From Pseudobutyrivibrio ruminis CF1b (GTDB taxonomy: Bacteria > Bacillota > Clostridia > Lachnospirales > Lachnospiraceae), in assembly GCF_000424005.1 (NCBI RefSeq), contig NZ_AUJB01000005.1, positions 1 through 64,000 on the forward strand: a stretch of DNA of 64,000 nt, read 5' to 3'. Within the stretch, counting starts at the first letter, position 1; each line of letters starts with the position of its first letter. The notes beneath the pieces were generated by a model. The model was not told where the DNA came from and did not search any database. It saw nothing but the letters and a program-made list of their open reading frames with translations. The position numbers and the translations under genes were made by a program. Below, in pieces: positions 1 through 64,000 of this stretch.

Positions 1-177
1 GAGGACAGACTTCGTCCAGAGAAGTCAGAGGTAAATCGTCTTCTTGGTTCTAACGAGAAGATTCTTCAGCTCACAGACTGGAAGCCTCAGTACACATTCG
101 AGCAGGGTCTTGCTGAGACAATTGAGTTCTTAAGACACAACTTAGATAGGTATAAGGTAGATATTTACAATATTTAA
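1..177 (+). CDS. C-terminal end of a LegB-like NAD-dependent sugar dehydratase (partial)
   Basis: The window opens inside a reading frame; its last 58 codons end in TAA at 175-177. The end reads RPEKSEVNRLLGSN, then a DWKPQYTFEQGL segment and a final IEFLRH stretch, which is the usual tail of extended SDR enzymes where the substrate loop ends and the last helix packs. The RPxxSEVxRLLGSN pattern is typical of the 4,6-dehydratase LegB of legionaminic acid synthesis. The PtmE-, NeuB- and NeuA-like genes downstream fit that reading. The Rossmann half and the catalytic YxxxK lie outside the window, so the exact substrate (GDP- or UDP-activated HexNAc) is inferred. Confidence 0.6.
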   Translation, partial: EDRLRPEKSEVNRLLGSNEKILQLTDWKPQYTFEQGLAETIEFLRHNLDRYKVDIYNI

Positions 178-193
178 TTCACTTAGGGGAATA

Positions 194-1669
194 ATGAAGA
201 TACTAGATTTTTTTAAAGGCTATAGAAATATAGCCTTTAGGATTTTAGCCTGCATTTATTCTGCAGTGCTTTTCTATTTAAACTATATAAGAGTGTTTGA
301 TGTAAACCTTTGGGGCGACGAGGCCTACACAGCCTGGATTATAAAATATCCTGTAAATCAGCTGATTGATTACACCGCCGCCGATGTACATCCACCACTT
401 TATTACATTGGACTCAAGGCCTTTTGTGGAATCCTTGGCCAGAGGGCGACTGTATTTCATTTCTTCTCAGTTTTAGCCCTTGCCTGTATGCTGATATTTG
501 CACTTACAGTTATCTGGAAGGAATTTGGTCCAGCAGCATCACTGATAGTGATTACATTCACATCTATCTCAGATGCAGCACTTAGATTCAATGTAGAAAT
601 CAGAATGTATTCATGGGCAGCAGTATTTGTATTTTTAACATACTATTTCACCTACTGCCTTATCAAAAGACCGGCAATAAAATACTATGTGGGATTTTCC
701 ATAGCATCACTTGCCGCAGCATATACACATTATTATGCCTTGGTAGCAGTGGCTTTCTTCTATGCATATTTGCTTATCAGAGCCATTGTCTACAAGAGAA
801 CAGAGCTGATAAAGACATTGATTGTCAGCGGTATCGCTATTGCAGTTTATCTGCCATGGCTCACCAAGCTTATCAGCTGTTTCACTGCCAGAATTGACAA
901 CTACTGGATAGCAGAATACTCATCATTTTCAGAGTGCTTCAGCTATCTGTTCTCAGACCACTTCACATTTGGAATGTGGTTTGTAATTATATTAATGCTT
1001 GTGCTCACAGTGCTTTATGAGACTGGCTTTGCCACTGTAGAAAAATCAGAGGCGAGAGAGTACAAGGTAAAATATGGAAACAAGATTCATTACTCAGAGA
1101 CTGTTGAAGTCATTATTGCCGGCCTTCTTTCAATCGCTGGCACTATGGCTACAGGCATTTGGATTTCAGCACTTGTAAGTCCATTCTTTGTAACCAGATA
1201 TATCTATGTGGTGGCACCTGTTGCCTGGCTTATCTTGGGAATTCTTTTCTCAAAGATGAAAATGAGAATCCTTTGGACACCAGTATTTCTGGCATTCACA
1301 TTGTCCATGCTGATTCCAGCCTACAAAGAGATTTACTATGGTGATGTTGATATCATGAACCGCACACAGTTTGTACTGGATGTGCTGGCTTATGTAGATG
1401 GTGATGATATGATTATCACCAACTTTGGCGGAGACGAGCTGCCTATGTACTATTTTGATGGCAAGCAGTACGTCAATGATGCCGACATCAACAACATGGA
1501 GCTTGTTGATAATGAGGGTGTTACCAACTGGATTATTGTAGGTGACAACTGGTCAAATGAAGAGATTGTAAACAAGGTTTCCGAGCAGGGCTTTGGCTGT
1601 GATTTGATTCTCAGCGAAGGAATGATTGGTACCGCAAGAGTTTGCATATATAGATGCTATAAACTGTAA
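194..1669 (+). CDS. GT39/PMT-like membrane glycosyltransferase (GT-C fold)
   Basis: This 491-residue protein has many hydrophobic segments. An acidic motif (WGDEAY, about residues 40-45) follows the first membrane segment, and DVHPPLYY follows at about 64-71. Both are hallmarks of the ArnT/PMT/GT39 superfamily, where the first acidic pair lies in the outer loop and serves catalysis with a polyprenyl-phosphate sugar donor. A soluble C-terminal tail (about 400-491) faces the outside by analogy. RBS-like AGGGG stands before the ATG at 194. It lies 16 nt after the LegB-like gene and 19 nt before the PtmE-like gene, so it is cotranscribed with the nonulosonate set. Donor and acceptor cannot be told from sequence. 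Confidence 0.75.
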   Translation: MKILDFFKGYRNIAFRILACIYSAVLFYLNYIRVFDVNLWGDEAYTAWIIKYPVNQLIDYTAADVHPPLYYIGLKAFCGILGQRATVFHFFSVLALACMLIFALTVIWKEFGPAASLIVITFTSISDAALRFNVEIRMYSWAAVFVFLTYYFTYCLIKRPAIKYYVGFSIASLAAAYTHYYALVAVAFFYAYLLIRAIVYKRTELIKTLIVSGIAIAVYLPWLTKLISCFTARIDNYWIAEYSSFSECFSYLFSDHFTFGMWFVIILMLVLTVLYETGFATVEKSEAREYKVKYGNKIHYSETVEVIIAGLLSIAGTMATGIWISALVSPFFVTRYIYVVAPVAWLILGILFSKMKMRILWTPVFLAFTLSMLIPAYKEIYYGDVDIMNRTQFVLDVLAYVDGDDMIITNFGGDELPMYYFDGKQYVNDADINNMELVDNEGVTNWIIVGDNWSNEEIVNKVSEQGFGCDLILSEGMIGTARVCIYRCYKL

Positions 1670-1688
1670 TAAATACTTTGGAGACAAC

Positions 1689-2729
1689 ATGGAAAATGTA
1701 TTTATAAAAGAAGATGACACAATTTTACAGGCTATGAAGACTTTCGATGAGAGTGCCCGCAGAACTGTTTTCATCGTAGATGAAAAAATGAAGTTGATCG
1801 CTGCACTTTCAGAAGGTGATGTGCGCCGTTTTATTCTTTCAGGTGGAGATTTAAATAATAAGGTTAGCGAGATTGCCAACTACACTCCTAAGACTTTAAA
1901 GGAAGACGACATCGATGGCGCAAAGGAATTCCTTAGCCATTACAATATCGAGGGTGTTCCAATCGTAGATGATAACGGCATTGTTATCGATACAGTATTC
2001 TGGAGCGCTGGAAAGCGTAAGCATAAGAGCAGCCTTTCAACACCTGTAGTTATGATGGCAGGTGGAAAAGGCACACGTCTTTATCCATACACAAGAATCC
2101 TTCCAAAGCCACTTATCCCAGTGGGAGAGAAGCCTATTGCCGAGCTTATTTTCGACGGTTTTTCTGAGTATGGAATCAACCGCATGATTATGATTGTAAA
2201 TCATAAGAAGAACATGATTAAGTCTTACTTCGGTGAGGTGGAGAAGCCATATTCCATCGAGTATGCCGATGAGGATACTCCTCTTGGAACAGGCGGCGGA
2301 CTTTCACTTCTACGTGGAAAGCTTGATGAGACATTCATTCTCACAAACTGCGACATCCTTATCGAAGATGATTATTCTCTTATCTGTGAACATCACAAAA
2401 AAGAGGGCAATGTTATCACTATGGTCTGCTCTCTCAGAAATTTCCAGGTGGCTTACGGCGTTGTAGAGTTTGGTGAGCACGGAAATATCATCGATATGAA
2501 AGAAAAGCCAGAGTTCAGCTTCTTTACAAATACAGGTATCTACATCGTAGAGCCCGAGGTGTTTGATTACATCAAAGACGACGAATTCATCGGTTTCCCA
2601 GATATCATCAACCGTATCAAGGAAGATGGTAAGAAGGTTGGCGTTTATCCAATCAATGAGAATTCATGGATGGATATGGGCCAGCTGGACGAACTCAGTA
2701 AGATGGAAAACAGACTTAGAGGAAAATAA
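1689..2729 (+). CDS. PtmE-like CBS-domain sugar-1-phosphate nucleotidyltransferase
   Basis: I chose ATG 1689 over the upstream in-frame ATG at 1626 because GGAG lies just before it and the 1626 start would overlap the previous gene. The 346-residue product has a tandem CBS region (about 1-115; RRTVFIVD, GVPIVDDNG) followed by an NTP_transferase domain. That domain has the nucleotide-binding signature MAGGKGTRLYPYT, LPKPLIPVGEKP, the NCDILIEDDY metal site and PLGTGGGL. CBS plus nucleotidyltransferase is the build of PtmE, the glucosamine-1-phosphate guanylyltransferase that feeds legionaminic acid synthesis in Campylobacter. With LegB-, NeuB- and NeuA-like neighbours the same role is likely. 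CBS domains suggest control by an adenine nucleotide. GTP over other NTPs is inferred. Confidence 0.72.
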   Translation: MENVFIKEDDTILQAMKTFDESARRTVFIVDEKMKLIAALSEGDVRRFILSGGDLNNKVSEIANYTPKTLKEDDIDGAKEFLSHYNIEGVPIVDDNGIVIDTVFWSAGKRKHKSSLSTPVVMMAGGKGTRLYPYTRILPKPLIPVGEKPIAELIFDGFSEYGINRMIMIVNHKKNMIKSYFGEVEKPYSIEYADEDTPLGTGGGLSLLRGKLDETFILTNCDILIEDDYSLICEHHKKEGNVITMVCSLRNFQVAYGVVEFGEHGNIIDMKEKPEFSFFTNTGIYIVEPEVFDYIKDDEFIGFPDIINRIKEDGKKVGVYPINENSWMDMGQLDELSKMENRLRGK

Positions 2730-2743
2730 AAGAGGGAATTAGT

Positions 2744-4402
2744 TTGGAAAAATTAAAAGCTTTTTTTACCGACATGAATAAAGAAAAAGCACTTAAGCTT
2801 GCTGCTGTAGTTCTTGCAGCAGCAACTATTATTTATAGTGTTTATTTCTACTTTGCAAACTGTTTCAACAGTGCAGCAACAAAAAGAACAAATTTCTACT
2901 ATGGAATTATCTTCCTGGTAATATTCGCAATTACGATATATCTTTTGAGACTTCTCATTTTAGATAAAGAATGGAACTACCCAAGATTGTTCGTAATCAT
3001 GGCTCTAGCCTGGACATTTTGTATGCAGCTGGTAATGCCTCCTATCTCAGGTGTTGATGAGGTGGCTCACTACTACAGCGCATATCACGCATCAAACATT
3101 ATGATGGGTAAAAAGGACCACAATCTTAGTACAGATTCAAGCAACCCTAGCGTTTGGGTGCAGGATCAGTCCTTTTTCTACATGAGAGCAGAGGATTACT
3201 ATATGCTCCCATATCTGGATGTAACATTCCCATATCAGTACCCTGTACTTGCCAATGGCAACTGGATTAAGCATGCCGAGGATATGCAGGATGATATAGA
3301 ATGCCAGATTGCACCAGCAAAAGCATCAAGATATCTGGTATCTGGTTTTGGTATAACCATCGCAAGATTACTTGGCTTTGGATTTGCCGGCGTAATTTTC
3401 ATGGGAAGATTTATGAACTCACTGTCTCTGATTATTGCAGGCTGGATAGCGCTGAAGCTTCTTCCTGTCGGAAAGCATCAGTTCTTTACTTTTGCATTAT
3501 TCCCTACAGTGATTCACCTTTGCAGTTCTTATTCTTATGACAATATGAGTATCCTGTTTTCACTGGCATTACTCACACTTTGTTTATATTATAGCCAGCC
3601 ACATGTAAAGCTTCATGCATGGGATTTGATTATCCTTGGAGGCTGCGTACTTATTCTTATTCCAAATAAGACAGTGTACGCGTTGTTTGCAGTATGGATT
3701 TTTGCCATCCCTCTCAAGAAGTGGTGGTCAGACGTAATCCTCAGCAAAAAGTGGTACGAATATGGAATTATTCTTGCCATTGTTCTAGGCTGTGTATTTG
3801 TAGTAAGAAAGATTTTTATAAAGTATTACTACATGATTGGAAATCAGGTCTTCTGGAAATATGCTGGAGAGACAATCGAGCAGGACGGTTCAAGAGAAGC
3901 ATGGACCTGGTATTACTTCACCACTCACAAGATGGAAACACTTAAGTTTGCCTGGGATGGAATCAAGGTAGACTTCTGGTTCAATATAAAGCACATTGTT
4001 GGTAGCGAATTGGGACATGTAATGTTAAATGCTCAGGTTCCAATGGCTTGCGTTATCACAATGTTAGCCCTTTTGATTATTGGAATTATTTTCATCAAAG
4101 GTAAGAGAATCAAAAAGTGGCAGATAGCAATTATCATTCTTGGTATTTTATTCTGCCTTGTAGCCATTTTTGTAGGCTGTATGACTAGATTTACACCGCT
4201 GGACAGCCAGAGAATCCAGATTTCATTCAGATATCTGATTCCACTTTACATGGCCCTTTGCATCGTGCTTGGTACTGATGCAAAAGAAAACAAGCTGGCC
4301 CTTTCGCTTATTTACATTCAGAATCTTGCACTTGCATTTTCAATGTGCGGATTGCTTTATTTCTTATTCCATTTGAGAGATGGAATGCCAGCTCCGTTTT
4401 AA
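2744..4402 (+). CDS. DUF2142-type polytopic membrane protein, probable GT-C glycosyltransferase
   Basis: The start is TTG at 2744, 6 nt after AGAGGGA. The 552-residue product is hydrophobic along its length. It has an acidic motif in the first outer loop (PPISGVDEVAHYYSAYH, about residues 99-115), which matches the G-x-DE-x-x-H signature of DUF2142 proteins. These are common in Gram-positive polysaccharide loci and are thought to be GT-C transferases. A large outer loop follows at about 115-185. It sits between the PtmE-like gene and a GT4 gene. The biochemical role of the family is not established; transfer of a lipid-phosphate sugar to the glycan is inferred from fold and context. Confidence 0.7.
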   Translation: MEKLKAFFTDMNKEKALKLAAVVLAAATIIYSVYFYFANCFNSAATKRTNFYYGIIFLVIFAITIYLLRLLILDKEWNYPRLFVIMALAWTFCMQLVMPPISGVDEVAHYYSAYHASNIMMGKKDHNLSTDSSNPSVWVQDQSFFYMRAEDYYMLPYLDVTFPYQYPVLANGNWIKHAEDMQDDIECQIAPAKASRYLVSGFGITIARLLGFGFAGVIFMGRFMNSLSLIIAGWIALKLLPVGKHQFFTFALFPTVIHLCSSYSYDNMSILFSLALLTLCLYYSQPHVKLHAWDLIILGGCVLILIPNKTVYALFAVWIFAIPLKKWWSDVILSKKWYEYGIILAIVLGCVFVVRKIFIKYYYMIGNQVFWKYAGETIEQDGSREAWTWYYFTTHKMETLKFAWDGIKVDFWFNIKHIVGSELGHVMLNAQVPMACVITMLALLIIGIIFIKGKRIKKWQIAIIILGILFCLVAIFVGCMTRFTPLDSQRIQISFRYLIPLYMALCIVLGTDAKENKLALSLIYIQNLALAFSMCGLLYFLFHLRDGMPAPF

Positions 4403-4427
4403 TAAAAAAATTAATTAGAGAGAATAT

Positions 4428-5624
4428 ATGAAAAAGCATATTTTAATAGTTTGCCAGTATTTTTACCCTGAGCCATTTCGTATAAGCGATATTGCTTTCG
4501 AGTGGGTAAAAAGAGGATACAAGGTTACTGTGGTTACAGGTTTACCTAATTATCCTGAGGGGAAGATTTATCCTGGCTATGGATTGTTCAAAAAGAGAAG
4601 AGAGACCATCAACGGGGTGGATGTTATCCGTATCCCATTGATACCAAGAGGAAAAGGGAAGTTTGGTCTTGTGATGAATTATTTCAGCTTCCCATTCTTC
4701 GGATTCTTCTGGAATCTATTTACTAAAATTAAAGCGGATGAGGTGTTCATGCTGGAGACCTCACCGATGAATCAGTGCAAGGTAGGCGTGGCATATGCAA
4801 AGAAGCATAATGTGCCATGCTACTTGTATGTTCAGGACTTGTGGCCTGAGAACGTGGAGATGATCACAGGAATCCACAGCCCACTTGTAGTAAAGCCAAT
4901 CGAGAGAATGGTTAGAAAAATCTACAAGGGCTGCACACATATCTGGGGCACCAGCCCAAGCTTTGTGGAAGCTATTCGTAAATACGTAGACCCAGCAGAG
5001 CATGATAAGGTCAGCTTCTGGCCACAGTATGCTGAGGAGTTCTACGAGCCAAAGGAGAAGAAAGCCCACAAGGGATTCAATGTAATCTTCACAGGAAACA
5101 TTGGACAGGCCCAGGGATTGGAGATTCTTCCAGAGGCTGCTTCCATCATTCGCAAGGAAGGTATCAAGGATGTACGCTTTACCATCGTAGGAGATGGAAG
5201 AGCACGCCATACATTTGAGGACAGCATCACAAAAGCAGGGGTATGGGACTTATTCGAGTTCACCGGCCGTGTAAAGGCTACAGAGGTTCCGGATTACCTG
5301 GCTACAGGAGATGCAGCATTCCTTTCTTTTGCAGATGATGACCTTTTTGCAAAGACTATTCCAGCAAAGCTTCAATCATACATGGCCTGCGCAATGCCTA
5401 TCATTGCCTCAGCCAAGGGTGAGACAGTCCGCGTCATCACAGAAGCAGACTGCGGTATGTGCTCAGACATCGGAGATGCAGAAGCACTTGCCTGCAACAT
5501 CATCGCAATGCGCAATCTCTCAGCATCCCGCCTCACAGAAATGAGTGAGAATGCATACGCATACAACAAAGAGCACTTCTCTAAGAAGAAGCTGATGGAT
5601 GAGATAGATGTGTATATGAGATAA
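4428..5624 (+). CDS. GT4 glycosyltransferase, WbuB-like
   Basis: A 398-residue cytosolic GT-B enzyme. The N-terminal acceptor domain begins MKKHILIVCQYFYPEP and carries GLPNYPEG (about 38-45), a loop typical of WbuB-type transferases of N-acetylfucosamine and related aminosugars. The C-terminal donor domain has the FTGNIGQAQGLEILPEA strand/helix, an FTGRV segment and a GT4-type SYMACAMPIIASAKGE region in place of the usual EAMA-GxP. No signal peptide is seen. RBS AGAGAG precedes the ATG. It adds a sugar to a lipid-linked intermediate. The sugar is unproven, because the WbuB likeness rests on the N-terminal motif alone. Confidence 0.82.
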   Translation: MKKHILIVCQYFYPEPFRISDIAFEWVKRGYKVTVVTGLPNYPEGKIYPGYGLFKKRRETINGVDVIRIPLIPRGKGKFGLVMNYFSFPFFGFFWNLFTKIKADEVFMLETSPMNQCKVGVAYAKKHNVPCYLYVQDLWPENVEMITGIHSPLVVKPIERMVRKIYKGCTHIWGTSPSFVEAIRKYVDPAEHDKVSFWPQYAEEFYEPKEKKAHKGFNVIFTGNIGQAQGLEILPEAASIIRKEGIKDVRFTIVGDGRARHTFEDSITKAGVWDLFEFTGRVKATEVPDYLATGDAAFLSFADDDLFAKTIPAKLQSYMACAMPIIASAKGETVRVITEADCGMCSDIGDAEALACNIIAMRNLSASRLTEMSENAYAYNKEHFSKKKLMDEIDVYMR

Positions 5625-5654
5625 ACTTCTATGTAAAAAACTTTACATAGAAGT
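5625..5654 (+). terminator. Perfect 13-bp hairpin between two transferase genes
   Basis: ACTTCTATGTAAA (5625-5637) is matched by its exact reverse complement at 5642-5654 around a 4-nt loop. It starts the base after the stop codon of the GT4 gene. A short T4 run follows only at 5662-5665, and the stem is AT-rich, so it is a weak intrinsic terminator, an RNA processing/stability element, or part of the edge of the inserted gene that follows. Stem and loop are seen directly; the function is inferred. Confidence 0.45.
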
Positions 5655-5689
5655 ACAGAACTTTTAAACTTTAAATGAGGAATTTTGAA

Positions 5690-6520
5690 ATGAAAACCGC
5701 ATTTGCTACAGTTATTTACAAGCAGGCGAGAGAGTATCTTGATGATTTTTTGAAGTCTGTGGATGAGCAGACTGATAAAGACTTTGATTTATTACTAGTT
5801 AATGATAATTACAATAGTAATGAGTTAGAGGAAATTCAAACTATACTTGAATCATTAACAATAAATTACAAGATATTAGATATAAGCCAGCAAAAGTTAT
5901 CTATAGCTGGGACAAGAATAGAAATGCTAGGGTGTGCCAAGGATTTAGGATATGATTTGGTGATACTTGGTGATGCTGATGATACTTTTAGTGTCGACAG
6001 AGTAGCAAAATATAAAAAAACATTTGAAGAAAATAAAGATGCTGCTTTTTTCTATAACAAGTTAATCTTTGATAATGGTAAAGATGTTTTTAAGGTAATG
6101 CCTAAGCGAATTGATAGCATTAAGGCTATATCACAATGTAACTTTGTAGGTTTAACATCATCAGCTATCAATATGAATTCAGAGATTATTACTCAGGAAT
6201 TCATAGATTCTTTAAAAGAAAGTGATAGCCCTGTATTCGACTGGTACCTGTTCTCGAGAATAGTTCTGGCTGGAGGAACAGGAATATATGTAGAAGATGC
6301 AGCCAGCATATATCGTATTTCCGATAATAACATGGTGGGAGTATCCAGAGATGTTAAAAAGGAATATGATGTTAAAAAGGTTCATTATTCTAATCTTGCT
6401 AAAAAGGATAAGTACTTTGAAGGATTGCTAGAAAAGCTAGAAAGATTAGATATAAATAGATTAGGAGAAAATCCAAATCACCAGGGTTACTGGTGGAGTG
6501 ATATTCAAATGGAGGAATAA
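5690..6520 (+). CDS. GT-A glycosyltransferase (GT2-like), AT-rich
   Basis: ATG 5690 is preferred over ATG 5675, since GAGG at 5677-5680 lies 9 nt before it. The 276-residue product has a GT-A layout: an N-terminal VIYKQAREYLDDFLKSV segment, a nucleotide-binding LLVNDNYNSNE strand, and ILGDADDTF (about 87-95) as the probable DxD metal site. A FDWYLFSRIVLAGG helix follows. Length is near the usual GT2 catalytic core and there is no membrane anchor. Codons are much richer in A/T third positions than in the GT4 gene before it and the neuB gene after it, and a perfect hairpin borders it, which suggests it was inserted. It ends 2 nt before neuB and is likely translated with it. Acceptor and donor are unknown. 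Confidence 0.68.
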   Translation: MKTAFATVIYKQAREYLDDFLKSVDEQTDKDFDLLLVNDNYNSNELEEIQTILESLTINYKILDISQQKLSIAGTRIEMLGCAKDLGYDLVILGDADDTFSVDRVAKYKKTFEENKDAAFFYNKLIFDNGKDVFKVMPKRIDSIKAISQCNFVGLTSSAINMNSEIITQEFIDSLKESDSPVFDWYLFSRIVLAGGTGIYVEDAASIYRISDNNMVGVSRDVKKEYDVKKVHYSNLAKKDKYFEGLLEKLERLDINRLGENPNHQGYWWSDIQMEE

Positions 6521-6522
6521 AT

Positions 6523-7572
6523 ATGAGATTTAATTATCAGGCAATGGTAGAAGGAAATCAGAGACCATACATTATTGCAGAGCTTGGTGCTAATCACAAC
6601 GGTGATATGGAGCTTGCCAAGACACTTATAAAGACAGCAAAGGAGTGCGGTGCTGATGCAGTAAAGCTTCAGTCATGGACCGTAGACGACCTTTTCTCAA
6701 AGAAGAAATACGAGGACAACTATTTCCTCGGCGACGATTACAGAAACCGTACAGACTATTCTCTTAAGACTGTTATGGAAGCTTATGCAGTAAACAAGGA
6801 GCAGCACTTCATGCTTCAGAAGTACTGTGAGGAGCTTGATATCGATTTCGTATCTACACCATTCTCAATGGCTGGCGCAGATATGCTTGTAGATGAACTT
6901 CACGTTCCATATCTTAAGATTGCATCACTTGATGTAGATAACATTCCATTCCTTAGACACGTAGGTAGCAAGGGTGTTCCTGTTGTTATCTCTACAGGTC
7001 TTACAGGTATGGATGATGTATGTGCAGCTGTTAGAGCTCTTGAAGAGGGTGGCTGTCACGAAATCGTTATCCTTCACTGCGTATCTATGTACCCACCAAA
7101 GGATGAGCAGGTGAACCTTAACAACATCGATATGTACAACATGGTATTCGATTATCCAGTTGGTTACTCAGATCATACAATCGGAACAGTTGCTCCAATC
7201 ATGAGCATCGCAAAGAACGTATGCATCATCGAGAAGCACTTCACAATGGATAAGAACATGGAAGGATGGGATCACAAGGTTAGTGCAGACCCAGCAGAGC
7301 TTAAGGCTATCTGTGATGCAGCTCGTCAGGGTTATACAATGCTTGGTAACTACCACAAGGTAGTAGTAGAGGATCAGAACCGTCGCGACGAGTTCAAGCG
7401 CTCAATCGTAGCTAAGCACGATATGCCTGCAGGTCACGTTCTTACATTTGATGACCTCGACTACAAGCGCCCAGGTACAGGAATCTCTCCAAAGTACTAT
7501 GAGGCACTTATCGGCCGCGAGCTTAAGCACGACGTAAAATATGATGATATCTTCACATGGGGTGATTTCTAA
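6523..7572 (+). CDS. neuB: NeuB-family nonulosonic acid synthase (legionaminate/sialate synthase)
   Basis: A 349-residue enzyme that condenses PEP with a six-carbon aminosugar to give a nine-carbon sialic-type acid. The N-terminal barrel holds YIIAELGANHNGD (about 16-28), DAVKLQSW (about 45-52), STPF, STGLTG and the metal-site region VGYSDHTIG (about 213-221). The EKHFT strand follows. The C-terminal SAF antifreeze-like domain is present (RSIVAKHDMPAGHVLTFDDL, about 289-308). Length fits NeuB/LegI. RBS GGAGG precedes the ATG. The LegB- and PtmE-like genes suggest a legionaminic acid precursor (LegI role), but NeuB, LegI and PseI cannot be separated firmly by eye. Confidence 0.9.
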   Translation: MRFNYQAMVEGNQRPYIIAELGANHNGDMELAKTLIKTAKECGADAVKLQSWTVDDLFSKKKYEDNYFLGDDYRNRTDYSLKTVMEAYAVNKEQHFMLQKYCEELDIDFVSTPFSMAGADMLVDELHVPYLKIASLDVDNIPFLRHVGSKGVPVVISTGLTGMDDVCAAVRALEEGGCHEIVILHCVSMYPPKDEQVNLNNIDMYNMVFDYPVGYSDHTIGTVAPIMSIAKNVCIIEKHFTMDKNMEGWDHKVSADPAELKAICDAARQGYTMLGNYHKVVVEDQNRRDEFKRSIVAKHDMPAGHVLTFDDLDYKRPGTGISPKYYEALIGRELKHDVKYDDIFTWGDF

Positions 7573-7573
7573 A

Positions 7574-8278
7574 ATGATAGCATTTATTCCAGCTAGAGGC
7601 GGCTCAAAGGGCGTCCCTGGAAAAAACATAAAAGAACTTTGCGGCAAGCCTCTTATCGGTTACACAATAGAGGCCTGCAAGAACGCAAAGCACATCGACA
7701 GAGTCATCGTCACTACAGACGACGAAGACATTGCAAGAGTTGCAAAGGAGTTTGGCGCTGAGGTTCCATTCATGCGTCCAGATTACCTTGCCAGCGACAC
7801 AGCTTCAGCTGTAGATGTATATATTCATGCAGCAGAGTTTGTAATGAATGAGACAGGCGAAAAGCTTGATAAGTTTATGGTGTGCCTGCCTACAGTTCCT
7901 TGCCGTGATTCACATCACATCGACGAGGCTATAGAGAAATTCCAGGTAGACAAAAGCACTACACTTATTTCATTTACAGAGGCTGAGGTGCCACCAGGAT
8001 GGTACCACGTGGTAGATGAAAATGGTCGCGTTAGCAATGCAGGTTTTGGAGCAGCAGGTTCCAACATTGCAAACCGTCAGACAAACGCCACATTCTATAT
8101 CCCTAACGGAGCCATCTACATTTTGGATTACGAGCTCCTCAAGGAAAAGAGAACCTACTACTGTGACAACACCACTACTTATGTGATGTCACGTGAGGAT
8201 TCTGTGGATATAGATTATCCAATCGACTTCGAAATTGCAGAGCTTATGATGGAGAAAAAACTAAATGACAATAATTAG
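7574..8278 (+). CDS. neuA: NeuA/LegF-family CMP-nonulosonic acid synthetase
   Basis: ATG 7574 lies 2 nt after the neuB stop and GGGG at the neuB end can serve as RBS; the upstream in-frame ATG at 7541 is inside neuB and unlikely. The 234-residue protein starts with the cytidylyltransferase signature FIPARGGSKGVPGKNI (about 4-19), then KPLIGYTIEAC, VVTTDDEDIA and DYPIDFEIAE near the end. It activates the NeuB product with CTP to give the CMP-sugar donor. It overlaps the next membrane gene by 14 nt. The pairing with neuB is diagnostic; legionaminate over neuraminate is inferred from legB and the PtmE-like gene. Confidence 0.88.
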   Translation: MIAFIPARGGSKGVPGKNIKELCGKPLIGYTIEACKNAKHIDRVIVTTDDEDIARVAKEFGAEVPFMRPDYLASDTASAVDVYIHAAEFVMNETGEKLDKFMVCLPTVPCRDSHHIDEAIEKFQVDKSTTLISFTEAEVPPGWYHVVDENGRVSNAGFGAAGSNIANRQTNATFYIPNGAIYILDYELLKEKRTYYCDNTTTYVMSREDSVDIDYPIDFEIAELMMEKKLNDNN

Positions 8279-9419
8279 AGCTATTCTGTTGCTCTTGAAC
8301 TTTTCACTGGTTCCACTGGCAATAGGCAGGCTAATTACATATAAGGCAAAAAGTGGTTTGATAGCTGAGTATCTCATAGGCTTTTTTGGAAACCTTGGTA
8401 TTTTCTATATCATATTTGCCTTTTGCAACTGGTATCAGGTGTGGAACACCTTTAAGGATCCTGTAATCGGAGCCTTCTCCACACTGACTTACATCTACAT
8501 CGGTGTGATATCAGTACTTGTATTAGCATGGTTCTGGCTGGACAGAAAAGCCATTAAAGGAAGCGTAGCCTACATCAAAAACAAAATTAATTGTTTATTA
8601 GGTTCCATTAGAAAAGATAAATTTGTTATAGTATACATTATCGTATTTACGATAATTCTCGCAGCCCAGTTATACTTTGCATTTAAGTATCAGATTAATC
8701 AATGGTCTTACGACGATTACGATTATGTGGTATCCAGTAAAGACACTGTAAGCAGCGACACACTTACATATGTAAACTTCATTACCGGTGCTCTTGCAAA
8801 CATTGCTGAAAAAAGAGCAGCCACATCATGGGTTACATATATTGCATTCCTTTCAAGGATTTCAAACTTTGAAGTAACAACACTGAGCCACACATTACTG
8901 CCAGTGCTCCTTGTATTGATTGCATATTTGACTACGTACTACATAGTAAAATTTTTATTTAAAGAGATGGACAACAGACTCATTGCAATGATTCTCATAT
9001 CACTTGCCTACGTATTCGGTCTGTACTCACACTACTCCAACACCTTCAGACTGCTTGGAGCAGTATGGCAGGGAAAGGCTGTATTATCAGCAATAGCCAT
9101 CCCATTTATGACAGTCTATCTCATGAGACTCTATGCAAAGGAAGTAAAGACAGCTTACATGCTTCCTATTGCAGCAGTATCTTTGGGCGCCTGCTCACTT
9201 ACCATCCTTGCAGGATTTTTCGTTTCAATCGTAGCCTGTGTAGCCTGGTTTGTGATGTGCATATACCATAGACGCATATACGGATTGAGATACCTTGCAG
9301 CCAGCCTTTTTGGACCGGCATTTTTAGGTGTGTTCTATCTGATGCTATGGATGCTCCAGAAGGATATGCAGAGCTTTGACTTTAAATACTTTAAATTCAG
9401 AAAAGTACCAGACACATAG
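8265..9419 (+). CDS. Polytopic membrane protein, N-terminal part of a DUF6077-like GT-C protein
   Basis: A 384-residue, strongly hydrophobic protein. The motif YDDYDYVVSSKD (about 149-160) lies in the first large loop and recalls the acidic loop of GT-C enzymes; SHYSNTFRLLGAVWQGKA (about 247-264) is a second conserved-looking loop. The length is short for such proteins, and the next gene begins with membrane segments and a loop of the kind that ends them. It looks like the first half of a split gene. It ends in VPDT and a TAG which overlaps an AGGAG ribosome site for the next gene. It starts within the last codons of neuA. No enzymatic function is proven. Confidence 0.6.
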   Translation: MTIIRAILLLLNFSLVPLAIGRLITYKAKSGLIAEYLIGFFGNLGIFYIIFAFCNWYQVWNTFKDPVIGAFSTLTYIYIGVISVLVLAWFWLDRKAIKGSVAYIKNKINCLLGSIRKDKFVIVYIIVFTIILAAQLYFAFKYQINQWSYDDYDYVVSSKDTVSSDTLTYVNFITGALANIAEKRAATSWVTYIAFLSRISNFEVTTLSHTLLPVLLVLIAYLTTYYIVKFLFKEMDNRLIAMILISLAYVFGLYSHYSNTFRLLGAVWQGKAVLSAIAIPFMTVYLMRLYAKEVKTAYMLPIAAVSLGACSLTILAGFFVSIVACVAWFVMCIYHRRIYGLRYLAASLFGPAFLGVFYLMLWMLQKDMQSFDFKYFKFRKVPDT

Positions 9420-9427
9420 GAGTGTAA

Positions 9428-10981
9428 ATGGACTGGATTAATTACTTTATAGATGTCACCAGGAACTATTGGGGAAGCTTGGGATACCCGCTGCTTTTCG
9501 CAATAGGTCTTGTGCTGATATTTATTTTTGAAAAAGAAAAAATAAAACGATACGTATTCCTTTGGTACACAGGATTAGTATTGGTTTTCATATACAATCC
9601 AATTACACTTTTCCTTAGCAGGAAATATTTGGAACCATCCACCTTCGATCAGTACTTTTTAAGATTCTTCAGTCTGATTCTGGTGATGGTAATTATTGGA
9701 TATGGAATTACCATTGGCCTTGGAAAATTAAAGGGCGGTAAAAAGCTGATAGGTGTCATGGCAGCATGTGTGGCCATAGTAATCCTGGGTCGCTGCATTT
9801 ACGCCGAGGATTGGTACACAAAGGCAGAAAACCGAAACAAGGTTCCACAGGATGTGGTTACTATCTGCGATTTGTTTGCAGATTATGAGGAAGATACAAT
9901 CAGAATAATGGCACCACAGGATGTAGCAGTTTATCTGCGCCAGATGGACAGCCGTTTTTCTATGCCTTACAGCAGATATATAGCTGACGAAGCCTACGAG
10001 CTCACAAACCTCAAGCCAGAGGTGGGAGATGTGGCCGAGTACGCAAGGGCAAATGATGTTGATTATGTGGTTGTTTCAGCCATAGATGATATTTTAAATG
10101 CTTACCTGAACTACGGATTTACATTGTATGGCCGCACACCTAATTATGCGGTGCTGATTCCAAACAATCCAAGATGGGTCCTTACAGAGTACGAGGACGA
10201 ATCGGGAGATCAGGGACTGGCATACTCACTTAAGAATCTCAGGGATGGTACATTCATCCTGATAGATGGAGGAAATGCTGGCAACGAGCAGCAGATGCGC
10301 GATGTGATTATGGAGAATGGCGGCGTGGTAAATGCCTGGATTCTCACCCACTATCACAAGGATCACATCGATACATTTAATGCCATCTATGAAAATCCTC
10401 AGGGGATCAAGATTATAAACATCTACGCAACACCACTTGATGCAGACACATTCTACAGCCTGAATCTTCAGGAATGGGATGACGTGGATACTTACGAGAA
10501 GTTCCAGGAAATCACAAAGGATGCTGAAAACATCAACATGGTAAAACGAGATGATGAGCTGACATTCTCAGATGGATTGAAGCTGACATTCTTTAATGCA
10601 ATGGATGATGTGGTTTTAAATTCAGAAGGTCGTGAGGACATTCCAAATAACGACTCTCTGGTTTTCAAGATTGAGACCAAAAATCGCAGCGCACTTATCT
10701 GTGCCGATGCCCACAGCAAATACATTGCAGATTATCTGGTAAAGACATACGGTGACAAACTGGATTCTGATATCCTACAGTGCGCTCACCATGGAAATAA
10801 CAGCATGCCTACAGAGACAGGCTTTTACGAGGCAGTTTCTCCTGAGGTGGCAATATTTGATGGTCCTGATTGGCTGATGACCAGCGCTGATTACACAGCA
10901 GGCGCTCTGGCATCTTACCTGAAGGATCTGGGAGCGAGAATCGTCTGGTATAAGACAGCTCCAAATGTTTTTGGTTTCTAG
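9428..10981 (+). CDS. Membrane protein with C-terminal metallo-beta-lactamase (ComEC-like) domain
   Basis: A 517-residue protein with RBS AGGAG 5 nt before the ATG. Residues 1-125 are membrane segments. Residues 140-245 form a soluble loop (EYARANDVDYVVVS, PNYAVLIP) like the C-terminal domain of GT-C membrane proteins. Residues about 258-517 are an MBL-fold hydrolase with the zinc motif THYHKDHID (H308, H310, D312, H313), a CADAH strand and the CAHHGNNS region, most like the MBL part of ComEC-type proteins. This join of a transferase-like tail with an MBL domain is uncommon. Substrate is unknown; a phosphodiester or lipid-linked glycan bond on the outer face is a guess. Read with the preceding gene, it looks like the second half of a split protein. 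Confidence 0.68.
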   Translation: MDWINYFIDVTRNYWGSLGYPLLFAIGLVLIFIFEKEKIKRYVFLWYTGLVLVFIYNPITLFLSRKYLEPSTFDQYFLRFFSLILVMVIIGYGITIGLGKLKGGKKLIGVMAACVAIVILGRCIYAEDWYTKAENRNKVPQDVVTICDLFADYEEDTIRIMAPQDVAVYLRQMDSRFSMPYSRYIADEAYELTNLKPEVGDVAEYARANDVDYVVVSAIDDILNAYLNYGFTLYGRTPNYAVLIPNNPRWVLTEYEDESGDQGLAYSLKNLRDGTFILIDGGNAGNEQQMRDVIMENGGVVNAWILTHYHKDHIDTFNAIYENPQGIKIINIYATPLDADTFYSLNLQEWDDVDTYEKFQEITKDAENINMVKRDDELTFSDGLKLTFFNAMDDVVLNSEGREDIPNNDSLVFKIETKNRSALICADAHSKYIADYLVKTYGDKLDSDILQCAHHGNNSMPTETGFYEAVSPEVAIFDGPDWLMTSADYTAGALASYLKDLGARIVWYKTAPNVFGF

Positions 10982-10991
10982 CAAGGAGATA

Positions 10992-12272
10992 ATGGAATTG
11001 AAAGAAACTCTTTTGAAAAATAAGAAATATATAACCATGTTTTTGATTACAGGAATTCTTTTCGCTCGCTGTAATCTGGGATTGTACTACGGCGGAGTAT
11101 ATGTCCTGATAAATCTTTTATTTAACGGACTTGCAGCACTGTTTTGTGCACTGCTTTTCACCACAGACAAGGTTCCAATGAAAAAGGCCCTTATAAGTCC
11201 GGCTATTGTATGGATACTGCTTTTTTCTACCATGGTTTTCATATACGGACATTTCAAGCTATTTACAGCTGCAGATTATTACAGCCGAATGATTACAATC
11301 ATGACTGCACTTCCAGCGATTCTTATTTTGACACTGTTGTTTTATAATAAGGATGATGTGTTTGATATCCTTTCAGTGAGCGGTTCGGTGATTATCATCA
11401 CCACCCTTATCACAAGCCTTTGCTACGATTACGTATGGGGCGAATGGCTGATGGGAATGTACTCCCGCGTAGGTTCCACACCTGCCGGTGGAGTTATCGA
11501 TACAGGAAATCTTGTGCTGATTCTTTTAATACCTATTTTTTATCAGCTCATTATTTTAAGAAAAGTAAAGCAGTATCTCTGGATTACCATCATCGGTATC
11601 TTCGAGATTATTGCTACTGGAGCAAAGTCTTCAGCGTTTCCAATCGTATTCGTATTTGCGATAATGATTATCGGTGCTTCGGATGATATAAAGATTATCA
11701 GAAGAAATCTTATCATCCTTATTGTATTAGGCGTGGCTGCCTTTGCAGCTATTATGGTTGTGCCACCTCTCTACGGAGTACTTGGCTACAGAATAGCAGA
11801 GCTATTTACAGGAATGGCTAGCTCAGGCGAGCCTGATTTACACACAAGCACAGGCCAGCGTATGGCCATGATGGCAGGCTTCAAGGCTCACTTCTGGGAG
11901 AGCCCTATCTGGGGTCACGGCTTCTATTCATTTAGAGAGATGCCATACTCAGCCATCGAGGAATATCACGAAGGCACAGAGATTGCCTACAGACATGTGC
12001 AGCTTCACATGAACTTCCTGGAGGTATTGTTCTCCTACGGAATCGTGGGCTTCGTGCTTTATTACTGGTTCCCAGTGTATGTTGCAATCAAAGCTTTCAA
12101 GTCCAACAAGACAGCAAAGATTATGGTATTTTCAATCATGATTTCTTTCTTCTTCATGGATTTGGGAATTGATATGTATTACAAATATTTGTTGCCATAT
12201 TATTCATATTTCTTGGCATACTTCTTTATGATCAAAGGACAGCGTAATGGCTTCAAAGCAGTAAAAGGGTGA
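10992..12272 (+). CDS. O-antigen ligase/polymerase-family membrane protein (Wzy-like)
   Basis: ATG 10992 is chosen because AAGGAG (10983-10988) lies 3 nt before it; an in-frame ATG at 10965 would lie inside the previous gene. The 426-residue product has about a dozen hydrophobic segments and a Wzy_C/ligase-type outer loop at about 285-345: GQRMAMMAGFKAHF, ESPIWGHGFYSF and HMNFLEVLFSYGIVG. This GxR...GHGF...H-N-x-x-L pattern is typical of WaaL/Wzy proteins. It would polymerise or ligate lipid-linked repeat units on the outer face. The priming transferase gene follows 4 nt later. Polymerase rather than ligase is the better guess in a Gram-positive locus. Confidence 0.8.
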   Translation: MELKETLLKNKKYITMFLITGILFARCNLGLYYGGVYVLINLLFNGLAALFCALLFTTDKVPMKKALISPAIVWILLFSTMVFIYGHFKLFTAADYYSRMITIMTALPAILILTLLFYNKDDVFDILSVSGSVIIITTLITSLCYDYVWGEWLMGMYSRVGSTPAGGVIDTGNLVLILLIPIFYQLIILRKVKQYLWITIIGIFEIIATGAKSSAFPIVFVFAIMIIGASDDIKIIRRNLIILIVLGVAAFAAIMVVPPLYGVLGYRIAELFTGMASSGEPDLHTSTGQRMAMMAGFKAHFWESPIWGHGFYSFREMPYSAIEEYHEGTEIAYRHVQLHMNFLEVLFSYGIVGFVLYYWFPVYVAIKAFKSNKTAKIMVFSIMISFFFMDLGIDMYYKYLLPYYSYFLAYFFMIKGQRNGFKAVKG

Positions 12273-12276
12273 AATA

Positions 12277-13653
12277 GTGAAAAATAATAATACTATCAGA
12301 AAAATCGAAAGCATAATTGAATTAGTTGTACTCACATTAATCTACTACTATGTATGGCGTAATTTCATTTTCGACAAGCAGTATTTCTGGCCAATGGTAG
12401 GACGTGGAAAATACGTGCTGATGGGCGTGTATTTTATTCTTGTGCTTGTAATCACACATCTTTGTGAGGGATTCAAGTACGGAATTCTTAAGATTGCAGA
12501 TGTTCTTTTTTCACAGTGGATTGCAGTGACAATTGCAAACCTTGTTACATATCTGCAGCTTTCACTTATGGCAAACGTGCTTATTCCTGCAGGTCCATTA
12601 CTTGGACTTACACTTATTGATTTTGTGGTTCAGGGAATGTTCGTATATACGTTTTTTGCCATCTACAACAAGCATTCAGAGGCCAGCCGTCTTCTTATGG
12701 TTTATGGAAATAAGGAGTCTGTTGGATTAAAGCTAAAGATGGATACCCGCGAGGATACTTACAACATCAAAAAGCTTATCAGCGTAGATGAAGGCTTTGA
12801 TGCTATCTTTAAAGAGCTTGAGAATTATGATGGATTAGTTATCTCAGATGTTAGTGCTGAGCAGCGTAATGACCTTTTAAAGCACTGCTACATGCACAAC
12901 ATTCAGACATATATCACACCAAAGATTTCCGATGTAATCATCGGCGGTGGCGAGGATATCCACCAGTTTGACACTCCACTTGTAAGAATCAACACAACAG
13001 GTCTTACACCTGAGCAGGAGCTGGTAAAGAGATTTTTCGACATCGTGCTTTGCGTGATTGCTTCAGTGGTACTTTCACCACTTATGCTTATCATTGCAGC
13101 AGCTATTAAGCTGGAAGATCACGGCCCTGTATTTTACAAGCAGGCTCGTGTCACAAAGGATGGAAAGGTATTCGACATCCTTAAGTTCAGAAGTATGGTG
13201 GAGGATGCTGAGCAGCGTCCAGCCACAGATGACGACGACAGAATCACAAAGGTGGGACACGTGATCCGCGCTACACGTGTGGATGAGCTTCCACAGTTGT
13301 TTAACATTATAAAGGGAGATATGTCTATCGTAGGTCCACGTCCTGAGAGAACTGAGCACGTGGAGAAATATACAGAGGCTATCCCTGAATTTGAATTCCG
13401 TAGCAAGGTAAAAGGAGGTCTTACAGGCTTCGCTCAGATATACGGAAAGTACAACACATCCGCTTACGACAAGATTAAGCTGGATTTGATGTATATCGAG
13501 AATTACACTTTCCTTTTGGATGTAAAGCTGGTGCTTATGACCATCAGAATCCTTTTCAAGAAGGAGAGTACAGAAGGTTTTGATAAGGTAGTTTCAGCAG
13601 ACGAAATTTTAGCGTCTCTTGAGGCTGAAAAGAACAAGACTGGAGATGAATAA
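12277..13653 (+). CDS. Priming undecaprenyl-phosphate sugar phosphotransferase (WcaJ/CpsE-type polyPGT)
   Basis: The start is GTG 12277, inside a short AGGGTGAAATA leader. The 458-residue product has several N-terminal membrane segments (about 1-130), a nucleotide-binding-like middle domain and a C-terminal phosphoglycosyltransferase domain (about 245-445). That domain holds KRFFDIVLC, KLEDHGPVFYKQ with the catalytic Glu-Asp dyad, FDILKFRSM, and GDMSIVGPRPE. It moves a sugar-1-phosphate from a nucleotide sugar onto undecaprenyl phosphate and so starts repeat-unit assembly. It is the only clear priming enzyme in the window, which makes it the likely start point for the polymer built by the surrounding transferases. 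Confidence 0.93.
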   Translation: MKNNNTIRKIESIIELVVLTLIYYYVWRNFIFDKQYFWPMVGRGKYVLMGVYFILVLVITHLCEGFKYGILKIADVLFSQWIAVTIANLVTYLQLSLMANVLIPAGPLLGLTLIDFVVQGMFVYTFFAIYNKHSEASRLLMVYGNKESVGLKLKMDTREDTYNIKKLISVDEGFDAIFKELENYDGLVISDVSAEQRNDLLKHCYMHNIQTYITPKISDVIIGGGEDIHQFDTPLVRINTTGLTPEQELVKRFFDIVLCVIASVVLSPLMLIIAAAIKLEDHGPVFYKQARVTKDGKVFDILKFRSMVEDAEQRPATDDDDRITKVGHVIRATRVDELPQLFNIIKGDMSIVGPRPERTEHVEKYTEAIPEFEFRSKVKGGLTGFAQIYGKYNTSAYDKIKLDLMYIENYTFLLDVKLVLMTIRILFKKESTEGFDKVVSADEILASLEAEKNKTGDE

Positions 13654-13659
13654 TAAACT

Positions 13660-14820
13660 ATGAGAATATTGCATTTAGCATTGGCTTCTCACTTTACAGT
13701 GGGAATGTTATATCAGGAGAATCAGATGATTGAGTGCCAGCGTGCCGATGGACACGAGGTGTTGCTCATCACTGACAGATGGCACTTTGAGAGAGGCGAG
13801 CTTGTGAAGGGTCCAGAGGAGGACACTATCATGGACAACGGTGCTCACCTTATCAGACTTAGCTTGGACAGAGTAATGTGCTCAGAGCTCTGGACAGAGA
13901 AGACTCAGAAGTGCAAAAAGGTAAGAGGACTCATCGAAGAATTCAAGCCAGATACAATCCTTTTCCACGGAATGAGTGGATATGAGATTATGACTGCAGC
14001 TGATTATTGCAAGGAACATCCAGAGTGCCTTCTTTTCATGGATTGCCACGAGGACTACAGCAATTCAGCCAGAAATATTATCAGCAAGACTTTCTACAAG
14101 GTTATTCACGGACACTTCATCAGCAAGGCTATGCCTGAGATTGATAAGGTTCTTTACCTTGGCGCCGACATGCGCAACTGGATGAATGACCTTTACAGAA
14201 TTCCAAAGGAGAAGCAGGAGTTTATGGCTCCAGGCGGAACCCTTTACACAGCTGAGCAGCAGAAGAATGCCCGCCAGGAGATTATCAAGAAATACGCTCT
14301 TCCACAGGATGCCATCATCATGGCTCACTCTGGAAAGCTTGCAGCTCCAAAGCGTACAGCAGAGCTTCTTCGTGCATTCAAAAAGATTGATGACCCTAGA
14401 ATGGCAATGTTTGTATTCGGTTCTATTCCAGATGATATGGAGCCTATCATCCGTCCACTTATCGAGGCAGACAGCAGAGTACATTTCATGGGTTGGAAGG
14501 TAAATAAAGAAATCGAGGAATTTCTCGCCGGCGTAGATCTCTACTGCCAGCCAGGTAGCCAGTCTTCCACATTCGAGACAGCTATGTGCTGCGGATGTGC
14601 AAACATGGCTTATCCATTCGAGACATACACAGACGACACATACACAGACTGCAACCATGAGAATCTTTTCTTCGTTGAGTCTGAAGAAGATATTGAAAAT
14701 GTATTCAGAAAGATTTCTGAGAACGTGCAGCTCCTTGAGCAGGTAAAGGCAAAGTCATTCTCTTTCGCGAGATTAAATTTTGACTATGCGGTGATTTCAA
14801 GAAGAATATATACACTATGA
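13660..14820 (+). CDS. GT4-type glycosyltransferase
   Basis: A 386-residue cytosolic protein with a GT-B layout. The N-terminal half starts MRILHLALASHFTVGMLYQE, has ILFHGMSGYEI, and LFMDCHEDYSN at about 126-136. The donor half has MAHSGKLAAPKRTAELLRAF, FVFGSIPDD, HFMGWKVNKEIEEFLAGVDL and a PGSQSSTFETAMCCG region with the acidic Glu of the EX7E-type site. It overlaps the next gene by ATGA (14817-14820), so translation is coupled. It follows the priming transferase by 6 nt and is probably one of the first extending transferases. The donor sugar is unknown. Confidence 0.78.
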   Translation: MRILHLALASHFTVGMLYQENQMIECQRADGHEVLLITDRWHFERGELVKGPEEDTIMDNGAHLIRLSLDRVMCSELWTEKTQKCKKVRGLIEEFKPDTILFHGMSGYEIMTAADYCKEHPECLLFMDCHEDYSNSARNIISKTFYKVIHGHFISKAMPEIDKVLYLGADMRNWMNDLYRIPKEKQEFMAPGGTLYTAEQQKNARQEIIKKYALPQDAIIMAHSGKLAAPKRTAELLRAFKKIDDPRMAMFVFGSIPDDMEPIIRPLIEADSRVHFMGWKVNKEIEEFLAGVDLYCQPGSQSSTFETAMCCGCANMAYPFETYTDDTYTDCNHENLFFVESEEDIENVFRKISENVQLLEQVKAKSFSFARLNFDYAVISRRIYTL

Positions 14821-15872
14821 TAGATTTAAAAGACAAAAATATTTTAATTATAATGCCAAAGTTTTACTCATATCAGTCTAAGATGAGAGAGGACTTGGAG
14901 GCGCGTGGAGCCCGTCCAGTTTTTTATGATGAGGAACCAGATAAGACAAAGTTCTTAATCTTAAAAAACCTTGGAGATATCTTTCATAATCCAAAGATAT
15001 TTGATGGCTTCAATAAAAAACTTAAGAATAAGATTCTTTCTGAAATGCCATCCGGTGGCTATGACTATCTCTTAGTCATCAGAGGAAATGTTCTTTCAGA
15101 GCAGACCATTCATGAGCTGAAAAACAAGGCATTAAAATCATCAGGAAAGTCCATTTATTATTCATGGGATTCCTTTAAGAATCTCCGCCACAAGGGAGAA
15201 ATCGGACGCCTCTTCGACTGGAGAGGAACCTTCGATTCGGTTGATGCTAAAGAATCAGAGCTGGGGTATGAGCTGCTGCCACTTTTTTATTCTGATGAGT
15301 TTAATAATACATCAAATGAAAATATAGAATATAAATATGACTATGTATCGGTTTCCGCTTACTTCCCATTCCGCTACCGATACTTCAAAGCATTCAAAGA
15401 AGCAAACCCAGACAAAAAGCTTTGCCTGAAGATATTTTTAGACCCAAAGGTTTACCGTGGCAAGAAGCTAAAAGATCCAAAGCTTGTAAAGGATTTGGAT
15501 ATGGATATCATCAGTTTTGAACCATTCTCACCAGACCAGATTAGAGATATGGTAAGAAATTCTAAGGCAGTCCTTGATTTGGCACACGAGGCCCAGCAAG
15601 GTTTAACAATGCGCACAATGGAAACTCTGGGAATTAAAAGAAAACTAGTTACTAATAACATATATTTACGTGACTATGAATTCTATAATGAAACTAATGA
15701 CTTGATTCTTACAGACCTGGCTGCAAAAGCAGACAAGGCAGAGCAGACAGGAGACTATAGTGCATTCACACTCCCAGGCTCTGAGTGGCTCGACCAGCCA
15801 TATCTGGAGAACGAGGAAGTGCGACAGAAGTACAGTATTCATTCGTGGATTGATAAATTATTCGAGGTATAA
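14817..15872 (+). CDS. Probable glycosyltransferase, CgeB/WfgS-like
   Basis: A 351-residue soluble protein. The pattern IYYSWDSFKNL, a following FDSVDAKESELGYELLPLFY segment (about 139-158) and a late AHEAQQGLTMRTMETLG stretch with TNNIYLRDYEFY match a group of GT-B proteins sometimes annotated as CgeB-like or as LPS biosynthesis proteins. The repeating feature is a loosely conserved donor half with Glu-rich ends and no classical GT4 signature. The start overlaps the previous gene by four bases; 3 nt separate it from the SDR gene. Glycosyl transfer is inferred from fold-like pattern and neighbours. Confidence 0.55.
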   Translation: MIDLKDKNILIIMPKFYSYQSKMREDLEARGARPVFYDEEPDKTKFLILKNLGDIFHNPKIFDGFNKKLKNKILSEMPSGGYDYLLVIRGNVLSEQTIHELKNKALKSSGKSIYYSWDSFKNLRHKGEIGRLFDWRGTFDSVDAKESELGYELLPLFYSDEFNNTSNENIEYKYDYVSVSAYFPFRYRYFKAFKEANPDKKLCLKIFLDPKVYRGKKLKDPKLVKDLDMDIISFEPFSPDQIRDMVRNSKAVLDLAHEAQQGLTMRTMETLGIKRKLVTNNIYLRDYEFYNETNDLILTDLAAKADKAEQTGDYSAFTLPGSEWLDQPYLENEEVRQKYSIHSWIDKLFEV

Positions 15873-15875
15873 AAC

Positions 15876-16706
15876 ATGAAGTATTTAGTTACAGGTGCAA
15901 ACGGATATATAGGCCAGGGAGTCGTAAAGACAATGCTGGACCTTGGTGCCGAGGTAGTAGCTACAGATTTCCATACAGATGAGGTGGATGAGCGTGCAAA
16001 GCGCATCGACGCAGACCTCTTCACTTTGGATGACCCATATGGTTATTTTGAGAAGCCGGATGTGGTGATTCATTTGGCATGGCGCGACGGCTTCCGCCAC
16101 GCTTCAGAAAACCACATGAAGGATTTGCCAAACCACTATGCTTTCATCGAGAAGATGTGCAAGGCAGGCATCAGAAAGATGTGCGTCATGGGCACCATGC
16201 ATGAGATAGGATTCATGGAAGGCTGCATCAAGTCAGACACTCCATGTGCTCCACAGTCTCTCTATGGAATCGCAAAGAACGCCCTTCGTCAGGCTACAGT
16301 CCTTGCCTGTAAAGAAAACAATGTGAAGCTCCAGTGGCTCAGAGGATATTATATCGTGGGCAACACTCACAGAGGTTGCAGCATTTTCTCTAAGCTTACA
16401 GCAGCTGCTGAGGCAGGAGATGAGACATTCCCATTCACAACAGGCCAGAACCAGTTCGACTTCACAGACTATGATTTATTCTGCGAGCAGGTGGCAAAGG
16501 CCAGCATGCAGGATGAGGTTCTTGGAATCATTGAGTGCTGCACAGGCAAGCCTATGAAGCTGGCAGACCGTGTTGAAAAATTCATTACAGATAATGGATA
16601 CAACATCAGTCTTGCTTATGGCACATTCCCTGACCGCCCATACGACTCGAAAGCGGTGTGGGGAGATTCACGCAAAATAGATAAGATACTTATGAACTGG
16701 AGATAA
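15876..16706 (+). CDS. NAD(P)-dependent extended-SDR sugar reductase/epimerase
   Basis: A 276-residue extended SDR. The cofactor motif is TGANGYIGQG (about 6-15), the HLAWRDG strand lies at about 68-74, and the active site is YGIAKNALR (YxxxK, about 130-138). The upstream Ser/Thr position reads MGTMHEIG. The protein is shorter than 4,6-dehydratases and lacks their DE-type active-site pair, so a C4-reductase/epimerase of the RmlD/AbeJ type is more likely. It cannot supply the CDP-glucose dehydratase missing from the dideoxy-sugar set downstream. It lies between two transferase genes with 2-3 nt gaps. The substrate is unknown. Confidence 0.75.
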   Translation: MKYLVTGANGYIGQGVVKTMLDLGAEVVATDFHTDEVDERAKRIDADLFTLDDPYGYFEKPDVVIHLAWRDGFRHASENHMKDLPNHYAFIEKMCKAGIRKMCVMGTMHEIGFMEGCIKSDTPCAPQSLYGIAKNALRQATVLACKENNVKLQWLRGYYIVGNTHRGCSIFSKLTAAAEAGDETFPFTTGQNQFDFTDYDLFCEQVAKASMQDEVLGIIECCTGKPMKLADRVEKFITDNGYNISLAYGTFPDRPYDSKAVWGDSRKIDKILMNWR

Positions 16707-16708
16707 AC

Positions 16709-17662
16709 ATGAAACCAACTCTATACATAGTAATCCCTTGCTACAACGAAGAGGCTGTACTTCCAATCACAGCCCCTCTGTTTTTGGCAAAGATAAATGA
16801 ATTAGTAAGCCTTGAGAAAATCTCAGACCAGTCCCGCATCATGTTCGTAAATGATGGTTCTAAGGACAGCACCTGGGAAATCATCAAGGATTTGGCGAAG
16901 CAGGATGAGCATTATGTGGGCATCACCCAGAGCCGCAACCGCGGTCACCAGAATGCAGTTCTTGCAGGCCTTATGGAGGCGAAGGAGCTTTGTGATATCA
17001 CCATCTCCATCGACTGCGACGGACAGGATGATATCAACGCCATGAACGAAATGGTAGATGCTTACGCAGATGGCTGCGAGGTAGTATACGGCGTTCGAAG
17101 CAAGCGAGATACAGACACATTCTTTAAGAGATTTACAGCAGAGAGCTTTTACAAGCTTCTCAACAGCATGGGCGCAGAGGTAGTTTACAACCATGCAGAT
17201 TACCGTCTCGTTTCCAGCCGAGTGCTCAACGAATTTGCAAACTACAAAGAGGTAAACATCTTCCTTAGAGGAATGTTCCCACTGGTAGGATTTAAGAGCA
17301 CCAGCGTTTACTACGAGAGAAACGAGCGTATAGCAGGAGAAAGTCACTATCCACTTTCAAAGATGCTGAGCCTGGCCTTCGACGGCATCACATCACTTAG
17401 CATCAAACCAATTCGAATTATTACAGGCTTCGGTGTATTTGTAGCATTCATAAGCCTGGTATTAATTATTTATTCTTTTGTTCAGCACTTCCTTGGCAAC
17501 ACAATGAGCGGCTGGACAAGTACCATGATTGCAGTATGCTTCCTTGGAGGAATCCAGCTTATCTCACTTGGAGTTATCGGTGAGTACGTTGGAAAGACCT
17601 ACATGGAGACAAAGGCGAGACCGAGATACATTATTAGCGAGCGAACATACGAGGACAAATAG
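16709..17662 (+). CDS. GtrB/DPM1-like polyprenyl-phosphate glycosyltransferase (GT2)
   Basis: A 317-residue GT2 protein. The catalytic domain has IVIPCYNEE (about 6-14), VNDGSKDSTW (about 47-56), RNRGHQNAVLAG, and SIDCDGQDD (about 94-102) with the DxD-type motif. Two C-terminal membrane hairpin segments lie at about 230-295 and end in YVGKTYMETKARPRY, the typical GtrB tail. It makes polyprenyl-phosphate-linked hexose from a nucleotide sugar on the inner face. This supplies the GT-C-type membrane transferases, many of which are in this locus. The gene precedes an acetyltransferase by 11 nt. Confidence 0.9.
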   Translation: MKPTLYIVIPCYNEEAVLPITAPLFLAKINELVSLEKISDQSRIMFVNDGSKDSTWEIIKDLAKQDEHYVGITQSRNRGHQNAVLAGLMEAKELCDITISIDCDGQDDINAMNEMVDAYADGCEVVYGVRSKRDTDTFFKRFTAESFYKLLNSMGAEVVYNHADYRLVSSRVLNEFANYKEVNIFLRGMFPLVGFKSTSVYYERNERIAGESHYPLSKMLSLAFDGITSLSIKPIRIITGFGVFVAFISLVLIIYSFVQHFLGNTMSGWTSTMIAVCFLGGIQLISLGVIGEYVGKTYMETKARPRYIISERTYEDK

Positions 17663-17673
17663 AAAGAGGTATT

Positions 17674-18234
17674 ATGGGAATAATTAAGAAGTTGTATAGA
17701 ATCGTAAGATACTGTTTTTTGTATACGTTTATGTACAGGAAGATGGAATCATGCGGAAGGCACACTGTAATTATTAAACCCCTCAGAGTCCATGGCTCAA
17801 AGAATATTTCCGTGGGAGATTACACATATATCTGCCAGGGCCTTAGAATTGAAGCCATAGATAGTTTTGCTAACGAAAAATTTACACCGCATATTTCAAT
17901 TGGAAATAAGGTGGAGATGGGCCAGAACTGCCACATTTCCTGCGTGGACAATATCGTTATCGAGGATGATGTTATCTTCGGACCAAACGTAATGGTAAAC
18001 GATTCCACACATGGATACAGACAGCCAGATGAGCCTATCGGCAGACAGCCACTTACCCATGCCCCTATTAAAATCGGCAAGGGTACTTTGGTTGGAAATG
18101 GCGCTATCATCCTTCCTGGTGTCACCATCGGCGAGTACAGCTTTATCGGTGGCGGCTGCATTATTGCAAAGGATGTGCCAGCTCATACAGTAGTTAGCAA
18201 TCATCAAAATCTTGTTATGAAAGCAATTAATTAG
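17674..18234 (+). CDS. Left-handed beta-helix O-acetyltransferase (WbbJ/maltose-acetyltransferase type)
   Basis: A 186-residue hexapeptide-repeat protein. Residues 1-40 form a short helical head (FMYRKMESCGRHTVIIKP). From about 48 on, repeated [IV]-G-[ND] turns build the beta helix: ISVGDYTYI, IGNKVEMGQNCHI, IEDDVIFGPNVMV. The catalytic-type loop is NDSTHGY (about 109-115), with the His that is usual in this family. The tail reads IIAKDVPAHTVVSNHQNLV, which is standard for WbbJ/NodL acetyltransferases. It would acetylate a sugar hydroxyl of a nucleotide or lipid-linked sugar with acetyl-CoA. RBS AGAGG stands before the ATG. Confidence 0.85.
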   Translation: MGIIKKLYRIVRYCFLYTFMYRKMESCGRHTVIIKPLRVHGSKNISVGDYTYICQGLRIEAIDSFANEKFTPHISIGNKVEMGQNCHISCVDNIVIEDDVIFGPNVMVNDSTHGYRQPDEPIGRQPLTHAPIKIGKGTLVGNGAIILPGVTIGEYSFIGGGCIIAKDVPAHTVVSNHQNLVMKAIN

Positions 18235-18240
18235 AAGAGC

Positions 18241-19656
18241 ATGAAAGAATCAACAATCGAAAACTTTCTCGCTTTCGAGCGGGAGCACAAATGCAATGAC
18301 ATAAAGGTGGAGGGGATGCCAATCTGGTCCCTCTACCGCTATGAAATACACAACGAAATAAAGAAACAGACAGTAGGACGTACAGCAGAGGGCAGCGAGC
18401 CACCTATCAATAAAAAGGATTTATTGACCATGGCGCTAAACGCATTAAAGCCTTTCAATTATAGAAATGTGGACGTCCTTTTTGTGTGCGATGGAAGACG
18501 TTCAAAGAACGCTGACACAGGTGTCTATGAGAACATCTACCTGGATGAAATCTCAAAGAAGTTCAACAGCGTGATTTTGGAGCAGCCAGAAAACAGAAAG
18601 CACAGCACACCAAACGGAATGGACAATGTCTATTTTACAGACAGGGTGGCCTTCAAAACAAATCTTGCTGTAAAGCTTTCCACAAAGTTTAACACTCCAA
18701 AACGCAAGAGATATGAGGCCGGTGTAAGAGCAGCCTTCACAGATATCTTTAAGGCCATCAAAGAGGAATTTGGCCCAGATATCACAGACAAAATGGTGGA
18801 TGAGATGGTAGACAGAATGTACTACTACGAGATCACCAAAAAGTACTGCGGAAAGATTTTGGACAAGGCTCGGCCAAAGCTTATTGTGGAGCTTTGCTAT
18901 TACCTTATAAATAATTTTGCAATGAGTGAACTGGGAAAGGAGAGAGGCATCCCTACAGCAGAGTATGCTCACGGTTTTGCATTCCCTACCCACACACCTA
19001 TGCAGTTTAATCCTGAGGAACGTATTTCCGTATTGCCAGATTATCACCTTACCTACAGCAAGAGCCAGGAGGATGAGGTGCACTTCCCTGACAATGTAAA
19101 ACTGGTTCCAGTGGGATTCCCATTCTTCGAAAGAGAAAGGGATAGATACAAGGCAAAATATCCAAGAGAAGAAAAGACTATCGTGTTTATCTCTGCCCTT
19201 GCAGAAGGCGAGCAGATCAGTAAGATGGCTGCGGAAGTTTCTGAGGCTCTTGGTGATGAATACAGAGTTATCTACAAGCTTCATCCAAAGGAGTTTGGAT
19301 ATTATAAAGAGAGATTCCCTTGGCTGGCAAACAGCAAGGTGGAGGTAATCGACAACTCAGAGAATCACATGTTTAGATACCTGGCTGAAAGCGGCACTAT
19401 AGTCTGCACCAGAACAGCAGCCCTTCAGGAGGGAATCGGATTTGGATGCAGGGTAATCCTTCTGAACTTTGGAGACACAGCACTAAATCTTAAGACACTT
19501 ATCGAGAAGGAAAATATCCCTCTTGTAGACACAGCAGAAGAGATTACAGACCTGATAAAAAACAACAAAGCTGCCTTCGTAAATCCAAATGGAATGTACG
19601 AACCTAACGCAATAGAGAACCTGACCCGCTTTATTAGTGAAATAATGATGAATTAA
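18241..19656 (+). CDS. Probable GT-B polysaccharide glycosyltransferase (capsule-type)
   Basis: A 471-residue soluble protein starting 6 nt after the acetyltransferase. A loosely conserved N-terminal half is followed by a donor-like half from about 230: AEYAHGFAFPTH, FPDNVKLVPVGFPFFERE, VFISALAEGEQISK, YKLHPKEFGYYKERFPWL and GTIVCTRTAALQEGIGFG. HP-K and T-R-T...QEG recall CDP-glycerol/KpsC-type GT-B proteins and capsule transferases in which a carrier phosphate sits at the KLHP loop. No signal peptide or membrane helix. It is the last gene of the first long operon. The precise reaction is not known. Confidence 0.5.
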   Translation: MKESTIENFLAFEREHKCNDIKVEGMPIWSLYRYEIHNEIKKQTVGRTAEGSEPPINKKDLLTMALNALKPFNYRNVDVLFVCDGRRSKNADTGVYENIYLDEISKKFNSVILEQPENRKHSTPNGMDNVYFTDRVAFKTNLAVKLSTKFNTPKRKRYEAGVRAAFTDIFKAIKEEFGPDITDKMVDEMVDRMYYYEITKKYCGKILDKARPKLIVELCYYLINNFAMSELGKERGIPTAEYAHGFAFPTHTPMQFNPEERISVLPDYHLTYSKSQEDEVHFPDNVKLVPVGFPFFERERDRYKAKYPREEKTIVFISALAEGEQISKMAAEVSEALGDEYRVIYKLHPKEFGYYKERFPWLANSKVEVIDNSENHMFRYLAESGTIVCTRTAALQEGIGFGCRVILLNFGDTALNLKTLIEKENIPLVDTAEEITDLIKNNKAAFVNPNGMYEPNAIENLTRFISEIMMN

Positions 19657-19667
19657 ACCCATTTTTC

Positions 19668-19696
19668 TTGATTTGTACGTATTTTTGAGATACACT
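19668..19696 (+). promoter_or_regulatory. Candidate sigma-A promoter for the secreted protein
   Basis: TTGATT (19668-19673) and TACACT (19691-19696) are separated by exactly 17 nt, in the gap after the capsule-type transferase. The start of transcription would be near 19703, giving a leader of about 55 nt that contains GCGGT/ACCGC arms able to pair just before the AAAGGGG ribosome site. Four of six bases match the consensus in each box or better. Function is inferred from sequence and placement. Confidence 0.5.
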
Positions 19697-19757
19697 CAAC
19701 TTGAGTAGTAAAAATGCGGTGGTCTGCATAAAAATGACCGCTGGGAAAGGGGTATTT

Positions 19758-20291
19758 ATGAAGAAATTTATCACAAAAGCATTAGCTATGGCATTGGCAG
19801 TAGTGATTGCTATCACAACATTCTCGACAAGTAGCTTAGCTGCATCTGCTGCTGATACTCATAGAAGAGATCTCACAGCGGAAGAGATTGTTACTATCAA
19901 AACAATGTTCAAGGCTGACCAGTACGCAAAGTACTATCCAGATGTTGTAAAGGAGCTTGGAAGTGACGAGCAGGTTTTATTCAACCATTTCATCACATTC
20001 GGTATCTGGGAGCAGAGACAGCCTTCAGTAGCATTCAATGTAGATGTATATGCTTCAAGAAATCCAGATCTTCAGTCAGTATATGGCGATGATATTATTG
20101 CATATTACATTCACTATGCTACACATCCAGTAGAGAATGGTTGGAGAGCAACTCCAACACCTCACGATGCAATCTGGAACGGATGCACAATTTACAGTGT
20201 ATACGATTTCGTAAAGGGTCAGACAGGTCCTAAGAAGGGAGCTATTCCTGTTCTTACACCAAACTCTCACCCACGTATCGATCTTGTATAA
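19758..20291 (+). CDS. Small secreted protein with two YPD/NPDL-type repeats
   Basis: ATG 19758 is chosen over 19701 because it follows AAAGGGG and begins a clear signal peptide: MKKFITKALAMALAVVIAIT, then a likely AxA-type cleavage near LAASAAD (about 28-34). The mature part of about 145 residues has two related units of about 40 residues: FKADQYAKYYPDVVKELG...LFNHFITFGIWEQRQPS (about 52-92) and FNVDVYASRNPDLQSVYG...YYIHYATHPVENGWR (about 94-134). Such Y-x-x-x-[YN]-P-D...H-[FY]-...G-x-x-[EN] repeats occur in cell-surface proteins of clostridial species. No catalytic motif is seen. Own promoter and terminator isolate it from both flanking operons. Binding to wall or glycan is a guess. Confidence 0.72.
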   Translation: MKKFITKALAMALAVVIAITTFSTSSLAASAADTHRRDLTAEEIVTIKTMFKADQYAKYYPDVVKELGSDEQVLFNHFITFGIWEQRQPSVAFNVDVYASRNPDLQSVYGDDIIAYYIHYATHPVENGWRATPTPHDAIWNGCTIYSVYDFVKGQTGPKKGAIPVLTPNSHPRIDLV

Positions 20292-20306
20292 TCAATACAA
20301 AAATTA

Positions 20307-20341
20307 AGGTCGCCCAGGATTTCTGGACGACCTCTTTTTTT
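20307..20341 (+). terminator. Intrinsic terminator between convergent genes
   Basis: AGGTCGCCCAG (20307-20317) pairs with CTGGACGACCT (20323-20333), with a single mismatch, around a 5-nt loop, and a run of T (20335-20341) follows. It ends the secreted-protein transcript. In the minus direction only a loose A/T stretch follows the stem, so it may also slow transcription of the convergent murJ-like gene. Confidence 0.85.
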
Positions 20342-20356
20342 ATCTCGATTAAAAAA

Positions 20357-21886
20357 TTATCTCTTTAAAACTTTAGAAAAGACTTTATCTTTTACCATAT
20401 TTACTTCTTCAATTCTCATAAGCATCAGGATAAGTGCATAAATAATAAGTCCAAACAATCCTGAGAATCCAAATATCAAAAGATTAGAACTGAATACATG
20501 CTTGATTCCGTAAACTAAAAGTACCAGCACTGCGGCTCCAGGAATCTGCTTGAAAAGTGTAGGTGCAAACTGTCTGATTGAATATGATGGCACATGTTTT
20601 TTAAGCATATGTGAGTTAATCAAAAAGTTTACTGTAAGACAAATTGAGCTGGCAATTGAAACACCCATAATACCAATAAATTTTGAAAGGATGATGCTGG
20701 CAATAATGTTTGATGCTACGGCGAAGAAGCCTGTAATCATAGGTCCCTTTGTATCCTTGAAGGAATAGAGAACCCTGATAACGATGTCTCTCACACCGGA
20801 GCTGGTGAAGCCTATGGCATATCCGATAAGAGCCGCGCTTGTCATAACAAGTGAATTGTGATCAAAGTTACCACGAAGATAAGCAATAGCTACAATCTGG
20901 TCTGAGCACATGCAGGTGATGATGGTGATAGGAACCATGATGCAAATCATGATATTTACCGCGGTGCGCATGGTCTTCAAAAGCTGCTCCTGGTTGTTCT
21001 CTGCTACATAAGTAGAGAAGTTTACATATAAAATATCTACAACATTATTGATGAGGATATTACAAACGAAATCCTCTAAAACTACTGCATCGGCAAGGGC
21101 TGTAACACTTCCTTCCGGAAGGCCTGTGGCGATGGAGTGGTCGACGATTCTGTTGATTTGGCCTACAGAGTTTCCGATGAAAAGTGGAAGGGCTGTAAGG
21201 AGAACCATTTTGACCTCAGGCACTTCACTAAGCTTTGTGAAAGTGAATGTAAAATATTTGCGGCCTCTGATAAGAAGCATTGTACCAAAGATGATGTAGC
21301 TGATGTACTGAGCCACAACAAGAGATGTAACAGCCAGCACATGATTTAAAAATACACAGCAAAGGATGGTGGTGACACTGCCGATGAAAGACTCTGTACG
21401 GCTGACCACGAAATCCTTATTGGAATCCATGATGGTGGTCCACACCAGGGTGACCACTGCAAACAGGAAGAATGGATAGCAGATGTACAGGAAATGCTGC
21501 AGCATCAGCGAGTCGTCCGGTGTGTAGGTAGGTGCCAGTAGCTTTGCAATAAAAGGTGTAAACATGTATGTGAACAGCAACACCACAAGGACTACCGGAA
21601 GCAGCAGCTCCAGACAGGCGGATATAAGTCGCGAGGCTGCGTCTCTTCCCTTTTGCACCAGGGTGTGGGTGTAGATGCTTACCATTGAAATGGTGATGGC
21701 CTTAATGAATGCCGATGAAAGCATACCCACAAAACTAAAGGCAACATTATATATATCTGTGGCTCCGGTGGTGCCGAAATAGTAGGCGACAACCATCTGC
21801 TTTACGAAGCCCAGAAGCTTAAAGCACAAGGTAAGAGTGGTAACCACAATGGTGGTGGCCATAATACCTCTGGATTTTTTAGCCAT
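20357..21886 (-). CDS. MurJ/MviN-family lipid-linked glycan flippase
   Basis: I place the start at 21886, four codons inside the longest frame, because GGAGGT lies 5 nt before that ATG on the minus strand. The 509-residue product begins MAKKSRGIMATTIVVTTL and runs through about 14 hydrophobic segments. The first third has the MurJ-type LLGFVKQMVVAYYFGTTGATD (split here: LLGFVKQM, then AYYFGTTGATD) and an RVLYSFKDTKGP loop in the middle third, both usual in MurJ/MviN. It would flip undecaprenyl-PP-linked units to the outer face. No Wzx gene was found in this window, so it may serve the polymer rather than lipid II. It stands alone on the minus strand with its own promoter. Confidence 0.82.
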   Translation of the reverse strand: MAKKSRGIMATTIVVTTLTLCFKLLGFVKQMVVAYYFGTTGATDIYNVAFSFVGMLSSAFIKAITISMVSIYTHTLVQKGRDAASRLISACLELLLPVVLVVLLFTYMFTPFIAKLLAPTYTPDDSLMLQHFLYICYPFFLFAVVTLVWTTIMDSNKDFVVSRTESFIGSVTTILCCVFLNHVLAVTSLVVAQYISYIIFGTMLLIRGRKYFTFTFTKLSEVPEVKMVLLTALPLFIGNSVGQINRIVDHSIATGLPEGSVTALADAVVLEDFVCNILINNVVDILYVNFSTYVAENNQEQLLKTMRTAVNIMICIMVPITIITCMCSDQIVAIAYLRGNFDHNSLVMTSAALIGYAIGFTSSGVRDIVIRVLYSFKDTKGPMITGFFAVASNIIASIILSKFIGIMGVSIASSICLTVNFLINSHMLKKHVPSYSIRQFAPTLFKQIPGAAVLVLLVYGIKHVFSSNLLIFGFSGLFGLIIYALILMLMRIEEVNMVKDKVFSKVLKR

Positions 21887-21930
21887 AAATACCTCCAAGG
21901 TAGAAATTTGATTATGTAATAATCCAAACT

Positions 21931-21959
21931 ATTATACAACGTCAGACTAGCATAAGCAA
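21931..21959 (-). promoter_or_regulatory. Candidate promoter for the MurJ-family gene
   Basis: Read on the minus strand: TTGCTT (21959-21954), 17 nt spacing, then a perfect TATAAT (21936-21931). Transcription would start near 21924, leaving a leader of about 38 nt with a strong GGAGG site. The plus-strand gene at 22012 shares this 125-nt gap; a TATAAA lies at 21969-21974 for it, but with no convincing -35 box. Confidence 0.5.
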
Positions 21960-22011
21960 AGACAATAGTATAAAATGAAAGAGACTATGGATTAAATTAA
22001 TGAGGCATAAT

Positions 22012-23715
22012 ATGGGAGAATTATTCGAAGAAAAAAAGGGTTTATTACAATTTTTAGCTGTGGTGATTATCGCAGTGTGGTCTGTTGCTACAATACGCTA
22101 TGGTTTCTATGTGGATGAGAACGGTCTTCTGTCCATCTACAAGGGCATCTATCAGGGGCAGCACATGTTTACAGACAGCTGGGAGGCTCTTCAGACAGGA
22201 GGTATTTTAGCTTATCCTCTGCTGGCACTTTATTATCAGGTGCTTCAGCCATTATTTGCAGAGCTGGCTATCAATATCGGTCTGGTATTGTATATGCGAT
22301 ATTGCTATCTGTTCATCAGATTTATCGTAGCCATCTATCTTTTTTGCACACTTAGAAGTGCTGACTTTGAGGGTGGTGCTTTTTCAGCGGCTGCATTCTA
22401 TTTTATGTTTGTAGTAGACTGGAAGAATTTTTCATATAAGTCATATTGCGATGTAGCAATGGTGCTTATCCTTTGCTTTATCATTCGCTTTTACAATAAC
22501 AGAAAGCCAGTGTATGCTGTGCTTTCAGCAGTAGCTGTATGCATTTCGGTGCTGGCTTATCCTACCATGATTATCATGGCAGTGTTCCTTGGTGTTTACT
22601 GGCTGGTACTTGCCATCCAGGATGAGGCGCCTAGAAGCACAGTGGCTGGATACGTCATCACATGCATTCTGATTGGTGCAGCAGTAGTGATTTACTTGCA
22701 GTTCACTACAGGCTGGGGCAATATCATCGCCCAGATTTCAAACCTTGGCGATCAGGATTACGACAATCCCATGTACATCCGTCTTGGATATATGCTTGCT
22801 ACATACGCAGTATTCGCAGGCATCGCATACTTCCCAATCATCCTTATCAGAATCTGGGATAAGCTTCGCGGGGTAGCAGAGGAGACAGAACGAGTGCTTC
22901 TCACTCTCTATTTCTTCCTTTTTATGGGAGGAATTCTTGTGCTTAGAGTGGATGGCATCAGCAATTCACGTTTCATTTACGGATGCCTTATCGTGTTCTT
23001 CTGGTTCCCATATTTTATGAGATCAAAGGAAGACAGAACATACACCCGCATCGGTCTTTACAGAAATACCGGTCTGGAACAGAAGAAGATTCTCTGGACA
23101 GTATTTATATTCTCGGTGGTGGCTCAGCTCATCTGGTCCATCTCCACAAACCAGGGCATTGCAGTACCTGGAAATATGGCACTATACGTAGTGCTTGCCA
23201 TGATTCTTCTCTTCTCAAAGGAAGAGGTGGATTACAGAGGTATGGTGGCCCTTCTTATGCTGCTGGCCATGTTCTTTAATGGCATCTGGGTAGCAGACAG
23301 CAACGGCGGCTTCACCAGCGTATTTGAGCCTATGTTCTATGTGGAAAGAGGCGAGCTGAAAGGCGTGGCTCTTCCAAAAGACGAGTTCAACACCAACGAA
23401 GCTGTGATGAACCTCTTAGAGGAAAATGTCACAGCAGATGACAAGCTTTTAGTAGCTTTCGGCGCAAACTGCGCAGGCTACCTTAACAGCCCAGCTTGGC
23501 AGGGTACATACTCAGTGTATGCCCGCACCCAGCTAAACACTAAGATTATGGATTACTATCAGCTTAATCCGGACAACATGGCGGATTACATGCTTTTAGA
23601 TAAGACACATCCAAAATACGAGATGTTCGTCACAAACGAGACAGGCCAGTACCTGTTAAATCTGTACACAAATGAAATTGCTTCTGAGGGAGATATAGTC
23701 CTCCTTGGAAGATAG
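22012..23715 (+). CDS. Polytopic membrane protein, probable GT-C glycosyltransferase
   Basis: ATG 22012 has GAGG 6 nt before it and is preferred over ATG 22000. The 567-residue protein has about twelve hydrophobic segments and a soluble C-terminal region (about 440-567). The first loop holds YGFYVDENGLLSIYKGIYQG (about 30-49), placing an acidic D-E near the first membrane segment as in GT-C enzymes. The end part (VTADDKLLVAFGANC..., YSVYARTQL) looks like an outer soluble domain. I do not recognise a named family. It is first in the second long operon; the next gene (GT2-GtrA) begins 16 nt later, so the pair could act as donor-maker and transferase. Confidence 0.6.
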   Translation: MGELFEEKKGLLQFLAVVIIAVWSVATIRYGFYVDENGLLSIYKGIYQGQHMFTDSWEALQTGGILAYPLLALYYQVLQPLFAELAINIGLVLYMRYCYLFIRFIVAIYLFCTLRSADFEGGAFSAAAFYFMFVVDWKNFSYKSYCDVAMVLILCFIIRFYNNRKPVYAVLSAVAVCISVLAYPTMIIMAVFLGVYWLVLAIQDEAPRSTVAGYVITCILIGAAVVIYLQFTTGWGNIIAQISNLGDQDYDNPMYIRLGYMLATYAVFAGIAYFPIILIRIWDKLRGVAEETERVLLTLYFFLFMGGILVLRVDGISNSRFIYGCLIVFFWFPYFMRSKEDRTYTRIGLYRNTGLEQKKILWTVFIFSVVAQLIWSISTNQGIAVPGNMALYVVLAMILLFSKEEVDYRGMVALLMLLAMFFNGIWVADSNGGFTSVFEPMFYVERGELKGVALPKDEFNTNEAVMNLLEENVTADDKLLVAFGANCAGYLNSPAWQGTYSVYARTQLNTKIMDYYQLNPDNMADYMLLDKTHPKYEMFVTNETGQYLLNLYTNEIASEGDIVLLGR

Positions 23716-23731
23716 TTATGGAGCATATGTA

Positions 23732-24772
23732 ATGAAGAAAAAACAGTTAATAGTTATTCCAGCTTATCAGCCTCTCGAGAGCCTTGTGCCTCTCACAGAG
23801 GAGATACTTACACTTTTTGAAAACGTGTTGGTAGTAGATGACGGCGGAAAAGAAAAGTACGCACCTATCTTTAACAAGCTTAAGGAGATGGGAGCGATTG
23901 TTGTTACACACGCAGTAAATCAGGGAAAGGGAAGAGCCTTAAAATCAGCTATCAATTATGGCCTGATGAATCCTGAGCTTGTAAAGGCAGGTCTCATCAC
24001 TGTAGATGCAGATGGACAGCACCGTCCAGAGGATATTGTAAAGGTGGCAGACTGCATGGAGCAGCACCCAGATGATGTGGTATTAGGCTGCAGAAAGTTT
24101 GATACAGGAAACGTGCCTTGGAGAAGCCGCATGGGAAATGGCATCTCACGTAAGGTATATAAGTGGGCATGTGGTATCAATGTAAGCGATACCCAGACAG
24201 GTCTTCGCGGACTTCCATTTAGCTTCCTTGAAATCGCAGCAAAATGCGAAGGTGAAAAATACGAGTACGAGACAAACATGTTCCTTGATATGAAGTCTAA
24301 CAACGTAGGCTGCCAGGAAGTGACTATCCAGACTGTATACGAGAACAACAACGAGTCTTCACACTTCAATCCAGTAAAAGACTCTATTCGTATATACAGT
24401 ATTATTATCAAGTATTCATTCTCATCGCTGTTTTCAGCCTTGATTGATTACATAGTATTTATCATTGCTCATTCATGTGGCGCCAAGATTATGGTGGCTA
24501 CATACATCGCCAGAGCATGCTCATGCCTTGTAAACTTCTCTCTCAATAAGAAGATGGTATTCCAGGGTGAGGGTAACACAGCGGTCCAGCTGGCTAAGTA
24601 TCTGGTGCTGGTAGTTATCTCAGGAACTATTTCCGGATGGGCTGTTACAAATCTCTCAGCACTGCTTCCTATGGTTGCACCAGTAATCATCAAGGTACCA
24701 GTGGAGGTTATTCTTTACCTCTTCAACTACACAGTGCAGAGAACTATTATCTTTAAATCTAAGGAGCAGTAA
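23732..24772 (+). CDS. GT2 glycosyltransferase fused to a GtrA-like membrane domain
   Basis: The in-frame ATG at 23732 (MKKKQLIVIPAYQP) follows ATGGAG and is preferred to 23705, which overlaps the previous gene. Of 346 residues, about 1-215 are a GtrB/DPM-like GT2 domain: VVDDGGKEKYA, NQGKGRALKSAINYG, TVDADGQHRPEDI (DxD-type) and VSDTQTGLRGL. Residues about 220-346 are a four-segment GtrA-like domain (IIIKYSFSSLFSALIDYIVF, ARACSCLVNFSLNKKMVF, FNYTVQRTIIF), the PF04138-type flippase of polyprenyl-phosphate sugars. The fusion couples synthesis and flipping of the lipid-phosphate sugar for a GT-C enzyme. This arrangement is known but less common than separate genes. Confidence 0.85.
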   Translation: MKKKQLIVIPAYQPLESLVPLTEEILTLFENVLVVDDGGKEKYAPIFNKLKEMGAIVVTHAVNQGKGRALKSAINYGLMNPELVKAGLITVDADGQHRPEDIVKVADCMEQHPDDVVLGCRKFDTGNVPWRSRMGNGISRKVYKWACGINVSDTQTGLRGLPFSFLEIAAKCEGEKYEYETNMFLDMKSNNVGCQEVTIQTVYENNNESSHFNPVKDSIRIYSIIIKYSFSSLFSALIDYIVFIIAHSCGAKIMVATYIARACSCLVNFSLNKKMVFQGEGNTAVQLAKYLVLVVISGTISGWAVTNLSALLPMVAPVIIKVPVEVILYLFNYTVQRTIIFKSKEQ

Positions 24773-24774
24773 AC

Positions 24775-26655
24775 GTGTTATCTGTTGTATTGTTTATAGC
24801 TGTAATTTGTAGCTTTAGCTTCTTTGCAGCCATTAAACTTAATAGAACCTTTGAGGAGACTTTGCCCCTTTCAGCCATGGGAATCATTCTGATTCTTTTT
24901 ATGACAGGGCTTATAAATATCCTTGGTATAGGCTGGATTCTGGTCTGCCTTGCAGCATTAGGTCTCTATGGATACACAGTTTTTTGGCTATATAAAAATA
25001 AGAGTGAGACCAACATTCAAGAAGCGACATTTAATTTCCTCACTCCAGGTTTTATCGTATTTACGATACTAGCAATCATGATATCTTATTACAATCAGGA
25101 TAGATTAGCTGTACATATAGACGAGTTTTCCCACTGGCTTGATACAGTGGTAATCATGACAAGAATAGATGGATTTGGCACCACAGCAGGTTCTGGCGCC
25201 ATCTTCCCATCATATCCACCAGCCATGTCCCTTTTCCAGTATCTTATGGAAAAGATAAACATGGCCATCACCGGAGATTTCTCCGAGTGGAAGGTGTACT
25301 TCGCTTATCAGCTTTTGGCTGTTATCGTGATGCTTCCATTCCTTAAGCTTAAGGGAAGAAGCCTGGTACAAAAGATAGTCACCATCATTAGCTGGCCAGT
25401 ATGTCTGTTTTTACCATTGCACTTTTTCAAGGATGTTTATTCATCCCTTTATATAGATCCATTCCTTGGAGTACTGGGAGGATGCGGTTTTGCAGCCATC
25501 TCCATCACAAAGAAAAAGGACTGGGTATATGAGGCGTACATCACTCTGCTTGCAGCAGTGCTTGTGCTTTCGAAGGACGTAGGTATTTACCTTGCCATGT
25601 TTATGGGACTTTTCTATGCCATCGATTACTTCTCTAGAGAAGGCTTTGGAAAGAAAAAGGCAGGCCTTGCACTTCTTCCTATAGCATCCATGATTGCAGC
25701 AAAGATGCTTTGGAAGCTTGAGCTTAGTGTTAGTCAGACTACACAAAAGTTTAGTCAGCCGTTTGATATCAGCGGCACCATCGCCACTATAAAAGGAAAT
25801 GGAACAGAGTTTGCCACAGCTGTTTACGACAGCTTCAGAGCTGCTCTTACCTATAGATATGTTTACTATGAGCGTATGGGATTTAATTATTCCACCATCA
25901 TGTTCCTTTTGGTGGTCGCATTTATCTGCCTCCATGTGAGCCTCTATCACAGAAAGCAGCTCACTAAGGTTTCGGCAGTGACAGGCGCAGCGGTTCCAGG
26001 AGTAGCCATTGTATTTTACATTCTTTCGATGTTTCCTCTTTACATCTCGCGATTTGCAGAGGACGAGGCATTGAATCTGGCATCCTTCGACAGATACTGC
26101 GGCATCATGTTCCTTACAGGAATCCTTTTGATGTTCTGGCTTTTGAGGGACATGCTTATAGATGCAGATGGAAAGGTGATTCCAGTGGTACTGGCCATTG
26201 CTATGGTATGCAGCGTATATCACAGCAAAAAGGATGACGTGCTCTACTACACCAGCAAGTCATCAGTAAACGATTCACTTTCTACAAGACAGAAGGTGAA
26301 TGTGATAGCAGAAAAGGTAAATGAGTCCTGTGATGAGGATTCAAACGTCCTTGTGATAGTATCTGAGGACGAGGATTTATTCCGCGCTATTCTTTCTACA
26401 ATAGCAAAGCCTCGCAACTTTGACAGCAGCGAGGGCTACTTCCCAGCTACACCTCCAGGAGACGGTGAAGCGTTAATTAGCTCAAAGGAGTTGATTTCTA
26501 TTATAGAAGGGGAGTATGATTACGTAGTTATATATTCTGTCACCGACAGTGTCATCGCAAATTATAAAGACATCTTTGTAAGCGAGACACAGATTATCGA
26601 GGGCGGAGTTTACGAAATGGATAAAGAAGCTGGAAAATTAGTACTTATTCAATAG
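24775..26655 (+). CDS. Polytopic membrane protein with DEFSHW motif, probable GT-C transferase
   Basis: GTG 24775 lies 9 nt after AAGGAG, itself in the end of the GT2-GtrA gene. The 626-residue protein has many hydrophobic segments. DRLAVHIDEFSHW (about 110-122) places D-E in the first outer loop like a GT-C active site, and FPSYPPAMSLFQYL follows at about 143-156. A soluble C-terminal domain (about 500-626) ends in a VVIYSVTDS type strand. The GtrB/GtrA-like neighbour supports use of a polyprenyl-phosphate sugar. I recognise no named family with certainty. The gene precedes the cytidylyltransferase by 12 nt. Confidence 0.6.
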   Translation: MLSVVLFIAVICSFSFFAAIKLNRTFEETLPLSAMGIILILFMTGLINILGIGWILVCLAALGLYGYTVFWLYKNKSETNIQEATFNFLTPGFIVFTILAIMISYYNQDRLAVHIDEFSHWLDTVVIMTRIDGFGTTAGSGAIFPSYPPAMSLFQYLMEKINMAITGDFSEWKVYFAYQLLAVIVMLPFLKLKGRSLVQKIVTIISWPVCLFLPLHFFKDVYSSLYIDPFLGVLGGCGFAAISITKKKDWVYEAYITLLAAVLVLSKDVGIYLAMFMGLFYAIDYFSREGFGKKKAGLALLPIASMIAAKMLWKLELSVSQTTQKFSQPFDISGTIATIKGNGTEFATAVYDSFRAALTYRYVYYERMGFNYSTIMFLLVVAFICLHVSLYHRKQLTKVSAVTGAAVPGVAIVFYILSMFPLYISRFAEDEALNLASFDRYCGIMFLTGILLMFWLLRDMLIDADGKVIPVVLAIAMVCSVYHSKKDDVLYYTSKSSVNDSLSTRQKVNVIAEKVNESCDEDSNVLVIVSEDEDLFRAILSTIAKPRNFDSSEGYFPATPPGDGEALISSKELISIIEGEYDYVVIYSVTDSVIANYKDIFVSETQIIEGGVYEMDKEAGKLVLIQ

Positions 26656-26667
26656 AAAGGATCAATT

Positions 26668-27330
26668 ATGAAAACAACAATTTTCATGCCTATAAAGCTC
26701 AATAACGAGCGCACACCTGGAAAGAACTTAAAGAAATTTGATGATGGCACAGCCCTTCTCCAGGTACCTCTTATGACAGCTCTTGAAGCAAAAAAGGATG
26801 GCGATGTAGACAGAATCGTGGTATTCTGTAGCAATCCTGACATTCAGGAGTACCTTCCAGAGGGAGTAGAATTCGTACAGAGACCTGAGAGACTTGACAC
26901 TCAGGCTATCCGCTGCGGAGATATCATCGAGGCATTCTTAGAGCAGGAGGAGTCGGATCTTTACGTTATGTATCATGCCACATCTCCTTTCATCACAAAG
27001 AAGACCCTTACAGACTGTATCAATGCAGTAAAGAGCGGAAAGTACGATTCAGCATTTGCAGCAAAGAAGCTTCAGAACTTTATGTGGTTCGATGGAAAGC
27101 CTCTGAACTTTGCACTTGACTGTGCACCACGTACACAGGATATGAAGCCATATTATTGCGAGCTTTCATCTCCATACGTATTCACAAGAGAGGTGTTCGA
27201 AAAGTATCACGGACGTACAGGCGAGAATCCATTTATCTGTGAGTGTTCCGAGATAGAGGCTATCGATATCGATTACCCAGAGGATTTTGAGCTGGCAAAC
27301 GCAGTATACATGTCACTTATTAAGAAATAA
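26668..27330 (+). CDS. Cytidylyltransferase of the CMP-sialate/CMP-KDO synthetase type
   Basis: A 220-residue soluble protein beginning FMPIKLNNERTPGKNLKKF (about 5-23), a variant of the PARGGSKxxPGKNI nucleotide loop. VEFVQRPERLDTQ, YVMYHATSPFITKKTL and AIDIDYPEDFELA follow; the last is the usual IDxPxDFxxA end motif. It should couple a 2-keto-3-deoxy acid to CMP. A separate NeuA homologue exists at 7574 with a better-conserved loop, so this one probably activates a different acid: the product of the aldolase gene that follows 11 nt later. The substrate is inferred. Confidence 0.78.
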   Translation: MKTTIFMPIKLNNERTPGKNLKKFDDGTALLQVPLMTALEAKKDGDVDRIVVFCSNPDIQEYLPEGVEFVQRPERLDTQAIRCGDIIEAFLEQEESDLYVMYHATSPFITKKTLTDCINAVKSGKYDSAFAAKKLQNFMWFDGKPLNFALDCAPRTQDMKPYYCELSSPYVFTREVFEKYHGRTGENPFICECSEIEAIDIDYPEDFELANAVYMSLIKK

Positions 27331-27341
27331 CGAGGATTTAT

Positions 27342-28913
27342 ATGGGATCAGTCAGATTACTGGATTGCACTCTGAGAGACGGTGGTCATATCAATCAGGG
27401 CGCTTTTGGTAAAAACGTAATAAAGGCCACAATCGAAAATCTGGTTAAGGCCAAAATAGATATAATAGAAGCAGGATTCTTATGGGATTCTGAGACAGGC
27501 GACGATGTGGCGCGCTACCACACCATCAGCGAGCTTAAAAAGTATCTTCCAAAGGATATGGGCTCATCAAAGATTTCTCTGATGGCTGACAATGTGGATT
27601 TGTCACATTTGGAGCCAAATGATGGCACAGTAGAATTTATCCGCCTTTCATTTAGAAAGACAGAGTTCGACTGGGCTGAGAAGCAGCTGGCTATTTTAAA
27701 GGAAAAGGATTACAAGGTATACATCAACCCAATCCACGGCAGCTCATTTACAGATCAGGAATATTTAGAGATTATCGACAGGGTCAACAGAATGGAACCT
27801 TATGGATTTTCCATCGTTGATACTTTCGGCGCCATGCGCCAGTCAGATTTAGGAAGAATCTACTACCTGATTGAGCACAACTTAGATAAAAACATTGTAC
27901 TGGGAGTTCATCTTCACGAGAATTTAGGTCTTGCATATTCTCTTGCACAGTACATTTTAAATATCGTCTCTCCAGTGAGAGACGTGACAATCGACGGTTC
28001 ACTTTTCGGTATGGGAAAGGTTCCTGGAAACCTTTGCATCGAGCAGTTCATGGATTACATGAACCACGAGTACGATACATCCTATGCCATCGAGCCAGTT
28101 TACGATGCTATCGACGAATTTATCATGCCTATATATGAGAAGACAAAGTGGGGATATTCCATCCCTTACGCTCTTTCTGCCCAGTGCAGTGTGCACCGTA
28201 CTTACGCAGAATACCTTACAGATAAGGAACGTCTTCGAACAAAGGATATCAGCCGTCTCTTAAAGGAAATCGAGCCTGAGAAATCAGAGATTTTCGACGA
28301 GGCTTATATCGAGGGAATCTACCAGAAATACATGGATTCCAATTTCGATGACGAGACAGATCTGAAGGCTGTTGTGGCTGAGATTAACAAGTTTGATAAG
28401 ATTGTAGTAATTGCTCCAGGTAGCAGCCTGAAGACTCTTACACTTAGCGATGAGCTGAAGAAGGACGCATGTCTCATCTCCGTAAACTTCATGTATGACG
28501 GAGCAGATATGAACTATCACTTCTTCTCAAATGCAAAGCGCTATCACTATGACGCAGATGTAGATATGTCCAAGATGATTATCACATCAAACCTTATGGA
28601 GGATGTGGAGAATCCAGGATATGTGGTATCAAGAAATGAGCTTGTTTACCATGATGATATCTTCTGCGATGATTCCACACTGATGCTTTTAAATCTCCTT
28701 AGACTTTGCGAGAACAAGAAGATTTACATCGCAGGTTTTGATGGCTTCAAGAGAAACGAGGACAATTTCTACGAGACAAGTCTTGAGAGAAAGGTTCGCC
28801 CTGATGACTATGATCAGGAGCTTAGAACTGAGATTATAAAGAACAGCTACTCTAAGCTTAATGTGGAGTTCCTTACTCCATCCGTATATGCGAAGTCATT
28901 TAAGAGGAAATAA
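27342..28913 (+). CDS. HMGL-like pyruvate aldolase with C-terminal CST/DUF115-like domain
   Basis: A 523-residue, two-part protein. Residues 1-290 are an HMGL/4-hydroxy-2-oxovalerate aldolase type barrel: LDCTLRDGGHINQG (about 7-20), with Arg12, Asp13 and His16 spaced as in DmpG-type catalytic residues, and GVHLHENLG (188-196) with the metal-binding His190/His192. The GSLFGMGKVPGN loop (219-230) follows. Residues about 350-523 hold KIVVIAPGSSLKTLTLSDE and KKIYIAGFDGF, a Rossmann-like pattern which resembles the start and the L/IYLxGxDF strand of CST-type sialyltransferases and DUF115 proteins. The aldolase half would join pyruvate and an aldehyde sugar into a 2-keto-3-deoxy acid. The C-terminal role is a guess. 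Confidence 0.7.
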   Translation: MGSVRLLDCTLRDGGHINQGAFGKNVIKATIENLVKAKIDIIEAGFLWDSETGDDVARYHTISELKKYLPKDMGSSKISLMADNVDLSHLEPNDGTVEFIRLSFRKTEFDWAEKQLAILKEKDYKVYINPIHGSSFTDQEYLEIIDRVNRMEPYGFSIVDTFGAMRQSDLGRIYYLIEHNLDKNIVLGVHLHENLGLAYSLAQYILNIVSPVRDVTIDGSLFGMGKVPGNLCIEQFMDYMNHEYDTSYAIEPVYDAIDEFIMPIYEKTKWGYSIPYALSAQCSVHRTYAEYLTDKERLRTKDISRLLKEIEPEKSEIFDEAYIEGIYQKYMDSNFDDETDLKAVVAEINKFDKIVVIAPGSSLKTLTLSDELKKDACLISVNFMYDGADMNYHFFSNAKRYHYDADVDMSKMIITSNLMEDVENPGYVVSRNELVYHDDIFCDDSTLMLLNLLRLCENKKIYIAGFDGFKRNEDNFYETSLERKVRPDDYDQELRTEIIKNSYSKLNVEFLTPSVYAKSFKRK

Positions 28914-28915
28914 TA

Positions 28916-29428
28916 ATGAGCAAGATTAGATTGATTATTATTGACGTGGACGGAACACTTACTGATGCGGGCATCTACTATGATGAGAATGGCAATGAGC
29001 TGAAGAAATTTTGCACCAAGGATGCAGCAGGTATTTTTGTGGCAAAGAAGCTCGGTGTAAAGACTATGATTCTCACAGGCAGAGAATGCGCTGCCACCAC
29101 CCGCAGAATGACAGAGTTAAAGGTGGATTACCTGTTCCAGAACGTTAAGGATAAAGCCAGCTATCTGAAGGAGTTTTTAGCAGATAATGGCATCTCAAAG
29201 GAGGAGGTAATGTACATCGGCGACGATTTAAATGACCTTCCACCTATGGCATTGGCTGGATACATCGGCTGCCCAGCAGACAGCTGTATCGAGATAAAAG
29301 AAAGAGCTAATTACGTCAGCACAGTAGCTGGCGGACACGGCGCTGTCAGAGATGTGCTGGAACACTATTTCCGAGAGACAGGTGAGTGGGAAGCAGCCAC
29401 AAAAGAGGTTTATGGAATAGGAGTTTAG
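28916..29428 (+). CDS. KdsC-like HAD phosphatase
   Basis: A 170-residue HAD-superfamily C0-type phosphatase. Motif I is IIIDVDGTLTDAGIYY (about 7-22), with Asp10 nucleophile and Asp12 acid/base. ILTGRECAATTRRM (about 52-65) gives motif II, and GDDLNDLPPM gives motif IV. The small size without a cap domain matches KdsC, KDO-8-phosphate phosphatase and NeuNAc-9-P type relatives. It begins 2 nt after the aldolase gene with its ribosome site in that gene's end, and would remove a phosphate from the aldolase product before CMP activation. The exact acid is not known. Confidence 0.85.
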   Translation: MSKIRLIIIDVDGTLTDAGIYYDENGNELKKFCTKDAAGIFVAKKLGVKTMILTGRECAATTRRMTELKVDYLFQNVKDKASYLKEFLADNGISKEEVMYIGDDLNDLPPMALAGYIGCPADSCIEIKERANYVSTVAGGHGAVRDVLEHYFRETGEWEAATKEVYGIGV

Positions 29429-29451
29429 CTTTTAAATAGAGAGGAAAGATT

Positions 29452-30345
29452 ATGATTAGTGCAGAAGAAAAAGCAAAATTCATAGAGACTCTTGACGGAA
29501 CATCCTATGTAGGTGAGCCAAGAGATAACACCTTCATGTTTATCAAAAAGCAGGTAGAACACCTTGGAGCTTTTCTTGAGGGACATAAGGATTGTCTTGT
29601 TTTTGCAGAAGATAACATAACTTTTTCAGATGAGATTTTAGCAAACAACCATGTGGTATTCTGCGAATATCCACAGTATGAATACGCGCTGTTCGCCATG
29701 GATTACAGAGATGTGCGCATGCCTCTTCCAGAGTTTTTCGAGGAGGAAGGATATTACATCACATCTGATTCTTCAGTGGGCGAGAATTGCACCATCTATC
29801 CAGGATGCTTCATTGGACCAAATGTACACATTGGTGACAATGCACTTATTCTTCCTGGTGCAAAGATTAAGCACGCTACTATTGGCGATAACTTTATCTG
29901 CAACGAGAACGTAGTAGTAGGATGTAATTCATTTACAAAGGCAAAGGATGATAAGGGAGATTTGATTTCTATGCCATCCCTTGGAAGAGTTGTCATAGGA
30001 AACAATGTAGAGCTGGGTGCCTGCGATGTTATTGAGCTTGCCACATGTGGCGAGACAGTCATCGGAGACAATGTAAAGCTTGATAACCTTGTAAGTATCG
30101 GACACGAGTCCGTTCTTCATAAAAATGTATGTATGGCTGCCCAGGCCACACTTGCTGGTTTCGTAGATGTAGGCGAGAACACATTCATCGGTGTAGGCGC
30201 CAACGTAAAGAACCGTATCAACATCGGAAAGAACGTAACAGTAGGTATGGGCTCAGTAGTAGGCCGTGCAGTAAAAGATGGGGAGACAGTTTTCGGAAAT
30301 CTCGCGAAGCCTATCCCAATCCTTAAAAAGACTTTTCAAAAATAG
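29452..30345 (+). CDS. LpxD-like ACP-dependent sugar N-acyltransferase (left-handed beta helix)
   Basis: A 297-residue protein with a head domain (about 1-105) and a hexapeptide beta helix (about 106-290). The segment GRVVIGNNVELGACDVIEL (178-196) and DNLVSIGHES (211-220) closely mirror the LpxD region that ends in the catalytic His; here that residue is His218. LpxD takes acyl groups from acyl-ACP and places them on a sugar amine. There is no lipid A pathway in a Gram-positive host, and three genes later a carrier protein is encoded, so the donor is probably the aminoacyl-carrier made by the next genes. RBS AGAGGA stands before the ATG. It could also act on a UDP-aminosugar with acetyl-CoA. 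Confidence 0.75.
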   Translation: MISAEEKAKFIETLDGTSYVGEPRDNTFMFIKKQVEHLGAFLEGHKDCLVFAEDNITFSDEILANNHVVFCEYPQYEYALFAMDYRDVRMPLPEFFEEEGYYITSDSSVGENCTIYPGCFIGPNVHIGDNALILPGAKIKHATIGDNFICNENVVVGCNSFTKAKDDKGDLISMPSLGRVVIGNNVELGACDVIELATCGETVIGDNVKLDNLVSIGHESVLHKNVCMAAQATLAGFVDVGENTFIGVGANVKNRINIGKNVTVGMGSVVGRAVKDGETVFGNLAKPIPILKKTFQK

Positions 30346-30353
30346 GTAACATT

Positions 30354-31880
30354 ATGAAAAATATTTTAGAATGGCTAGAAAATAGCACAGCAAAATATCC
30401 AAACAAAACAGTATACTCAAACCTTGAGTACAGTCTCACATTTGATGAGGTGTCATGCCTCGCTAAGTCCGTAGGCTCTGCCATCATAAACTTAGACCTC
30501 CCAGAGGGCCCAGTGGCCGTTGTCATGGGTAAGGAGCCAAAGATGATAGCCAGCTACCTTGGTGTAGCATACTCAGGAAGAATCTACGCCCCAATCGACG
30601 TTACTCTTCCTATCAAGAGACTGAATTCAATCTTTGATAACCTGGAGCCTGCAGCAGTAGTTACAAGCGAGGCTTTAAAGGAAAAGGTACAGGGTATCTT
30701 AGAGCAGGTGGGCAAGTCTGAGGTAAAGGTACTTACAGTGGAGGAGCTGGAAAAGACTCCTGCAGATCAGGCTAAGCTTGATGCAGTAAGAGAAAACATG
30801 ACAGAGCTTGATCCTCTTTACATTATCTACACATCAGGTTCCAGCGGAGTTCCAAAGGGCGTTATCGCCAGCCACAGAAATGTAATCTGCTACATCAGAG
30901 CATATGTAAAGGTAATGGGAATCACTGATGAGGATATACTTGGAAATCAGTCACCACTGGATTACATTGCAGCTATCAGAGATATTTATATTCCATTATA
31001 TACAGGTGCATCTTCATTCCTTACACCAAAGGAATTCTTCATGCAGCCTAACAAGCTTTTTGATGCTTTGAATAATGCAGGAGTAACATCTATCGGATGG
31101 ACATCATCTTCTATGACATTGCTTGATACACTTCATGCATTTAAGAACGACACACTTAAGACTGTAAATAAGGTGTGCTTCTCAGGCTCAGTTATGACAA
31201 AGCCAGTACTTGAATACTGGACAACAAACCTACCAAATGCAAAGTTTGTAAACCAGTACGGTCCTACAGAGGCAACAGCATCATGTACATATTATGTGGT
31301 GGACGAGCACACAATGGAATACGACAGTGTGCCAATCGGAAAAGCATACGACGATTACAAAATCATCCTTATCGACGAGGATGGAAAGGTACCAGAAGAG
31401 GGAGAGCTTGGAGAAATCTGTGTTACAGGTCCTACACTTGCCCTTGGCTACTACAAGAATCTAGAGAGAACCAATCAGGACTTCATCCAGAATCCTGTAA
31501 ACAACAGATACAGAGAGCTAATCTACAAGACAGGTGATGTAGGACGTATTCTTCCTGATGGAAATATCGAGTTCCACGGCCGTAAGGATCGCCAGATAAA
31601 GCACATGGGACACAGAGTAGAGCTTGATGAAATCGAGGCAGCAGCAGCTACTATAGCAGGCGTTGGAGAGAACGCTGTTATTTATGATGACAAAAACGAG
31701 GTTCTTGTGCTATATTATGTAGGCGAGGCAACTATTAAGGAGCTTTCTGCAGGTCTTCGCGGAATCATACCAGGTTTCATGGTACCACGTAAGATGATTA
31801 ATCTAGAGAGCATGCCTAAGCTGCCAAACAGCAAAATAGATTTAAAGGAACTTGAAAGGATGTATAGTAATGAAGGATAA
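30354..31880 (+). CDS. AMP-forming amino acid:carrier-protein ligase (DltA/NRPS A-domain type)
   Basis: A 508-residue ANL-superfamily enzyme with the standard core motifs in order: YIIYTSGSSGVPKGV (A3, about 160-174), YGPTEAT (A5, about 302-308), YKTGDVGR (A7), GRKDRQIKHMGHRVELDEIE (A8) and PKLPNSKIDLKEL (A10, with catalytic Lys). The A4 region reads SPLDYIAAIRDIY, keeping the Asp that holds the alpha-amino group in amino-acid-specific A domains. The product of the reaction is an aminoacyl thioester on the carrier encoded next. Length fits a free-standing DltA. Start is 8 nt after the LpxD-like gene; the end overlaps the carrier gene by 11 nt. Amino acid identity is not readable by eye. Confidence 0.85.
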   Translation: MKNILEWLENSTAKYPNKTVYSNLEYSLTFDEVSCLAKSVGSAIINLDLPEGPVAVVMGKEPKMIASYLGVAYSGRIYAPIDVTLPIKRLNSIFDNLEPAAVVTSEALKEKVQGILEQVGKSEVKVLTVEELEKTPADQAKLDAVRENMTELDPLYIIYTSGSSGVPKGVIASHRNVICYIRAYVKVMGITDEDILGNQSPLDYIAAIRDIYIPLYTGASSFLTPKEFFMQPNKLFDALNNAGVTSIGWTSSSMTLLDTLHAFKNDTLKTVNKVCFSGSVMTKPVLEYWTTNLPNAKFVNQYGPTEATASCTYYVVDEHTMEYDSVPIGKAYDDYKIILIDEDGKVPEEGELGEICVTGPTLALGYYKNLERTNQDFIQNPVNNRYRELIYKTGDVGRILPDGNIEFHGRKDRQIKHMGHRVELDEIEAAAATIAGVGENAVIYDDKNEVLVLYYVGEATIKELSAGLRGIIPGFMVPRKMINLESMPKLPNSKIDLKELERMYSNEG

Positions 31881-32097
31881 AGTTCTTGCAATTTTAGAGG
31901 GCGTTAGACCAGATATTGATTACGCCACAGAGGATAATTTAGTAGACGGCGGTGTTTTAGAGTCATTCGACATCGTTGCTATCATTTCACAGTTTGAGTC
32001 AGAGTTTGATATTGAGGTAGAGCCACAGTATCTTACAGCAGCACATTTTAATTCATTAGATGCTATGGTTTCATTAGTGGAGACATTACAGAAATAA
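31870..32097 (+). CDS. Acyl/aminoacyl carrier protein (DltC-like)
   Basis: The likely start is ATG 31870, after AAAGGA inside the ligase gene; an earlier in-frame TTG at 31852 is less likely. The 75-residue acidic protein (MKDKVLAILEGV) has the four-helix carrier pattern and the pantetheine-attachment site VLESFDIVAII, with Ser32 in place of the DSL Ser, similar to DltC. It overlaps the ligase by 11 nt and the decarboxylase by a single base (TAATG), so the three are made together in fixed ratio. It would carry the amino acid activated by the ligase. A phosphopantetheinyl transferase is not present here. Confidence 0.88.
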   Translation: MKDKVLAILEGVRPDIDYATEDNLVDGGVLESFDIVAIISQFESEFDIEVEPQYLTAAHFNSLDAMVSLVETLQK

Positions 32098-33224
32098 TGA
32101 TTAATACACCAGCATATATTTTTAACATCGATATATTGCAGCAGAGAGTGGACAGAATAAAGTCCCTCATCCCAGATATAGAGTTAACCTATTCAATAAA
32201 GGCTAACCCTTTTTTGGTGCCTTATATTATTCACATGGTTCGCCATTTGGAGGTTTGTTCTCCTGGCGAGCTTTCTATCTGTAAGGCAGCTTCTGTTCCA
32301 CCTGAAAAGATTATTTATTCAGGTCTTTTAAAGGAAGAATGGGATATCACAGAGGCAGTGGAGTACGGAGTGGATATTATCACAGCTGAGAGCCCTCGCC
32401 AGCTTCGCCTTATTGAAAAGGTGTGCGCTGAAAGAGACTGTCATGCAAAAGTGCTTCTTCGTCTCACCAGTGGCAATCAGTTTGGAATGGATCAGGACAC
32501 AGTGGTAGGTCTTCTTAAGACACTTTCAGATTACCCACATGTGGATTTTTCCGGTATTCACTATTTCTCTGGCACACAGAAGACTCGTGCTGCCAAGTTC
32601 GAAGCAGATAAGGCTAATGTACATGGCCTATTAGATGCAGCTAAGGAGATAGGTGTAGCTATTGATTTCTTAGAGTTTGGTCCTGGAGCAGGAGTGGAGT
32701 ATTTCGATGGTCCTTCTGACGATAAGGATTTTGAGAACTTCGCAGTAGCTATGGATGCCATCGCAGATTTCAAATCTACAGTGAAGCTTGGTATCGAGAT
32801 GGGACGTTTTATCGCCGGCACATGCGGCCGCTTTGAGACTACTGTTAAGGAGATTAAGCCTTCAAAGGGCGTTAATTACGTTATTATAGATGGTGGTATT
32901 CATCATCTTAATTATTTCGGACAGATTCAGGGTATGAAGATTCCTGAGATAGCTGTCAGCAATACAAGAGCAGCAAAGGATAAATACTGTATCGTAGGTA
33001 GCCTTTGCACTACAGCAGATGTTCTTGTGCGCGAGGTGGAGATGTCTTCTTTGGAAGAGGGAGATGTTCTTACCTTTAATAGATGTGGAGCTTATTCTAT
33101 TACAGAGGCACCTAATCTTTTCCTTTCACGTCGTATGCCAGCAGTGTACGCTGAGAGCAAGGATATGGGGCTCAAACTTTTAAGAGAAGGAATGGAGTCA
33201 TATCGATTTAATAATGAATACTAA
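32097..33224 (+). CDS. Type III PLP-dependent amino acid decarboxylase (alanine-racemase-like fold)
   Basis: A 375-residue enzyme. YSIKANP (about 32-38) gives the PLP lysine, Lys35 or nearby, in the usual YxxKAN pattern. SGLLKEEWDI, IHYFSGTQ, LEFGPGAGVEYF and EMGRFIAGTCG (the phosphate-binding EPGR region, here EMGR) follow. The GSLCTTADVL segment (about 301-310) is the C-x-x-x-D motif of the partner active site. This is the ornithine/DAP decarboxylase group that includes BtrK, which acts on Glu-ACP. Its one-base overlap with the carrier gene suggests that the carrier-bound or the free amino acid is decarboxylated. A standard DAP/ornithine decarboxylase role is possible but less likely in this place. 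Confidence 0.82.
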   Translation: MINTPAYIFNIDILQQRVDRIKSLIPDIELTYSIKANPFLVPYIIHMVRHLEVCSPGELSICKAASVPPEKIIYSGLLKEEWDITEAVEYGVDIITAESPRQLRLIEKVCAERDCHAKVLLRLTSGNQFGMDQDTVVGLLKTLSDYPHVDFSGIHYFSGTQKTRAAKFEADKANVHGLLDAAKEIGVAIDFLEFGPGAGVEYFDGPSDDKDFENFAVAMDAIADFKSTVKLGIEMGRFIAGTCGRFETTVKEIKPSKGVNYVIIDGGIHHLNYFGQIQGMKIPEIAVSNTRAAKDKYCIVGSLCTTADVLVREVEMSSLEEGDVLTFNRCGAYSITEAPNLFLSRRMPAVYAESKDMGLKLLREGMESYRFNNEY

Positions 33225-35466
33225 ATTTAAGGACTTCTTAAAAAAGGATTACGTAAAATCCGGAATAATTTGTTTTACAATAGCTTTTCTCTCTTTCATC
33301 TACTTCGTAGTGAAGGGAGAGGGCTTTTTTGTGTTAACAAATGATTTTAACGACCAGCAGATACCTTTCACTATCGGTTTGCACAATGCACTTTTGGATA
33401 GTGGCATCACAGGTTTCAGCTGGGATATCGATCTTGGAACATCCACAATGGATGGCTTTAGCTTTTATGAGCTGGGCAGTCCATTTTTCTGGATTAGCAT
33501 GCTGTTTCCAGCAAATGCTTTCCCTTATATAGTGGCATGGCTTTTCATGCTTAAGTTTTCTTTTGCAGGCGTCTTCTCATGCCTGTATCTGAGACGATTT
33601 GTAAATGACAGCAAATGGGCAGTGATGGGCTCAGTGCTTTATGCATTCTCAGGCTATTCACTTGTGAATCTGCTGTTCTATCATTTCCATGATGCTATCT
33701 GTTTCTTCCCACTTTTACTTATCGGGTTGGAGAGATACAAGGAAAAGAAGGATTATAAATTCTTCATATTTACGATATTTTTAAATTGCTTTATCAACTA
33801 TTTCTTCTTTGTAGGAGAGGTGGTTTTCCTAGTGATATATTATCTTTGTCGCTTTGTCAGCAAGGATATCAAGACCATGGTCTTGGATGCAGTGAAGTGT
33901 GTAGTCTGCGGAATACTGGGTGTGGGAATGGCTGCCTTTGTGTTCATTCCAAACATCATCTTTATTTCAGGTAACCCACGTACAGGTGAGTTCTCAGGAA
34001 TTATCAGCATGCTTACTACAGATGTGCAAAACTACCTGTACATCCTAAAGGCACTTCTGATTCCAGGAGAGACACTTACAGAGATAAGTGCTGTGAAATC
34101 ACAGAGCTTCGCCAGCCATGGCTTTTATCTTCCTATGGTGGGCCTGGGATTAGTGCTTGCCTACATCATTAGCAGAAAGAAGGATTGGCTTTCAAAGATC
34201 CTTATCTACTGTCTGGTGGCCAGCTTTATTCCACTACTCAGTGATTTGTTCTACATGTACAGTGCAGCTCAGATGCGCTGGTGGTACATGCTTACACTGA
34301 TGGCTGCTCTTGCTACAGTAAAAATGTTTGAGGAGCCAGATGTGAAGGCTATAGGAGCAGGCTCGGTAATATACCTGGCGCTTATTGTGGTGCTGGCTGT
34401 GGCAGCAAACCATTTGGATATGATTTACAATCCAAAGAGATTTTATATCCTGGTGGCTGTGGCTATTTTTGGCGCAGTGCTCACATATTTGTATGCAGCA
34501 CTTTTAAAGGATGGATACAGAGTGGTATTTACATCTCTCATCGTGTTCTCAGTGGTGCTTATGACAGCCACTATTCATATCTATCGCACATGCGCATGGA
34601 TGGATTATAAGGATTATAAGATGCGCTTTGAGGCGGCTGTGCAGACAGAGCTTCCTAGCAGTCAGTACAGATTAAATGACACCATGAATCTTACAAGCAT
34701 GGTGGCTCATGTGGCAGGCTTTTCAAATCAGTCTTCCACAGATACAAACAGCATCCGCGATTTCGAGGATCTGTTTGATTACTATGCTCAGGTAACAGCT
34801 ATTCCAAAGAACGACATTCCAGGGCTGGCAGAGCTTTTGGCAGGAAAGTATTTCTATGCTTTCGATCCGAGTGTAGGAGTGCTTATAAAGGAGCTTCCTA
34901 CCAGCTATAAGACCATGTACCTTATGGAAAGAGGTGCATGTCCTATCGGCTTTGCAGCAGATTCATATATCACAGAGGATGAGCTTAGAAAGCTGGATGT
35001 GACACAGAGAGCTATAGCACTTCTTGATAGTGTGGTAGTGGATAAGGCTGGTACTACAGATGAGCTTTACACTCAGGTGACATCAGACCTTCCAGAGAAA
35101 AAGGCAGAGGACATCGATTTCGAGACCAGTGTATCTGACTATGTGGTGGAGCACACCTACGGCTCAGTATTAGGATTTGAAAAAGACGGCCATGGCATGA
35201 AATGTGTCACAGCCTACGATAAGGATACATACGTATATTTCAGCGTTCCATACGACACAGGCTGGACTGCCACAGTGGACGGAGAGAAGACTGATATCAT
35301 AGTGTCTGGTGGCATGATGCTCATCAAAGTACCAGCAGGAAACCACAATGTAGAATTCAGCTATATCACCCCAGGATTAAAGCTTGGAACCCTAGTGTCT
35401 GTGCTGTGCTGGATGCTATTCCTTGTTTTTACATTTGCTCTAAGAAATGATAAAATTTATACTTAA
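33214..35466 (+). CDS. YfhO-family membrane protein, probable GT-C glycosyltransferase
   Basis: A 750-residue protein with about a dozen hydrophobic segments and a soluble C-terminal part (about 480-730). FFVLTNDFNDQQIPF (about 38-52) holds the acidic D-F-N-D-Q-Q loop typical of YfhO, and GFSFYELGSPFFW follows. The C-terminal end has FSVPYDTGWTATVDGEKTD, usual in YfhO, with a final membrane segment. YfhO relatives decorate wall or membrane glycans with polyprenyl-phosphate sugars in Gram-positives. The start overlaps the decarboxylase by 11 nt and has no strong ribosome site of its own, so it depends on coupling. The donor sugar is unknown. Confidence 0.82.
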   Translation: MNTKFKDFLKKDYVKSGIICFTIAFLSFIYFVVKGEGFFVLTNDFNDQQIPFTIGLHNALLDSGITGFSWDIDLGTSTMDGFSFYELGSPFFWISMLFPANAFPYIVAWLFMLKFSFAGVFSCLYLRRFVNDSKWAVMGSVLYAFSGYSLVNLLFYHFHDAICFFPLLLIGLERYKEKKDYKFFIFTIFLNCFINYFFFVGEVVFLVIYYLCRFVSKDIKTMVLDAVKCVVCGILGVGMAAFVFIPNIIFISGNPRTGEFSGIISMLTTDVQNYLYILKALLIPGETLTEISAVKSQSFASHGFYLPMVGLGLVLAYIISRKKDWLSKILIYCLVASFIPLLSDLFYMYSAAQMRWWYMLTLMAALATVKMFEEPDVKAIGAGSVIYLALIVVLAVAANHLDMIYNPKRFYILVAVAIFGAVLTYLYAALLKDGYRVVFTSLIVFSVVLMTATIHIYRTCAWMDYKDYKMRFEAAVQTELPSSQYRLNDTMNLTSMVAHVAGFSNQSSTDTNSIRDFEDLFDYYAQVTAIPKNDIPGLAELLAGKYFYAFDPSVGVLIKELPTSYKTMYLMERGACPIGFAADSYITEDELRKLDVTQRAIALLDSVVVDKAGTTDELYTQVTSDLPEKKAEDIDFETSVSDYVVEHTYGSVLGFEKDGHGMKCVTAYDKDTYVYFSVPYDTGWTATVDGEKTDIIVSGGMMLIKVPAGNHNVEFSYITPGLKLGTLVSVLCWMLFLVFTFALRNDKIYT

Positions 35467-35487
35467 TAGAAGTGGATGAGGTGTCAA

Positions 35488-36168
35488 ATGTTAATCCCAG
35501 ATTTATTTGATATGACACAGGAAGAAAACATCTTCTGTGCAAAAAGAATATTGGTTGATTCTATATACAAACAGGCAAATCTTGAAGGTATAGGTGTTAC
35601 ATTTGCAGAGACACAGGATATCTTAAATGATGTGAATGTGGAATCTGTAAAACCTAAGGATGTAAGTAAGGTGTGCTGTCTTAGAGATGGTTGGCATTAT
35701 CTATTGGATAATCTTAATAAAGATTTGAATCTTATATTTTTGGAAGATATCCACAACCTAATAGCCAGATTTGATGTAGACTACAGATATCTTGGAAAGA
35801 TTAGAGAAGATGAAGTGATGATTTCTGGTACAAGTTGGAGACCAGAGATTCCTTCAAATGAAGATATTGATAAGCTTTGTGAAATGCTCAAGGTAGATAC
35901 TTCAAAAAACATTACAGATCAAGCAATTAACATTGGTCTATATATAATGCGAATGCAACCATTTAAGGATGGTAATAAGCGGGTTGGTAGCTATGCTATG
36001 AACAAGATTCTTATCGAACATGGCAAAGGTATTTTTAATGTCCCTGTAGAGCTTGATGGTAAATTCAAGCAGAAGCTTGTGGAATACTATGAATCAGATG
36101 ATAATTCTGATTTAAAGATGTTTGTAGCTGAGCATTGCCTAGATGGAATACATAGAATTAAAGAATAG
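35488..36168 (+). CDS. Fic-domain protein with the catalytic His replaced by Gln
   Basis: ATG 35488 has GAGG before it; ATG 35476 is the longer choice. The 226-residue product has a class II-type inhibitory segment (ANLEGIGVTFAETQ, Glu33) and a flap YLGKIREDEVMISG (101-114). The core helix is MQPFKDGNKRVGSY (156-169). In Fic proteins the motif reads HPFx[DE]GNxR; here Gln157 stands where His should be, while Phe159, Asp161, Gly162, Asn163 and Arg165 remain. AMPylation by the usual route would be impaired. AT-rich codons mark it off from the genes before it. No antitoxin or phage gene is beside it. CTCTCC/GGAGAG arms (36185-36199) form a small hairpin after it. Confidence 0.75.
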   Translation: MLIPDLFDMTQEENIFCAKRILVDSIYKQANLEGIGVTFAETQDILNDVNVESVKPKDVSKVCCLRDGWHYLLDNLNKDLNLIFLEDIHNLIARFDVDYRYLGKIREDEVMISGTSWRPEIPSNEDIDKLCEMLKVDTSKNITDQAINIGLYIMRMQPFKDGNKRVGSYAMNKILIEHGKGIFNVPVELDGKFKQKLVEYYESDDNSDLKMFVAEHCLDGIHRIKE

Positions 36169-36212
36169 CCTATGAAAAGGAAGCCTCTCCTACGGAGAGC
36201 CTTTGATTACAA

Positions 36213-37301
36213 ATGACATCAAAAATTGTTTCAAACAATAAACTGATTTGTTACTCAAATAAATATTTTATATTCAGTAAAGGCCCTAAGTTGATTATAT
36301 CTACTGACTTAAACTGTAAAGAATATAAAATAGCTTATATTCCAGTAGGTTCATTAAAGCAAAAATTGGGCTCAATAAGACTGTTTGCCCGAGCTCTTCG
36401 CCTGGAACCCCGCTGCGGCATCTTCGTAGATGACACCACAGCACTAATCACCTACCATGGTGCTATATACAGAGTGGACTGCACAAATGGCCAGATAGAA
36501 TTGGAGCATAGCTTCAGGGCTGAAATGAACAACCCACTCAGCCTTGTGAAAATACAAGGTATCAGCGGATTTGAAGATGGTATTTATTACGGCGAGTACT
36601 TTTTGAATCATGAAGGTACAGCTGTAAATATTTATAAAAGGGATAATAATGCTTCTTGGAATGTAGTCTATACATTTTCGGCAGGCAGCATATACCATAT
36701 TCATGGATTAGTCCCATGTAAAGAAAAAGACTGTGTCTATATCCTAACTGGCGATAAAGACGCGGAATCAGGCATATATGAGGCCAGAAATGGCTTTCAG
36801 GATGTGAAGGTAATAGTAAGTGGTAAGCAGGCTTATAGAGCTTGTATAGCCCTTCCTACAGAAGGAGGCATGCTATATACCACAGACACGCCACTTGAAA
36901 GCAACTATCTGTATTACCTAGACTTTGAGTCTAAAGAAATTCAGACTATAGCAGAAATATCAGGACCATCCATTTATGGAAAGGTTATATCGGATAGCGA
37001 GATGGTATTTTCCACATCAGTGGAACCTGATAGTAAGCTCCCTAGATGGAGATATGAGTTTACACATAAGCCAGGACCTGGAATAAAGGATAGAAAATCC
37101 AGAGTATATTATGTGAAGAATGAAGATGGCAAATTCACTTGTGAAGAAATATTTGCAGCCACAAAAGATATTCTTCCTATGGGTGTGGGACAGTTTGGAA
37201 CCATTATGTTCCCAGCAGGTGAAGGAGACCTTTACATCACAGGTCAGGCACTACGTAAATACGATAACAAGACACTTCTGATAAAGAAGGAGAATAAATA
37301 A
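36213..37301 (+). CDS. Conserved-looking protein of unknown function, possible beta-propeller
   Basis: A 362-residue soluble protein with no signal peptide and no clear family signature. Strand-rich text with repeated aromatic and Gly-Asp turns (DGIYYGEYFLNHEG, CVYILTGDKDAESGIYEA, MLYTTDTPLESNYLYYLD, GDLYITGQALRKYD) is what a beta-propeller or six-bladed sugar-binding protein looks like. The ribosome site is poor: GAGAG lies 17 nt before the ATG. The first 50 codons are AT-rich, while the rest uses GC-ending codons such as CGC, CTG and GGC. This suggests a join within the gene. It ends right before an AAC(3)-like acyltransferase, and the two could act on the same glycan. Confidence 0.45.
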   Translation: MTSKIVSNNKLICYSNKYFIFSKGPKLIISTDLNCKEYKIAYIPVGSLKQKLGSIRLFARALRLEPRCGIFVDDTTALITYHGAIYRVDCTNGQIELEHSFRAEMNNPLSLVKIQGISGFEDGIYYGEYFLNHEGTAVNIYKRDNNASWNVVYTFSAGSIYHIHGLVPCKEKDCVYILTGDKDAESGIYEARNGFQDVKVIVSGKQAYRACIALPTEGGMLYTTDTPLESNYLYYLDFESKEIQTIAEISGPSIYGKVISDSEMVFSTSVEPDSKLPRWRYEFTHKPGPGIKDRKSRVYYVKNEDGKFTCEEIFAATKDILPMGVGQFGTIMFPAGEGDLYITGQALRKYDNKTLLIKKENK

Positions 37302-38237
37302 ATGAAACTTTCGCTTTTAGAGCGTTATGGATTTATTGAGGTTGGAGCAAGAGTATTCCTTGGTAAGTTCCCAGAACTGAAAAAGATGGCTAAGAGAATG
37401 AGAGCCAGCAAGGCCCATTCTGGCAGTGACCAGCCAGCCGAAATAGATCCAATTCTGAAGGTACAGTACTTTCAAAAGCTAGATGCCTTTATAAAGCAGG
37501 ATGACATAGTACTTATCCATTCATCAATGGATGGTCTGAAGACTATAGGCATCACTGCGGAGGAATTTATAGATTTCATGAAGAAACAGGTGGCAGAAAA
37601 GGGTGTCACATTTGTGCTCCCATGCTTTCCTACTACAAACCTGACACCACCTACAGAAAAGAGCAGACCATACGATCCAAAGAAGACTATCTGCTGGACA
37701 GGAATGCTCCCAAATAAGTTTTTATGTGAGGATGGAGTCATCCGCACCAGATTTCCATATAATTCACTGGCAGCCATGGGGCCAAAGGCTGACGAAATGA
37801 TGGCTCATGATATGGAGGCTACCTCAGTCTATGATAAGACCAGTGCATGGCGCTACTGCTATGATAACCATGCCAAGCTGCTTTTCGCAGGCGTAAAGGC
37901 CAGCAGCAGTAACACAATGGGCTCTCATATGGCTCCAGATTTAATGGGTGATGAATGGCCTGTAAAGGATTGGTACCAGGATGTGACCTATAAGGTTCGT
38001 ATAGACGGAGAGGTATCAGAAAAGGTAGTAAGAGTCCAGAAGGATATGTGGGCTCAGTATTGTATGGAGGAGCGCACTTCCGGATACCTGAAGGAAGCAG
38101 ATGTGCTTTCAGAGGAATATATCGGCGACTGCAATCTTGGATTGGTAGAGGATTGCAAGGAGATGATGGATGTCCTTATTAAGCTTTCTAAAAAGGGAAA
38201 GCTGGTATATATGATTCCTAGAAGATACAGGAAATAA
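37302..38237 (+). CDS. AAC(3)-like aminosugar N-acetyltransferase
   Basis: A 311-residue protein with the AAC(3) antibiotic-acetyltransferase fold. VLIHSSMDGLKTIG (about 67-80) is the first signature, PCFPTTNLTPPTE and a TRFPYNSLAAMGPKADEM segment (about 147-164) follow, and KLLFAGVKASSSNTMGSH (about 185-202) covers the catalytic His-like region. RBS AAGGAG sits before the ATG. AAC(3) homologues with sugar-nucleotide substrates occur in glycan loci, so acylation of an amino sugar is more likely here than antibiotic resistance. The donor (acetyl-CoA or the carrier protein) cannot be told. Confidence 0.72.
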   Translation: MKLSLLERYGFIEVGARVFLGKFPELKKMAKRMRASKAHSGSDQPAEIDPILKVQYFQKLDAFIKQDDIVLIHSSMDGLKTIGITAEEFIDFMKKQVAEKGVTFVLPCFPTTNLTPPTEKSRPYDPKKTICWTGMLPNKFLCEDGVIRTRFPYNSLAAMGPKADEMMAHDMEATSVYDKTSAWRYCYDNHAKLLFAGVKASSSNTMGSHMAPDLMGDEWPVKDWYQDVTYKVRIDGEVSEKVVRVQKDMWAQYCMEERTSGYLKEADVLSEEYIGDCNLGLVEDCKEMMDVLIKLSKKGKLVYMIPRRYRK

Positions 38238-38250
38238 AGAGAGAATAAAG

Positions 38251-39480
38251 ATGAAGCTTGCGTTAATTAATGCAGAGAGTGGTAAGGGCGGCGGCCCAGC
38301 CACCATATGTGATGATATATATAAGAACTTTGTGGCTGAGGGCAACGAAGGACTGGCATGCTGGGCCAGACAGGCCAATGAAGGTGACGGAGTAAACCGC
38401 TACAAGATTGGCAATAAGATGGATCTGGCATGGCATCTGGTGGTATCCAGATTGTTTGATGCCCACGGACTTGGCTCTGTAATAGCTACAAAAAAGCTGG
38501 TTAAGAGATTAAAAGAATATGATCCGGACATTGTGAACCTTCACAACATCCACGGTTATTTTTGCAATTATAAAATACTGTTTGAGTATCTAAAAGAGGC
38601 TGATATTCCTGTAGTGTGGACACTGCATGACTGCTGGCCTTTTACAGGGCACTGCCCATATTTTGATCTGGCTGGTTGTGATAAATGGAAAACACAGTGT
38701 CATGATTGCCCAGAAAAGAAACGTTATCCAAAGTCAATTTGGATGGATCGTTCAAAACGTAATTACGAATTAAAGAAAGAGCTCTTTGCTGGAATCAGTA
38801 AGAACCTTACGCTGGTGGCACCATCAGCATGGCTTGGAGATTTGGCCAAGGAATCGTTCCTGAGGGATTGCAGAATAGAAGTCATAAACAATGGTATTGA
38901 TTTGACTGTGTTTGCACCTTCAAAGGGAGATTTTAAAAAGTCTCATGGAATAGAAGATAAAAAGCTTGTTCTTGCACTTGCTTCGGAGTGGACGGTAAGA
39001 AAAGGCTTTGAAGATATCAAATATGTGGGGCAGCACCTTCCAGAGGATTATGTGCTGGCTATCGTGGGATTGCAGCCAGAGCAGGTGGCTGAGGTTCCAA
39101 AGGAGATTATCCCTATCACACGCACCAATAATGTGCAGCAGCTGATAGAGATTTATTCAGAGGCAGATGTGTTCGTGAACGCCTCAATAGAGGATAATTT
39201 TCCTACCACTATATTAGAATCGCTGGCCTGCGGCACACCTGTAGTCACATACGATACAGGCGGATGCAGGGAAGAGATAAATGAAGACTGCGGTATCCTT
39301 GTGGAGAAGTACAACAAGGAAGGCCTTTTAGAGGGGATAAAGGCTATGGGTACTAAGACAGAGGAGCGAAGCAAGGCTTGTCTGAATAAGGTGCAGCAGT
39401 TTGAAAAGAAGAAGATGTACGATAAGTATAATATTTTATTTGGGGAGTTAGTTGAGAAGAAGGTTAGTCAAAAATCATAG
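38251..39480 (+). CDS. GT4 glycosyltransferase (WcaC/PelF-like)
   Basis: A 409-residue GT-B enzyme. The N-terminal half has SGKGGGPATI, NLHNIHGYF (about 92-100), WTLHDCWPFTGHC (about 123-135) and a Cys-rich stretch (CDKWKTQCHDCPEKK). That Trp-Pro-Phe and Cys set is typical of the WcaC-type branch of GT4. The donor half has ASEWTVRKGFEDI, a DVFVNASIEDNFPTTILESLA region with the catalytic E-x7-E pair, and CGTPVVTYDTGGC. It is the last GC-style gene of the second operon; AT-rich genes follow. Donor sugar unknown. Confidence 0.88.
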   Translation: MKLALINAESGKGGGPATICDDIYKNFVAEGNEGLACWARQANEGDGVNRYKIGNKMDLAWHLVVSRLFDAHGLGSVIATKKLVKRLKEYDPDIVNLHNIHGYFCNYKILFEYLKEADIPVVWTLHDCWPFTGHCPYFDLAGCDKWKTQCHDCPEKKRYPKSIWMDRSKRNYELKKELFAGISKNLTLVAPSAWLGDLAKESFLRDCRIEVINNGIDLTVFAPSKGDFKKSHGIEDKKLVLALASEWTVRKGFEDIKYVGQHLPEDYVLAIVGLQPEQVAEVPKEIIPITRTNNVQQLIEIYSEADVFVNASIEDNFPTTILESLACGTPVVTYDTGGCREEINEDCGILVEKYNKEGLLEGIKAMGTKTEERSKACLNKVQQFEKKKMYDKYNILFGELVEKKVSQKS

Positions 39481-39516
39481 GATATATTTCTAAAAGATAT
39501 AAAAGGAGTTTTTCTA

Positions 39517-40980
39517 ATGCTGAAAAAAATCAAGTATAGTTTATTATATCTGATATTATTTATACCAATCTGTTTTTCTATTTTTTATTCAGTTCCAGCA
39601 AGTGATGATTTTGGAAATGCTATTAGAACAGACAAAACAAGTACATTTATACAGGCTGTAGTTTATGCATATCAATTATGGGCTACATGGTGTGGACGTT
39701 GGGTTAATACCTTTTTAGCAAAATTATTAAATCCTTTAAATAGTCATGTTCACCTTGGACACAATTATGGTCTTTTTATGATAGTAGTTTTCATAGTTAC
39801 TACTGTCGTGATAATTTTTGGATTGAAGGTGTGCGTTGAAAGAGTGCTTGGAAAAGAGTCAAAGTATGTATCACTTGTTACATTTCTTATTATGACAATT
39901 TTCTTAAGTACCAATTATTATAGTGAGTGTTATAACTGGTTTAATGGTGCAATGGTGTATTCTGTTCCTATGTCATTTGTGGTATTGGCTGTTGCTGCAA
40001 TGATTAAATATGCAGAATCGGGATACAAAAGCACGTTACATTATGTGTTAATCATTGTATTTGGATTCTTTGCAGCCACAATAGAATATTGTGATGTGGC
40101 ATTAGGAATTACATATGTATATTTTATTTATTATTGTGACTTAGAGGAGAGATTAAAAGAAGAGCCTCGAAAAAAGATAAAGAATATTGCTCCTCTTTTA
40201 GTGTATATAATTCTCGGTGTATCTTCAGTTTTTGCACCAGGAAATAAGATTAGACAGGGATATTATGAATTAGATCTTTCTATCTCAAAATCTTTTATTC
40301 AGTATATTAAGGATATTGTTATAAGAATTCAGGACCTAATAGTTGACCATCCGTTAGCTGTATTAATATTTACAATATTGATATTTATAGGAATTCTATC
40401 AAATAGCGAACATGAGCAGGTTAAGAGAATACCTGAGACAATTATTTTGTTTATTATTATCATAACAGGAGCTATATACCCATACATTTATGCAAGGGCA
40501 TTTGATACAACTTATTTAGATATAAGAATGGAGTATATTTTTGATTTCTGTCTACATGTTTCACTAGGGGTTTTGTGTGTAATGCTGGGAAAGTACTTAA
40601 GCTATCGATTCAAATTTGAATTTGATTCAAAAAATAAATTGATGGTAATAACAGCATTGATATTATTCGCTTATGTTTCTATCATTCAGAATTATGCATA
40701 TTTAAATATAGTTCAGATTGATATATTGAGAAACAGGGGGATAATAACTGAGAGCTTTAATTATTGGGATGATGTTTTGAAGGAAATAGAAGCATCAACT
40801 GAAGATGATGTGATAATAGAAAGAGACTATGTCCCAGAATGGAGTAGATATTTTCTTTCAGTAGGAATACAAAATGGTGAAGTCTTTGATGTAAGTTCTG
40901 ATAAGGTTTATGATGAAGAACGAATTATGCCAAATGTTTATTATGGTAAAAAATCAATTCAGATGAAAATAGCTGAATAA
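39517..40980 (+). CDS. DUF6056-like polytopic membrane protein, copy 1
   Basis: A 487-residue hydrophobic protein with the start FSIFYSVPASDDFGNAI (about 20-36). The SVPxSDDF loop after the first membrane segment, then LNPLNSHVHLGHNYG and TNYYSECYNWFNGAMVY, match the DUF6056 type. The acidic pair in the first outer loop again recalls GT-C enzymes. A soluble tail holds DDVIIERDYVPEWSRYF. RBS AAAAGGAG precedes the ATG. Codons are much more AT-rich than in the GT4 gene before it. A close paralogue follows at 41068. Confidence 0.7.
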   Translation: MLKKIKYSLLYLILFIPICFSIFYSVPASDDFGNAIRTDKTSTFIQAVVYAYQLWATWCGRWVNTFLAKLLNPLNSHVHLGHNYGLFMIVVFIVTTVVIIFGLKVCVERVLGKESKYVSLVTFLIMTIFLSTNYYSECYNWFNGAMVYSVPMSFVVLAVAAMIKYAESGYKSTLHYVLIIVFGFFAATIEYCDVALGITYVYFIYYCDLEERLKEEPRKKIKNIAPLLVYIILGVSSVFAPGNKIRQGYYELDLSISKSFIQYIKDIVIRIQDLIVDHPLAVLIFTILIFIGILSNSEHEQVKRIPETIILFIIIITGAIYPYIYARAFDTTYLDIRMEYIFDFCLHVSLGVLCVMLGKYLSYRFKFEFDSKNKLMVITALILFAYVSIIQNYAYLNIVQIDILRNRGIITESFNYWDDVLKEIEASTEDDVIIERDYVPEWSRYFLSVGIQNGEVFDVSSDKVYDEERIMPNVYYGKKSIQMKIAE

Positions 40981-41000
40981 CATTTTCAACTATGATTGTC

Positions 41001-41027
41001 AATCTGAAAGTGGCTCAGTTTCAGATT
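41001..41027 (+). terminator. Perfect 9-bp hairpin between the DUF6056-like copies
   Basis: AATCTGAAA (41001-41009) pairs exactly with TTTCAGATT (41019-41027) around a 9-nt loop in the 87-nt gap between the two paralogous genes. The following text is AT-rich (ATTTATATTT) but has no unbroken T run, so it may be an attenuator or a recombination scar rather than a full terminator. Confidence 0.35.
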
Positions 41028-41067
41028 AGCATTTATATTTCAACAAGGTTAAAAAAGGGTAAAATAA

Positions 41068-42552
41068 ATGAACTTGATTAGTAAGGTTAAACATATTAAT
41101 AGATTTAAAGGCTTATTATTTGCCGGATATATTTGCTTAATATTACCGATATTATTTAGTATGTTTTATTCGGTACCGGCATCTGATGACTTTATATATG
41201 GTTCATTTGTATCTTCTAATAACGTGTTTATAAATGCTTTGGAATATGTAAAACATACATATTTTCAGGGTAGTTGTAGATGGCTTATATTCTTCTTGCA
41301 AAAATGTATTAACCCTTTGAACTTGTATTCAAAATGGCATATACACTTAGGGCATATTTATGGAGTGAGTGTAATTATTGTTTTTGCTATTTCTATGTAT
41401 GTAATAATATATAGTATTAAATTTATTGTTGACTTGTTAGTTGTTGGCGAAAAAAATAAAGAGATAATTACATTTCTCATAGTAGCAGTACTTTTGTCTA
41501 CCTACTATTATAGTGAGGTATATAATTGGTACACAGGTGGCACTGCATATGCTATTCCGTTTTCTGTTACAATGCTACTTTATGTTACAATAATAAAATA
41601 CTTTAAATTGGGAAAACAAAAAAAAGATTACATAATGTTGTTTGTAGTGGGGATATTGCCTGCTACAAACGAATTTTTGTGTGTACCGATAGGAATAATT
41701 TATTTATATTATTATTTAATTGATTATAAAGGTTTTACAGATAAACATGAGAGGTTGAAAAACATCGTACCTCTTTTATTCTACATTGTTATGGGATCAA
41801 CTGTAGTTTTTGCACCCGGTACATTTGCGCGTCGTGATTTGGGTAATATTACAGTTCCAATGTGGAGATTGGTTATGCAGGCTATTATAAATCCTATTGT
41901 TAGGGTGAAAGATATAATAACAACACACCCATTAGCTATAATATTGTTTGTGCTTATTTTCTTTTACGGAATTAAGACTAGAAAAGATAAATCGCATAAT
42001 ATAATAATTTATATGATAATATTTGCTATTGGTGTTATAGGAGCAATACTTCCTTATTGTTTGGGTAAAGGAAATACAAACACATACATGGATGTAAGAG
42101 TATATTATCTTATGGATTATTTGTTACTGTTGAGTATGTGTTTTATCGTATTGATGATTGGCCAGAATTTTGCATTAAAGTATGATATTAAGCTTGATAA
42201 AATAACATCAATACGTTGGGGAATATTAATTATGATGTTCTCTTATTTATTGTTAGTTCCACAGAGCTTATATCTTAAAATTCCGCAGATAGATATTGTT
42301 AAAAAATCAGGACTGATTAGAGAAAGCTATGCTATGTGGGATGGAATATTGTCTGAGATAGAGAATAGTGATGAAGATAATGTAGTACTTGTACGAGATA
42401 AAGCGTTAGAATGGTCACCATATTTCTTATACGTTGGATTGGAACCAGACAATGTATATGATCAATCTTTTGATTCTATAACTCCTATAGATGAAATAAT
42501 GATTAATGTATTTTATAAAAAGAAATCAATTGAGTTAAAGTATACTGAGTAA
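41068..42552 (+). CDS. DUF6056-like polytopic membrane protein, copy 2
   Basis: A 494-residue paralogue of the preceding protein. The same loops are present: FSMFYSVPASDDFIYG (about 31-46), INPLNLYSKWHIHLGHIYG, TYYYSEVYNWYTGGTAY, VFAPGTFARRD and the soluble tail DNVVLVRDKALEWSPYF. Both end with a [KR]KSI.-K-type tail. The copies differ enough (roughly a third to a half identical by eye) that the duplication is not recent. RBS AAAAAAGGG stands before the ATG. Distinct copies may serve different sugars or acceptors. Function inferred from the GT-C-like first loop only. Confidence 0.7.
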   Translation: MNLISKVKHINRFKGLLFAGYICLILPILFSMFYSVPASDDFIYGSFVSSNNVFINALEYVKHTYFQGSCRWLIFFLQKCINPLNLYSKWHIHLGHIYGVSVIIVFAISMYVIIYSIKFIVDLLVVGEKNKEIITFLIVAVLLSTYYYSEVYNWYTGGTAYAIPFSVTMLLYVTIIKYFKLGKQKKDYIMLFVVGILPATNEFLCVPIGIIYLYYYLIDYKGFTDKHERLKNIVPLLFYIVMGSTVVFAPGTFARRDLGNITVPMWRLVMQAIINPIVRVKDIITTHPLAIILFVLIFFYGIKTRKDKSHNIIIYMIIFAIGVIGAILPYCLGKGNTNTYMDVRVYYLMDYLLLLSMCFIVLMIGQNFALKYDIKLDKITSIRWGILIMMFSYLLLVPQSLYLKIPQIDIVKKSGLIRESYAMWDGILSEIENSDEDNVVLVRDKALEWSPYFLYVGLEPDNVYDQSFDSITPIDEIMINVFYKKKSIELKYTE

Positions 42553-42571
42553 AATGAGGTATTAGGTATTT

Positions 42572-43354
42572 ATGAAAGTAGTAATTTTAGCAGGAGGATA
42601 TGGAACTCGTATATCCGAGGAATCTCAATTTAAACCTAAGCCAATGATTGAAATTGGGGAAAAACCTATACTTTGGCATATTATGAAAGAGTATTCATAT
42701 TATGGATATAATGAGTTTATAATTTGCGCAGGTTATAAACAGCACATAATAAAAGAATGGTTTGCCGACTATTTTATTCATAATAGTGATATTACATTTG
42801 ATTATACAAATGGTACGTCTGATATGATTGTTCATGAGTCACATATGGAACCATGGAAGGTTACGGTAGTGGACACTGGTCTTAATACTATGACCGGTGG
42901 TCGTATCAAACGTATTCAAAAATATGTAGGAAATGAACTATTCCTTATGACTTATGGCGATGGTGTCTGTGATGTAGATATTAAGAAATTGGTGGAGTTT
43001 CATAAGGAACATGGTAAGCTTGCCACGCTTACTGCAGTGCTTCAGGATCAGTCAAAGGGTGTTTTAGATATAGGTGGTGATAACGCTGTAAAGTCATTCC
43101 GTGAGAAGAAGTTATCTGATGGCGCACCAATAAACGCAGGATATATGGTTTTAAATCCAGAAGTGTTTAATTACATTGAAGGTGATCAGACTGTGTTTGA
43201 GAAAGAACCTTTAGAGAAACTTGCAAATGAAGGTCAGCTTATGAGCTATATGCATAGAGGTTTTTGGCAGTGTATGGATAACATTCGAGAAAAACAACAG
43301 TTGGAAAAACTTCTTGCAGCAGGCAAAGCACCATGGAAGAAATGGGAAGATTAG
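42572..43354 (+). CDS. rfbF: Glucose-1-phosphate cytidylyltransferase
   Basis: A 260-residue nucleotidyltransferase: MKVVILAGGYGTRISEES (1-18), then KPKPMIEIGEKPILWHIM, YGYNEFIICAGYKQ and MTYGDGVCDVDIKKLVEFH with the Mg site. FWQCMDNIREKQQLEKL near the end is the usual RfbF tail. It makes CDP-glucose from glucose-1-phosphate and CTP, the first step to CDP-3,6-dideoxy sugars. Length matches RfbF/DdhA. The 4,6-dehydratase RfbG/DdhB that uses CDP-glucose is not next to it or elsewhere in the window. GAGG and GGT lie before the ATG. Confidence 0.93.
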   Translation: MKVVILAGGYGTRISEESQFKPKPMIEIGEKPILWHIMKEYSYYGYNEFIICAGYKQHIIKEWFADYFIHNSDITFDYTNGTSDMIVHESHMEPWKVTVVDTGLNTMTGGRIKRIQKYVGNELFLMTYGDGVCDVDIKKLVEFHKEHGKLATLTAVLQDQSKGVLDIGGDNAVKSFREKKLSDGAPINAGYMVLNPEVFNYIEGDQTVFEKEPLEKLANEGQLMSYMHRGFWQCMDNIREKQQLEKLLAAGKAPWKKWED

Positions 43355-43380
43355 TAATTAGTTAGAAACGAGGAATAAAA

Positions 43381-44739
43381 ATGTCTAATTGGAATAATGA
43401 AGCAGAAGCAAGAGAACAGATAAAGGCTCTTGTAGCAGATTATTATCATGATTTTAAGGAACCAAAGGAATCTAAGGAGAACTTTAAACCTGGTGACCGT
43501 ATAAGTTACGCGAGCCGTGTATATGATGAGAAAGAGATGCAGTCTCTTACAGATGCAATGCTTGATTTCTGGCTTACAACAGGTCGTTTTTCTGACCAGT
43601 TTGAGAAAGAGTTTGCTCAGTGGATTGGAGTAAAATTCGCTCATCTTGTAAATTCTGGTTCTTCTGCAAATCTTATTGCATTTATGACTCTTACTGCGCC
43701 AGAACTTGGAGATAGACAGATTAAGAGAGGTGATGAGGTAATCACTGTTGCAGCTGGATTTCCTACTACAGTTACACCAATGATTCAGTATGGAGCTGTT
43801 CCTGTTTTTGTAGATGTAACAGTTCCTCAGTACAATATTGATGTTACAAAACTTGAGGCAGCTTTAAGCTCTAAAACAAAGGCTGTAATGATTGCCCATA
43901 CTCTTGGCAATCCATTTGATTTGAAGGCTGTGAAGGCATTCTGTGACAAGCACAACTTATGGCTTGTAGAGGATAACTGTGATGCCCTTGGAACAAAGTA
44001 TACAATTGATGGTGAGACAAGATTCTCAGGTACTTGGGGAGATATCGGAACATCATCATTCTATCCACCACATCATATGACAATGGGTGAAGGTGGTTGT
44101 GTTTATACAAACAATCCACAGCTTCACAGATTTATTCTCTCATTCAGAGATTGGGGACGTGATTGTATCTGCCCATCAGGACAGGATGATTTCTGTGGTC
44201 ACAGATATGACGGTCAGTATGGCCAGCTTCCACAGGGATATGATCATAAATATGTTTATAGTCACTTTGGATATAATCTTAAGGTAACTGATTTGCAGGC
44301 AGCAGTTGGTGTGGAACAGCTTAAAAAATTCCCAACCTTTATTGAGAGACGTCGTCATAACTGGGCTCGTTTACACGATGCACTTGCAAATAGCTCAGTG
44401 GCAGATAAGATTATTCTTCCTGAGCCAGCAGAGAATTCAGAGCCTAGCTGGTTTGGTTTCTTAGTTTCAGTAAAACCAGAGAGTGGTGTTAAGAGAAATG
44501 ATGTAACAAAGTATATCGAGGAACATAACGTTCAGACTAGACTTCTTTTCTCTGGAAATCTCATTAAGCATCCATGCTTCGATCAGATTCGTGGTACAGA
44601 TGCATACAGAGTGGTTGGAGAACTTGAGAATACAGAATACATTATGAATAATACATTCTGGGTAGGTGTATACCCAGGTATGACAGATGATATGATTGAT
44701 TATATGGCTCAGGTAATTGAAGAGGCTGTAAATCAGTAG
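43381..44739 (+). CDS. rfbH: CDP-6-deoxy-4-keto-glucose 3-dehydrase (E1, RfbH/DdhC)
   Basis: A 452-residue aminotransferase-fold enzyme that removes the C3 hydroxyl using PMP and a [2Fe-2S] cluster. It carries the E1 signature SFYPPHHMTMGEGG (226-239), where His stands in place of the PLP lysine, and the cluster Cys region DWGRDCICPSGQDDFCGH (257-274; Cys262, Cys264, Cys272). NSGSSANL (91-98) and EDNCDALG (197-204) bind the cofactor. It needs the E3 reductase (DdhD) as electron donor, and that gene is not seen here. RBS CGAGGA stands before the ATG. The result should be a CDP-3,6-dideoxy-4-ketosugar. Confidence 0.94.
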   Translation: MSNWNNEAEAREQIKALVADYYHDFKEPKESKENFKPGDRISYASRVYDEKEMQSLTDAMLDFWLTTGRFSDQFEKEFAQWIGVKFAHLVNSGSSANLIAFMTLTAPELGDRQIKRGDEVITVAAGFPTTVTPMIQYGAVPVFVDVTVPQYNIDVTKLEAALSSKTKAVMIAHTLGNPFDLKAVKAFCDKHNLWLVEDNCDALGTKYTIDGETRFSGTWGDIGTSSFYPPHHMTMGEGGCVYTNNPQLHRFILSFRDWGRDCICPSGQDDFCGHRYDGQYGQLPQGYDHKYVYSHFGYNLKVTDLQAAVGVEQLKKFPTFIERRRHNWARLHDALANSSVADKIILPEPAENSEPSWFGFLVSVKPESGVKRNDVTKYIEEHNVQTRLLFSGNLIKHPCFDQIRGTDAYRVVGELENTEYIMNNTFWVGVYPGMTDDMIDYMAQVIEEAVNQ

Positions 44740-44757
44740 ATCAATAGGGATGTAAAA

Positions 44758-46464
44758 TTGAAAGTATCAGATTATATTGTTGAATTTTTAATAGACAGAG
44801 GAATAGAGCATGTATTTGGGTATCCAGGTGGAATGGTTACTCATTTAATGGATTCCTTTAGTAAATATCAAGATCAAATATCAGCGCATGTTACTTACCA
44901 TGAGCAAGGTGCTGCTTTTGCAGCATGTGGATATGCTCAAATTAGTGGTAAAACAGGAATTGCATATGCGACTAGTGGTCCAGGTGCGACTAATTTAATC
45001 ACTGGGATATGCAATGCTTATATGGATTCAATCCCAACAGTATTTATTACAGGGCAGGTTAATTCATTTGAGCAAAAGGAAAACATGAATGTTCGGCAAA
45101 GAGGATTTCAAGAAACTGATATTGTTTCAATGGTTTCACAGTGTACAAAGTACTCCGCTAGAGTTAATAGCCCTGAGCTAATCAAGTATGAATTAGAAAA
45201 GGCATTCTTTATTGCTAATGAAGGTCGTAAGGGACCGGTGCTTTTGGATGTGGCTATGGATGTGACTAGAGGTGATATTGAACCTGGAAAATTGCAACCA
45301 TATAATGTTCAAAAAGAGATTAAAAAATCGATTGATAAGGCAACGTTAAAGAATATTGAAAAAGAAATAAAAAGTGCACAAAGACCAGTGTTGGTCATTG
45401 GCAACGGTCTGGAACGAAAAGATAAGAATTTTGAATATATAAAATCTATGGGCATTCCCGTTGTATCATCAATGCTAGCTGTGGATTGTGCAGCTGGTTT
45501 AGAAAATTATTATGGATTCATTGGCGCATATGGTGATAGAACAGCTAATTTTATAGTAGCCAAAAGTGATTTAGTAATTGCGGTAGGTTCGCGACTTGAT
45601 ATACGACAGGTTGGCGCAAAACGAATGAATTTTGCACCAACGGCCAATTTGATTAGAATCGATATTGATACTGGAGAACTGGAATATAAGGTTCATAATG
45701 ATGAGTTACCAGTCGTTGCCGATTCAGAGCTGGCTATTGAACAAATATCTGAAGTATTTGAAAATCAGAAAGATAAATACAATAATTGGATTTCAATATG
45801 TGAAGAAATCAAATGTAAACTTTTTGGCATGGATAATAGGTTACCAAATCAATTTGTTAGTAAAATTAGTGAATATATTGATGGAGAATCTGTAATAACG
45901 ACCGATGTGGGGCAAAATCAGGTTTGGGTAGCACAGTCATTTAACCTCAAAGTTGGACAGCGAATACTATTTTCAGGTGGACATGGTGCAATGGGGTATT
46001 CTTTACCTGCAGCTATAGGTGCATGCTATGGTGCTAACAAAAAAGTATATTCTTTTAATGGAGATGGTGGTATTCAAATGAATATACAGGAGCTTCAGAC
46101 TGTATGTAGAGATAAATTGCCAGTAAAGATATTTGTTTTTAATAACAATGCTCTTGGTATGATTAGACATTTTCAGGAGATGTACTTTAATAATAATTTT
46201 TTTCAAACTGTGGACGAAGGTGGTTTTTCTTCACCAAACTTCGAAGGTATCGCAGGCGCATATGGGTTGAAATATTATTGTATTTCTAAAATAGGACAGG
46301 TAGATGCTGTAAAAGAAGCGTTGAATGATGATTACCCATGTTTGTTTGAAATAAAAATAAATGAGAATACATATGTATTCCCTAAACTTGAATTTGGAAA
46401 ACCAAATCAAGATCAAGAACCACTAATAGATAGAAATCTATTTGAAGAATTAATGAGGTTGTAG
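44758..46464 (+). CDS. ThDP-dependent enzyme, YerE/acetolactate-synthase type
   Basis: The start is TTG 44758 after AGGGATG. The 568-residue product has the three-domain ALS layout. The catalytic Glu lies in TYHEQGAAFAACGYA (Glu49), followed by ATSGPGATNLITGI (71-84), the central domain around VLVIGNGLERKD, and the ThDP/Mg site NGDGGIQMNIQEL ending in FVFNNN. Right after rfbF and rfbH, it matches the place of yerE in the yersiniose cluster, where a ThDP enzyme adds a two-carbon acetyl branch from pyruvate to a CDP-3,6-dideoxy-4-ketosugar. A plain acetolactate synthase is possible but makes less sense here. Confidence 0.82.
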   Translation: MKVSDYIVEFLIDRGIEHVFGYPGGMVTHLMDSFSKYQDQISAHVTYHEQGAAFAACGYAQISGKTGIAYATSGPGATNLITGICNAYMDSIPTVFITGQVNSFEQKENMNVRQRGFQETDIVSMVSQCTKYSARVNSPELIKYELEKAFFIANEGRKGPVLLDVAMDVTRGDIEPGKLQPYNVQKEIKKSIDKATLKNIEKEIKSAQRPVLVIGNGLERKDKNFEYIKSMGIPVVSSMLAVDCAAGLENYYGFIGAYGDRTANFIVAKSDLVIAVGSRLDIRQVGAKRMNFAPTANLIRIDIDTGELEYKVHNDELPVVADSELAIEQISEVFENQKDKYNNWISICEEIKCKLFGMDNRLPNQFVSKISEYIDGESVITTDVGQNQVWVAQSFNLKVGQRILFSGGHGAMGYSLPAAIGACYGANKKVYSFNGDGGIQMNIQELQTVCRDKLPVKIFVFNNNALGMIRHFQEMYFNNNFFQTVDEGGFSSPNFEGIAGAYGLKYYCISKIGQVDAVKEALNDDYPCLFEIKINENTYVFPKLEFGKPNQDQEPLIDRNLFEELMRL

Positions 46465-47358
46465 ATGCGAGTGGTTGTAACTGGTGCCACAAGTATGTTA
46501 GGCGTGGCACTGATTAAAGAATGCATTGAAAATAAGAATACAGTACTTGCTATAGTACGAGAAGGAAGTAGTCGTTTAGCAAGACTTCCTGAGTCTGAAT
46601 ACCTACAGGTTGAATATGCGGATTTGGATGGTCTTGATTCTTTTCAGGGTGATGGAACACCTTATGATGTGTTTTACCATTTCGCATGGGGACACACTAA
46701 TAAGGCTGAAAGAGATTATCCACTTGCGCAGGAGGATAATATTCGCACTACATTAAAGGCTGTAGAGCTGGCAAACAAATTAGGCTGTAAGAGATTTGTG
46801 GGGGCTGGTTCTCAGGCAGAATATGGTGGATGTGAAGGTATTATTTCAGAAGAGACGGTTCCACATCCAGTCACATCATATGGGATTGCAAAATATTCTG
46901 CAAATATGCTTAGTAAAAGAATGTGTGAACAGCTTGGAATAAAGCATATCTGGGCAAGAATATTCAGTGTATATGGTTGCTATGATAATGAGGGCACCAT
47001 GATTAATTATGGTATTGACAAGTTCCTTAAAGGAGAAGAGGCAAACTTCTCAGCAGGACTTCAGACATGGAATTATTTATTTGAGTCTGATGCGGGAAGA
47101 ATGTTCTATTTACTGGGAAGTAAAGATATTGATGCTGGTATATATCATGTGGCAGGGAATGAATCCAAGCCATTACGACAGTTTATTGAAAGTATCAGCA
47201 ATCAATTCGTAAATGCGAAGTGTAATTTTGCTGAGCCAGGAGATACAGTAGTATACGGAATAGAGCCAGATACAAAAAAGAGCTATTCAAATCTGGGGTT
47301 CACTCCGGCAGTATCCTTCGAAGAAGGAATTAAGAAAGTAATTGAGTTTAGAAGATAA
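46465..47358 (+). CDS. Extended-SDR reductase/epimerase, probable YerF-like partner
   Basis: A 297-residue extended SDR starting at once after the ThDP gene (no gap). The cofactor site is a variant VTGATSMLGVAL (about 4-15), the active site is SYGIAKYSANML (YxxxK, about 139-150), and GAGSQAEYGG (about 113-122) carries the Ser. A C4-ketoreductase or YerF-like role that reduces the branched ketosugar fits its place. It lacks the 4,6-dehydratase DE pattern and so does not fill the rfbG step. The ribosome site is GAGG in the end of the ThDP gene. Confidence 0.7.
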   Translation: MRVVVTGATSMLGVALIKECIENKNTVLAIVREGSSRLARLPESEYLQVEYADLDGLDSFQGDGTPYDVFYHFAWGHTNKAERDYPLAQEDNIRTTLKAVELANKLGCKRFVGAGSQAEYGGCEGIISEETVPHPVTSYGIAKYSANMLSKRMCEQLGIKHIWARIFSVYGCYDNEGTMINYGIDKFLKGEEANFSAGLQTWNYLFESDAGRMFYLLGSKDIDAGIYHVAGNESKPLRQFIESISNQFVNAKCNFAEPGDTVVYGIEPDTKKSYSNLGFTPAVSFEEGIKKVIEFRR

Positions 47359-47373
47359 TATACGGAGTATGAG

Positions 47374-48306
47374 ATGAAGAAGATAAGCATTGTAGTGCCT
47401 ACTTTTAATGAAGAAGAAAATGTCAAGCCATTGTCAGAGGCTATTATAGAGGAGTTTGAGAAAGAGCTCACCAATTATGATTACGAAATCATTTTTATAG
47501 ATAATGATTCAAGTGATAATACAAGAGCCATACTTCGCGCAATGACTTCAAATAATAAAAAGATAAAGGCAATCTTTAATGCAAAGAATTTTGGGCAGTT
47601 TAATTCACCATACTATGGATTGTTACAGTCTACAGGAGATGCCACTGTTTTAATGTGTGCAGATTTTCAGGATCCTATAGATATGCTTCCAAAATTTATT
47701 GCTGAATGGGAAAATGGTTATCGAATTGTAATTGGACAGAAGGTTACAAGTAAAGAAAATAAAATTATGTATGCCTTTCGTTCTTTATATTATAAAACTA
47801 TCAAGAAATTCTCAGATGTAGAACAGATAGAGCATTTTACCGGTTTTGGTTTATATGACAAAGATTTTATACAGGTTCTTAGAGAACTGAAAGATCCAAC
47901 ACCATTCCTTAGGGGAATTGTGGCAGAACTTGGATTTAGACGAAAAGAAATACCATATGAACAACAGCTTAGAAGAGCAGGTAAGACCAGTAATAATTTC
48001 TATAGACTGTTTGATGCGGCTATGCTTGGATTTACTTCATATACAAAGGTTGGGTTAAGATTAGCCACTTTTGTTGGTGCAGGAGTAGCTGGAATTAGTT
48101 TTATTATTGCTATAATATATTTAGTATTAAAGCTATTGTATTGGGATAGATTTGTGGCAGGAACTGCACCAATACTTATTGGAATGTTTTTCCTTGGAAG
48201 TATACAGCTCATTTTTTTAGGGTTCATGGGCGAATATATACTCAGCATGAATCAACGTATTATGAATAGACCTCTAGTTATTGAGGAGGAAAGAATCAAT
48301 TTTTAA
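47374..48306 (+). CDS. GtrB/DPM1-like GT2 glycosyltransferase with two C-terminal membrane segments
   Basis: A 310-residue GT2 protein. IVVPTFNEEENVKPLSE (about 5-21), FIDNDSSDNTRAILRAM (about 45-61), FGQFNSPYYGLLQSTGDA and CADFQDPIDMLPKF (about 92-105) make the catalytic core; the ADFQDP reading replaces the usual DADxQ form. Membrane segments at about 230-255 and 265-290 end in EYILSMNQRIMNRPLVI. It should make a polyprenyl-phosphate-linked sugar. It is the third GtrB-like enzyme of the locus. RBS GGAG before ATG. Confidence 0.85.
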   Translation: MKKISIVVPTFNEEENVKPLSEAIIEEFEKELTNYDYEIIFIDNDSSDNTRAILRAMTSNNKKIKAIFNAKNFGQFNSPYYGLLQSTGDATVLMCADFQDPIDMLPKFIAEWENGYRIVIGQKVTSKENKIMYAFRSLYYKTIKKFSDVEQIEHFTGFGLYDKDFIQVLRELKDPTPFLRGIVAELGFRRKEIPYEQQLRRAGKTSNNFYRLFDAAMLGFTSYTKVGLRLATFVGAGVAGISFIIAIIYLVLKLLYWDRFVAGTAPILIGMFFLGSIQLIFLGFMGEYILSMNQRIMNRPLVIEEERINF

Positions 48307-48353
48307 CATTAAGTAAATCATAAAGTAAATGCTTAAAGTGGGATGAAGGTGTT

Positions 48354-48809
48354 ATGCAATTTAATTCTGTAGAATTTGGGGTGTTTTTTCCGTTAGTACT
48401 AGTAGTATATTTCTTAATTCCAAGAAAAATAAGGAGTATTTGGCTTTTAATTGCCAGTTATTACTTTTATATGAGCTGGAAGGATACTATGCCTTACAAA
48501 TATCCTGCAAGAATTGAAAATAAATTAACAAATATGTTTGCAGCCATAACCTCGAAATTAACAATTAACCCTGTGATATTTATCTTGGCATGGCGAACAG
48601 GTATTTATACGTTGTTTTTATTAGGGGATATAGTGTATGCCTTATTAAAGGGGAGAGGATTAAGTTTGATTGTTTTTATTCCTGCTATATTTAATGTCTT
48701 TGCTTTATATGCTGCATCTGGCTGGAGTGATTACCGTTATTATTGGCCAATAGCAGTAATGACAATTTTCATTTTCCCGTTTATGAATATTTATCTAAGA
48801 GAAGAGTGA
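48354..48809 (+). pseudogene. Chimeric remnant: MBOAT N-terminus joined to the tail of another membrane protein
   Basis: This open frame of 151 codons starts like an MBOAT O-acyltransferase: MQFNSVEFGVFFPLVLVV (1-18), then IPRKIRSIWLLIASYYF and YMSW at about 39-42. That is the standard AlgI/DltB start, but the catalytic His domain and eight or so membrane segments are missing. From about residue 43 (KDTMPYKYPARIE) it reads like the last part of a GT-C-like protein, with a final SDYRYYWPIAVMTI loop. The simplest view is a deletion that joined the 5' end of one gene to the 3' end of another. A frame of this size may still be translated. It precedes a hairpin that serves the minus strand. Confidence 0.6.
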
Positions 48810-48844
48810 GCTGAAAAACTCCACTGTCCGATTGGACAGTGGAG
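48810..48844 (-). terminator. Intrinsic terminator of the minus-strand MBOAT/DHHW operon
   Basis: CTCCACTGTCC (48819-48829) pairs perfectly with GGACAGTGGAG (48834-48844) around GATT. Read on the minus strand, the stem is followed by AGTTTTTCAG, so it stops transcription of the two minus-strand genes. It lies 16 nt beyond their stop. On the plus strand no T run follows, so the remnant gene is not clearly terminated. Confidence 0.82.
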
Positions 48845-48860
48845 AATAATATTGAAAATA

Positions 48861-50057
48861 TTAATAATCAAATTTGAACATTCTATACTGTGAAGATGTC
48901 TCGTCATCATGGGCGCCAATCATAAATTGAGCATAGGCGACGATAACAGTATCATATTCATTTTTTAAAATATAATTTCTTAGACTAAATGAGTCATCGA
49001 ACTTTCTCATAATTAACGAATGAACTTCATGTACCCCAAGTGATAAAAATGGTTGTGTAACATGTTCATATGAATCACCTATTATAAGAATTTTTCCATT
49101 TGCAACATTGTTATTTATACAATCTATCCGATCATAGGAATAATGCCATGTGATTGAATCATAAATATCGTTGTTTGGTTTATATATGGATTCGTCGATG
49201 AAACTATCAAAAGTCCCGTCGCATACTGTACCATCTGTTTTAATGAATACGTAACTTGTAGGAAAAGTAGGTTTGACTTCAATATAGTTGTCTAATCCTA
49301 CATATGGTGCACCGACTTTTCGACCTTGTTCACCTAGCCAACAATTTTTCCATTCTTTTGTAACATAATTCTCATCATTATAAATAGATAAATCGATGTT
49401 GTAGCCGTAGTCATCATTAAGTTTTTGGGCTATGATTTTTGTTGCCCATAAACCAGCAGGAACAGTCCAGTGATGATCAGTTCTATAAAATAAATCCTGA
49501 ATGTTTAGACCTTCAGACTTAATATTATCACGAAGATCTAAAGTGTTTATATTTGCCTCGTGTATTCGACTTAGAAATTTATCTGCATTTCTATTACTAT
49601 ATGTTTCGATTCCGAATTCGTTAAGAAATAGATTGTCATCTATATATTTTGTAGGTTCGTTTACATATAGAAATTGAATTCCGTTTTCTTCAAGAAAATC
49701 TCTAAGGGCCACTGTTTCATCATATTCGTAATCAGTGGTGGTATAGTTTGAAGGAGAAACTATATAATTATCATCAGTGACATAAATTCCGATATTGCTA
49801 TAAAAACCTTGCATTCCGAGGATTCCTGCCATGGCTCCATTAAGGTTTAAATATTTATTTTTAAGATATATATTCGATGAAAATTCACTCTCTAATGAAT
49901 CTACAGTTATTGACTCACTTGTTAGCTTTTCTTGCCCTAAATAAGACAATAAATATTGTATTCTAAGATAGGAATTACTTCTTATGAATTCTATAACTAA
50001 TATAAATATAAAGAACATTGCGAAGACACGTTTTATATTATTCTTATGTTTAAACAT
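48861..50057 (-). CDS. DHHW-family SGNH-hydrolase-like protein (AlgJ/DltD-type O-acetylation partner)
   Basis: A 398-residue protein with an N-terminal membrane anchor (VFAMFFIFILVIEFI, about 11-25) and a large outer domain. It carries YRTDHHWTVPAGLW (about 192-205) and the SGNH-type ILIIGDSYEHVTQ (about 324-336), with FLEENGIQFLYVNEPTKY between. This is the AlgJ/AlgX/DHHW build, where the Ser-His-Asp site moves acetyl from an MBOAT partner to the polymer. RBS AGGAGG sits before the ATG on the minus strand, 8 nt after the MBOAT gene. The protein acts on the outer face. Confidence 0.85.
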   Translation of the reverse strand: MFKHKNNIKRVFAMFFIFILVIEFIRSNSYLRIQYLLSYLGQEKLTSESITVDSLESEFSSNIYLKNKYLNLNGAMAGILGMQGFYSNIGIYVTDDNYIVSPSNYTTTDYEYDETVALRDFLEENGIQFLYVNEPTKYIDDNLFLNEFGIETYSNRNADKFLSRIHEANINTLDLRDNIKSEGLNIQDLFYRTDHHWTVPAGLWATKIIAQKLNDDYGYNIDLSIYNDENYVTKEWKNCWLGEQGRKVGAPYVGLDNYIEVKPTFPTSYVFIKTDGTVCDGTFDSFIDESIYKPNNDIYDSITWHYSYDRIDCINNNVANGKILIIGDSYEHVTQPFLSLGVHEVHSLIMRKFDDSFSLRNYILKNEYDTVIVAYAQFMIGAHDDETSSQYRMFKFDY

Positions 50058-50065
50058 GGTTCCTC

Positions 50066-51475
50066 CTAAAAATTGGCATATGCGAATGGATTATTTTGGC
50101 CAGCAATTATAAATGAAATTGCCCATAAAAATGAAATAAATATGATGGTATTTTCAATAATGTCAAAAGTTCGAGCTGGTACTTCTTTAGTAATCATTTT
50201 ATTTTTAATCCAAGGGACGATAGGGAAACAGAATATGATGGCAACAACGATAAAGAAAATGTAATCCTTAAATAAAAATTTAGCTCTTAGAGTAGCTAAT
50301 TCATTATTTTGGTATACAATCATATGCTTAATATATTCTAATCCTGTATCGATATTTTTTGAATTAAACATGACCCATTGAAAATTAATAAAAAGCAGTG
50401 TGAATAGCCTATATAGTCCTTTTCCAATAATTGTCTTGAAACGATTAGGCAGACCGGTAAGTTTTTCAAAGGAAATGAGTATAAAATATCCCATACCCCA
50501 CCAAATAAAATTCCATGCAGCACCATGCCAAATACCAGTTAACACCCAGACAACAAAGAGATTAAAATAAACTAAAATATGGTGTTTGTTTCTAGAACCA
50601 CCCATAGGAATGTAGATGTAATCCCTAAACCATTCACTGAGAGATATATGCCACCTTCTCCAAAATTTTGAAACGGATTCTGTCATGTATGGATAGTTAA
50701 AGTTCTCTGTACAAGAGTACCCAAACATTTCAGTGATTCCAATTGCCATATCTGAATAGCCTGTGAAATCAAAGAATAATTGTAATGAATAACAAATAGA
50801 ACCAAGCCATAGATAGTAAGTTGAGCATTCACTTACTGGTTTGCTAAAGACCTCATCGGTAATGTTTGCTAATACATTTGCAATGAGAACTTTTTTGTTA
50901 AAACCGAGCATAAATCTTATAGCTCCATTGGAAAAAGAATCTTTTATATTGCAATCTAATCTTTTAAAATCTCCATATCTTGTGATTGGACCAGACTGTA
51001 TCTGAGAGAAAATAGATAGATACAAAAAATCATGTATAGCTTCGGTATCTAGTATGGATTTTCCTGAGTAAATATCTGCAAGGTATGAAATTGCCTTAAA
51101 GGTGTAGAAACTAATGCCTAGTGGCAAAAGTAATTCACGTGCTTTAAAATCTATTCCGGTAAGCTGTGACAATGTTGAACCAGCAAAATTAAAGTATTTA
51201 TAATAGAAAAGTATGCCAGTATTAATTGAAATTCCTAAAACTAATAGAAGAGTTTTGAGTTTTGACTTATCCATTTTTTGCATGATACGTCCAATTAATA
51301 CAGTGGCAGTTATTGAACTTAGAAATAAAACAAGAAAATAAATTGACCCCAATGAATAAAAAATTGAGCTAAAACCAAATAGCAAATATTCTTTAAATGA
51401 GTCCTTGGAAAAATAATAAAAAGATAAGGAAATTGGTAAAAAAACAAACAAAAATAATGTTGATGTAAAAGACAT
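50066..51475 (-). CDS. MBOAT-family membrane O-acyltransferase (AlgI/PatA-like)
   Basis: A 469-residue protein with about eleven hydrophobic segments. FLFVFLPISLSFYYFSK (7-23) starts it; LLPLGISFYTFKAISYL and the NFNYPY, SKFWRRWHISLSEWFRDYIY motifs follow (about 250-290), with the catalytic TGIWHGAAWNFIWW (about 313-326; His of the WHG motif). It moves acetyl from the inside to an outer partner, here the DHHW protein. RBS AAAGGGG precedes the ATG. The pair forms a two-gene minus-strand operon whose divergent promoter region lies in 51476-51678. Confidence 0.92.
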   Translation of the reverse strand: MSFTSTLFLFVFLPISLSFYYFSKDSFKEYLLFGFSSIFYSLGSIYFLVLFLSSITATVLIGRIMQKMDKSKLKTLLLVLGISINTGILFYYKYFNFAGSTLSQLTGIDFKARELLLPLGISFYTFKAISYLADIYSGKSILDTEAIHDFLYLSIFSQIQSGPITRYGDFKRLDCNIKDSFSNGAIRFMLGFNKKVLIANVLANITDEVFSKPVSECSTYYLWLGSICYSLQLFFDFTGYSDMAIGITEMFGYSCTENFNYPYMTESVSKFWRRWHISLSEWFRDYIYIPMGGSRNKHHILVYFNLFVVWVLTGIWHGAAWNFIWWGMGYFILISFEKLTGLPNRFKTIIGKGLYRLFTLLFINFQWVMFNSKNIDTGLEYIKHMIVYQNNELATLRAKFLFKDYIFFIVVAIIFCFPIVPWIKNKMITKEVPARTFDIIENTIIFISFLWAISFIIAGQNNPFAYANF

Positions 51476-51678
51476 TATAATCCCCTTTCAAAAGGTTTAT
51501 ATATTAGGATAAATTTTGATTTAATAATCTATATAATTATATCATAAGGACTATTAAATATACCATGGCGTAGATTCAATATATAGAATAAAAAAAGTAC
51601 TTATGATAAAATTATCCAGTGTAGTTAGATTTATAAAATGATATAAAATCAAGCATAGATAGGGTAGGAAGTAAAAAG
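51476..51678. promoter_or_regulatory. AT-rich divergent promoter region
   Basis: 203 nt between the divergent MBOAT gene and the gene at 51679. It is very AT-rich with TATAAA-type boxes on the plus strand at 51632-51637 and 51642-51647, and none with a convincing -35. On the minus strand AT-rich stretches near 51520-51550 could hold the MBOAT promoter. No other feature, ORF or hairpin of note is seen here. Confidence 0.35.
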
Positions 51679-53181
51679 GTGAATATAGTTTACAGCTTTA
51701 TTTTTTGGTTTTCTTTAGTGCTTATGGTGGTGCTAATTAATCCAAATCTAAAAATCAACAGAATAAAAATTAATGAAGCCACAGCTAAGGAATGGCGAAT
51801 AGGGCTTGCGCTGATGATTTACTTAATCATTGTGTGCTTACTACCTATGGATTTGTCTCCAAGTTATAATGGTCACCATAAAACTCAGAGACAGCAGTAC
51901 GAACAGCAGGCCGAGGCATTTGCAGCAGGACATCTATATCTTGATTTGGAAGTGGACCCAAAGCTTGAAGCGATGGAAAATCCATATGACAGATGGGGCC
52001 GTGATGAGGTTGGTGCCAATTTTGAATACGACACAGCTTACTACAAAGGCCACTATTATATGTACTTTGGTGTGACACCTGTTGTATTGGTATATTTGCC
52101 ATATTTGTTGATCACGGGACATTCGCTGTTAGGATTCAGAGGCACACAGATAATAGTAACCGTATTGATTTTTGCAATGTGTCTATTGTTTAAGAAGCTT
52201 GCGGACATATTCTTTAAAGAAATGAAATTTGGTAGTTACATTATGCTGTGTGCTACTATGTCTATCATTTCTGTTTGGTATGCAGTTGGAGCTCCATCGC
52301 TTTATACTGTTCCAAATGTAATGGGAATATGTGTGGAGCTGTTTAGTTTCTTCTTCTACTTGAAGGCAGTATATGATGACTGTAGTGAGAACAAGTCTAT
52401 CGTATATGCGGTATTAGGAGGATTATTCGGAGCTTTAGCATTTGGCTGTAGACCTACTATCGCATTTGCGAATTTTTTCGCTATTCCTTTAGTAGTTACC
52501 TATTTTAGAAGACGAGGATTTTCTATAAAGTTATTGTTAAAGCTTTTATTCGTTGCTATACCATATGCAGTCTGTGGTGGATTGATTATGGCATACAACT
52601 ATTTACGATTTGAGAATCCATTTGAGTTTGGCCAGTCTTACCAGCTTACTACTGAGGATCAGTCTCAGTACATGAGTATGCTTTCAAGACTTAATCTAAA
52701 AGAAGAGATACATGGAATAGTTCATTATTTTGTTATCTCATCAAGAGATATCAATTTACTTGAACTGGGAGCATTTGTATCATTCCCAATTCTTTTATTT
52801 ATTGTATTTGCGATATTTAACAGTAAGACATTTGGCGAAATAAAAGAGGATAAGATGATTGCATCAGTAGTAACCCTTATCCTTATAAATATTTTTATAG
52901 CAGCTATGGATACCCTTTGGTCTCCATATTTCTGGCCAAGATATAGAATGGATATCTACTGGCTGGTAGGAGTACTTGCTTTTATAGCTATAGGTTATTG
53001 CTTTAGAGTATACGAGAATAGCAAAGCTCTTACAGTAGTAATCGCAGTACTTTGTGATATTTCAATTGCTATGTGTTTTTTGATGTGTATCTATCCATTC
53101 GATCATAATTTTACATTTGATTTTAATCTGACTGTTATGGATGTTGTGAAGAGTCTTGTAACTTTTGGAATGGTTCAGTAA
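51679..53181 (+). CDS. Polytopic membrane protein, probable GT-C-type glycosyltransferase
   Basis: GTG 51679 follows TAGGAAG by 8 nt. The 500-residue product is hydrophobic with a large soluble loop between the early membrane segments (about 65-130): AEAFAAGHLYLDLEVDPKLE, NPYDRWGRDEVGANFEYDTA and YYKGHYYMYFGVTP. The AxGHLYLDxxVxPxL pattern is seen in GT-C-like proteins of actinobacterial and clostridial glycan loci, with an acidic loop near the first membrane segment. GCRPTIAFANF (about 255-265) follows later. It begins a plus-strand set with two more membrane genes. Function is inferred. Confidence 0.65.
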   Translation: MNIVYSFIFWFSLVLMVVLINPNLKINRIKINEATAKEWRIGLALMIYLIIVCLLPMDLSPSYNGHHKTQRQQYEQQAEAFAAGHLYLDLEVDPKLEAMENPYDRWGRDEVGANFEYDTAYYKGHYYMYFGVTPVVLVYLPYLLITGHSLLGFRGTQIIVTVLIFAMCLLFKKLADIFFKEMKFGSYIMLCATMSIISVWYAVGAPSLYTVPNVMGICVELFSFFFYLKAVYDDCSENKSIVYAVLGGLFGALAFGCRPTIAFANFFAIPLVVTYFRRRGFSIKLLLKLLFVAIPYAVCGGLIMAYNYLRFENPFEFGQSYQLTTEDQSQYMSMLSRLNLKEEIHGIVHYFVISSRDINLLELGAFVSFPILLFIVFAIFNSKTFGEIKEDKMIASVVTLILINIFIAAMDTLWSPYFWPRYRMDIYWLVGVLAFIAIGYCFRVYENSKALTVVIAVLCDISIAMCFLMCIYPFDHNFTFDFNLTVMDVVKSLVTFGMVQ

Positions 53182-53192
53182 GGAGATAATGC

Positions 53193-54842
53193 TTGGATAA
53201 TAAAGGTTTAATAAAAAAATTATTCAAAGAGAAGAATTTCATAGCAATTTCATTAGTAATGATGGTATTACTTTTTAGTTTGCCAGCATTTAGAAGTGGT
53301 GTTTATCTGGGACATGATTTGGTGTTTCATCTGGGAAGAATACAGGTGATTGCAGCAGAGCTTAGGTCAGGTCAGTTTCCAGTAAGATATGAGCACGATG
53401 CATGGTTTGGGTACGGCTATATCAGTTCTACCATGTATCCTAATATTTTCATGTATTTTCCAGCTGTACTAAATATATTGGGAGTACCTCTTTTTAGAGC
53501 CTACAATATATATGTAATTGCGGTAAACATAGCCACAGTTGGAATATCATATTTTAGTTTTAAAAGGATTTTCAAAGAGAATAAGTGGGGGCTTTTAGGA
53601 ACTCTCATTTATTCTTTTGCAGCTTATAGATTTTCTAATGTATATCAAAGAGCAGCAGTGGGAGAATACACAGCGATGGCATTTATCCCACTATTGGTAT
53701 ATGGCTTTTATAAGCTCTACTTTGAAGAAAAGGAAGAGCCAATATTCAAAAGAATAGCTCCTATAGTTATCGCAGCATTCGGTGTCTTACAGACACATAT
53801 GCTTACTACAGAGATGCTTGCAATCTTTGTATTTATATTTGCTTTGGTTTATATCAAGAGAACGTTAAAGGTTTTCAAAGAACTAATGCTAAGTGTAGTA
53901 GTTATTCTGCTTACCAACGCTTTTTATCTAGTTCCATTTTTGCAGATATATCTTACAGAACATTTGAATATCAATACATCCATTACAAAGTTTGGTGTGG
54001 ATGGTGAAGGATTGTATATCTCACAGTTTTTCAAACCTTTTTCGCAAGGTAGAGGAGCTGATTTGTCATGGTCGCCAAATCACGAGGAGTTTTTAGCTCT
54101 TGGAATCGGATTGGTAATCTGTGTGGTAGCTATGATTGCTCTAATAGTATTTTCAAAGAAACTAATTGTTGGTGAAAATGGGAAGAAACATTTTAAAGCT
54201 GCGCTTTTGATCTTTGGATTAGGACTACTAGCAGCATATGTATCGTCGATTTATTTCCCATGGAAAGCATTTGAGGGAGGCAGTTTTGTAGATAAGCTAT
54301 TAAGCTCAATTCAGTTCCCATGGAGATATCTATCTATAATGAACATATGCTTCACTGTAGTGGGAGTTTATGCTATAAAAACATTTTCACAAAAGAAGAA
54401 CTTATACAAGATTTCATTTGTACTATTTGGAGTTATAGCTTTTCTTCAGGCAGGAATATTTTTTAGATACCTGTCATATTCCAATGAGACATTTGCAGGT
54501 AATCATATGGATGGATGGCCTGGAGAAGCAGATAGTCTTTATCTTATAGATGGCACAGATAAGAAGATTATCGAAGAAGAGGGCGATAATGTGGAAATAG
54601 TGTTTGACGCGAACACTGTTACATTACCGAAATTTGGGTATAAAAATATGGTTGTTACTGATGATCAAACGGGAGAAGAGATTCAGTGGCAACTGGGAGA
54701 TAATAATAGAATAGTAATAGCCAGCGAGGATTATTCCGAAGACATAACTGTGGATTATAAGATTCCATGGATATGGCATTTGAGCGAGTTGGTTTCACTT
54801 ATATCTGTAGTAGGATATTTGGTTGTTGCTAGGGGAAAATAA
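53193..54842 (+). CDS. PTPS-related-domain membrane protein, GT-C-like
   Basis: The start is TTG 53193, with AAGGAG 9 nt before it. The 549-residue product has about a dozen membrane segments. GHDLVFHLGRIQVIAAELR (about 40-58) and FGYGYISSTMYPNIFMYFP (about 72-90) are the hallmark of the 6-pyruvoyl-tetrahydropterin-synthase-related membrane family (a GT-C-like group named for a poor resemblance). AAYRFSNVYQRAAVGEY follows, with SFPW-like PWRYLS near 385. The soluble C-terminal region (about 455-530) ends in a membrane anchor. The family is common in Lachnospiraceae glycan loci; its reaction is not proven. Confidence 0.72.
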   Translation: MDNKGLIKKLFKEKNFIAISLVMMVLLFSLPAFRSGVYLGHDLVFHLGRIQVIAAELRSGQFPVRYEHDAWFGYGYISSTMYPNIFMYFPAVLNILGVPLFRAYNIYVIAVNIATVGISYFSFKRIFKENKWGLLGTLIYSFAAYRFSNVYQRAAVGEYTAMAFIPLLVYGFYKLYFEEKEEPIFKRIAPIVIAAFGVLQTHMLTTEMLAIFVFIFALVYIKRTLKVFKELMLSVVVILLTNAFYLVPFLQIYLTEHLNINTSITKFGVDGEGLYISQFFKPFSQGRGADLSWSPNHEEFLALGIGLVICVVAMIALIVFSKKLIVGENGKKHFKAALLIFGLGLLAAYVSSIYFPWKAFEGGSFVDKLLSSIQFPWRYLSIMNICFTVVGVYAIKTFSQKKNLYKISFVLFGVIAFLQAGIFFRYLSYSNETFAGNHMDGWPGEADSLYLIDGTDKKIIEEEGDNVEIVFDANTVTLPKFGYKNMVVTDDQTGEEIQWQLGDNNRIVIASEDYSEDITVDYKIPWIWHLSELVSLISVVGYLVVARGK

Positions 54843-54868
54843 TAATTAATAGGGGGGACGGAGGTTAT

Positions 54869-55924
54869 ATGAAGAAGGGTGATAATTCACTTCAGTTATT
54901 AAACAAATATAGAGGAGAAATTATGGGTATTTCTGCTCTATGGATTTTTATTTTCCATATCTGGTTACCTGATTGGAACCTGCCAAAGTTATGGGTTTTA
55001 ATTAGAACAATGGGCTATTCGGGAGTAGATGTATTCTTACTTATTTCTGGAATCGGAATGACATATGCTATAAAAAAACAGTCTATTCCTGTTTTTTATG
55101 TAAGAAGATTAAAACGATTGCTTCCTGCATATTTAATTGTAGGAGTTATACAAGCATTTATCTCGCCATGGAGTTTTGTTGGCTTTTTGGCTCATGTAAG
55201 TGGCTATAAATTTTACACGGTTGATTTATATAGTTTCTTGTGGTTTATTCCTGCAATTGGTACATATTATTTATTCTTTCCATGGTTTTATAAAATAGCT
55301 GAAAAGACAAAAGCACCTATTCATTTCTTTATAGATGTAATTGTTGTTTGGGCAATAGTAAGTCCACTAATAATAGGTACTCTTAGAGAAGATTTATTTA
55401 TTCTTACAAATAGAATTCCTATTTTTATAATGGGAGTAATCTTTGGATTAATGATTCAGAATAAGGATATAGTAATTAGTAAGGCTGGCTGGATCACACT
55501 TATATTAATCAATATTCTGAGTGTATATTTAGCCTACTTAACAATTTACACGGATTACTTCTTGTTTGTTCCTTATTCAAGATTCTGTATACCATCATTC
55601 CTTACAGCAGTTTCGTTTGCACTTTTATTTGCTAAGATGTGTGATTTGCTGAGTAATTATGGAGAATCCAAATTCGTAAAAATTTCTAAGAAGATAATGG
55701 TGTTCTATGGTGCAATAAGTTTTGAGTTTTACTGTTTCCAAGAATTGCTGATAGATATTATTTTTAGTTATAGAGACGGAGAATTTTGGTGGGCTAAATT
55801 TATATCAGTGTTTATACTGGATACGCTACTGGCGGTTATTGTTAGTAAGGTGTTTACTTGGGTATTTGCTAAAGTTGAGAAAGGGCTGAAGCAGGTTAAT
55901 TTAAATGGGGAAAACAGAAAATAG
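54869..55924 (+). CDS. Acyltransferase-3 family membrane protein
   Basis: A 351-residue protein with about ten hydrophobic segments. The start LNKYRGEIMGISALWIFIFH (about 11-30) puts the R and H of the AT3 signature (R-x10-H) in place. SGVDVFLLISGIGMTYAI (about 52-69), FYVRRLKRLLPAY and WFIPAIGTYYLFFPWF follow. The catalytic His after the first membrane segment is His30. It uses an acyl-CoA to O-acylate a sugar. RBS CGGAGG precedes the ATG. It ends the plus-strand set before the noncoding leader. Confidence 0.9.
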   Translation: MKKGDNSLQLLNKYRGEIMGISALWIFIFHIWLPDWNLPKLWVLIRTMGYSGVDVFLLISGIGMTYAIKKQSIPVFYVRRLKRLLPAYLIVGVIQAFISPWSFVGFLAHVSGYKFYTVDLYSFLWFIPAIGTYYLFFPWFYKIAEKTKAPIHFFIDVIVVWAIVSPLIIGTLREDLFILTNRIPIFIMGVIFGLMIQNKDIVISKAGWITLILINILSVYLAYLTIYTDYFLFVPYSRFCIPSFLTAVSFALLFAKMCDLLSNYGESKFVKISKKIMVFYGAISFEFYCFQELLIDIIFSYRDGEFWWAKFISVFILDTLLAVIVSKVFTWVFAKVEKGLKQVNLNGENRK

Positions 55925-56257
55925 TACTGTATACTATTAACAAAAGTGCTCATTAACAAGGTACTAACAATAAGGTCGTAAAAAAGCAGGTATTATAAAA
56001 AAAAATAATATGAAATATGATAGAATGTTAGCTGTAAATCTTTTGTAAATGAAAAGTGTATTGAAATTACGTTGGAAAGTGTTATCATAGACTCACGGCC
56101 GTAGAGATTAATATCGATGAAGCTTGAGGGTATTTGTACTTTAATATTTATAAGACAAAACCACAAACAGCTTTATACGATGAAGATGAGATTCTATCAA
56201 ATAAAAAAGCTATTGCACCGGTGCCCAGACTCATGTAAAACGGAGGAGGATATATCG
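55925..56257 (+). promoter_or_regulatory. Noncoding gap of 333 nt with a long leader and palindromes
   Basis: No convincing gene is present. An in-frame ATG at 56117 exists but lacks a ribosome site, while ATG 56258 has a strong one. A promoter candidate lies at 56061-56088 and would give a leader of about 160 nt. The leader has ACGGCCGT (56095-56102) and GCACCGGTGC (56215-56224), two perfect GC palindromes in AT-rich text. They could be operator or RNA-structure elements. Repeated ATTAACAA-type words occur at about 55938-55970. Confidence 0.45.
56061..56088 (+). promoter_or_regulatory. Candidate sigma-A promoter for the 70-residue protein
   Basis: TTGAAA (56061-56066) and TATCAT (56083-56088) are 16 nt apart. 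Both boxes match the consensus at five of six or near that. The start of transcription would be near 56095, at the first palindrome. Confidence 0.5.
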
Positions 56258-56470
56258 ATGGGCAAAAGTCCAAATGCTGCGGATATAACGAGAGCACTCG
56301 CTCTATTAGGTGGTGGAGCAAAAAAAAATGGCGGAGATGGAATGTTAGGTGGAATTAAGAATATCTTTGAAAAAGGAATTCTGATTGGCAGAAACTCACA
56401 TCTCCAAGAACAAGATCAAAAGATTGATATAGAACAGACTAATGAAAAGATAGAAGATCAAGAGATATAA
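56258..56470 (+). CDS. Small protein of unknown function (70 aa)
   Basis: ATG 56258 follows a very strong GGAGGAGGA site by 7 nt, so it is preferred over ATG 56117. The product starts MGKSPNAADITRALALLGGG, has a Gly-rich middle (GGAKKNGGDGMLGGI, about 18-33), a short amphipathic NIFEKGILIGRN stretch, and an acidic, Gln/Glu-rich end (QEQDQKIDIEQTNEK). No signal peptide or known motif is seen. It has its own promoter and terminator. A phage-, bacteriocin- or regulator-like protein is possible; I do not recognise it. Confidence 0.6.
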   Translation: MGKSPNAADITRALALLGGGAKKNGGDGMLGGIKNIFEKGILIGRNSHLQEQDQKIDIEQTNEKIEDQEI

Positions 56471-56513
56471 AGATTCTAAGGTTTGCAGTACCTCAAAACT
56501 GACAATATTTTTT

Positions 56514-56549
56514 CGGGCTTTCGGATGATTCGTTCGAAAGCCTGTTTTA
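56514..56549 (+). terminator. Intrinsic terminator after the 70-residue protein
   Basis: CGGGCTTTCG (56514-56523) pairs with CGAAAGCCTG (56535-56544), with one G-T pair near the base, around an 11-nt loop. TTTTATTA follows at 56545. It is 44 nt after the stop codon. Confidence 0.8.
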
Positions 56550-56652
56550 TTATAAATGTGGATTGGTTAGATTGCAATTACTAGTCGAAAGACTCTGGTC
56601 GTAAACGGTAAATAATGAGTACCGTAAGCGCCTAATAAAAAGGCGGCCCTCC

Positions 56653-56700
56653 TAAAATCTCTCGCACCCAAGCGAGGATTGCGAGGATGCGAGTATTTTA
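56653..56700. repeat. Inverted repeat near the tnpC-side end
   Basis: TAAAATCTCTCGCA (56653-56666) faces TGCGAGTATTTTA (56688-56700); the arms CTCGCA/TGCGAG pair exactly, and TAAAAT/ATTTTA pair outside a small bulge. It lies just after the tnp remnant stop on its strand, and A/T runs on both sides would make a weak bidirectional terminator. Confidence 0.4.
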
Positions 56701-56706
56701 CTCCAA

Positions 56707-57144
56707 TTATCTTTTACATTTTTCAATTACATCCCGACGCCAAGGAGCAATTGTTTCCAACTGTTCATCACTCCAATCTTTCGATGGGCGCTGACTCAGG
56801 ATATATTTGATGTATTCATAAATATTTAGTTCATGAGCTTTTGCCATTTCTACGATACTGGCACAATTGTTTGATGGAAGTTGCTGAACCACTGGTGGCT
56901 TTTCAGCAGGAAGTTCATCGACAATTTCAAGTTTCACGATATCTGGTTTTGAATCAATATGGTAATCTTCGGCATATGTTCTGTCAGGAACATTAGCTCC
57001 ATCTCGTTTTAACTGTTTTACCCAGCTATAAAAGGTACTGCTCTGGATATCGTGCTTCTTGCACCACATGTAATCGGATAAGCCGCTGTTGCGGCATTCC
57101 ATTACCATGTCAAATTTTTGTTGCTTAGTAAATTTGCTTCGCAT
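56707..57144 (-). pseudogene. IS66 TnpA N-terminus fused to TnpC C-terminus
   Basis: Start ATG 57144 has GGAGG before it on the minus strand. Of 145 codons, about 1-60 match IS66 accessory TnpA: FTKQQKFDMVMECRNSGLSD (about 5-24) then WCKKHDIQSSTFYSWVKQL, a helix-turn-helix. From about 92 the text (CASIVEMAKAHELNIYEY, then IKYILSQRPS and LETIAPW) is the typical IS66 transposase C-terminal piece. The catalytic DDE part and TnpB are gone. The frame is intact, so a DNA-binding fragment could still be made and might bind the element ends. It cannot transpose alone. Confidence 0.72.
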
Positions 57145-57160
57145 AATAACAACCTCCATG

Positions 57161-57262
57161 TGTAGTGAAACACTCCACTTTGAATAATCTATTCGATATG
57201 GAGTAAATTGCTCCATATGAGTGAACTATATCGAATGATAATTGGAGTGAAATGCTCCATAT
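57161..57262. repeat. Cluster of small iterated palindromes upstream of the tnp remnant
   Basis: Two near-identical units, ATGGAG-taaattg-CTCCAT (57198-57216) and TTGGAG-tgaaatg-CTCCAT (57242-57260), each form a short hairpin. ATTCGATAT (57191-57199) and ATATCGAAT (57228-57236) form a 9-bp outer repeat around the first. A third, inverted and partial copy (GTGAAACACTCCAC) is at 57165-57178. They lie between the tnpA start and the IS end, where a leader is normally short. They may be operators, transposase-binding sites or a tiny MITE-like insertion. Confidence 0.55.
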
Positions 57263-57375
57263 ATTTAGCTGTTATTATTATTTCAAAAGTGCCGCTGTCA
57301 GTCATGACGGTGGAACACTAAGCGCTTACTATAGGTCAACCCCACAAAGTAGAATAAATAGAATAATTGTGCTAG

Positions 57376-57416
57376 AATTGTAGTTGTGTCTTTTGTCACA
57401 ACTACAATTTTTTTGT
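57376..57416 (+). terminator. Perfect 13-bp intrinsic terminator in the leader of the next operon
   Basis: AATTGTAGTTGTG (57376-57388) pairs exactly with CACAACTACAATT (57397-57409) around an 8-nt loop, and seven T follow (57408-57414). It sits 25 nt before the gene start at 57440, on the strand of that operon. This is where an attenuator would be, or it may end a transcript coming from the IS. The stem is AT-rich but strong for its class. Confidence 0.75.
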
Positions 57417-57439
57417 GGGATTTTAGGAGAGTATATGTT

Positions 57440-58753
57440 ATGAAGCTATCTATAAAGAGTAGACAGTTGTTTTGGATAATTGTATTGCTGATATCGGTAG
57501 TGTCCTGCATTTTCCTAGGAGATATAGTAGGGGAAAGTGTATACTATTTTATTGATGGATTGGTAATTACATTTCTTTCGGTTATGTTATTTTTTAACAT
57601 ATATTCTTTGAAGGTTTCATCTAATATTAAAATTGTTATTTCTATAGGCGTTATATTCCGAGTATTGTTATTATTAATTGCCTCATTTAATATAGGGGGA
57701 ATTGGGGCGTTTTTTAACTCTAGTGATCCGATGGATTTCTTGAGAGTGGGAACGGAATATTATCACGGCGATTATCATGATTATATTACAAACTATCCAC
57801 ATATAATTGAAATACTATTTAATATATTTGGGCCATATCAATTTGTTCCCAGACTTGTAAATATATTATGTTGGTATGCAGGAGTAATACTTATTTATTA
57901 TTCGGCAGGCAAAAAACTCTATGGTATATTGGAGTTTTATTTAATTGGGTTTTATTGCCTTTTACCAATGCAATTGTGGGTAACGGTTTCCATTATGAGA
58001 GAAAGCATAATGGAACTTTTTTTGATGATTGGAGTTGTATACTTATATCGTTGGCATAAATCAGGGAAATTATGGTATCTAGTTATCGCAATTATAGTTA
58101 CTGCACCGAGTGTGTGGCTACATGCGGGATGCATAGCCTTTTGGGGTACGGCTTTTTTGAGCTTTATATTTTGGAACGAAAGAAATTTAAAATGGAAGCT
58201 GGTTTCGATTAAGAGCGGAGTATTGATTATTCTTCTTCTGATGTCAGAAGTGATATATGAAAAAGTTTTAGCAAAGATATTTCCTGAGTATTGTTTGACA
58301 CTTTCATTTTCAATAAAAGATTTTACCGATAGACCATATGTTGTTGGAAATTCTGATTATATTGTAGGTTCAGGGGTGGTATCAAGCCTATCTGAATTTG
58401 TGTTGAGTACAGTAAAAAGATGTTTTTATTTTTGGGTTTCTCCAACACCTAATTTTTGGAATAGCTTAAAAGATATTGTGGTGTTTTGTATAGATTCGCT
58501 ACCTTGGGTGATTGTATTTTATATAATGTATAAATTAATAAAACATAAACAAGATAGTTTTGTGATTAATGGAGTAATACTAATATTAATGTATGCTTTG
58601 GTATACGCTTGGGGAACAAGAAATGCATTCACAGCAATTAGACATAGAGATATGTTATCTGGTCCGATTGTCATGATGATTATGTATAGTATTCCTGATA
58701 TTTCCCAAAAGATTCATATTAAAAGGAATAGTGTAGCGAATGAGTACAGATAG
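57440..58753 (+). CDS. Polytopic membrane protein, Wzy- or GT-C-like
   Basis: ATG 57440 follows TAGGAGAG by 9 nt; 57386 is an earlier in-frame start inside the terminator and is unlikely. The 437-residue product is hydrophobic. The loop at about 90-120 holds SSDPMDFLRVGTEYYHGDY, ITNYPHIIEILFNIFGPY follows, then MQLWVTVSIMRESIMELFLM (about 180-199) and a SVWLHAGCIAFWG loop. SIMRES in an outer or inner loop followed by H-A-G is typical of EpsG- or Wzy-like proteins of clostridial loci. It is first in the AT-rich last operon. The family name is not certain. Confidence 0.6.
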   Translation: MKLSIKSRQLFWIIVLLISVVSCIFLGDIVGESVYYFIDGLVITFLSVMLFFNIYSLKVSSNIKIVISIGVIFRVLLLLIASFNIGGIGAFFNSSDPMDFLRVGTEYYHGDYHDYITNYPHIIEILFNIFGPYQFVPRLVNILCWYAGVILIYYSAGKKLYGILEFYLIGFYCLLPMQLWVTVSIMRESIMELFLMIGVVYLYRWHKSGKLWYLVIAIIVTAPSVWLHAGCIAFWGTAFLSFIFWNERNLKWKLVSIKSGVLIILLLMSEVIYEKVLAKIFPEYCLTLSFSIKDFTDRPYVVGNSDYIVGSGVVSSLSEFVLSTVKRCFYFWVSPTPNFWNSLKDIVVFCIDSLPWVIVFYIMYKLIKHKQDSFVINGVILILMYALVYAWGTRNAFTAIRHRDMLSGPIVMMIMYSIPDISQKIHIKRNSVANEYR

Positions 58754-60062
58754 GAGTGATATGGGTAATTCTATATTAAAAAAAGCATTTTCTAATAAAG
58801 TTGGAGATATTATTTTTTTGGCTTTATGCGCAGCAATTTTCACTGCAAGTATGTGCCATTGGATAGTAGATATGTCTTATAAATATGTTCCATCACAAGT
58901 GGGCACTATGCACGTGGATTTTATGTGGCTATTTTGGTTAGAAACAAGTGCAGTTATTTATTATGTTTTTAAATATTTTTATTTACAAAAAAAAGTAATC
59001 ATATTTGATTTTGGCGAATTATTGCTGACTCAAATATTGGTACTTGCGGCGGTTTTAGATTATAACAAAGAGTCTTATGCAGCTGTGTCATATGCCTGGA
59101 TGTTACCCATGGTGTATATGGTGGGAAAGTATGCCATAGGAAGAGATGAATATATCAATCAAAGAATAAGATGGATATATATGTCATTGGCGATGGGGGC
59201 TTTGGCAATTACAATTTTAGATTACTATAATTTCTATAGATATTATGGGGTTGAGGATACATTTACAGGCGCGTGGTTTGGCTTTTGGACTCATGAGTAT
59301 CAAGACAGATGCACTATGGGATTTGGCTTAGTTATGGTTATTAGTGGTCTTGGGTATTATTGTTACCAGAATAAAAAAATGTCTTTGAAAATATCCTTCG
59401 TTATAGCAGTTATTTTTTCTCAGGTTTGGGCATTTTCTACCACATCAAGAACAGAGCCTCTAATATTACTAATAACAATAAGTATATGTTTGATTATGTT
59501 TTCAGTTGACAAATGGTTCTCTGATACGAAAAGATATCGTAAATTCCTGGTTAAAATATGTTTGATTTTTGTTGGAATATTTTGTGTTGTTCTGTCAGCT
59601 TTTTTGTGTAACGCTTTTGATTTGTATGATATTTATTCGAAAAGTCGCTGGGCCGATGAAGGCGGAATTTTAAGAAATGTACGTTTTTCGATGGATTGGG
59701 AAGGTTTTGTTGCAATGATTAATAATCCATTGGAAGACTATGAAATAACAAAAGGATTGCCAAAACCTCATAGTATGTTATTAGAGTACGGTAGAGTATA
59801 TGGTTTTACAATTTATGTAGGTTTAGTGTTGTTTAGATTATTGATTATAAAGGATGCAATACTGCTAAGTGTCAAAAAGACTTATGATGCCAAAATCAAA
59901 TACCTACTTATTCCATTGTTTATTTGTGTGAATCTGTATTATGCAATGGAACCAAATGGATATGCTCGTCGGTATTTTTGGATGCCAGGATTATTAATAA
60001 GTGGTATGATAAGAGGATGGTTGGACAATGATTCAGATAAAACCATAAGGAATAAGGGATAG
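58740..60062 (+). CDS. O-antigen polymerase-like membrane protein (Wzy candidate)
   Basis: A 440-residue hydrophobic protein. The start is ATG 58740 (overlapping the previous gene by 14 nt); ATG 58761 after AGGAG is an equal choice and would remove seven residues. FGFWTHEYQDRCTMGFG (about 180-196) and FSTTSRTEPLILL (about 233-245) precede an outer loop with SKSRWADEGGILRNVRFSM (about 300-318) and KPHSMLLEYGRVYGF (about 344-358). The R-x5-E and K-P-H-S-x-x-L-E-Y pattern resembles the Wzy_C loop. With the Wzy-like gene at 10992 it makes a second polymerase candidate in the window. Coupled to the previous gene. Confidence 0.68.
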   Translation: MSTDRSDMGNSILKKAFSNKVGDIIFLALCAAIFTASMCHWIVDMSYKYVPSQVGTMHVDFMWLFWLETSAVIYYVFKYFYLQKKVIIFDFGELLLTQILVLAAVLDYNKESYAAVSYAWMLPMVYMVGKYAIGRDEYINQRIRWIYMSLAMGALAITILDYYNFYRYYGVEDTFTGAWFGFWTHEYQDRCTMGFGLVMVISGLGYYCYQNKKMSLKISFVIAVIFSQVWAFSTTSRTEPLILLITISICLIMFSVDKWFSDTKRYRKFLVKICLIFVGIFCVVLSAFLCNAFDLYDIYSKSRWADEGGILRNVRFSMDWEGFVAMINNPLEDYEITKGLPKPHSMLLEYGRVYGFTIYVGLVLFRLLIIKDAILLSVKKTYDAKIKYLLIPLFICVNLYYAMEPNGYARRYFWMPGLLISGMIRGWLDNDSDKTIRNKG

Positions 60063-60069
60063 GGAAAAT

Positions 60070-61167
60070 ATGGTTATTTTAATACTTGCTAATAGTCAGG
60101 TGGGTTTATATAAATTCAGAAAAGAATTATTAGAAGCGTTGGTTAAAAAAAATAAAATTTATATTTCTGTTCCAGAGGATTATTTGACTAAGTCGATAGA
60201 GGATATAGGTGCAAAGGTAATAAAAGATAAATACCTTAATCGTAGAGGGATGAATCCGTTACAAGATGTTAAGTTATTAAGGCACTACCTTCACTTATTG
60301 GATTGCATAAAACCTGATGTTGTCCTTACTTATACAATAAAACCTAATATATACGGAGGTTTAGCGTGTAGTATTAAGAAGATACCGTATATAGTCAATG
60401 TAACAGGACTTGGAACTGCGATGCAGAAAAATGGATTACTAAGAAGCGTATTGTTGAGGCTATATCGTCTTGGTTTACAGCATGCCAAAAAAGTATATTT
60501 TCAAAATATGGATAACAAAGAATTCATGGTTAGAAACAAGGTGATTGATGATGCTGTCACAGAATTATTACCAGGTTCAGGAGTTAATATAAAAGAATTT
60601 TCTTATGAAAAGTATCCTGAAGAAAATGAAAAAATCATTTTTACGACTATAGGTCGAATAATGAGAGATAAAGGAATAGAGGAGTTATTAGAGGCGGCAG
60701 AATCAATTAAGAATAAATACCCTAGTGTAGAGTTTAGACTGATAGGTGATTTTGATGAAGGGTATGAGGATAGAGTCAAGAGACTTGATGAACGAGGTAT
60801 AGTTCATTACTTAGGATTTCAAAGCGATGTACATTCTTTTCTGAAGGAAAGTCATGCAGTTATTCATGCATCATACCATGAAGGCATGAGCAATGTATTG
60901 TTAGAGGCATCTGCTACGGGGCGTCCTGTAATAGCTACTGATGTTCCTGGGTGCATAGATACTTTTGAGCCTGATATAACAGGGATTAGTTTTAAAGCAA
61001 AAGATTCTAAGAGTTTAATAGATGCCATTGAGTGTTTTCTGAGTCTCAGTCACGATGAAAAAATAACAATGGGTAAAGCCGCTAGAAAAAAAGTAATTAA
61101 TGAATTTGATAGGAATATAGTTATAGATAAGTATCTTAAAGAAATTAATAATATAGCAGAGGATTGA
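60070..61167 (+). CDS. GT4 glycosyltransferase (PglA/CapM-like)
   Basis: A 365-residue GT-B enzyme. The start has ILILANSQVGLYKFRKELLE (about 3-22). PDVVLTYTIKPNIYGGLA (about 85-102) and VNVTGLGTAMQKNGLL (about 111-126) are signatures of the PglA/CapM/WbdA-type N-acetylgalactosaminyltransferase branch. The donor half has FTTIGRIMRDKGIEELLEA, FRLIGDFDEG, HYLGFQSDVHSFL, and HASYHEGMSNVLLEASATGRP with the E-x7-E pair. It follows the polymerase-like gene by 7 nt and precedes the UDP-HexNAc dehydrogenase. A HexNAc donor is suggested by family and neighbours. Confidence 0.88.
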   Translation: MVILILANSQVGLYKFRKELLEALVKKNKIYISVPEDYLTKSIEDIGAKVIKDKYLNRRGMNPLQDVKLLRHYLHLLDCIKPDVVLTYTIKPNIYGGLACSIKKIPYIVNVTGLGTAMQKNGLLRSVLLRLYRLGLQHAKKVYFQNMDNKEFMVRNKVIDDAVTELLPGSGVNIKEFSYEKYPEENEKIIFTTIGRIMRDKGIEELLEAAESIKNKYPSVEFRLIGDFDEGYEDRVKRLDERGIVHYLGFQSDVHSFLKESHAVIHASYHEGMSNVLLEASATGRPVIATDVPGCIDTFEPDITGISFKAKDSKSLIDAIECFLSLSHDEKITMGKAARKKVINEFDRNIVIDKYLKEINNIAED

Positions 61168-61171
61168 TAAA

Positions 61172-62482
61172 ATGGAATTATATGAGAAGCTTGTAAACAA
61201 AGAAGAAAAATTATCATTAGTAGGATTAGGTTATGTTGGAATGCCTATCGCTGTAGCATTTGCAAAGAAGATTGATGTAATTGGATTTGATTTGAATGCT
61301 CATAAGATAGATTTATATAAGTCAGGTGTAGATCCAACTAACGAAGTTGGAAATGATGTTATTTCTAAAACATCTGTAGACTTTACATCAGATGAAACAA
61401 GACTTAAGGAAGCAAAATTCCATATTGTTGCAGTCCCAACACCAGTAAATGATGATCATACACCAGATTTGACTCCTGTAGAAGGAGCTAGCCGAATTCT
61501 GGGTAGAAATCTTACAAAAGGTTCTATCGTTGTCTTTGAGTCTACTGTATATCCAGGTGTTACTGAGGATGTATGTGTTCCTATTTTGGAAAAAGAGTCA
61601 GGTCTTAAATGCGGTGTAGATTTTAAAATAGGATATTCTCCAGAGAGAATTAATCCAGGTGATAAGGTTCACAGATTGGAAACAATTACTAAGATTGTAT
61701 CTGGTATGGATGAAGAGACACTTGATTGTGTAGCTAAAGTATATGAGCTTGTAGTGGAGGCAGGAGTTCATAGAGCAGAATCTATTAAGGTAGCAGAAGC
61801 AGCAAAGGTTATCGAGAATAGCCAGCGTGACATTAACATTGCTTTTATGAATGAATTATCAATCATCTTCAATAAGATGGGTATAGATACAAAGTCAGTT
61901 CTTGAGGCAGCAGGTACTAAATGGAACTTTTTGAATTTCCGACCAGGTCTTGTTGGTGGACATTGTATCGGTGTTGATCCATATTATCTTACATACAAAG
62001 CAGAGATGCTTGGATATCACAGTCAGATTATATTGTCTGGTAGAAGAATTAATGATGATATGGGTAAATATTGCGCTGAGAATTGTGTGAAAAATATTAT
62101 AGCTGCTAATAAGCCAGTTAAAGGTGCAAATGTAGCAATTTTAGGATTTACATTCAAGGAGAATTGCCCAGATACAAGAAATACAAAGATTATAGATATT
62201 GTTAATGAACTCCATGAATATGGTATTGATCCTGTAATTGTAGATCCACAGGCAGATGCGGATGAAGCAAAACGTTTATATGGAATAGAGTTTGTTGATT
62301 TCGAGGAGATAAAAGATATGGATGCAGTAATTGTTGCTGTTGCACATGAAGAGTTCAGCGGTATAACAATGAATCGGATAGATAAATTGTTTGGCCCAGG
62401 TGAGAAAATTCTTTTAGATTTAAAGGGAATTCTTAATCGTAAAGAGTACGAAGCTGCTGGATATAGATACTGGAGGTTGTAA
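61172..62482 (+). CDS. tviB: UDP-N-acetylhexosamine 6-dehydrogenase (TviB/WbpA/VipA type)
   Basis: A 436-residue enzyme of the UDP-glucose/GDP-mannose dehydrogenase family. SLVGLGYVGMPIAVAFAKK (about 15-33) is the NAD site. PTPVND, FESTVYPGVTE, the GYSPERINPGDK loop (about 153-164), NSQRDINIAFMNE, and FRPGLVGGHCIGVDPYYL (about 251-268) with the catalytic Cys follow. The P-E-R-I-N-P-G and G-G-H-C-I-G-V-D-P-Y-Y signatures mark the HexNAc (TviB/WbpA) branch. It makes UDP-HexNAcA. The GC level of this gene lies between the two styles of the window. Confidence 0.92.
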   Translation: MELYEKLVNKEEKLSLVGLGYVGMPIAVAFAKKIDVIGFDLNAHKIDLYKSGVDPTNEVGNDVISKTSVDFTSDETRLKEAKFHIVAVPTPVNDDHTPDLTPVEGASRILGRNLTKGSIVVFESTVYPGVTEDVCVPILEKESGLKCGVDFKIGYSPERINPGDKVHRLETITKIVSGMDEETLDCVAKVYELVVEAGVHRAESIKVAEAAKVIENSQRDINIAFMNELSIIFNKMGIDTKSVLEAAGTKWNFLNFRPGLVGGHCIGVDPYYLTYKAEMLGYHSQIILSGRRINDDMGKYCAENCVKNIIAANKPVKGANVAILGFTFKENCPDTRNTKIIDIVNELHEYGIDPVIVDPQADADEAKRLYGIEFVDFEEIKDMDAVIVAVAHEEFSGITMNRIDKLFGPGEKILLDLKGILNRKEYEAAGYRYWRL

Positions 62483-62486
62483 TATA

Positions 62487-63461
62487 ATGGGATATCAAAA
62501 TTTAAAATTTCCTGAAAATAGCGTCTTTCTTGTAACAGGTGGTGCTGGTTTTATTGGATCTAATTTATGTGAAGCGATTCTAAATTTAGGATATAAGGTT
62601 AGATGTTTAGATGACTTATCTACTGGTAAGCAAGAAAATGTAGATTTATTTATTGATAATCCAAACTATACATTTATAAAAGGTGATATCAAAGATTTAG
62701 ATACATGCATGAAAGCATGTGAAGGTGTTGATTACGTTTTAAATCAGGCAGCATGGGGCAGCGTTCCTAGAAGTATAGAAATGCCTTTATTCTATTGTGC
62801 TAACAATATTGCTGGTACCCTTAATATGCTTGAAGCTGCCAGACAGAATAATGTAAAGAAATTTGTATACGCTTCTAGCTCATCTGTATATGGTGATGAG
62901 CCAAACTTACCTAAAAAAGAAGGTAGAGAAGGTAATTTACTTTCGCCTTATGCAGTAAGTAAGAGAGCTGATGAAGAGTGGGCTAAGCAGTACACTAGAC
63001 ATTATGGATTAGATACATACGGCTTGAGATATTTTAATGTTTTTGGTAGAAGACAGGATCCTAATGGAGCATATGCAGCTGTAATTCCAAAATTTATTCG
63101 TCAGCTATTGAATGGAGAAACTCCTACTATAAATGGTGATGGAAAACAGAGCCGTGATTTTACTTATATTGAAAATGTAATAGAAGCTAATTTGAAAGCA
63201 TGTCTAGCAGATTCTTCTGCCGCAGGTCAGGCTTATAATGTTGCATATGGCGGACGTGAATATCTTATAGATATTTATTATGGTTTAACAAAGGCTCTTG
63301 GTGTAGACAAGGAACCAAACTTTGGACCAGATAGAGCAGGTGACATCAAGCATAGTAATGCTGATATATCAAAGGCTAAGGCTAATTTGGGTTATGATCC
63401 AGATTGGAGTTTTGATAAGGGAATAAAAGCAGCTATCGAGTGGTATAAGGATAATTTATAA
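62487..63461 (+). CDS. tviC: UDP-HexNAc(A) C4-epimerase (TviC/WbpP/VipB type)
   Basis: A 324-residue extended SDR. VTGGAGFIGSNLCEAIL (about 15-31) binds NAD; ASSSSVYGD (about 129-137) and SPYAVSKRADEEW (about 150-162) carry the Ser and YxxxK active site. LRYFNVFGRRQDPNGAYAAV and NGDGKQSRDFTYIENV are the usual epimerase loops of WbpP/TviC, which take UDP-GlcNAc(A) to UDP-GalNAc(A). It follows the dehydrogenase by 4 nt as in Vi and WbpO/P-type clusters. RBS GGAGG. Its stop overlaps the asparagine-synthase start by one base. Confidence 0.92.
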   Translation: MGYQNLKFPENSVFLVTGGAGFIGSNLCEAILNLGYKVRCLDDLSTGKQENVDLFIDNPNYTFIKGDIKDLDTCMKACEGVDYVLNQAAWGSVPRSIEMPLFYCANNIAGTLNMLEAARQNNVKKFVYASSSSVYGDEPNLPKKEGREGNLLSPYAVSKRADEEWAKQYTRHYGLDTYGLRYFNVFGRRQDPNGAYAAVIPKFIRQLLNGETPTINGDGKQSRDFTYIENVIEANLKACLADSSAAGQAYNVAYGGREYLIDIYYGLTKALGVDKEPNFGPDRAGDIKHSNADISKAKANLGYDPDWSFDKGIKAAIEWYKDNL

Positions 63462-64000
63462 TGTGTGGAATAAATGGAGTCGTTGATTTTATAAATCGTT
63501 ATTCTGTTGATAAAAGACATAATATAGTTCATAGAATGAATCAGCAGATTATTTATAGAGGTCCTGATGATGAAGGGATTTTCGATGGACCTTGGCTGTC
63601 TATGGGGATGCGTCGATTGTCAATTATAGATTTAGCTAGTGGTAGACAGCCTATTTTTAATGAAGATGGCTCTATTGTAATAGTATTTAATGGTGAAATA
63701 TATAACTATAAAATGCTTAGGAAAGAATTAGAGAAGAAGGGCCATTCTTTTAAAACTAATTCTGACACTGAGGTAATAGTTCACCTTTATGAAGAAAAAA
63801 GTGTAGGTGCATTTTCTGAACTTGATGGCATGTTTTCATTTGCCATATACGATCGAAATATAGAGCGTCTTTATGTGGTGAGAGACCGAATGGGAGAAAA
63901 GCCATTATTTTATAGTAATATTAATGGCTCTTTTGCGTTTGGGTCAGAGTTAAAAAGTTTATCAAACTGTAACTTGATAGAGAAAAACATAGATGAAACT
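63461..64000 (+). CDS. Asparagine-synthase-family amidotransferase (partial, N-terminal glutaminase domain)
   Basis: The window ends 180 codons into this gene. MCGINGVVDF starts it with the catalytic Cys2. Then YRGPDDEGIF (about 32-41), MGMRRLSIIDLASGRQP (about 47-63), FNGEIYNYKMLRKELE (about 74-89), FKTNSDTEVIVHLYEE and DGMFSFAIYDRNIERLY follow, all standard for the AsnB glutamine amidotransferase type 2 domain. The synthetase half is outside the window. Next to TviB/TviC genes, as in WbpS-type clusters, it probably turns a uronic acid into its amide rather than making asparagine. Confidence 0.9.
   Translation, partial: MCGINGVVDFINRYSVDKRHNIVHRMNQQIIYRGPDDEGIFDGPWLSMGMRRLSIIDLASGRQPIFNEDGSIVIVFNGEIYNYKMLRKELEKKGHSFKTNSDTEVIVHLYEEKSVGAFSELDGMFSFAIYDRNIERLYVVRDRMGEKPLFYSNINGSFAFGSELKSLSNCNLIEKNIDET

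Follow-up and report, generated by a model that had tools for sequence, protein, structure and literature searches.

A conserved carrier-protein gene unit in Pseudobutyrivibrio ruminis as a candidate route to omega-aminoacylated surface sugars

Trios of an adenylation enzyme, a stand-alone carrier and a PLP decarboxylase have been described for several natural products. With VinN/VinL/VinO and with FlvN (fluvirucin B2), the adenylation enzyme activates (3-methyl)aspartate at its side chain and charges a stand-alone carrier with it; for vicenistatin the PLP enzyme decarboxylates the loaded substrate on that carrier, as given in the available part of the source (PMC11284099). Both VinN and FlvN systems feed polyketide synthesis. 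Similarly, AfcQ/AfcK/AfcP of AFC-BC11 make a beta-alanyl thioester from L-Asp, shown in vitro (PMC12186527), and the same trio chemistry has been proposed, with gene deletion, for BolO/BolC/BolN of the bolagladins (PMC7756342); these are Burkholderia lipopeptide pathways, and the excerpts available of both papers name neither an LpxD-like transferase nor a glycan. BtrK of butirosin converts a glutamyl carrier to a GABA carrier (PMC7857480), and VinO, AfcP and BtrK are all reported, in the accessible portions of these papers, to be active on the carrier-bound substrate (PMC11284099, PMC12186527, PMC7857480). The butirosin set (BtrI/BtrJ/BtrK) differs from the locus treated here in its acceptor, which is an aminoglycoside, and in that an ATP-grasp ligase, BtrJ, does the loading. 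A similar ligase and decarboxylase pair (TIGR03098, TIGR03099) is associated with exosortase A, near polysaccharide genes in a Gram-negative setting, and the Dlt system, to our knowledge, works without a decarboxylase. The trio is thus already known from natural-product pathways, being established or proposed for vicenistatin, fluvirucin, bolagladin and AFC-BC11, and the remark of the sequence-only reading on the lack of a described pathway of this make-up, made for Gram-positive capsule loci, does not hold for the trio. On the other hand, we found no account in which the trio, with or without an LpxD-like transferase, serves surface glycans.

The locus compared here lies in a window of 64,000 nucleotides of P. 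ruminis CF1b (contig NZ_AUJB01000005.1, positions 1 to 64,000). Four forward-strand genes encode an LpxD-like left-handed beta-helix acyltransferase, the proposed sugar N-acyltransferase (29452-30345; 297 aa, catalytic His218), a stand-alone ANL/DltA-like adenylation enzyme following after a gap of 8 bases (30354-31880; 508 aa), a DltC-like phosphopantetheine carrier protein (31870-32097; 75 aa, Ser32 in GGVLES) and a BtrK-like fold-type III PLP decarboxylase (32097-33224; 375 aa). The set had been proposed from the letters of the DNA; its coordinates and frames proved exact on rechecking and bear out the overlaps claimed for the last three genes, of 11 bases between the adenylation and carrier genes and 1 base between the carrier and decarboxylase genes. 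As context, the gene of a YfhO-family membrane protein (33214-35466, forward strand) shares 11 bases with that of the decarboxylase, and a GT2-GtrA fusion (23732-24772, forward strand, taking the first ATG as putative start) is encoded upstream. The adjoining CMP/aldolase/phosphatase cassette does not belong to the four-gene unit.

The LpxD-like and adenylation genes are kept in five Pseudobutyrivibrio-type loci, with all four genes in the three that have enough sequence, and a Christensenella MAG holds a distant copy of the unit. The search in other genomes that the sequence-only reading had suggested recovered the complete set in L108, L110, L111 and L127; L109 and L112 stop inside the adenylation gene. 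Among 80 scanned loci, the LpxD-like gene immediately precedes the adenylation gene in each of the six that hold one. Because this linkage is kept in other species, the grouping is more than chance, and by sequence comparison the four genes form a conserved unit. The decarboxylase gene is followed by a YfhO gene in L108, L110 and L111 and by a GT2 gene in L127, and the GT2-GtrA fusion is 83-92% identical in the first three.

The trio without an LpxD-like gene is widespread in Clostridia. Of the 80 scanned loci, 74 pair the adenylation gene with a decarboxylase, whereas one group-I locus, L006, shows none in its 4.6 kb. An MBOAT is found within 3.3 kb in 67/80 of these group-I loci, at 2.5 kb or less from the adenylation gene in 66 of those 67, and many also carry an SGNH/DltD-like gene. 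Judged from its gene content, the MBOAT-linked trio is a Dlt-like system with a decarboxylase, and since an MBOAT is so frequent in these loci the usual trio product is presumably an ester.

In profile searches, the window adenylation enzyme ranks amino-acid adenylation and DltA models over acyl-CoA ligases, with 305.4 bits to TIGR01733 (cutoff 317.4) and 282.9 and 271.6 bits to the DltA models, below their cutoffs of 476 and 559.85. Its structural model (pLDDT 89.4) has NRPS A domains and DltA as nearest solved folds. The core motifs claimed earlier are all present; the pocket, however, departs from the canonical one, as the position of the amino-binding Asp (GrsA D235) is Ile. Reading of the pocket, a check proposed with the original description, gave I235 A236 R239 G278 C299 S301 Q322 A330 S331 (GrsA numbering; segment LDYIAAIRD), unlike DltA, with R239 assigned by sequence alignment in a block where the model has a pLDDT near 60. 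Certain enzymes for alpha-amino acids or hydroxy acids have lost D235 as well. I235, R239, S301 and Q322 recur in 8/8 group-I adenylation enzymes compared; the pocket invariance of 80/80 in the locus scan is biased, since the pocket motif was one of the two search patterns of that scan. The DltA-type enzymes of L110 and L111, two relatives of the same locus, display a canonical pocket with D235 (PFSFDLSVMD). The adenylation enzyme and the carrier are related to DltA and DltC, the latter with 33 bits to a DltC-like model (cutoff 68) and a Ser conserved in 75/75 aligned homologues, but the unit differs from DltABCD in its pocket and in its adjacent transferase, a soluble LpxD-like enzyme. Membership in the VinN type was also rejected: D230 (equivalent to D235) and Arg331 of VinN are Ile and Ser in the window, which has Arg239 in addition, and only S301 (VinN S299) is shared. 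We retain the proposal that the enzyme may work like VinN, without assigning it to that type.

The decarboxylase has TIGR03099, the exosortase-A decarboxylase, as best NCBIfam match, at 192 bits below the cutoff of 478, followed by the LysA model with 177.6 bits (cutoff 297.9). In the PDB, a LysA is first (2.7e-31) and BtrK second (1.5e-30), BtrK being the closest solved enzyme with on-carrier decarboxylation chemistry among the matches. The active site has the PLP Lys, the Cys-Thr loop and the DGG-x-H signature of BtrK; the loop reads CTTAD, with the BtrK-type CT rather than the LysA-type CE, and the RP motif is missing. The same holds across the trio decarboxylases: Cys-Thr replaces the Cys-Glu of diaminopimelate decarboxylases in 36/37, the remaining one being cut by a contig end, DGG-x-(H/N) stands in place of the RP motif in 37/37, and a long loop common to BtrK and the diaminopimelate decarboxylases is absent from all 37. 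Assignment as a diaminopimelate decarboxylase was rejected on the missing CE and RP motifs and the score under the cutoff; the genome's own LysA, on contig C10, retains SLCENCD and RP. A similar decarboxylase (E <= 1e-40) occurs in 85/397 sampled genomes of the family, own genome included.

The LpxD-like protein scores 163.8 bits to NF002060 (cutoff 207) and 155.3 bits to a second curated LpxD model (cutoff 242.5). It resembles LpxD in its beta-helix repeats and in His218, which lies in DNLVSIGH as described earlier, is invariant in 10/10 rows of alignment A2 and aligns with the catalytic His in QIAH of E. coli LpxD; a carrier-bound acyl donor and an amino-sugar acceptor are the chemistry expected of such an enzyme. 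It differs in falling under both LpxD cutoffs and in sitting in a Gram-positive polysaccharide locus. The PDB match is limited to residues 103-294; residues 1-100 gave no Pfam match, a weak fold search and a poor model. In five of seven trio-less relatives (four from one search and three other phylum matches, E < 1e-60), the LpxD-like gene has as immediate neighbour that of an aminotransferase (L078, L080) or that of a de-N-acetylase (L081, L225, L226), and L227/L256 places its own ACP, FabD-like protein, ketosynthases and PPTase with it; the neighbours of two further LpxD matches, L228 and L244, include no amine-forming enzyme. As such relatives often adjoin aminotransferases or de-N-acetylases, and one its own carrier protein, transfer to a sugar amine is plausible.

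From what the genes encode, their conserved linkage and their active-site residues, all established by computation, we infer a substrate, step order, acceptor, transfer and export, and assign a probability of about 0.54 to the reading that the unit makes a carrier-bound omega-amino-acyl group and attaches it to an amino sugar that is to enter the surface polysaccharide. The adenylation enzyme would activate an acidic amino acid at its side chain (the gamma-carboxyl of Glu, slightly preferred, or the beta-carboxyl of Asp) and load it on Ser32 of the holo-carrier, where the decarboxylase would strip the free alpha-carboxyl to give the thioester of 4-aminobutyrate (GABA) or of beta-alanine. The LpxD-like enzyme would then move this group, via His218, onto the amino group of a nucleotide-activated sugar. 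Roughly 34 kb downstream from the decarboxylase gene, the contig also encodes QdtB (2.9e-151 to 3frk) and FdtA/QdtA (1.2e-43 to 2pa7), which makes a dTDP-3-amino-3,6-dideoxyhexose the best local acceptor candidate. FdtA is present in 3/7 genomes with the LpxD unit (the own genome, L108 and L127, in the last on another contig) vs 27/150 family genomes, three of the four FdtA-negative ones being MAGs; FdtA and QdtB of L108 share just 42% and 49% identity with those of the window, far below the unit genes. Export would probably fall to the GT2-GtrA fusion, as lipid-linked sugar synthase/flippase, and YfhO, transferring the sugar outside the cell.

Of what the sequence-only reading put forward, the loading of an amino acid on the carrier and its decarboxylation in the bound state gain support from comparison, with the BtrK-like active site and the non-DltA pocket. 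The PLP enzyme could instead first make free GABA or beta-alanine for the adenylation enzyme to load, an order using the same genes towards the same product and fitting the loss of D235 in an enzyme whose substrate has no alpha-amino group. Then, however, R239 would face an ammonium group, the decarboxylase shares its active-site pattern with BtrK, and VinN and AfcQ refuse the decarboxylated amino acid, according to the available parts of the reports (PMC11284099, PMC12186527), making this order quite improbable. An ordinary D-alanine DltA/DltC pair beside an unrelated lysine or polyamine decarboxylase is highly improbable, considering the shortfall against the DltA model, the pocket, the frequent pairing of decarboxylase and adenylation genes and the separate LysA. 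Lower still we place the loading of a fatty or hydroxy acid for transfer as by LpxD with 3-hydroxyacyl-ACP: the resemblance to LpxD and the small fatty-acid synthesis set of L256 speak for it, but acyl-CoA ligase models are outscored and the PLP decarboxylase would be left without a role.

For the transfer step the window holds possible competitors. It encodes an MBOAT (50066-51475, reverse strand), which matches one of the trio-linked MBOATs at 31% and 5e-51 and is accompanied by an ALGX-type protein (48861-50057), 17 kb downstream of the trio on the opposite strand, and an Antibiotic_NAT protein (37302-38237), whose gene recurs in L108, L110 and L111, in two of them behind a DltA-DltC-like pair. 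The trio product might go to a hydroxyl through this MBOAT, congruent with the many MBOAT-bearing group-I loci, or be passed on by Antibiotic_NAT, the LpxD-like enzyme adding acetyl or another acyl; we regard this as unlikely. Against it, the LpxD-like gene adjoins the adenylation gene in all six loci, including L127, which has no Antibiotic_NAT homologue in 16.7 kb. Moreover, no counterpart of the window MBOAT turned up in L108-L112, L127 or L222, nor any MBOAT homologue in the fetched stretches of the six LpxD-type loci or L222, and the ten scanned window proteins (26668-38237) include no MBOAT (DltB) with DltD-like partner beside the trio. An ALGX-type partner also points to plain O-acetylation. 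Transfer by the LpxD-like enzyme to a sugar amine, as first suggested from the sequence, stays plausible, although the distant window MBOAT could compete with it and be the real transferase.

A broader picture, which we hold tentatively and at slightly under even odds, is of a decarboxylative form of Dlt, widespread in gut and rumen Clostridia, that loads and decarboxylates an acidic amino acid on a carrier and adds the GABA or beta-alanyl groups to polymers of the cell surface, usually as MBOAT-made esters, and whose trio was re-coupled in Pseudobutyrivibrio to an LpxD-like enzyme, giving an N-(omega-aminoacyl) sugar before export. GABA is itself a signalling molecule. If true, chemistry known from antibiotics and lipopeptides would be a common clostridial route to positively charged omega-amino groups on the surface, and would bear on its charge, on phage adsorption and on host sensing.

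The four genes lie intact on the plus strand of the window, encoding an LpxD-like acyltransferase (29452-30345), an adenylation enzyme (30354-31880), a carrier protein (31870-32097) and a PLP decarboxylase (32097-33224). The 75-aa carrier begins with an ATG at 31870 and so shares 11 bases with the adenylation gene; the final base of its stop codon is also the first base of the decarboxylase gene, and a following YfhO gene overlaps the decarboxylase, again by 11 bases. Family scans and a coordinate and frame check of the window bear out the identities and placement assigned in the sequence-only reading. All unit proteins miss the curated NCBIfam cutoffs for LpxD, DltA, DltC, LysA and the exosortase-A decarboxylase, and are thus relatives rather than members of those families.

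The borders of the unit were drawn by comparison with the Pseudobutyrivibrio-type loci L108-L112. Directly 5' of the lpxD-like gene we found a 624-aa membrane gene alone in L108 (Butyrivibrio fibrisolvens 16/4), a GT2 gene in L110 and L111, a GT2 gene and a 517-aa protein in L112, and a 567-aa protein lacking a Pfam match in L109. On the 3' side, YfhO, an Antibiotic_NAT protein and a GT4 are common to L108, L110 and L111, and a 362-aa protein to L108 and L110; in L127, from a Christensenella MAG, a GT2 takes the place of YfhO after the decarboxylase. Since upstream genes vary and downstream genes are kept, the unit comprises the lpxD-like, adenylation, carrier and decarboxylase genes, joined by YfhO in Pseudobutyrivibrio. 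The cytidylyltransferase, HMGL-like aldolase and KdsC-like phosphatase genes at 26668-29428 were rejected as members, as this set was not found directly upstream of the lpxD-like gene in L108-L112; the aldolase is further disfavoured by its distribution, as 58 of 250 family genomes (own included) carry it, most of them lacking the LpxD unit. In L110 and L111, an aldolase homologue (31% identical) lies about 7 kb upstream. Taken by itself, the set (CMP-sugar-type cytidylyltransferase, 523-aa aldolase, KdsC/KDN-9-P-phosphatase-like protein) resembles an ulosonic-acid route with the aldolase replacing the NeuB/KdsA synthase, and the aldolase is adjoined by a cytidylyltransferase or phosphatase homologue in 13/20 fetched loci (own included). 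The polysaccharide locus also holds a Fic-domain protein (35476-36168), 92% identical in L108; the stretches fetched for L110 and L111 show no homologue.

The decarboxylase was aligned with 36 others linked to an adenylation enzyme and a carrier (hereafter, the trio; ORFs had to exceed 340 aa). Cys-Thr occupies the substrate loop in 36/37, the remaining one being ended by a contig edge, and DGG-x-(H/N) is present in 37/37. The DAP decarboxylases 2p3e and 3n2b instead carry CETGD and CETSD, with NDLIRP, and the LysA of the same genome, on another contig, has SLCENCD with RP present. The acid at this position in DAP enzymes recognises the far end of DAP; in the alignment it is missing from the trio decarboxylases, as in BtrK, whose motifs LCTPED and DGGMHH share the Cys-Thr and DGG pattern. 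The likeness to BtrK is however incomplete, because the long loop common to BtrK and the DAP enzymes is absent in all 37. The substrate of BtrK is a glutamyl carrier (PMC7857480). This predicted active site is the strongest single argument for a carrier-bound substrate, and a role as LysA was rejected as less likely, given Cys-Thr in place of Cys-Glu and the separate LysA.

Turning to the adenylation pocket (GrsA numbering), the window motif LDYIAAIRD falls on the D235 segment without a gap in a HMMER alignment to LgrA. The window and seven loci found via protein similarity, not the motif, form group I, with D233, I235, A236, R239, S301, Q322, A330 and S331 in 8/8; one of these loci, L006, has no decarboxylase in its 4.6 kb. 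Group II (34 rows, 30 distinct genes, with L049, L054, L063 and L085 being second fetches of genes already counted) keeps D233 and D235, together with V236, K239, S301 and N331, and 28 of the 30 genes are decarboxylase-linked. Group III (n=12) has Y233, D235, K239 and G301, with no decarboxylase linkage in the stretches covered, and K239 alone is therefore not diagnostic. L073, a copy of the window, was left out of the count, and L182, which has a stop codon in its stretch, was left out of alignment A3; for the pocket alignment and the adenylation tree, ORFs had to be longer than 440 aa. The pocket residues are invariant in 80/80 loci of a wide scan, a count biased by the motif being one of two search patterns. 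A second adenylation-carrier pair in L110 and L111, with the DltA-type segment PFSFDLSVMD, serves as a built-in control. According to the review PMC11253843, the amino group is bound in VinN by D230 (equivalent to D235), and S299 occupies the 301 position. Loss of D235 would accordingly imply that no amino group stands beside the activated carboxyl, with R239 probably holding a distant carboxylate, a pocket that would suit Glu activated at its gamma-carboxyl, or a similar acidic amino acid activated at the omega position. The AlphaFold model reaches a pLDDT of 89.4 overall and about 60 in the pocket block, which leaves the sequence as the basis for reading the pocket. Among the 50 rows listed by VIA-align are HitB and DltA; VinN is not among the matches listed, which carries no weight. 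Plain D-alanylation and fatty-acid loading were rejected as less likely.

To place the unit within its wider family, we searched contigs of 84,980 species, one genome each, using seven such adenylation enzymes, aligned, as the query, and kept the best 80 of 215 relatives. Counting tblastn matches at 1e-3 anywhere in a locus, 76/80 hold a carrier homologue, 74 a decarboxylase and 67 an MBOAT homologue (no more than 2.5 kb from the adenylation gene in 66 of them and 3.3 kb in all); an LpxD-like gene (E < 1e-20) is present in six, and seven, several being short contigs, have neither transferase (nine under the 1e-10 used for tree labels). The trio occurs in two orders, adenylation-carrier-decarboxylase in group I, window included, versus adenylation-decarboxylase-carrier in group II. 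Its frequent neighbours are MBOAT (Pfam-confirmed in both tested) and a protein that we label SGNH/DltD-like, Pfam giving no match for three tested. Beyond the 67 loci, the trio lies beside MBOAT, often with the SGNH/DltD-like protein, in L033, L082, L083, L084 and L086, across Lachnospiraceae and Ruminococcus-type bacteria. By its gene content, the MBOAT-linked trio would be a Dlt-like system with a built-in decarboxylase.

The six LpxD loci derive from five Pseudobutyrivibrio-type genomes (one labelled B. fibrisolvens 16/4), 79-93% identical to the window in the adenylation and 91-98% in the LpxD-like enzyme, and from the Christensenella MAG (about 51% and 36%). All four genes are visible in 4/6, L109 and L112 ending inside the adenylation gene. 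Among 397 genomes of the window's taxonomic family, own included, 85 have a similar decarboxylase (E <= 1e-40) and five the LpxD-like enzyme (E <= 1e-30). The decarboxylase adjoins the adenylation gene in 12/29 non-own loci. In nine annotated phylum loci with an LpxD match (L225-L232, L244; stretches of about 3.8 kb), the genes next to the match include no adenylation homologue, so the pairing is rare. In an adenylation tree, made by a quick method and having some long branches (one row labelled grpIII, L014, is another pocket type), a supported clade of 27 rows contains the six LpxD-linked ones among 19 MBOAT-linked and two others. Because of this nesting, the window version appears to be a Dlt-like system that has swapped its transferase, with possibly one or two origins of the LpxD linkage.

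For the LpxD-like enzyme itself, His218 is invariant in 10/10 alignment rows. Its model is of low confidence (mean pLDDT 70.3, pTM 0.52), and a PDB search with it returned no match at E <= 0.001, LpxD entries topping the list. Trio-linked rows form one group in the LpxD-like tree, at low support (64/60). Seven relatives without the trio were compared, four from the family search and three further phylum matches with E < 1e-60. A DegT aminotransferase directly adjoins two of them (L078, L080) and a PIG-L de-N-acetylase three (L081, L225, L226); neither adjoins the gene in L079. The remaining locus (L227/L256) encodes two ketosynthase-III-like proteins, an SDR, a 72-aa carrier, a FabD-like protein and a phosphopantetheinyl transferase, as well as sugar dehydrogenase, oxidoreductase and aminotransferase genes. 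In L256 (4220-14633), where labels are by eye except for the Pfam-tested phosphopantetheinyl transferase and UDP-sugar dehydrogenase, this small fatty-acid set with UDP-amino-sugar genes resembles a dedicated-carrier sugar N-acylation system. With such neighbours, amino-sugar N-acylation is the natural interpretation, the acyl group coming in one case from a carrier encoded in the locus. No amine-forming enzyme was seen among the tested neighbours of the weaker matches L228 and L244. The other phylum matches, covering mostly residues 107-293, are probably genuine LpxD enzymes from Firmicutes with an outer membrane.

An amino-sugar acceptor may be made nearby. Further along the contig, beyond the window, lie an FdtA/QdtA ketoisomerase (67672-68097) and a QdtB aminotransferase (68102-69196), the genes for dTDP-3-amino-3,6-dideoxyhexose. 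A simple hexapeptide-motif count over the window and contig end gave only two beta-helix candidates, a 186-aa protein at 17674 and the LpxD-like enzyme, with no QdtC/FdtC-type N-acyltransferase evident. In B. fibrisolvens 16/4 the pair lies about 20 kb downstream of the unit, only 42% and 49% identical. As FdtA is absent in 4/7 unit genomes (three MAGs), versus present in 27/150 family genomes, this sugar is a candidate acceptor only. GT2-GtrA and YfhO flank the unit in L108, L110 and L111, a setting in which a three-component glycosylation system may move a lipid-linked side-branch sugar.

Further sugar genes are found in the window. An NTP transferase, a DegT protein in which His-His replaces the usual Lys (presumably RfbH-like), a TPP enzyme and an NAD epimerase at 42572-47358 resemble what we take to be a CDP-branched-sugar (yersiniose-type) route, and the unit-bearing Christensenella MAG has homologues of the first three (70%, 76% and 32%). 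At the contig start, a CBS-NTP transferase, NeuB and a second CMP-sugar cytidylyltransferase (1689-2729 and 6523-8278) make up a nonulosonic-acid route, presumably legionaminic-like. A membrane protein with a C-terminal metallo-beta-lactamase-like domain (weak Pfam match) is encoded in the polysaccharide locus at 9428-10981.

Our preferred reading is that the side chain of an acidic amino acid is loaded, decarboxylated on the carrier and moved by the LpxD-like enzyme to an amino sugar of a surface polysaccharide. The group could instead go elsewhere, as the window itself holds an MBOAT gene (50066-51475, minus strand), 17 kb from the decarboxylase and 31% identical to a trio-linked MBOAT (5e-51), with an ALGX-type SGNH partner (48861-50057, minus strand) and a 151-aa MBOAT-like fragment (48354-48809; by eye, no Pfam match). 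These genes raise the weight of a user other than the LpxD-like enzyme and lower that of transfer by it. No homologue of this MBOAT was found in the L108-L112, L127, L222 and L223 stretches, so within these it does not accompany the unit, and the MBOAT/ALGX pair probably serves polysaccharide O-acetylation; use of the loaded carrier by this MBOAT we regard as less likely. Separately, a DltA-DltC-like pair lies directly 5' of the Antibiotic_NAT gene in L110 (16197-18921) and L111 (15149-17864; window homologue 37302-38237), an arrangement hinting at carrier-bound D-alanyl as a possible donor for this acyltransferase. On balance, on-carrier decarboxylation with predicted LpxD-like transfer to a surface amino sugar retains a probability slightly above one half (about 0.54).

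The loading, decarboxylation and transfer chemistry proposed earlier is thus supported by the active-site and linkage evidence, the acceptor and the transfer being predictions. The accompanying claim that the make-up of the pathway is undescribed does not hold for the trio, which is already known as VinN/VinL/VinO and with FlvN (PMC11284099), as BolO/BolC/BolN (PMC7756342) and as AfcQ/AfcK/AfcP (PMC12186527). For surface glycans we found no description of the trio in the open-licence PMC literature, a weak negative given that scope. What is new, as far as the open literature tells, is that the trio occurs in loci for surface glycans, in many of them beside MBOAT and in this window beside an LpxD-like enzyme. 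At just short of even odds, a weight the window's MBOAT/ALGX genes also lower slightly, decarboxylative Dlt systems would be widespread in Clostridia, usually working with MBOAT, and in Pseudobutyrivibrio the trio would have been re-coupled to an LpxD-like enzyme.
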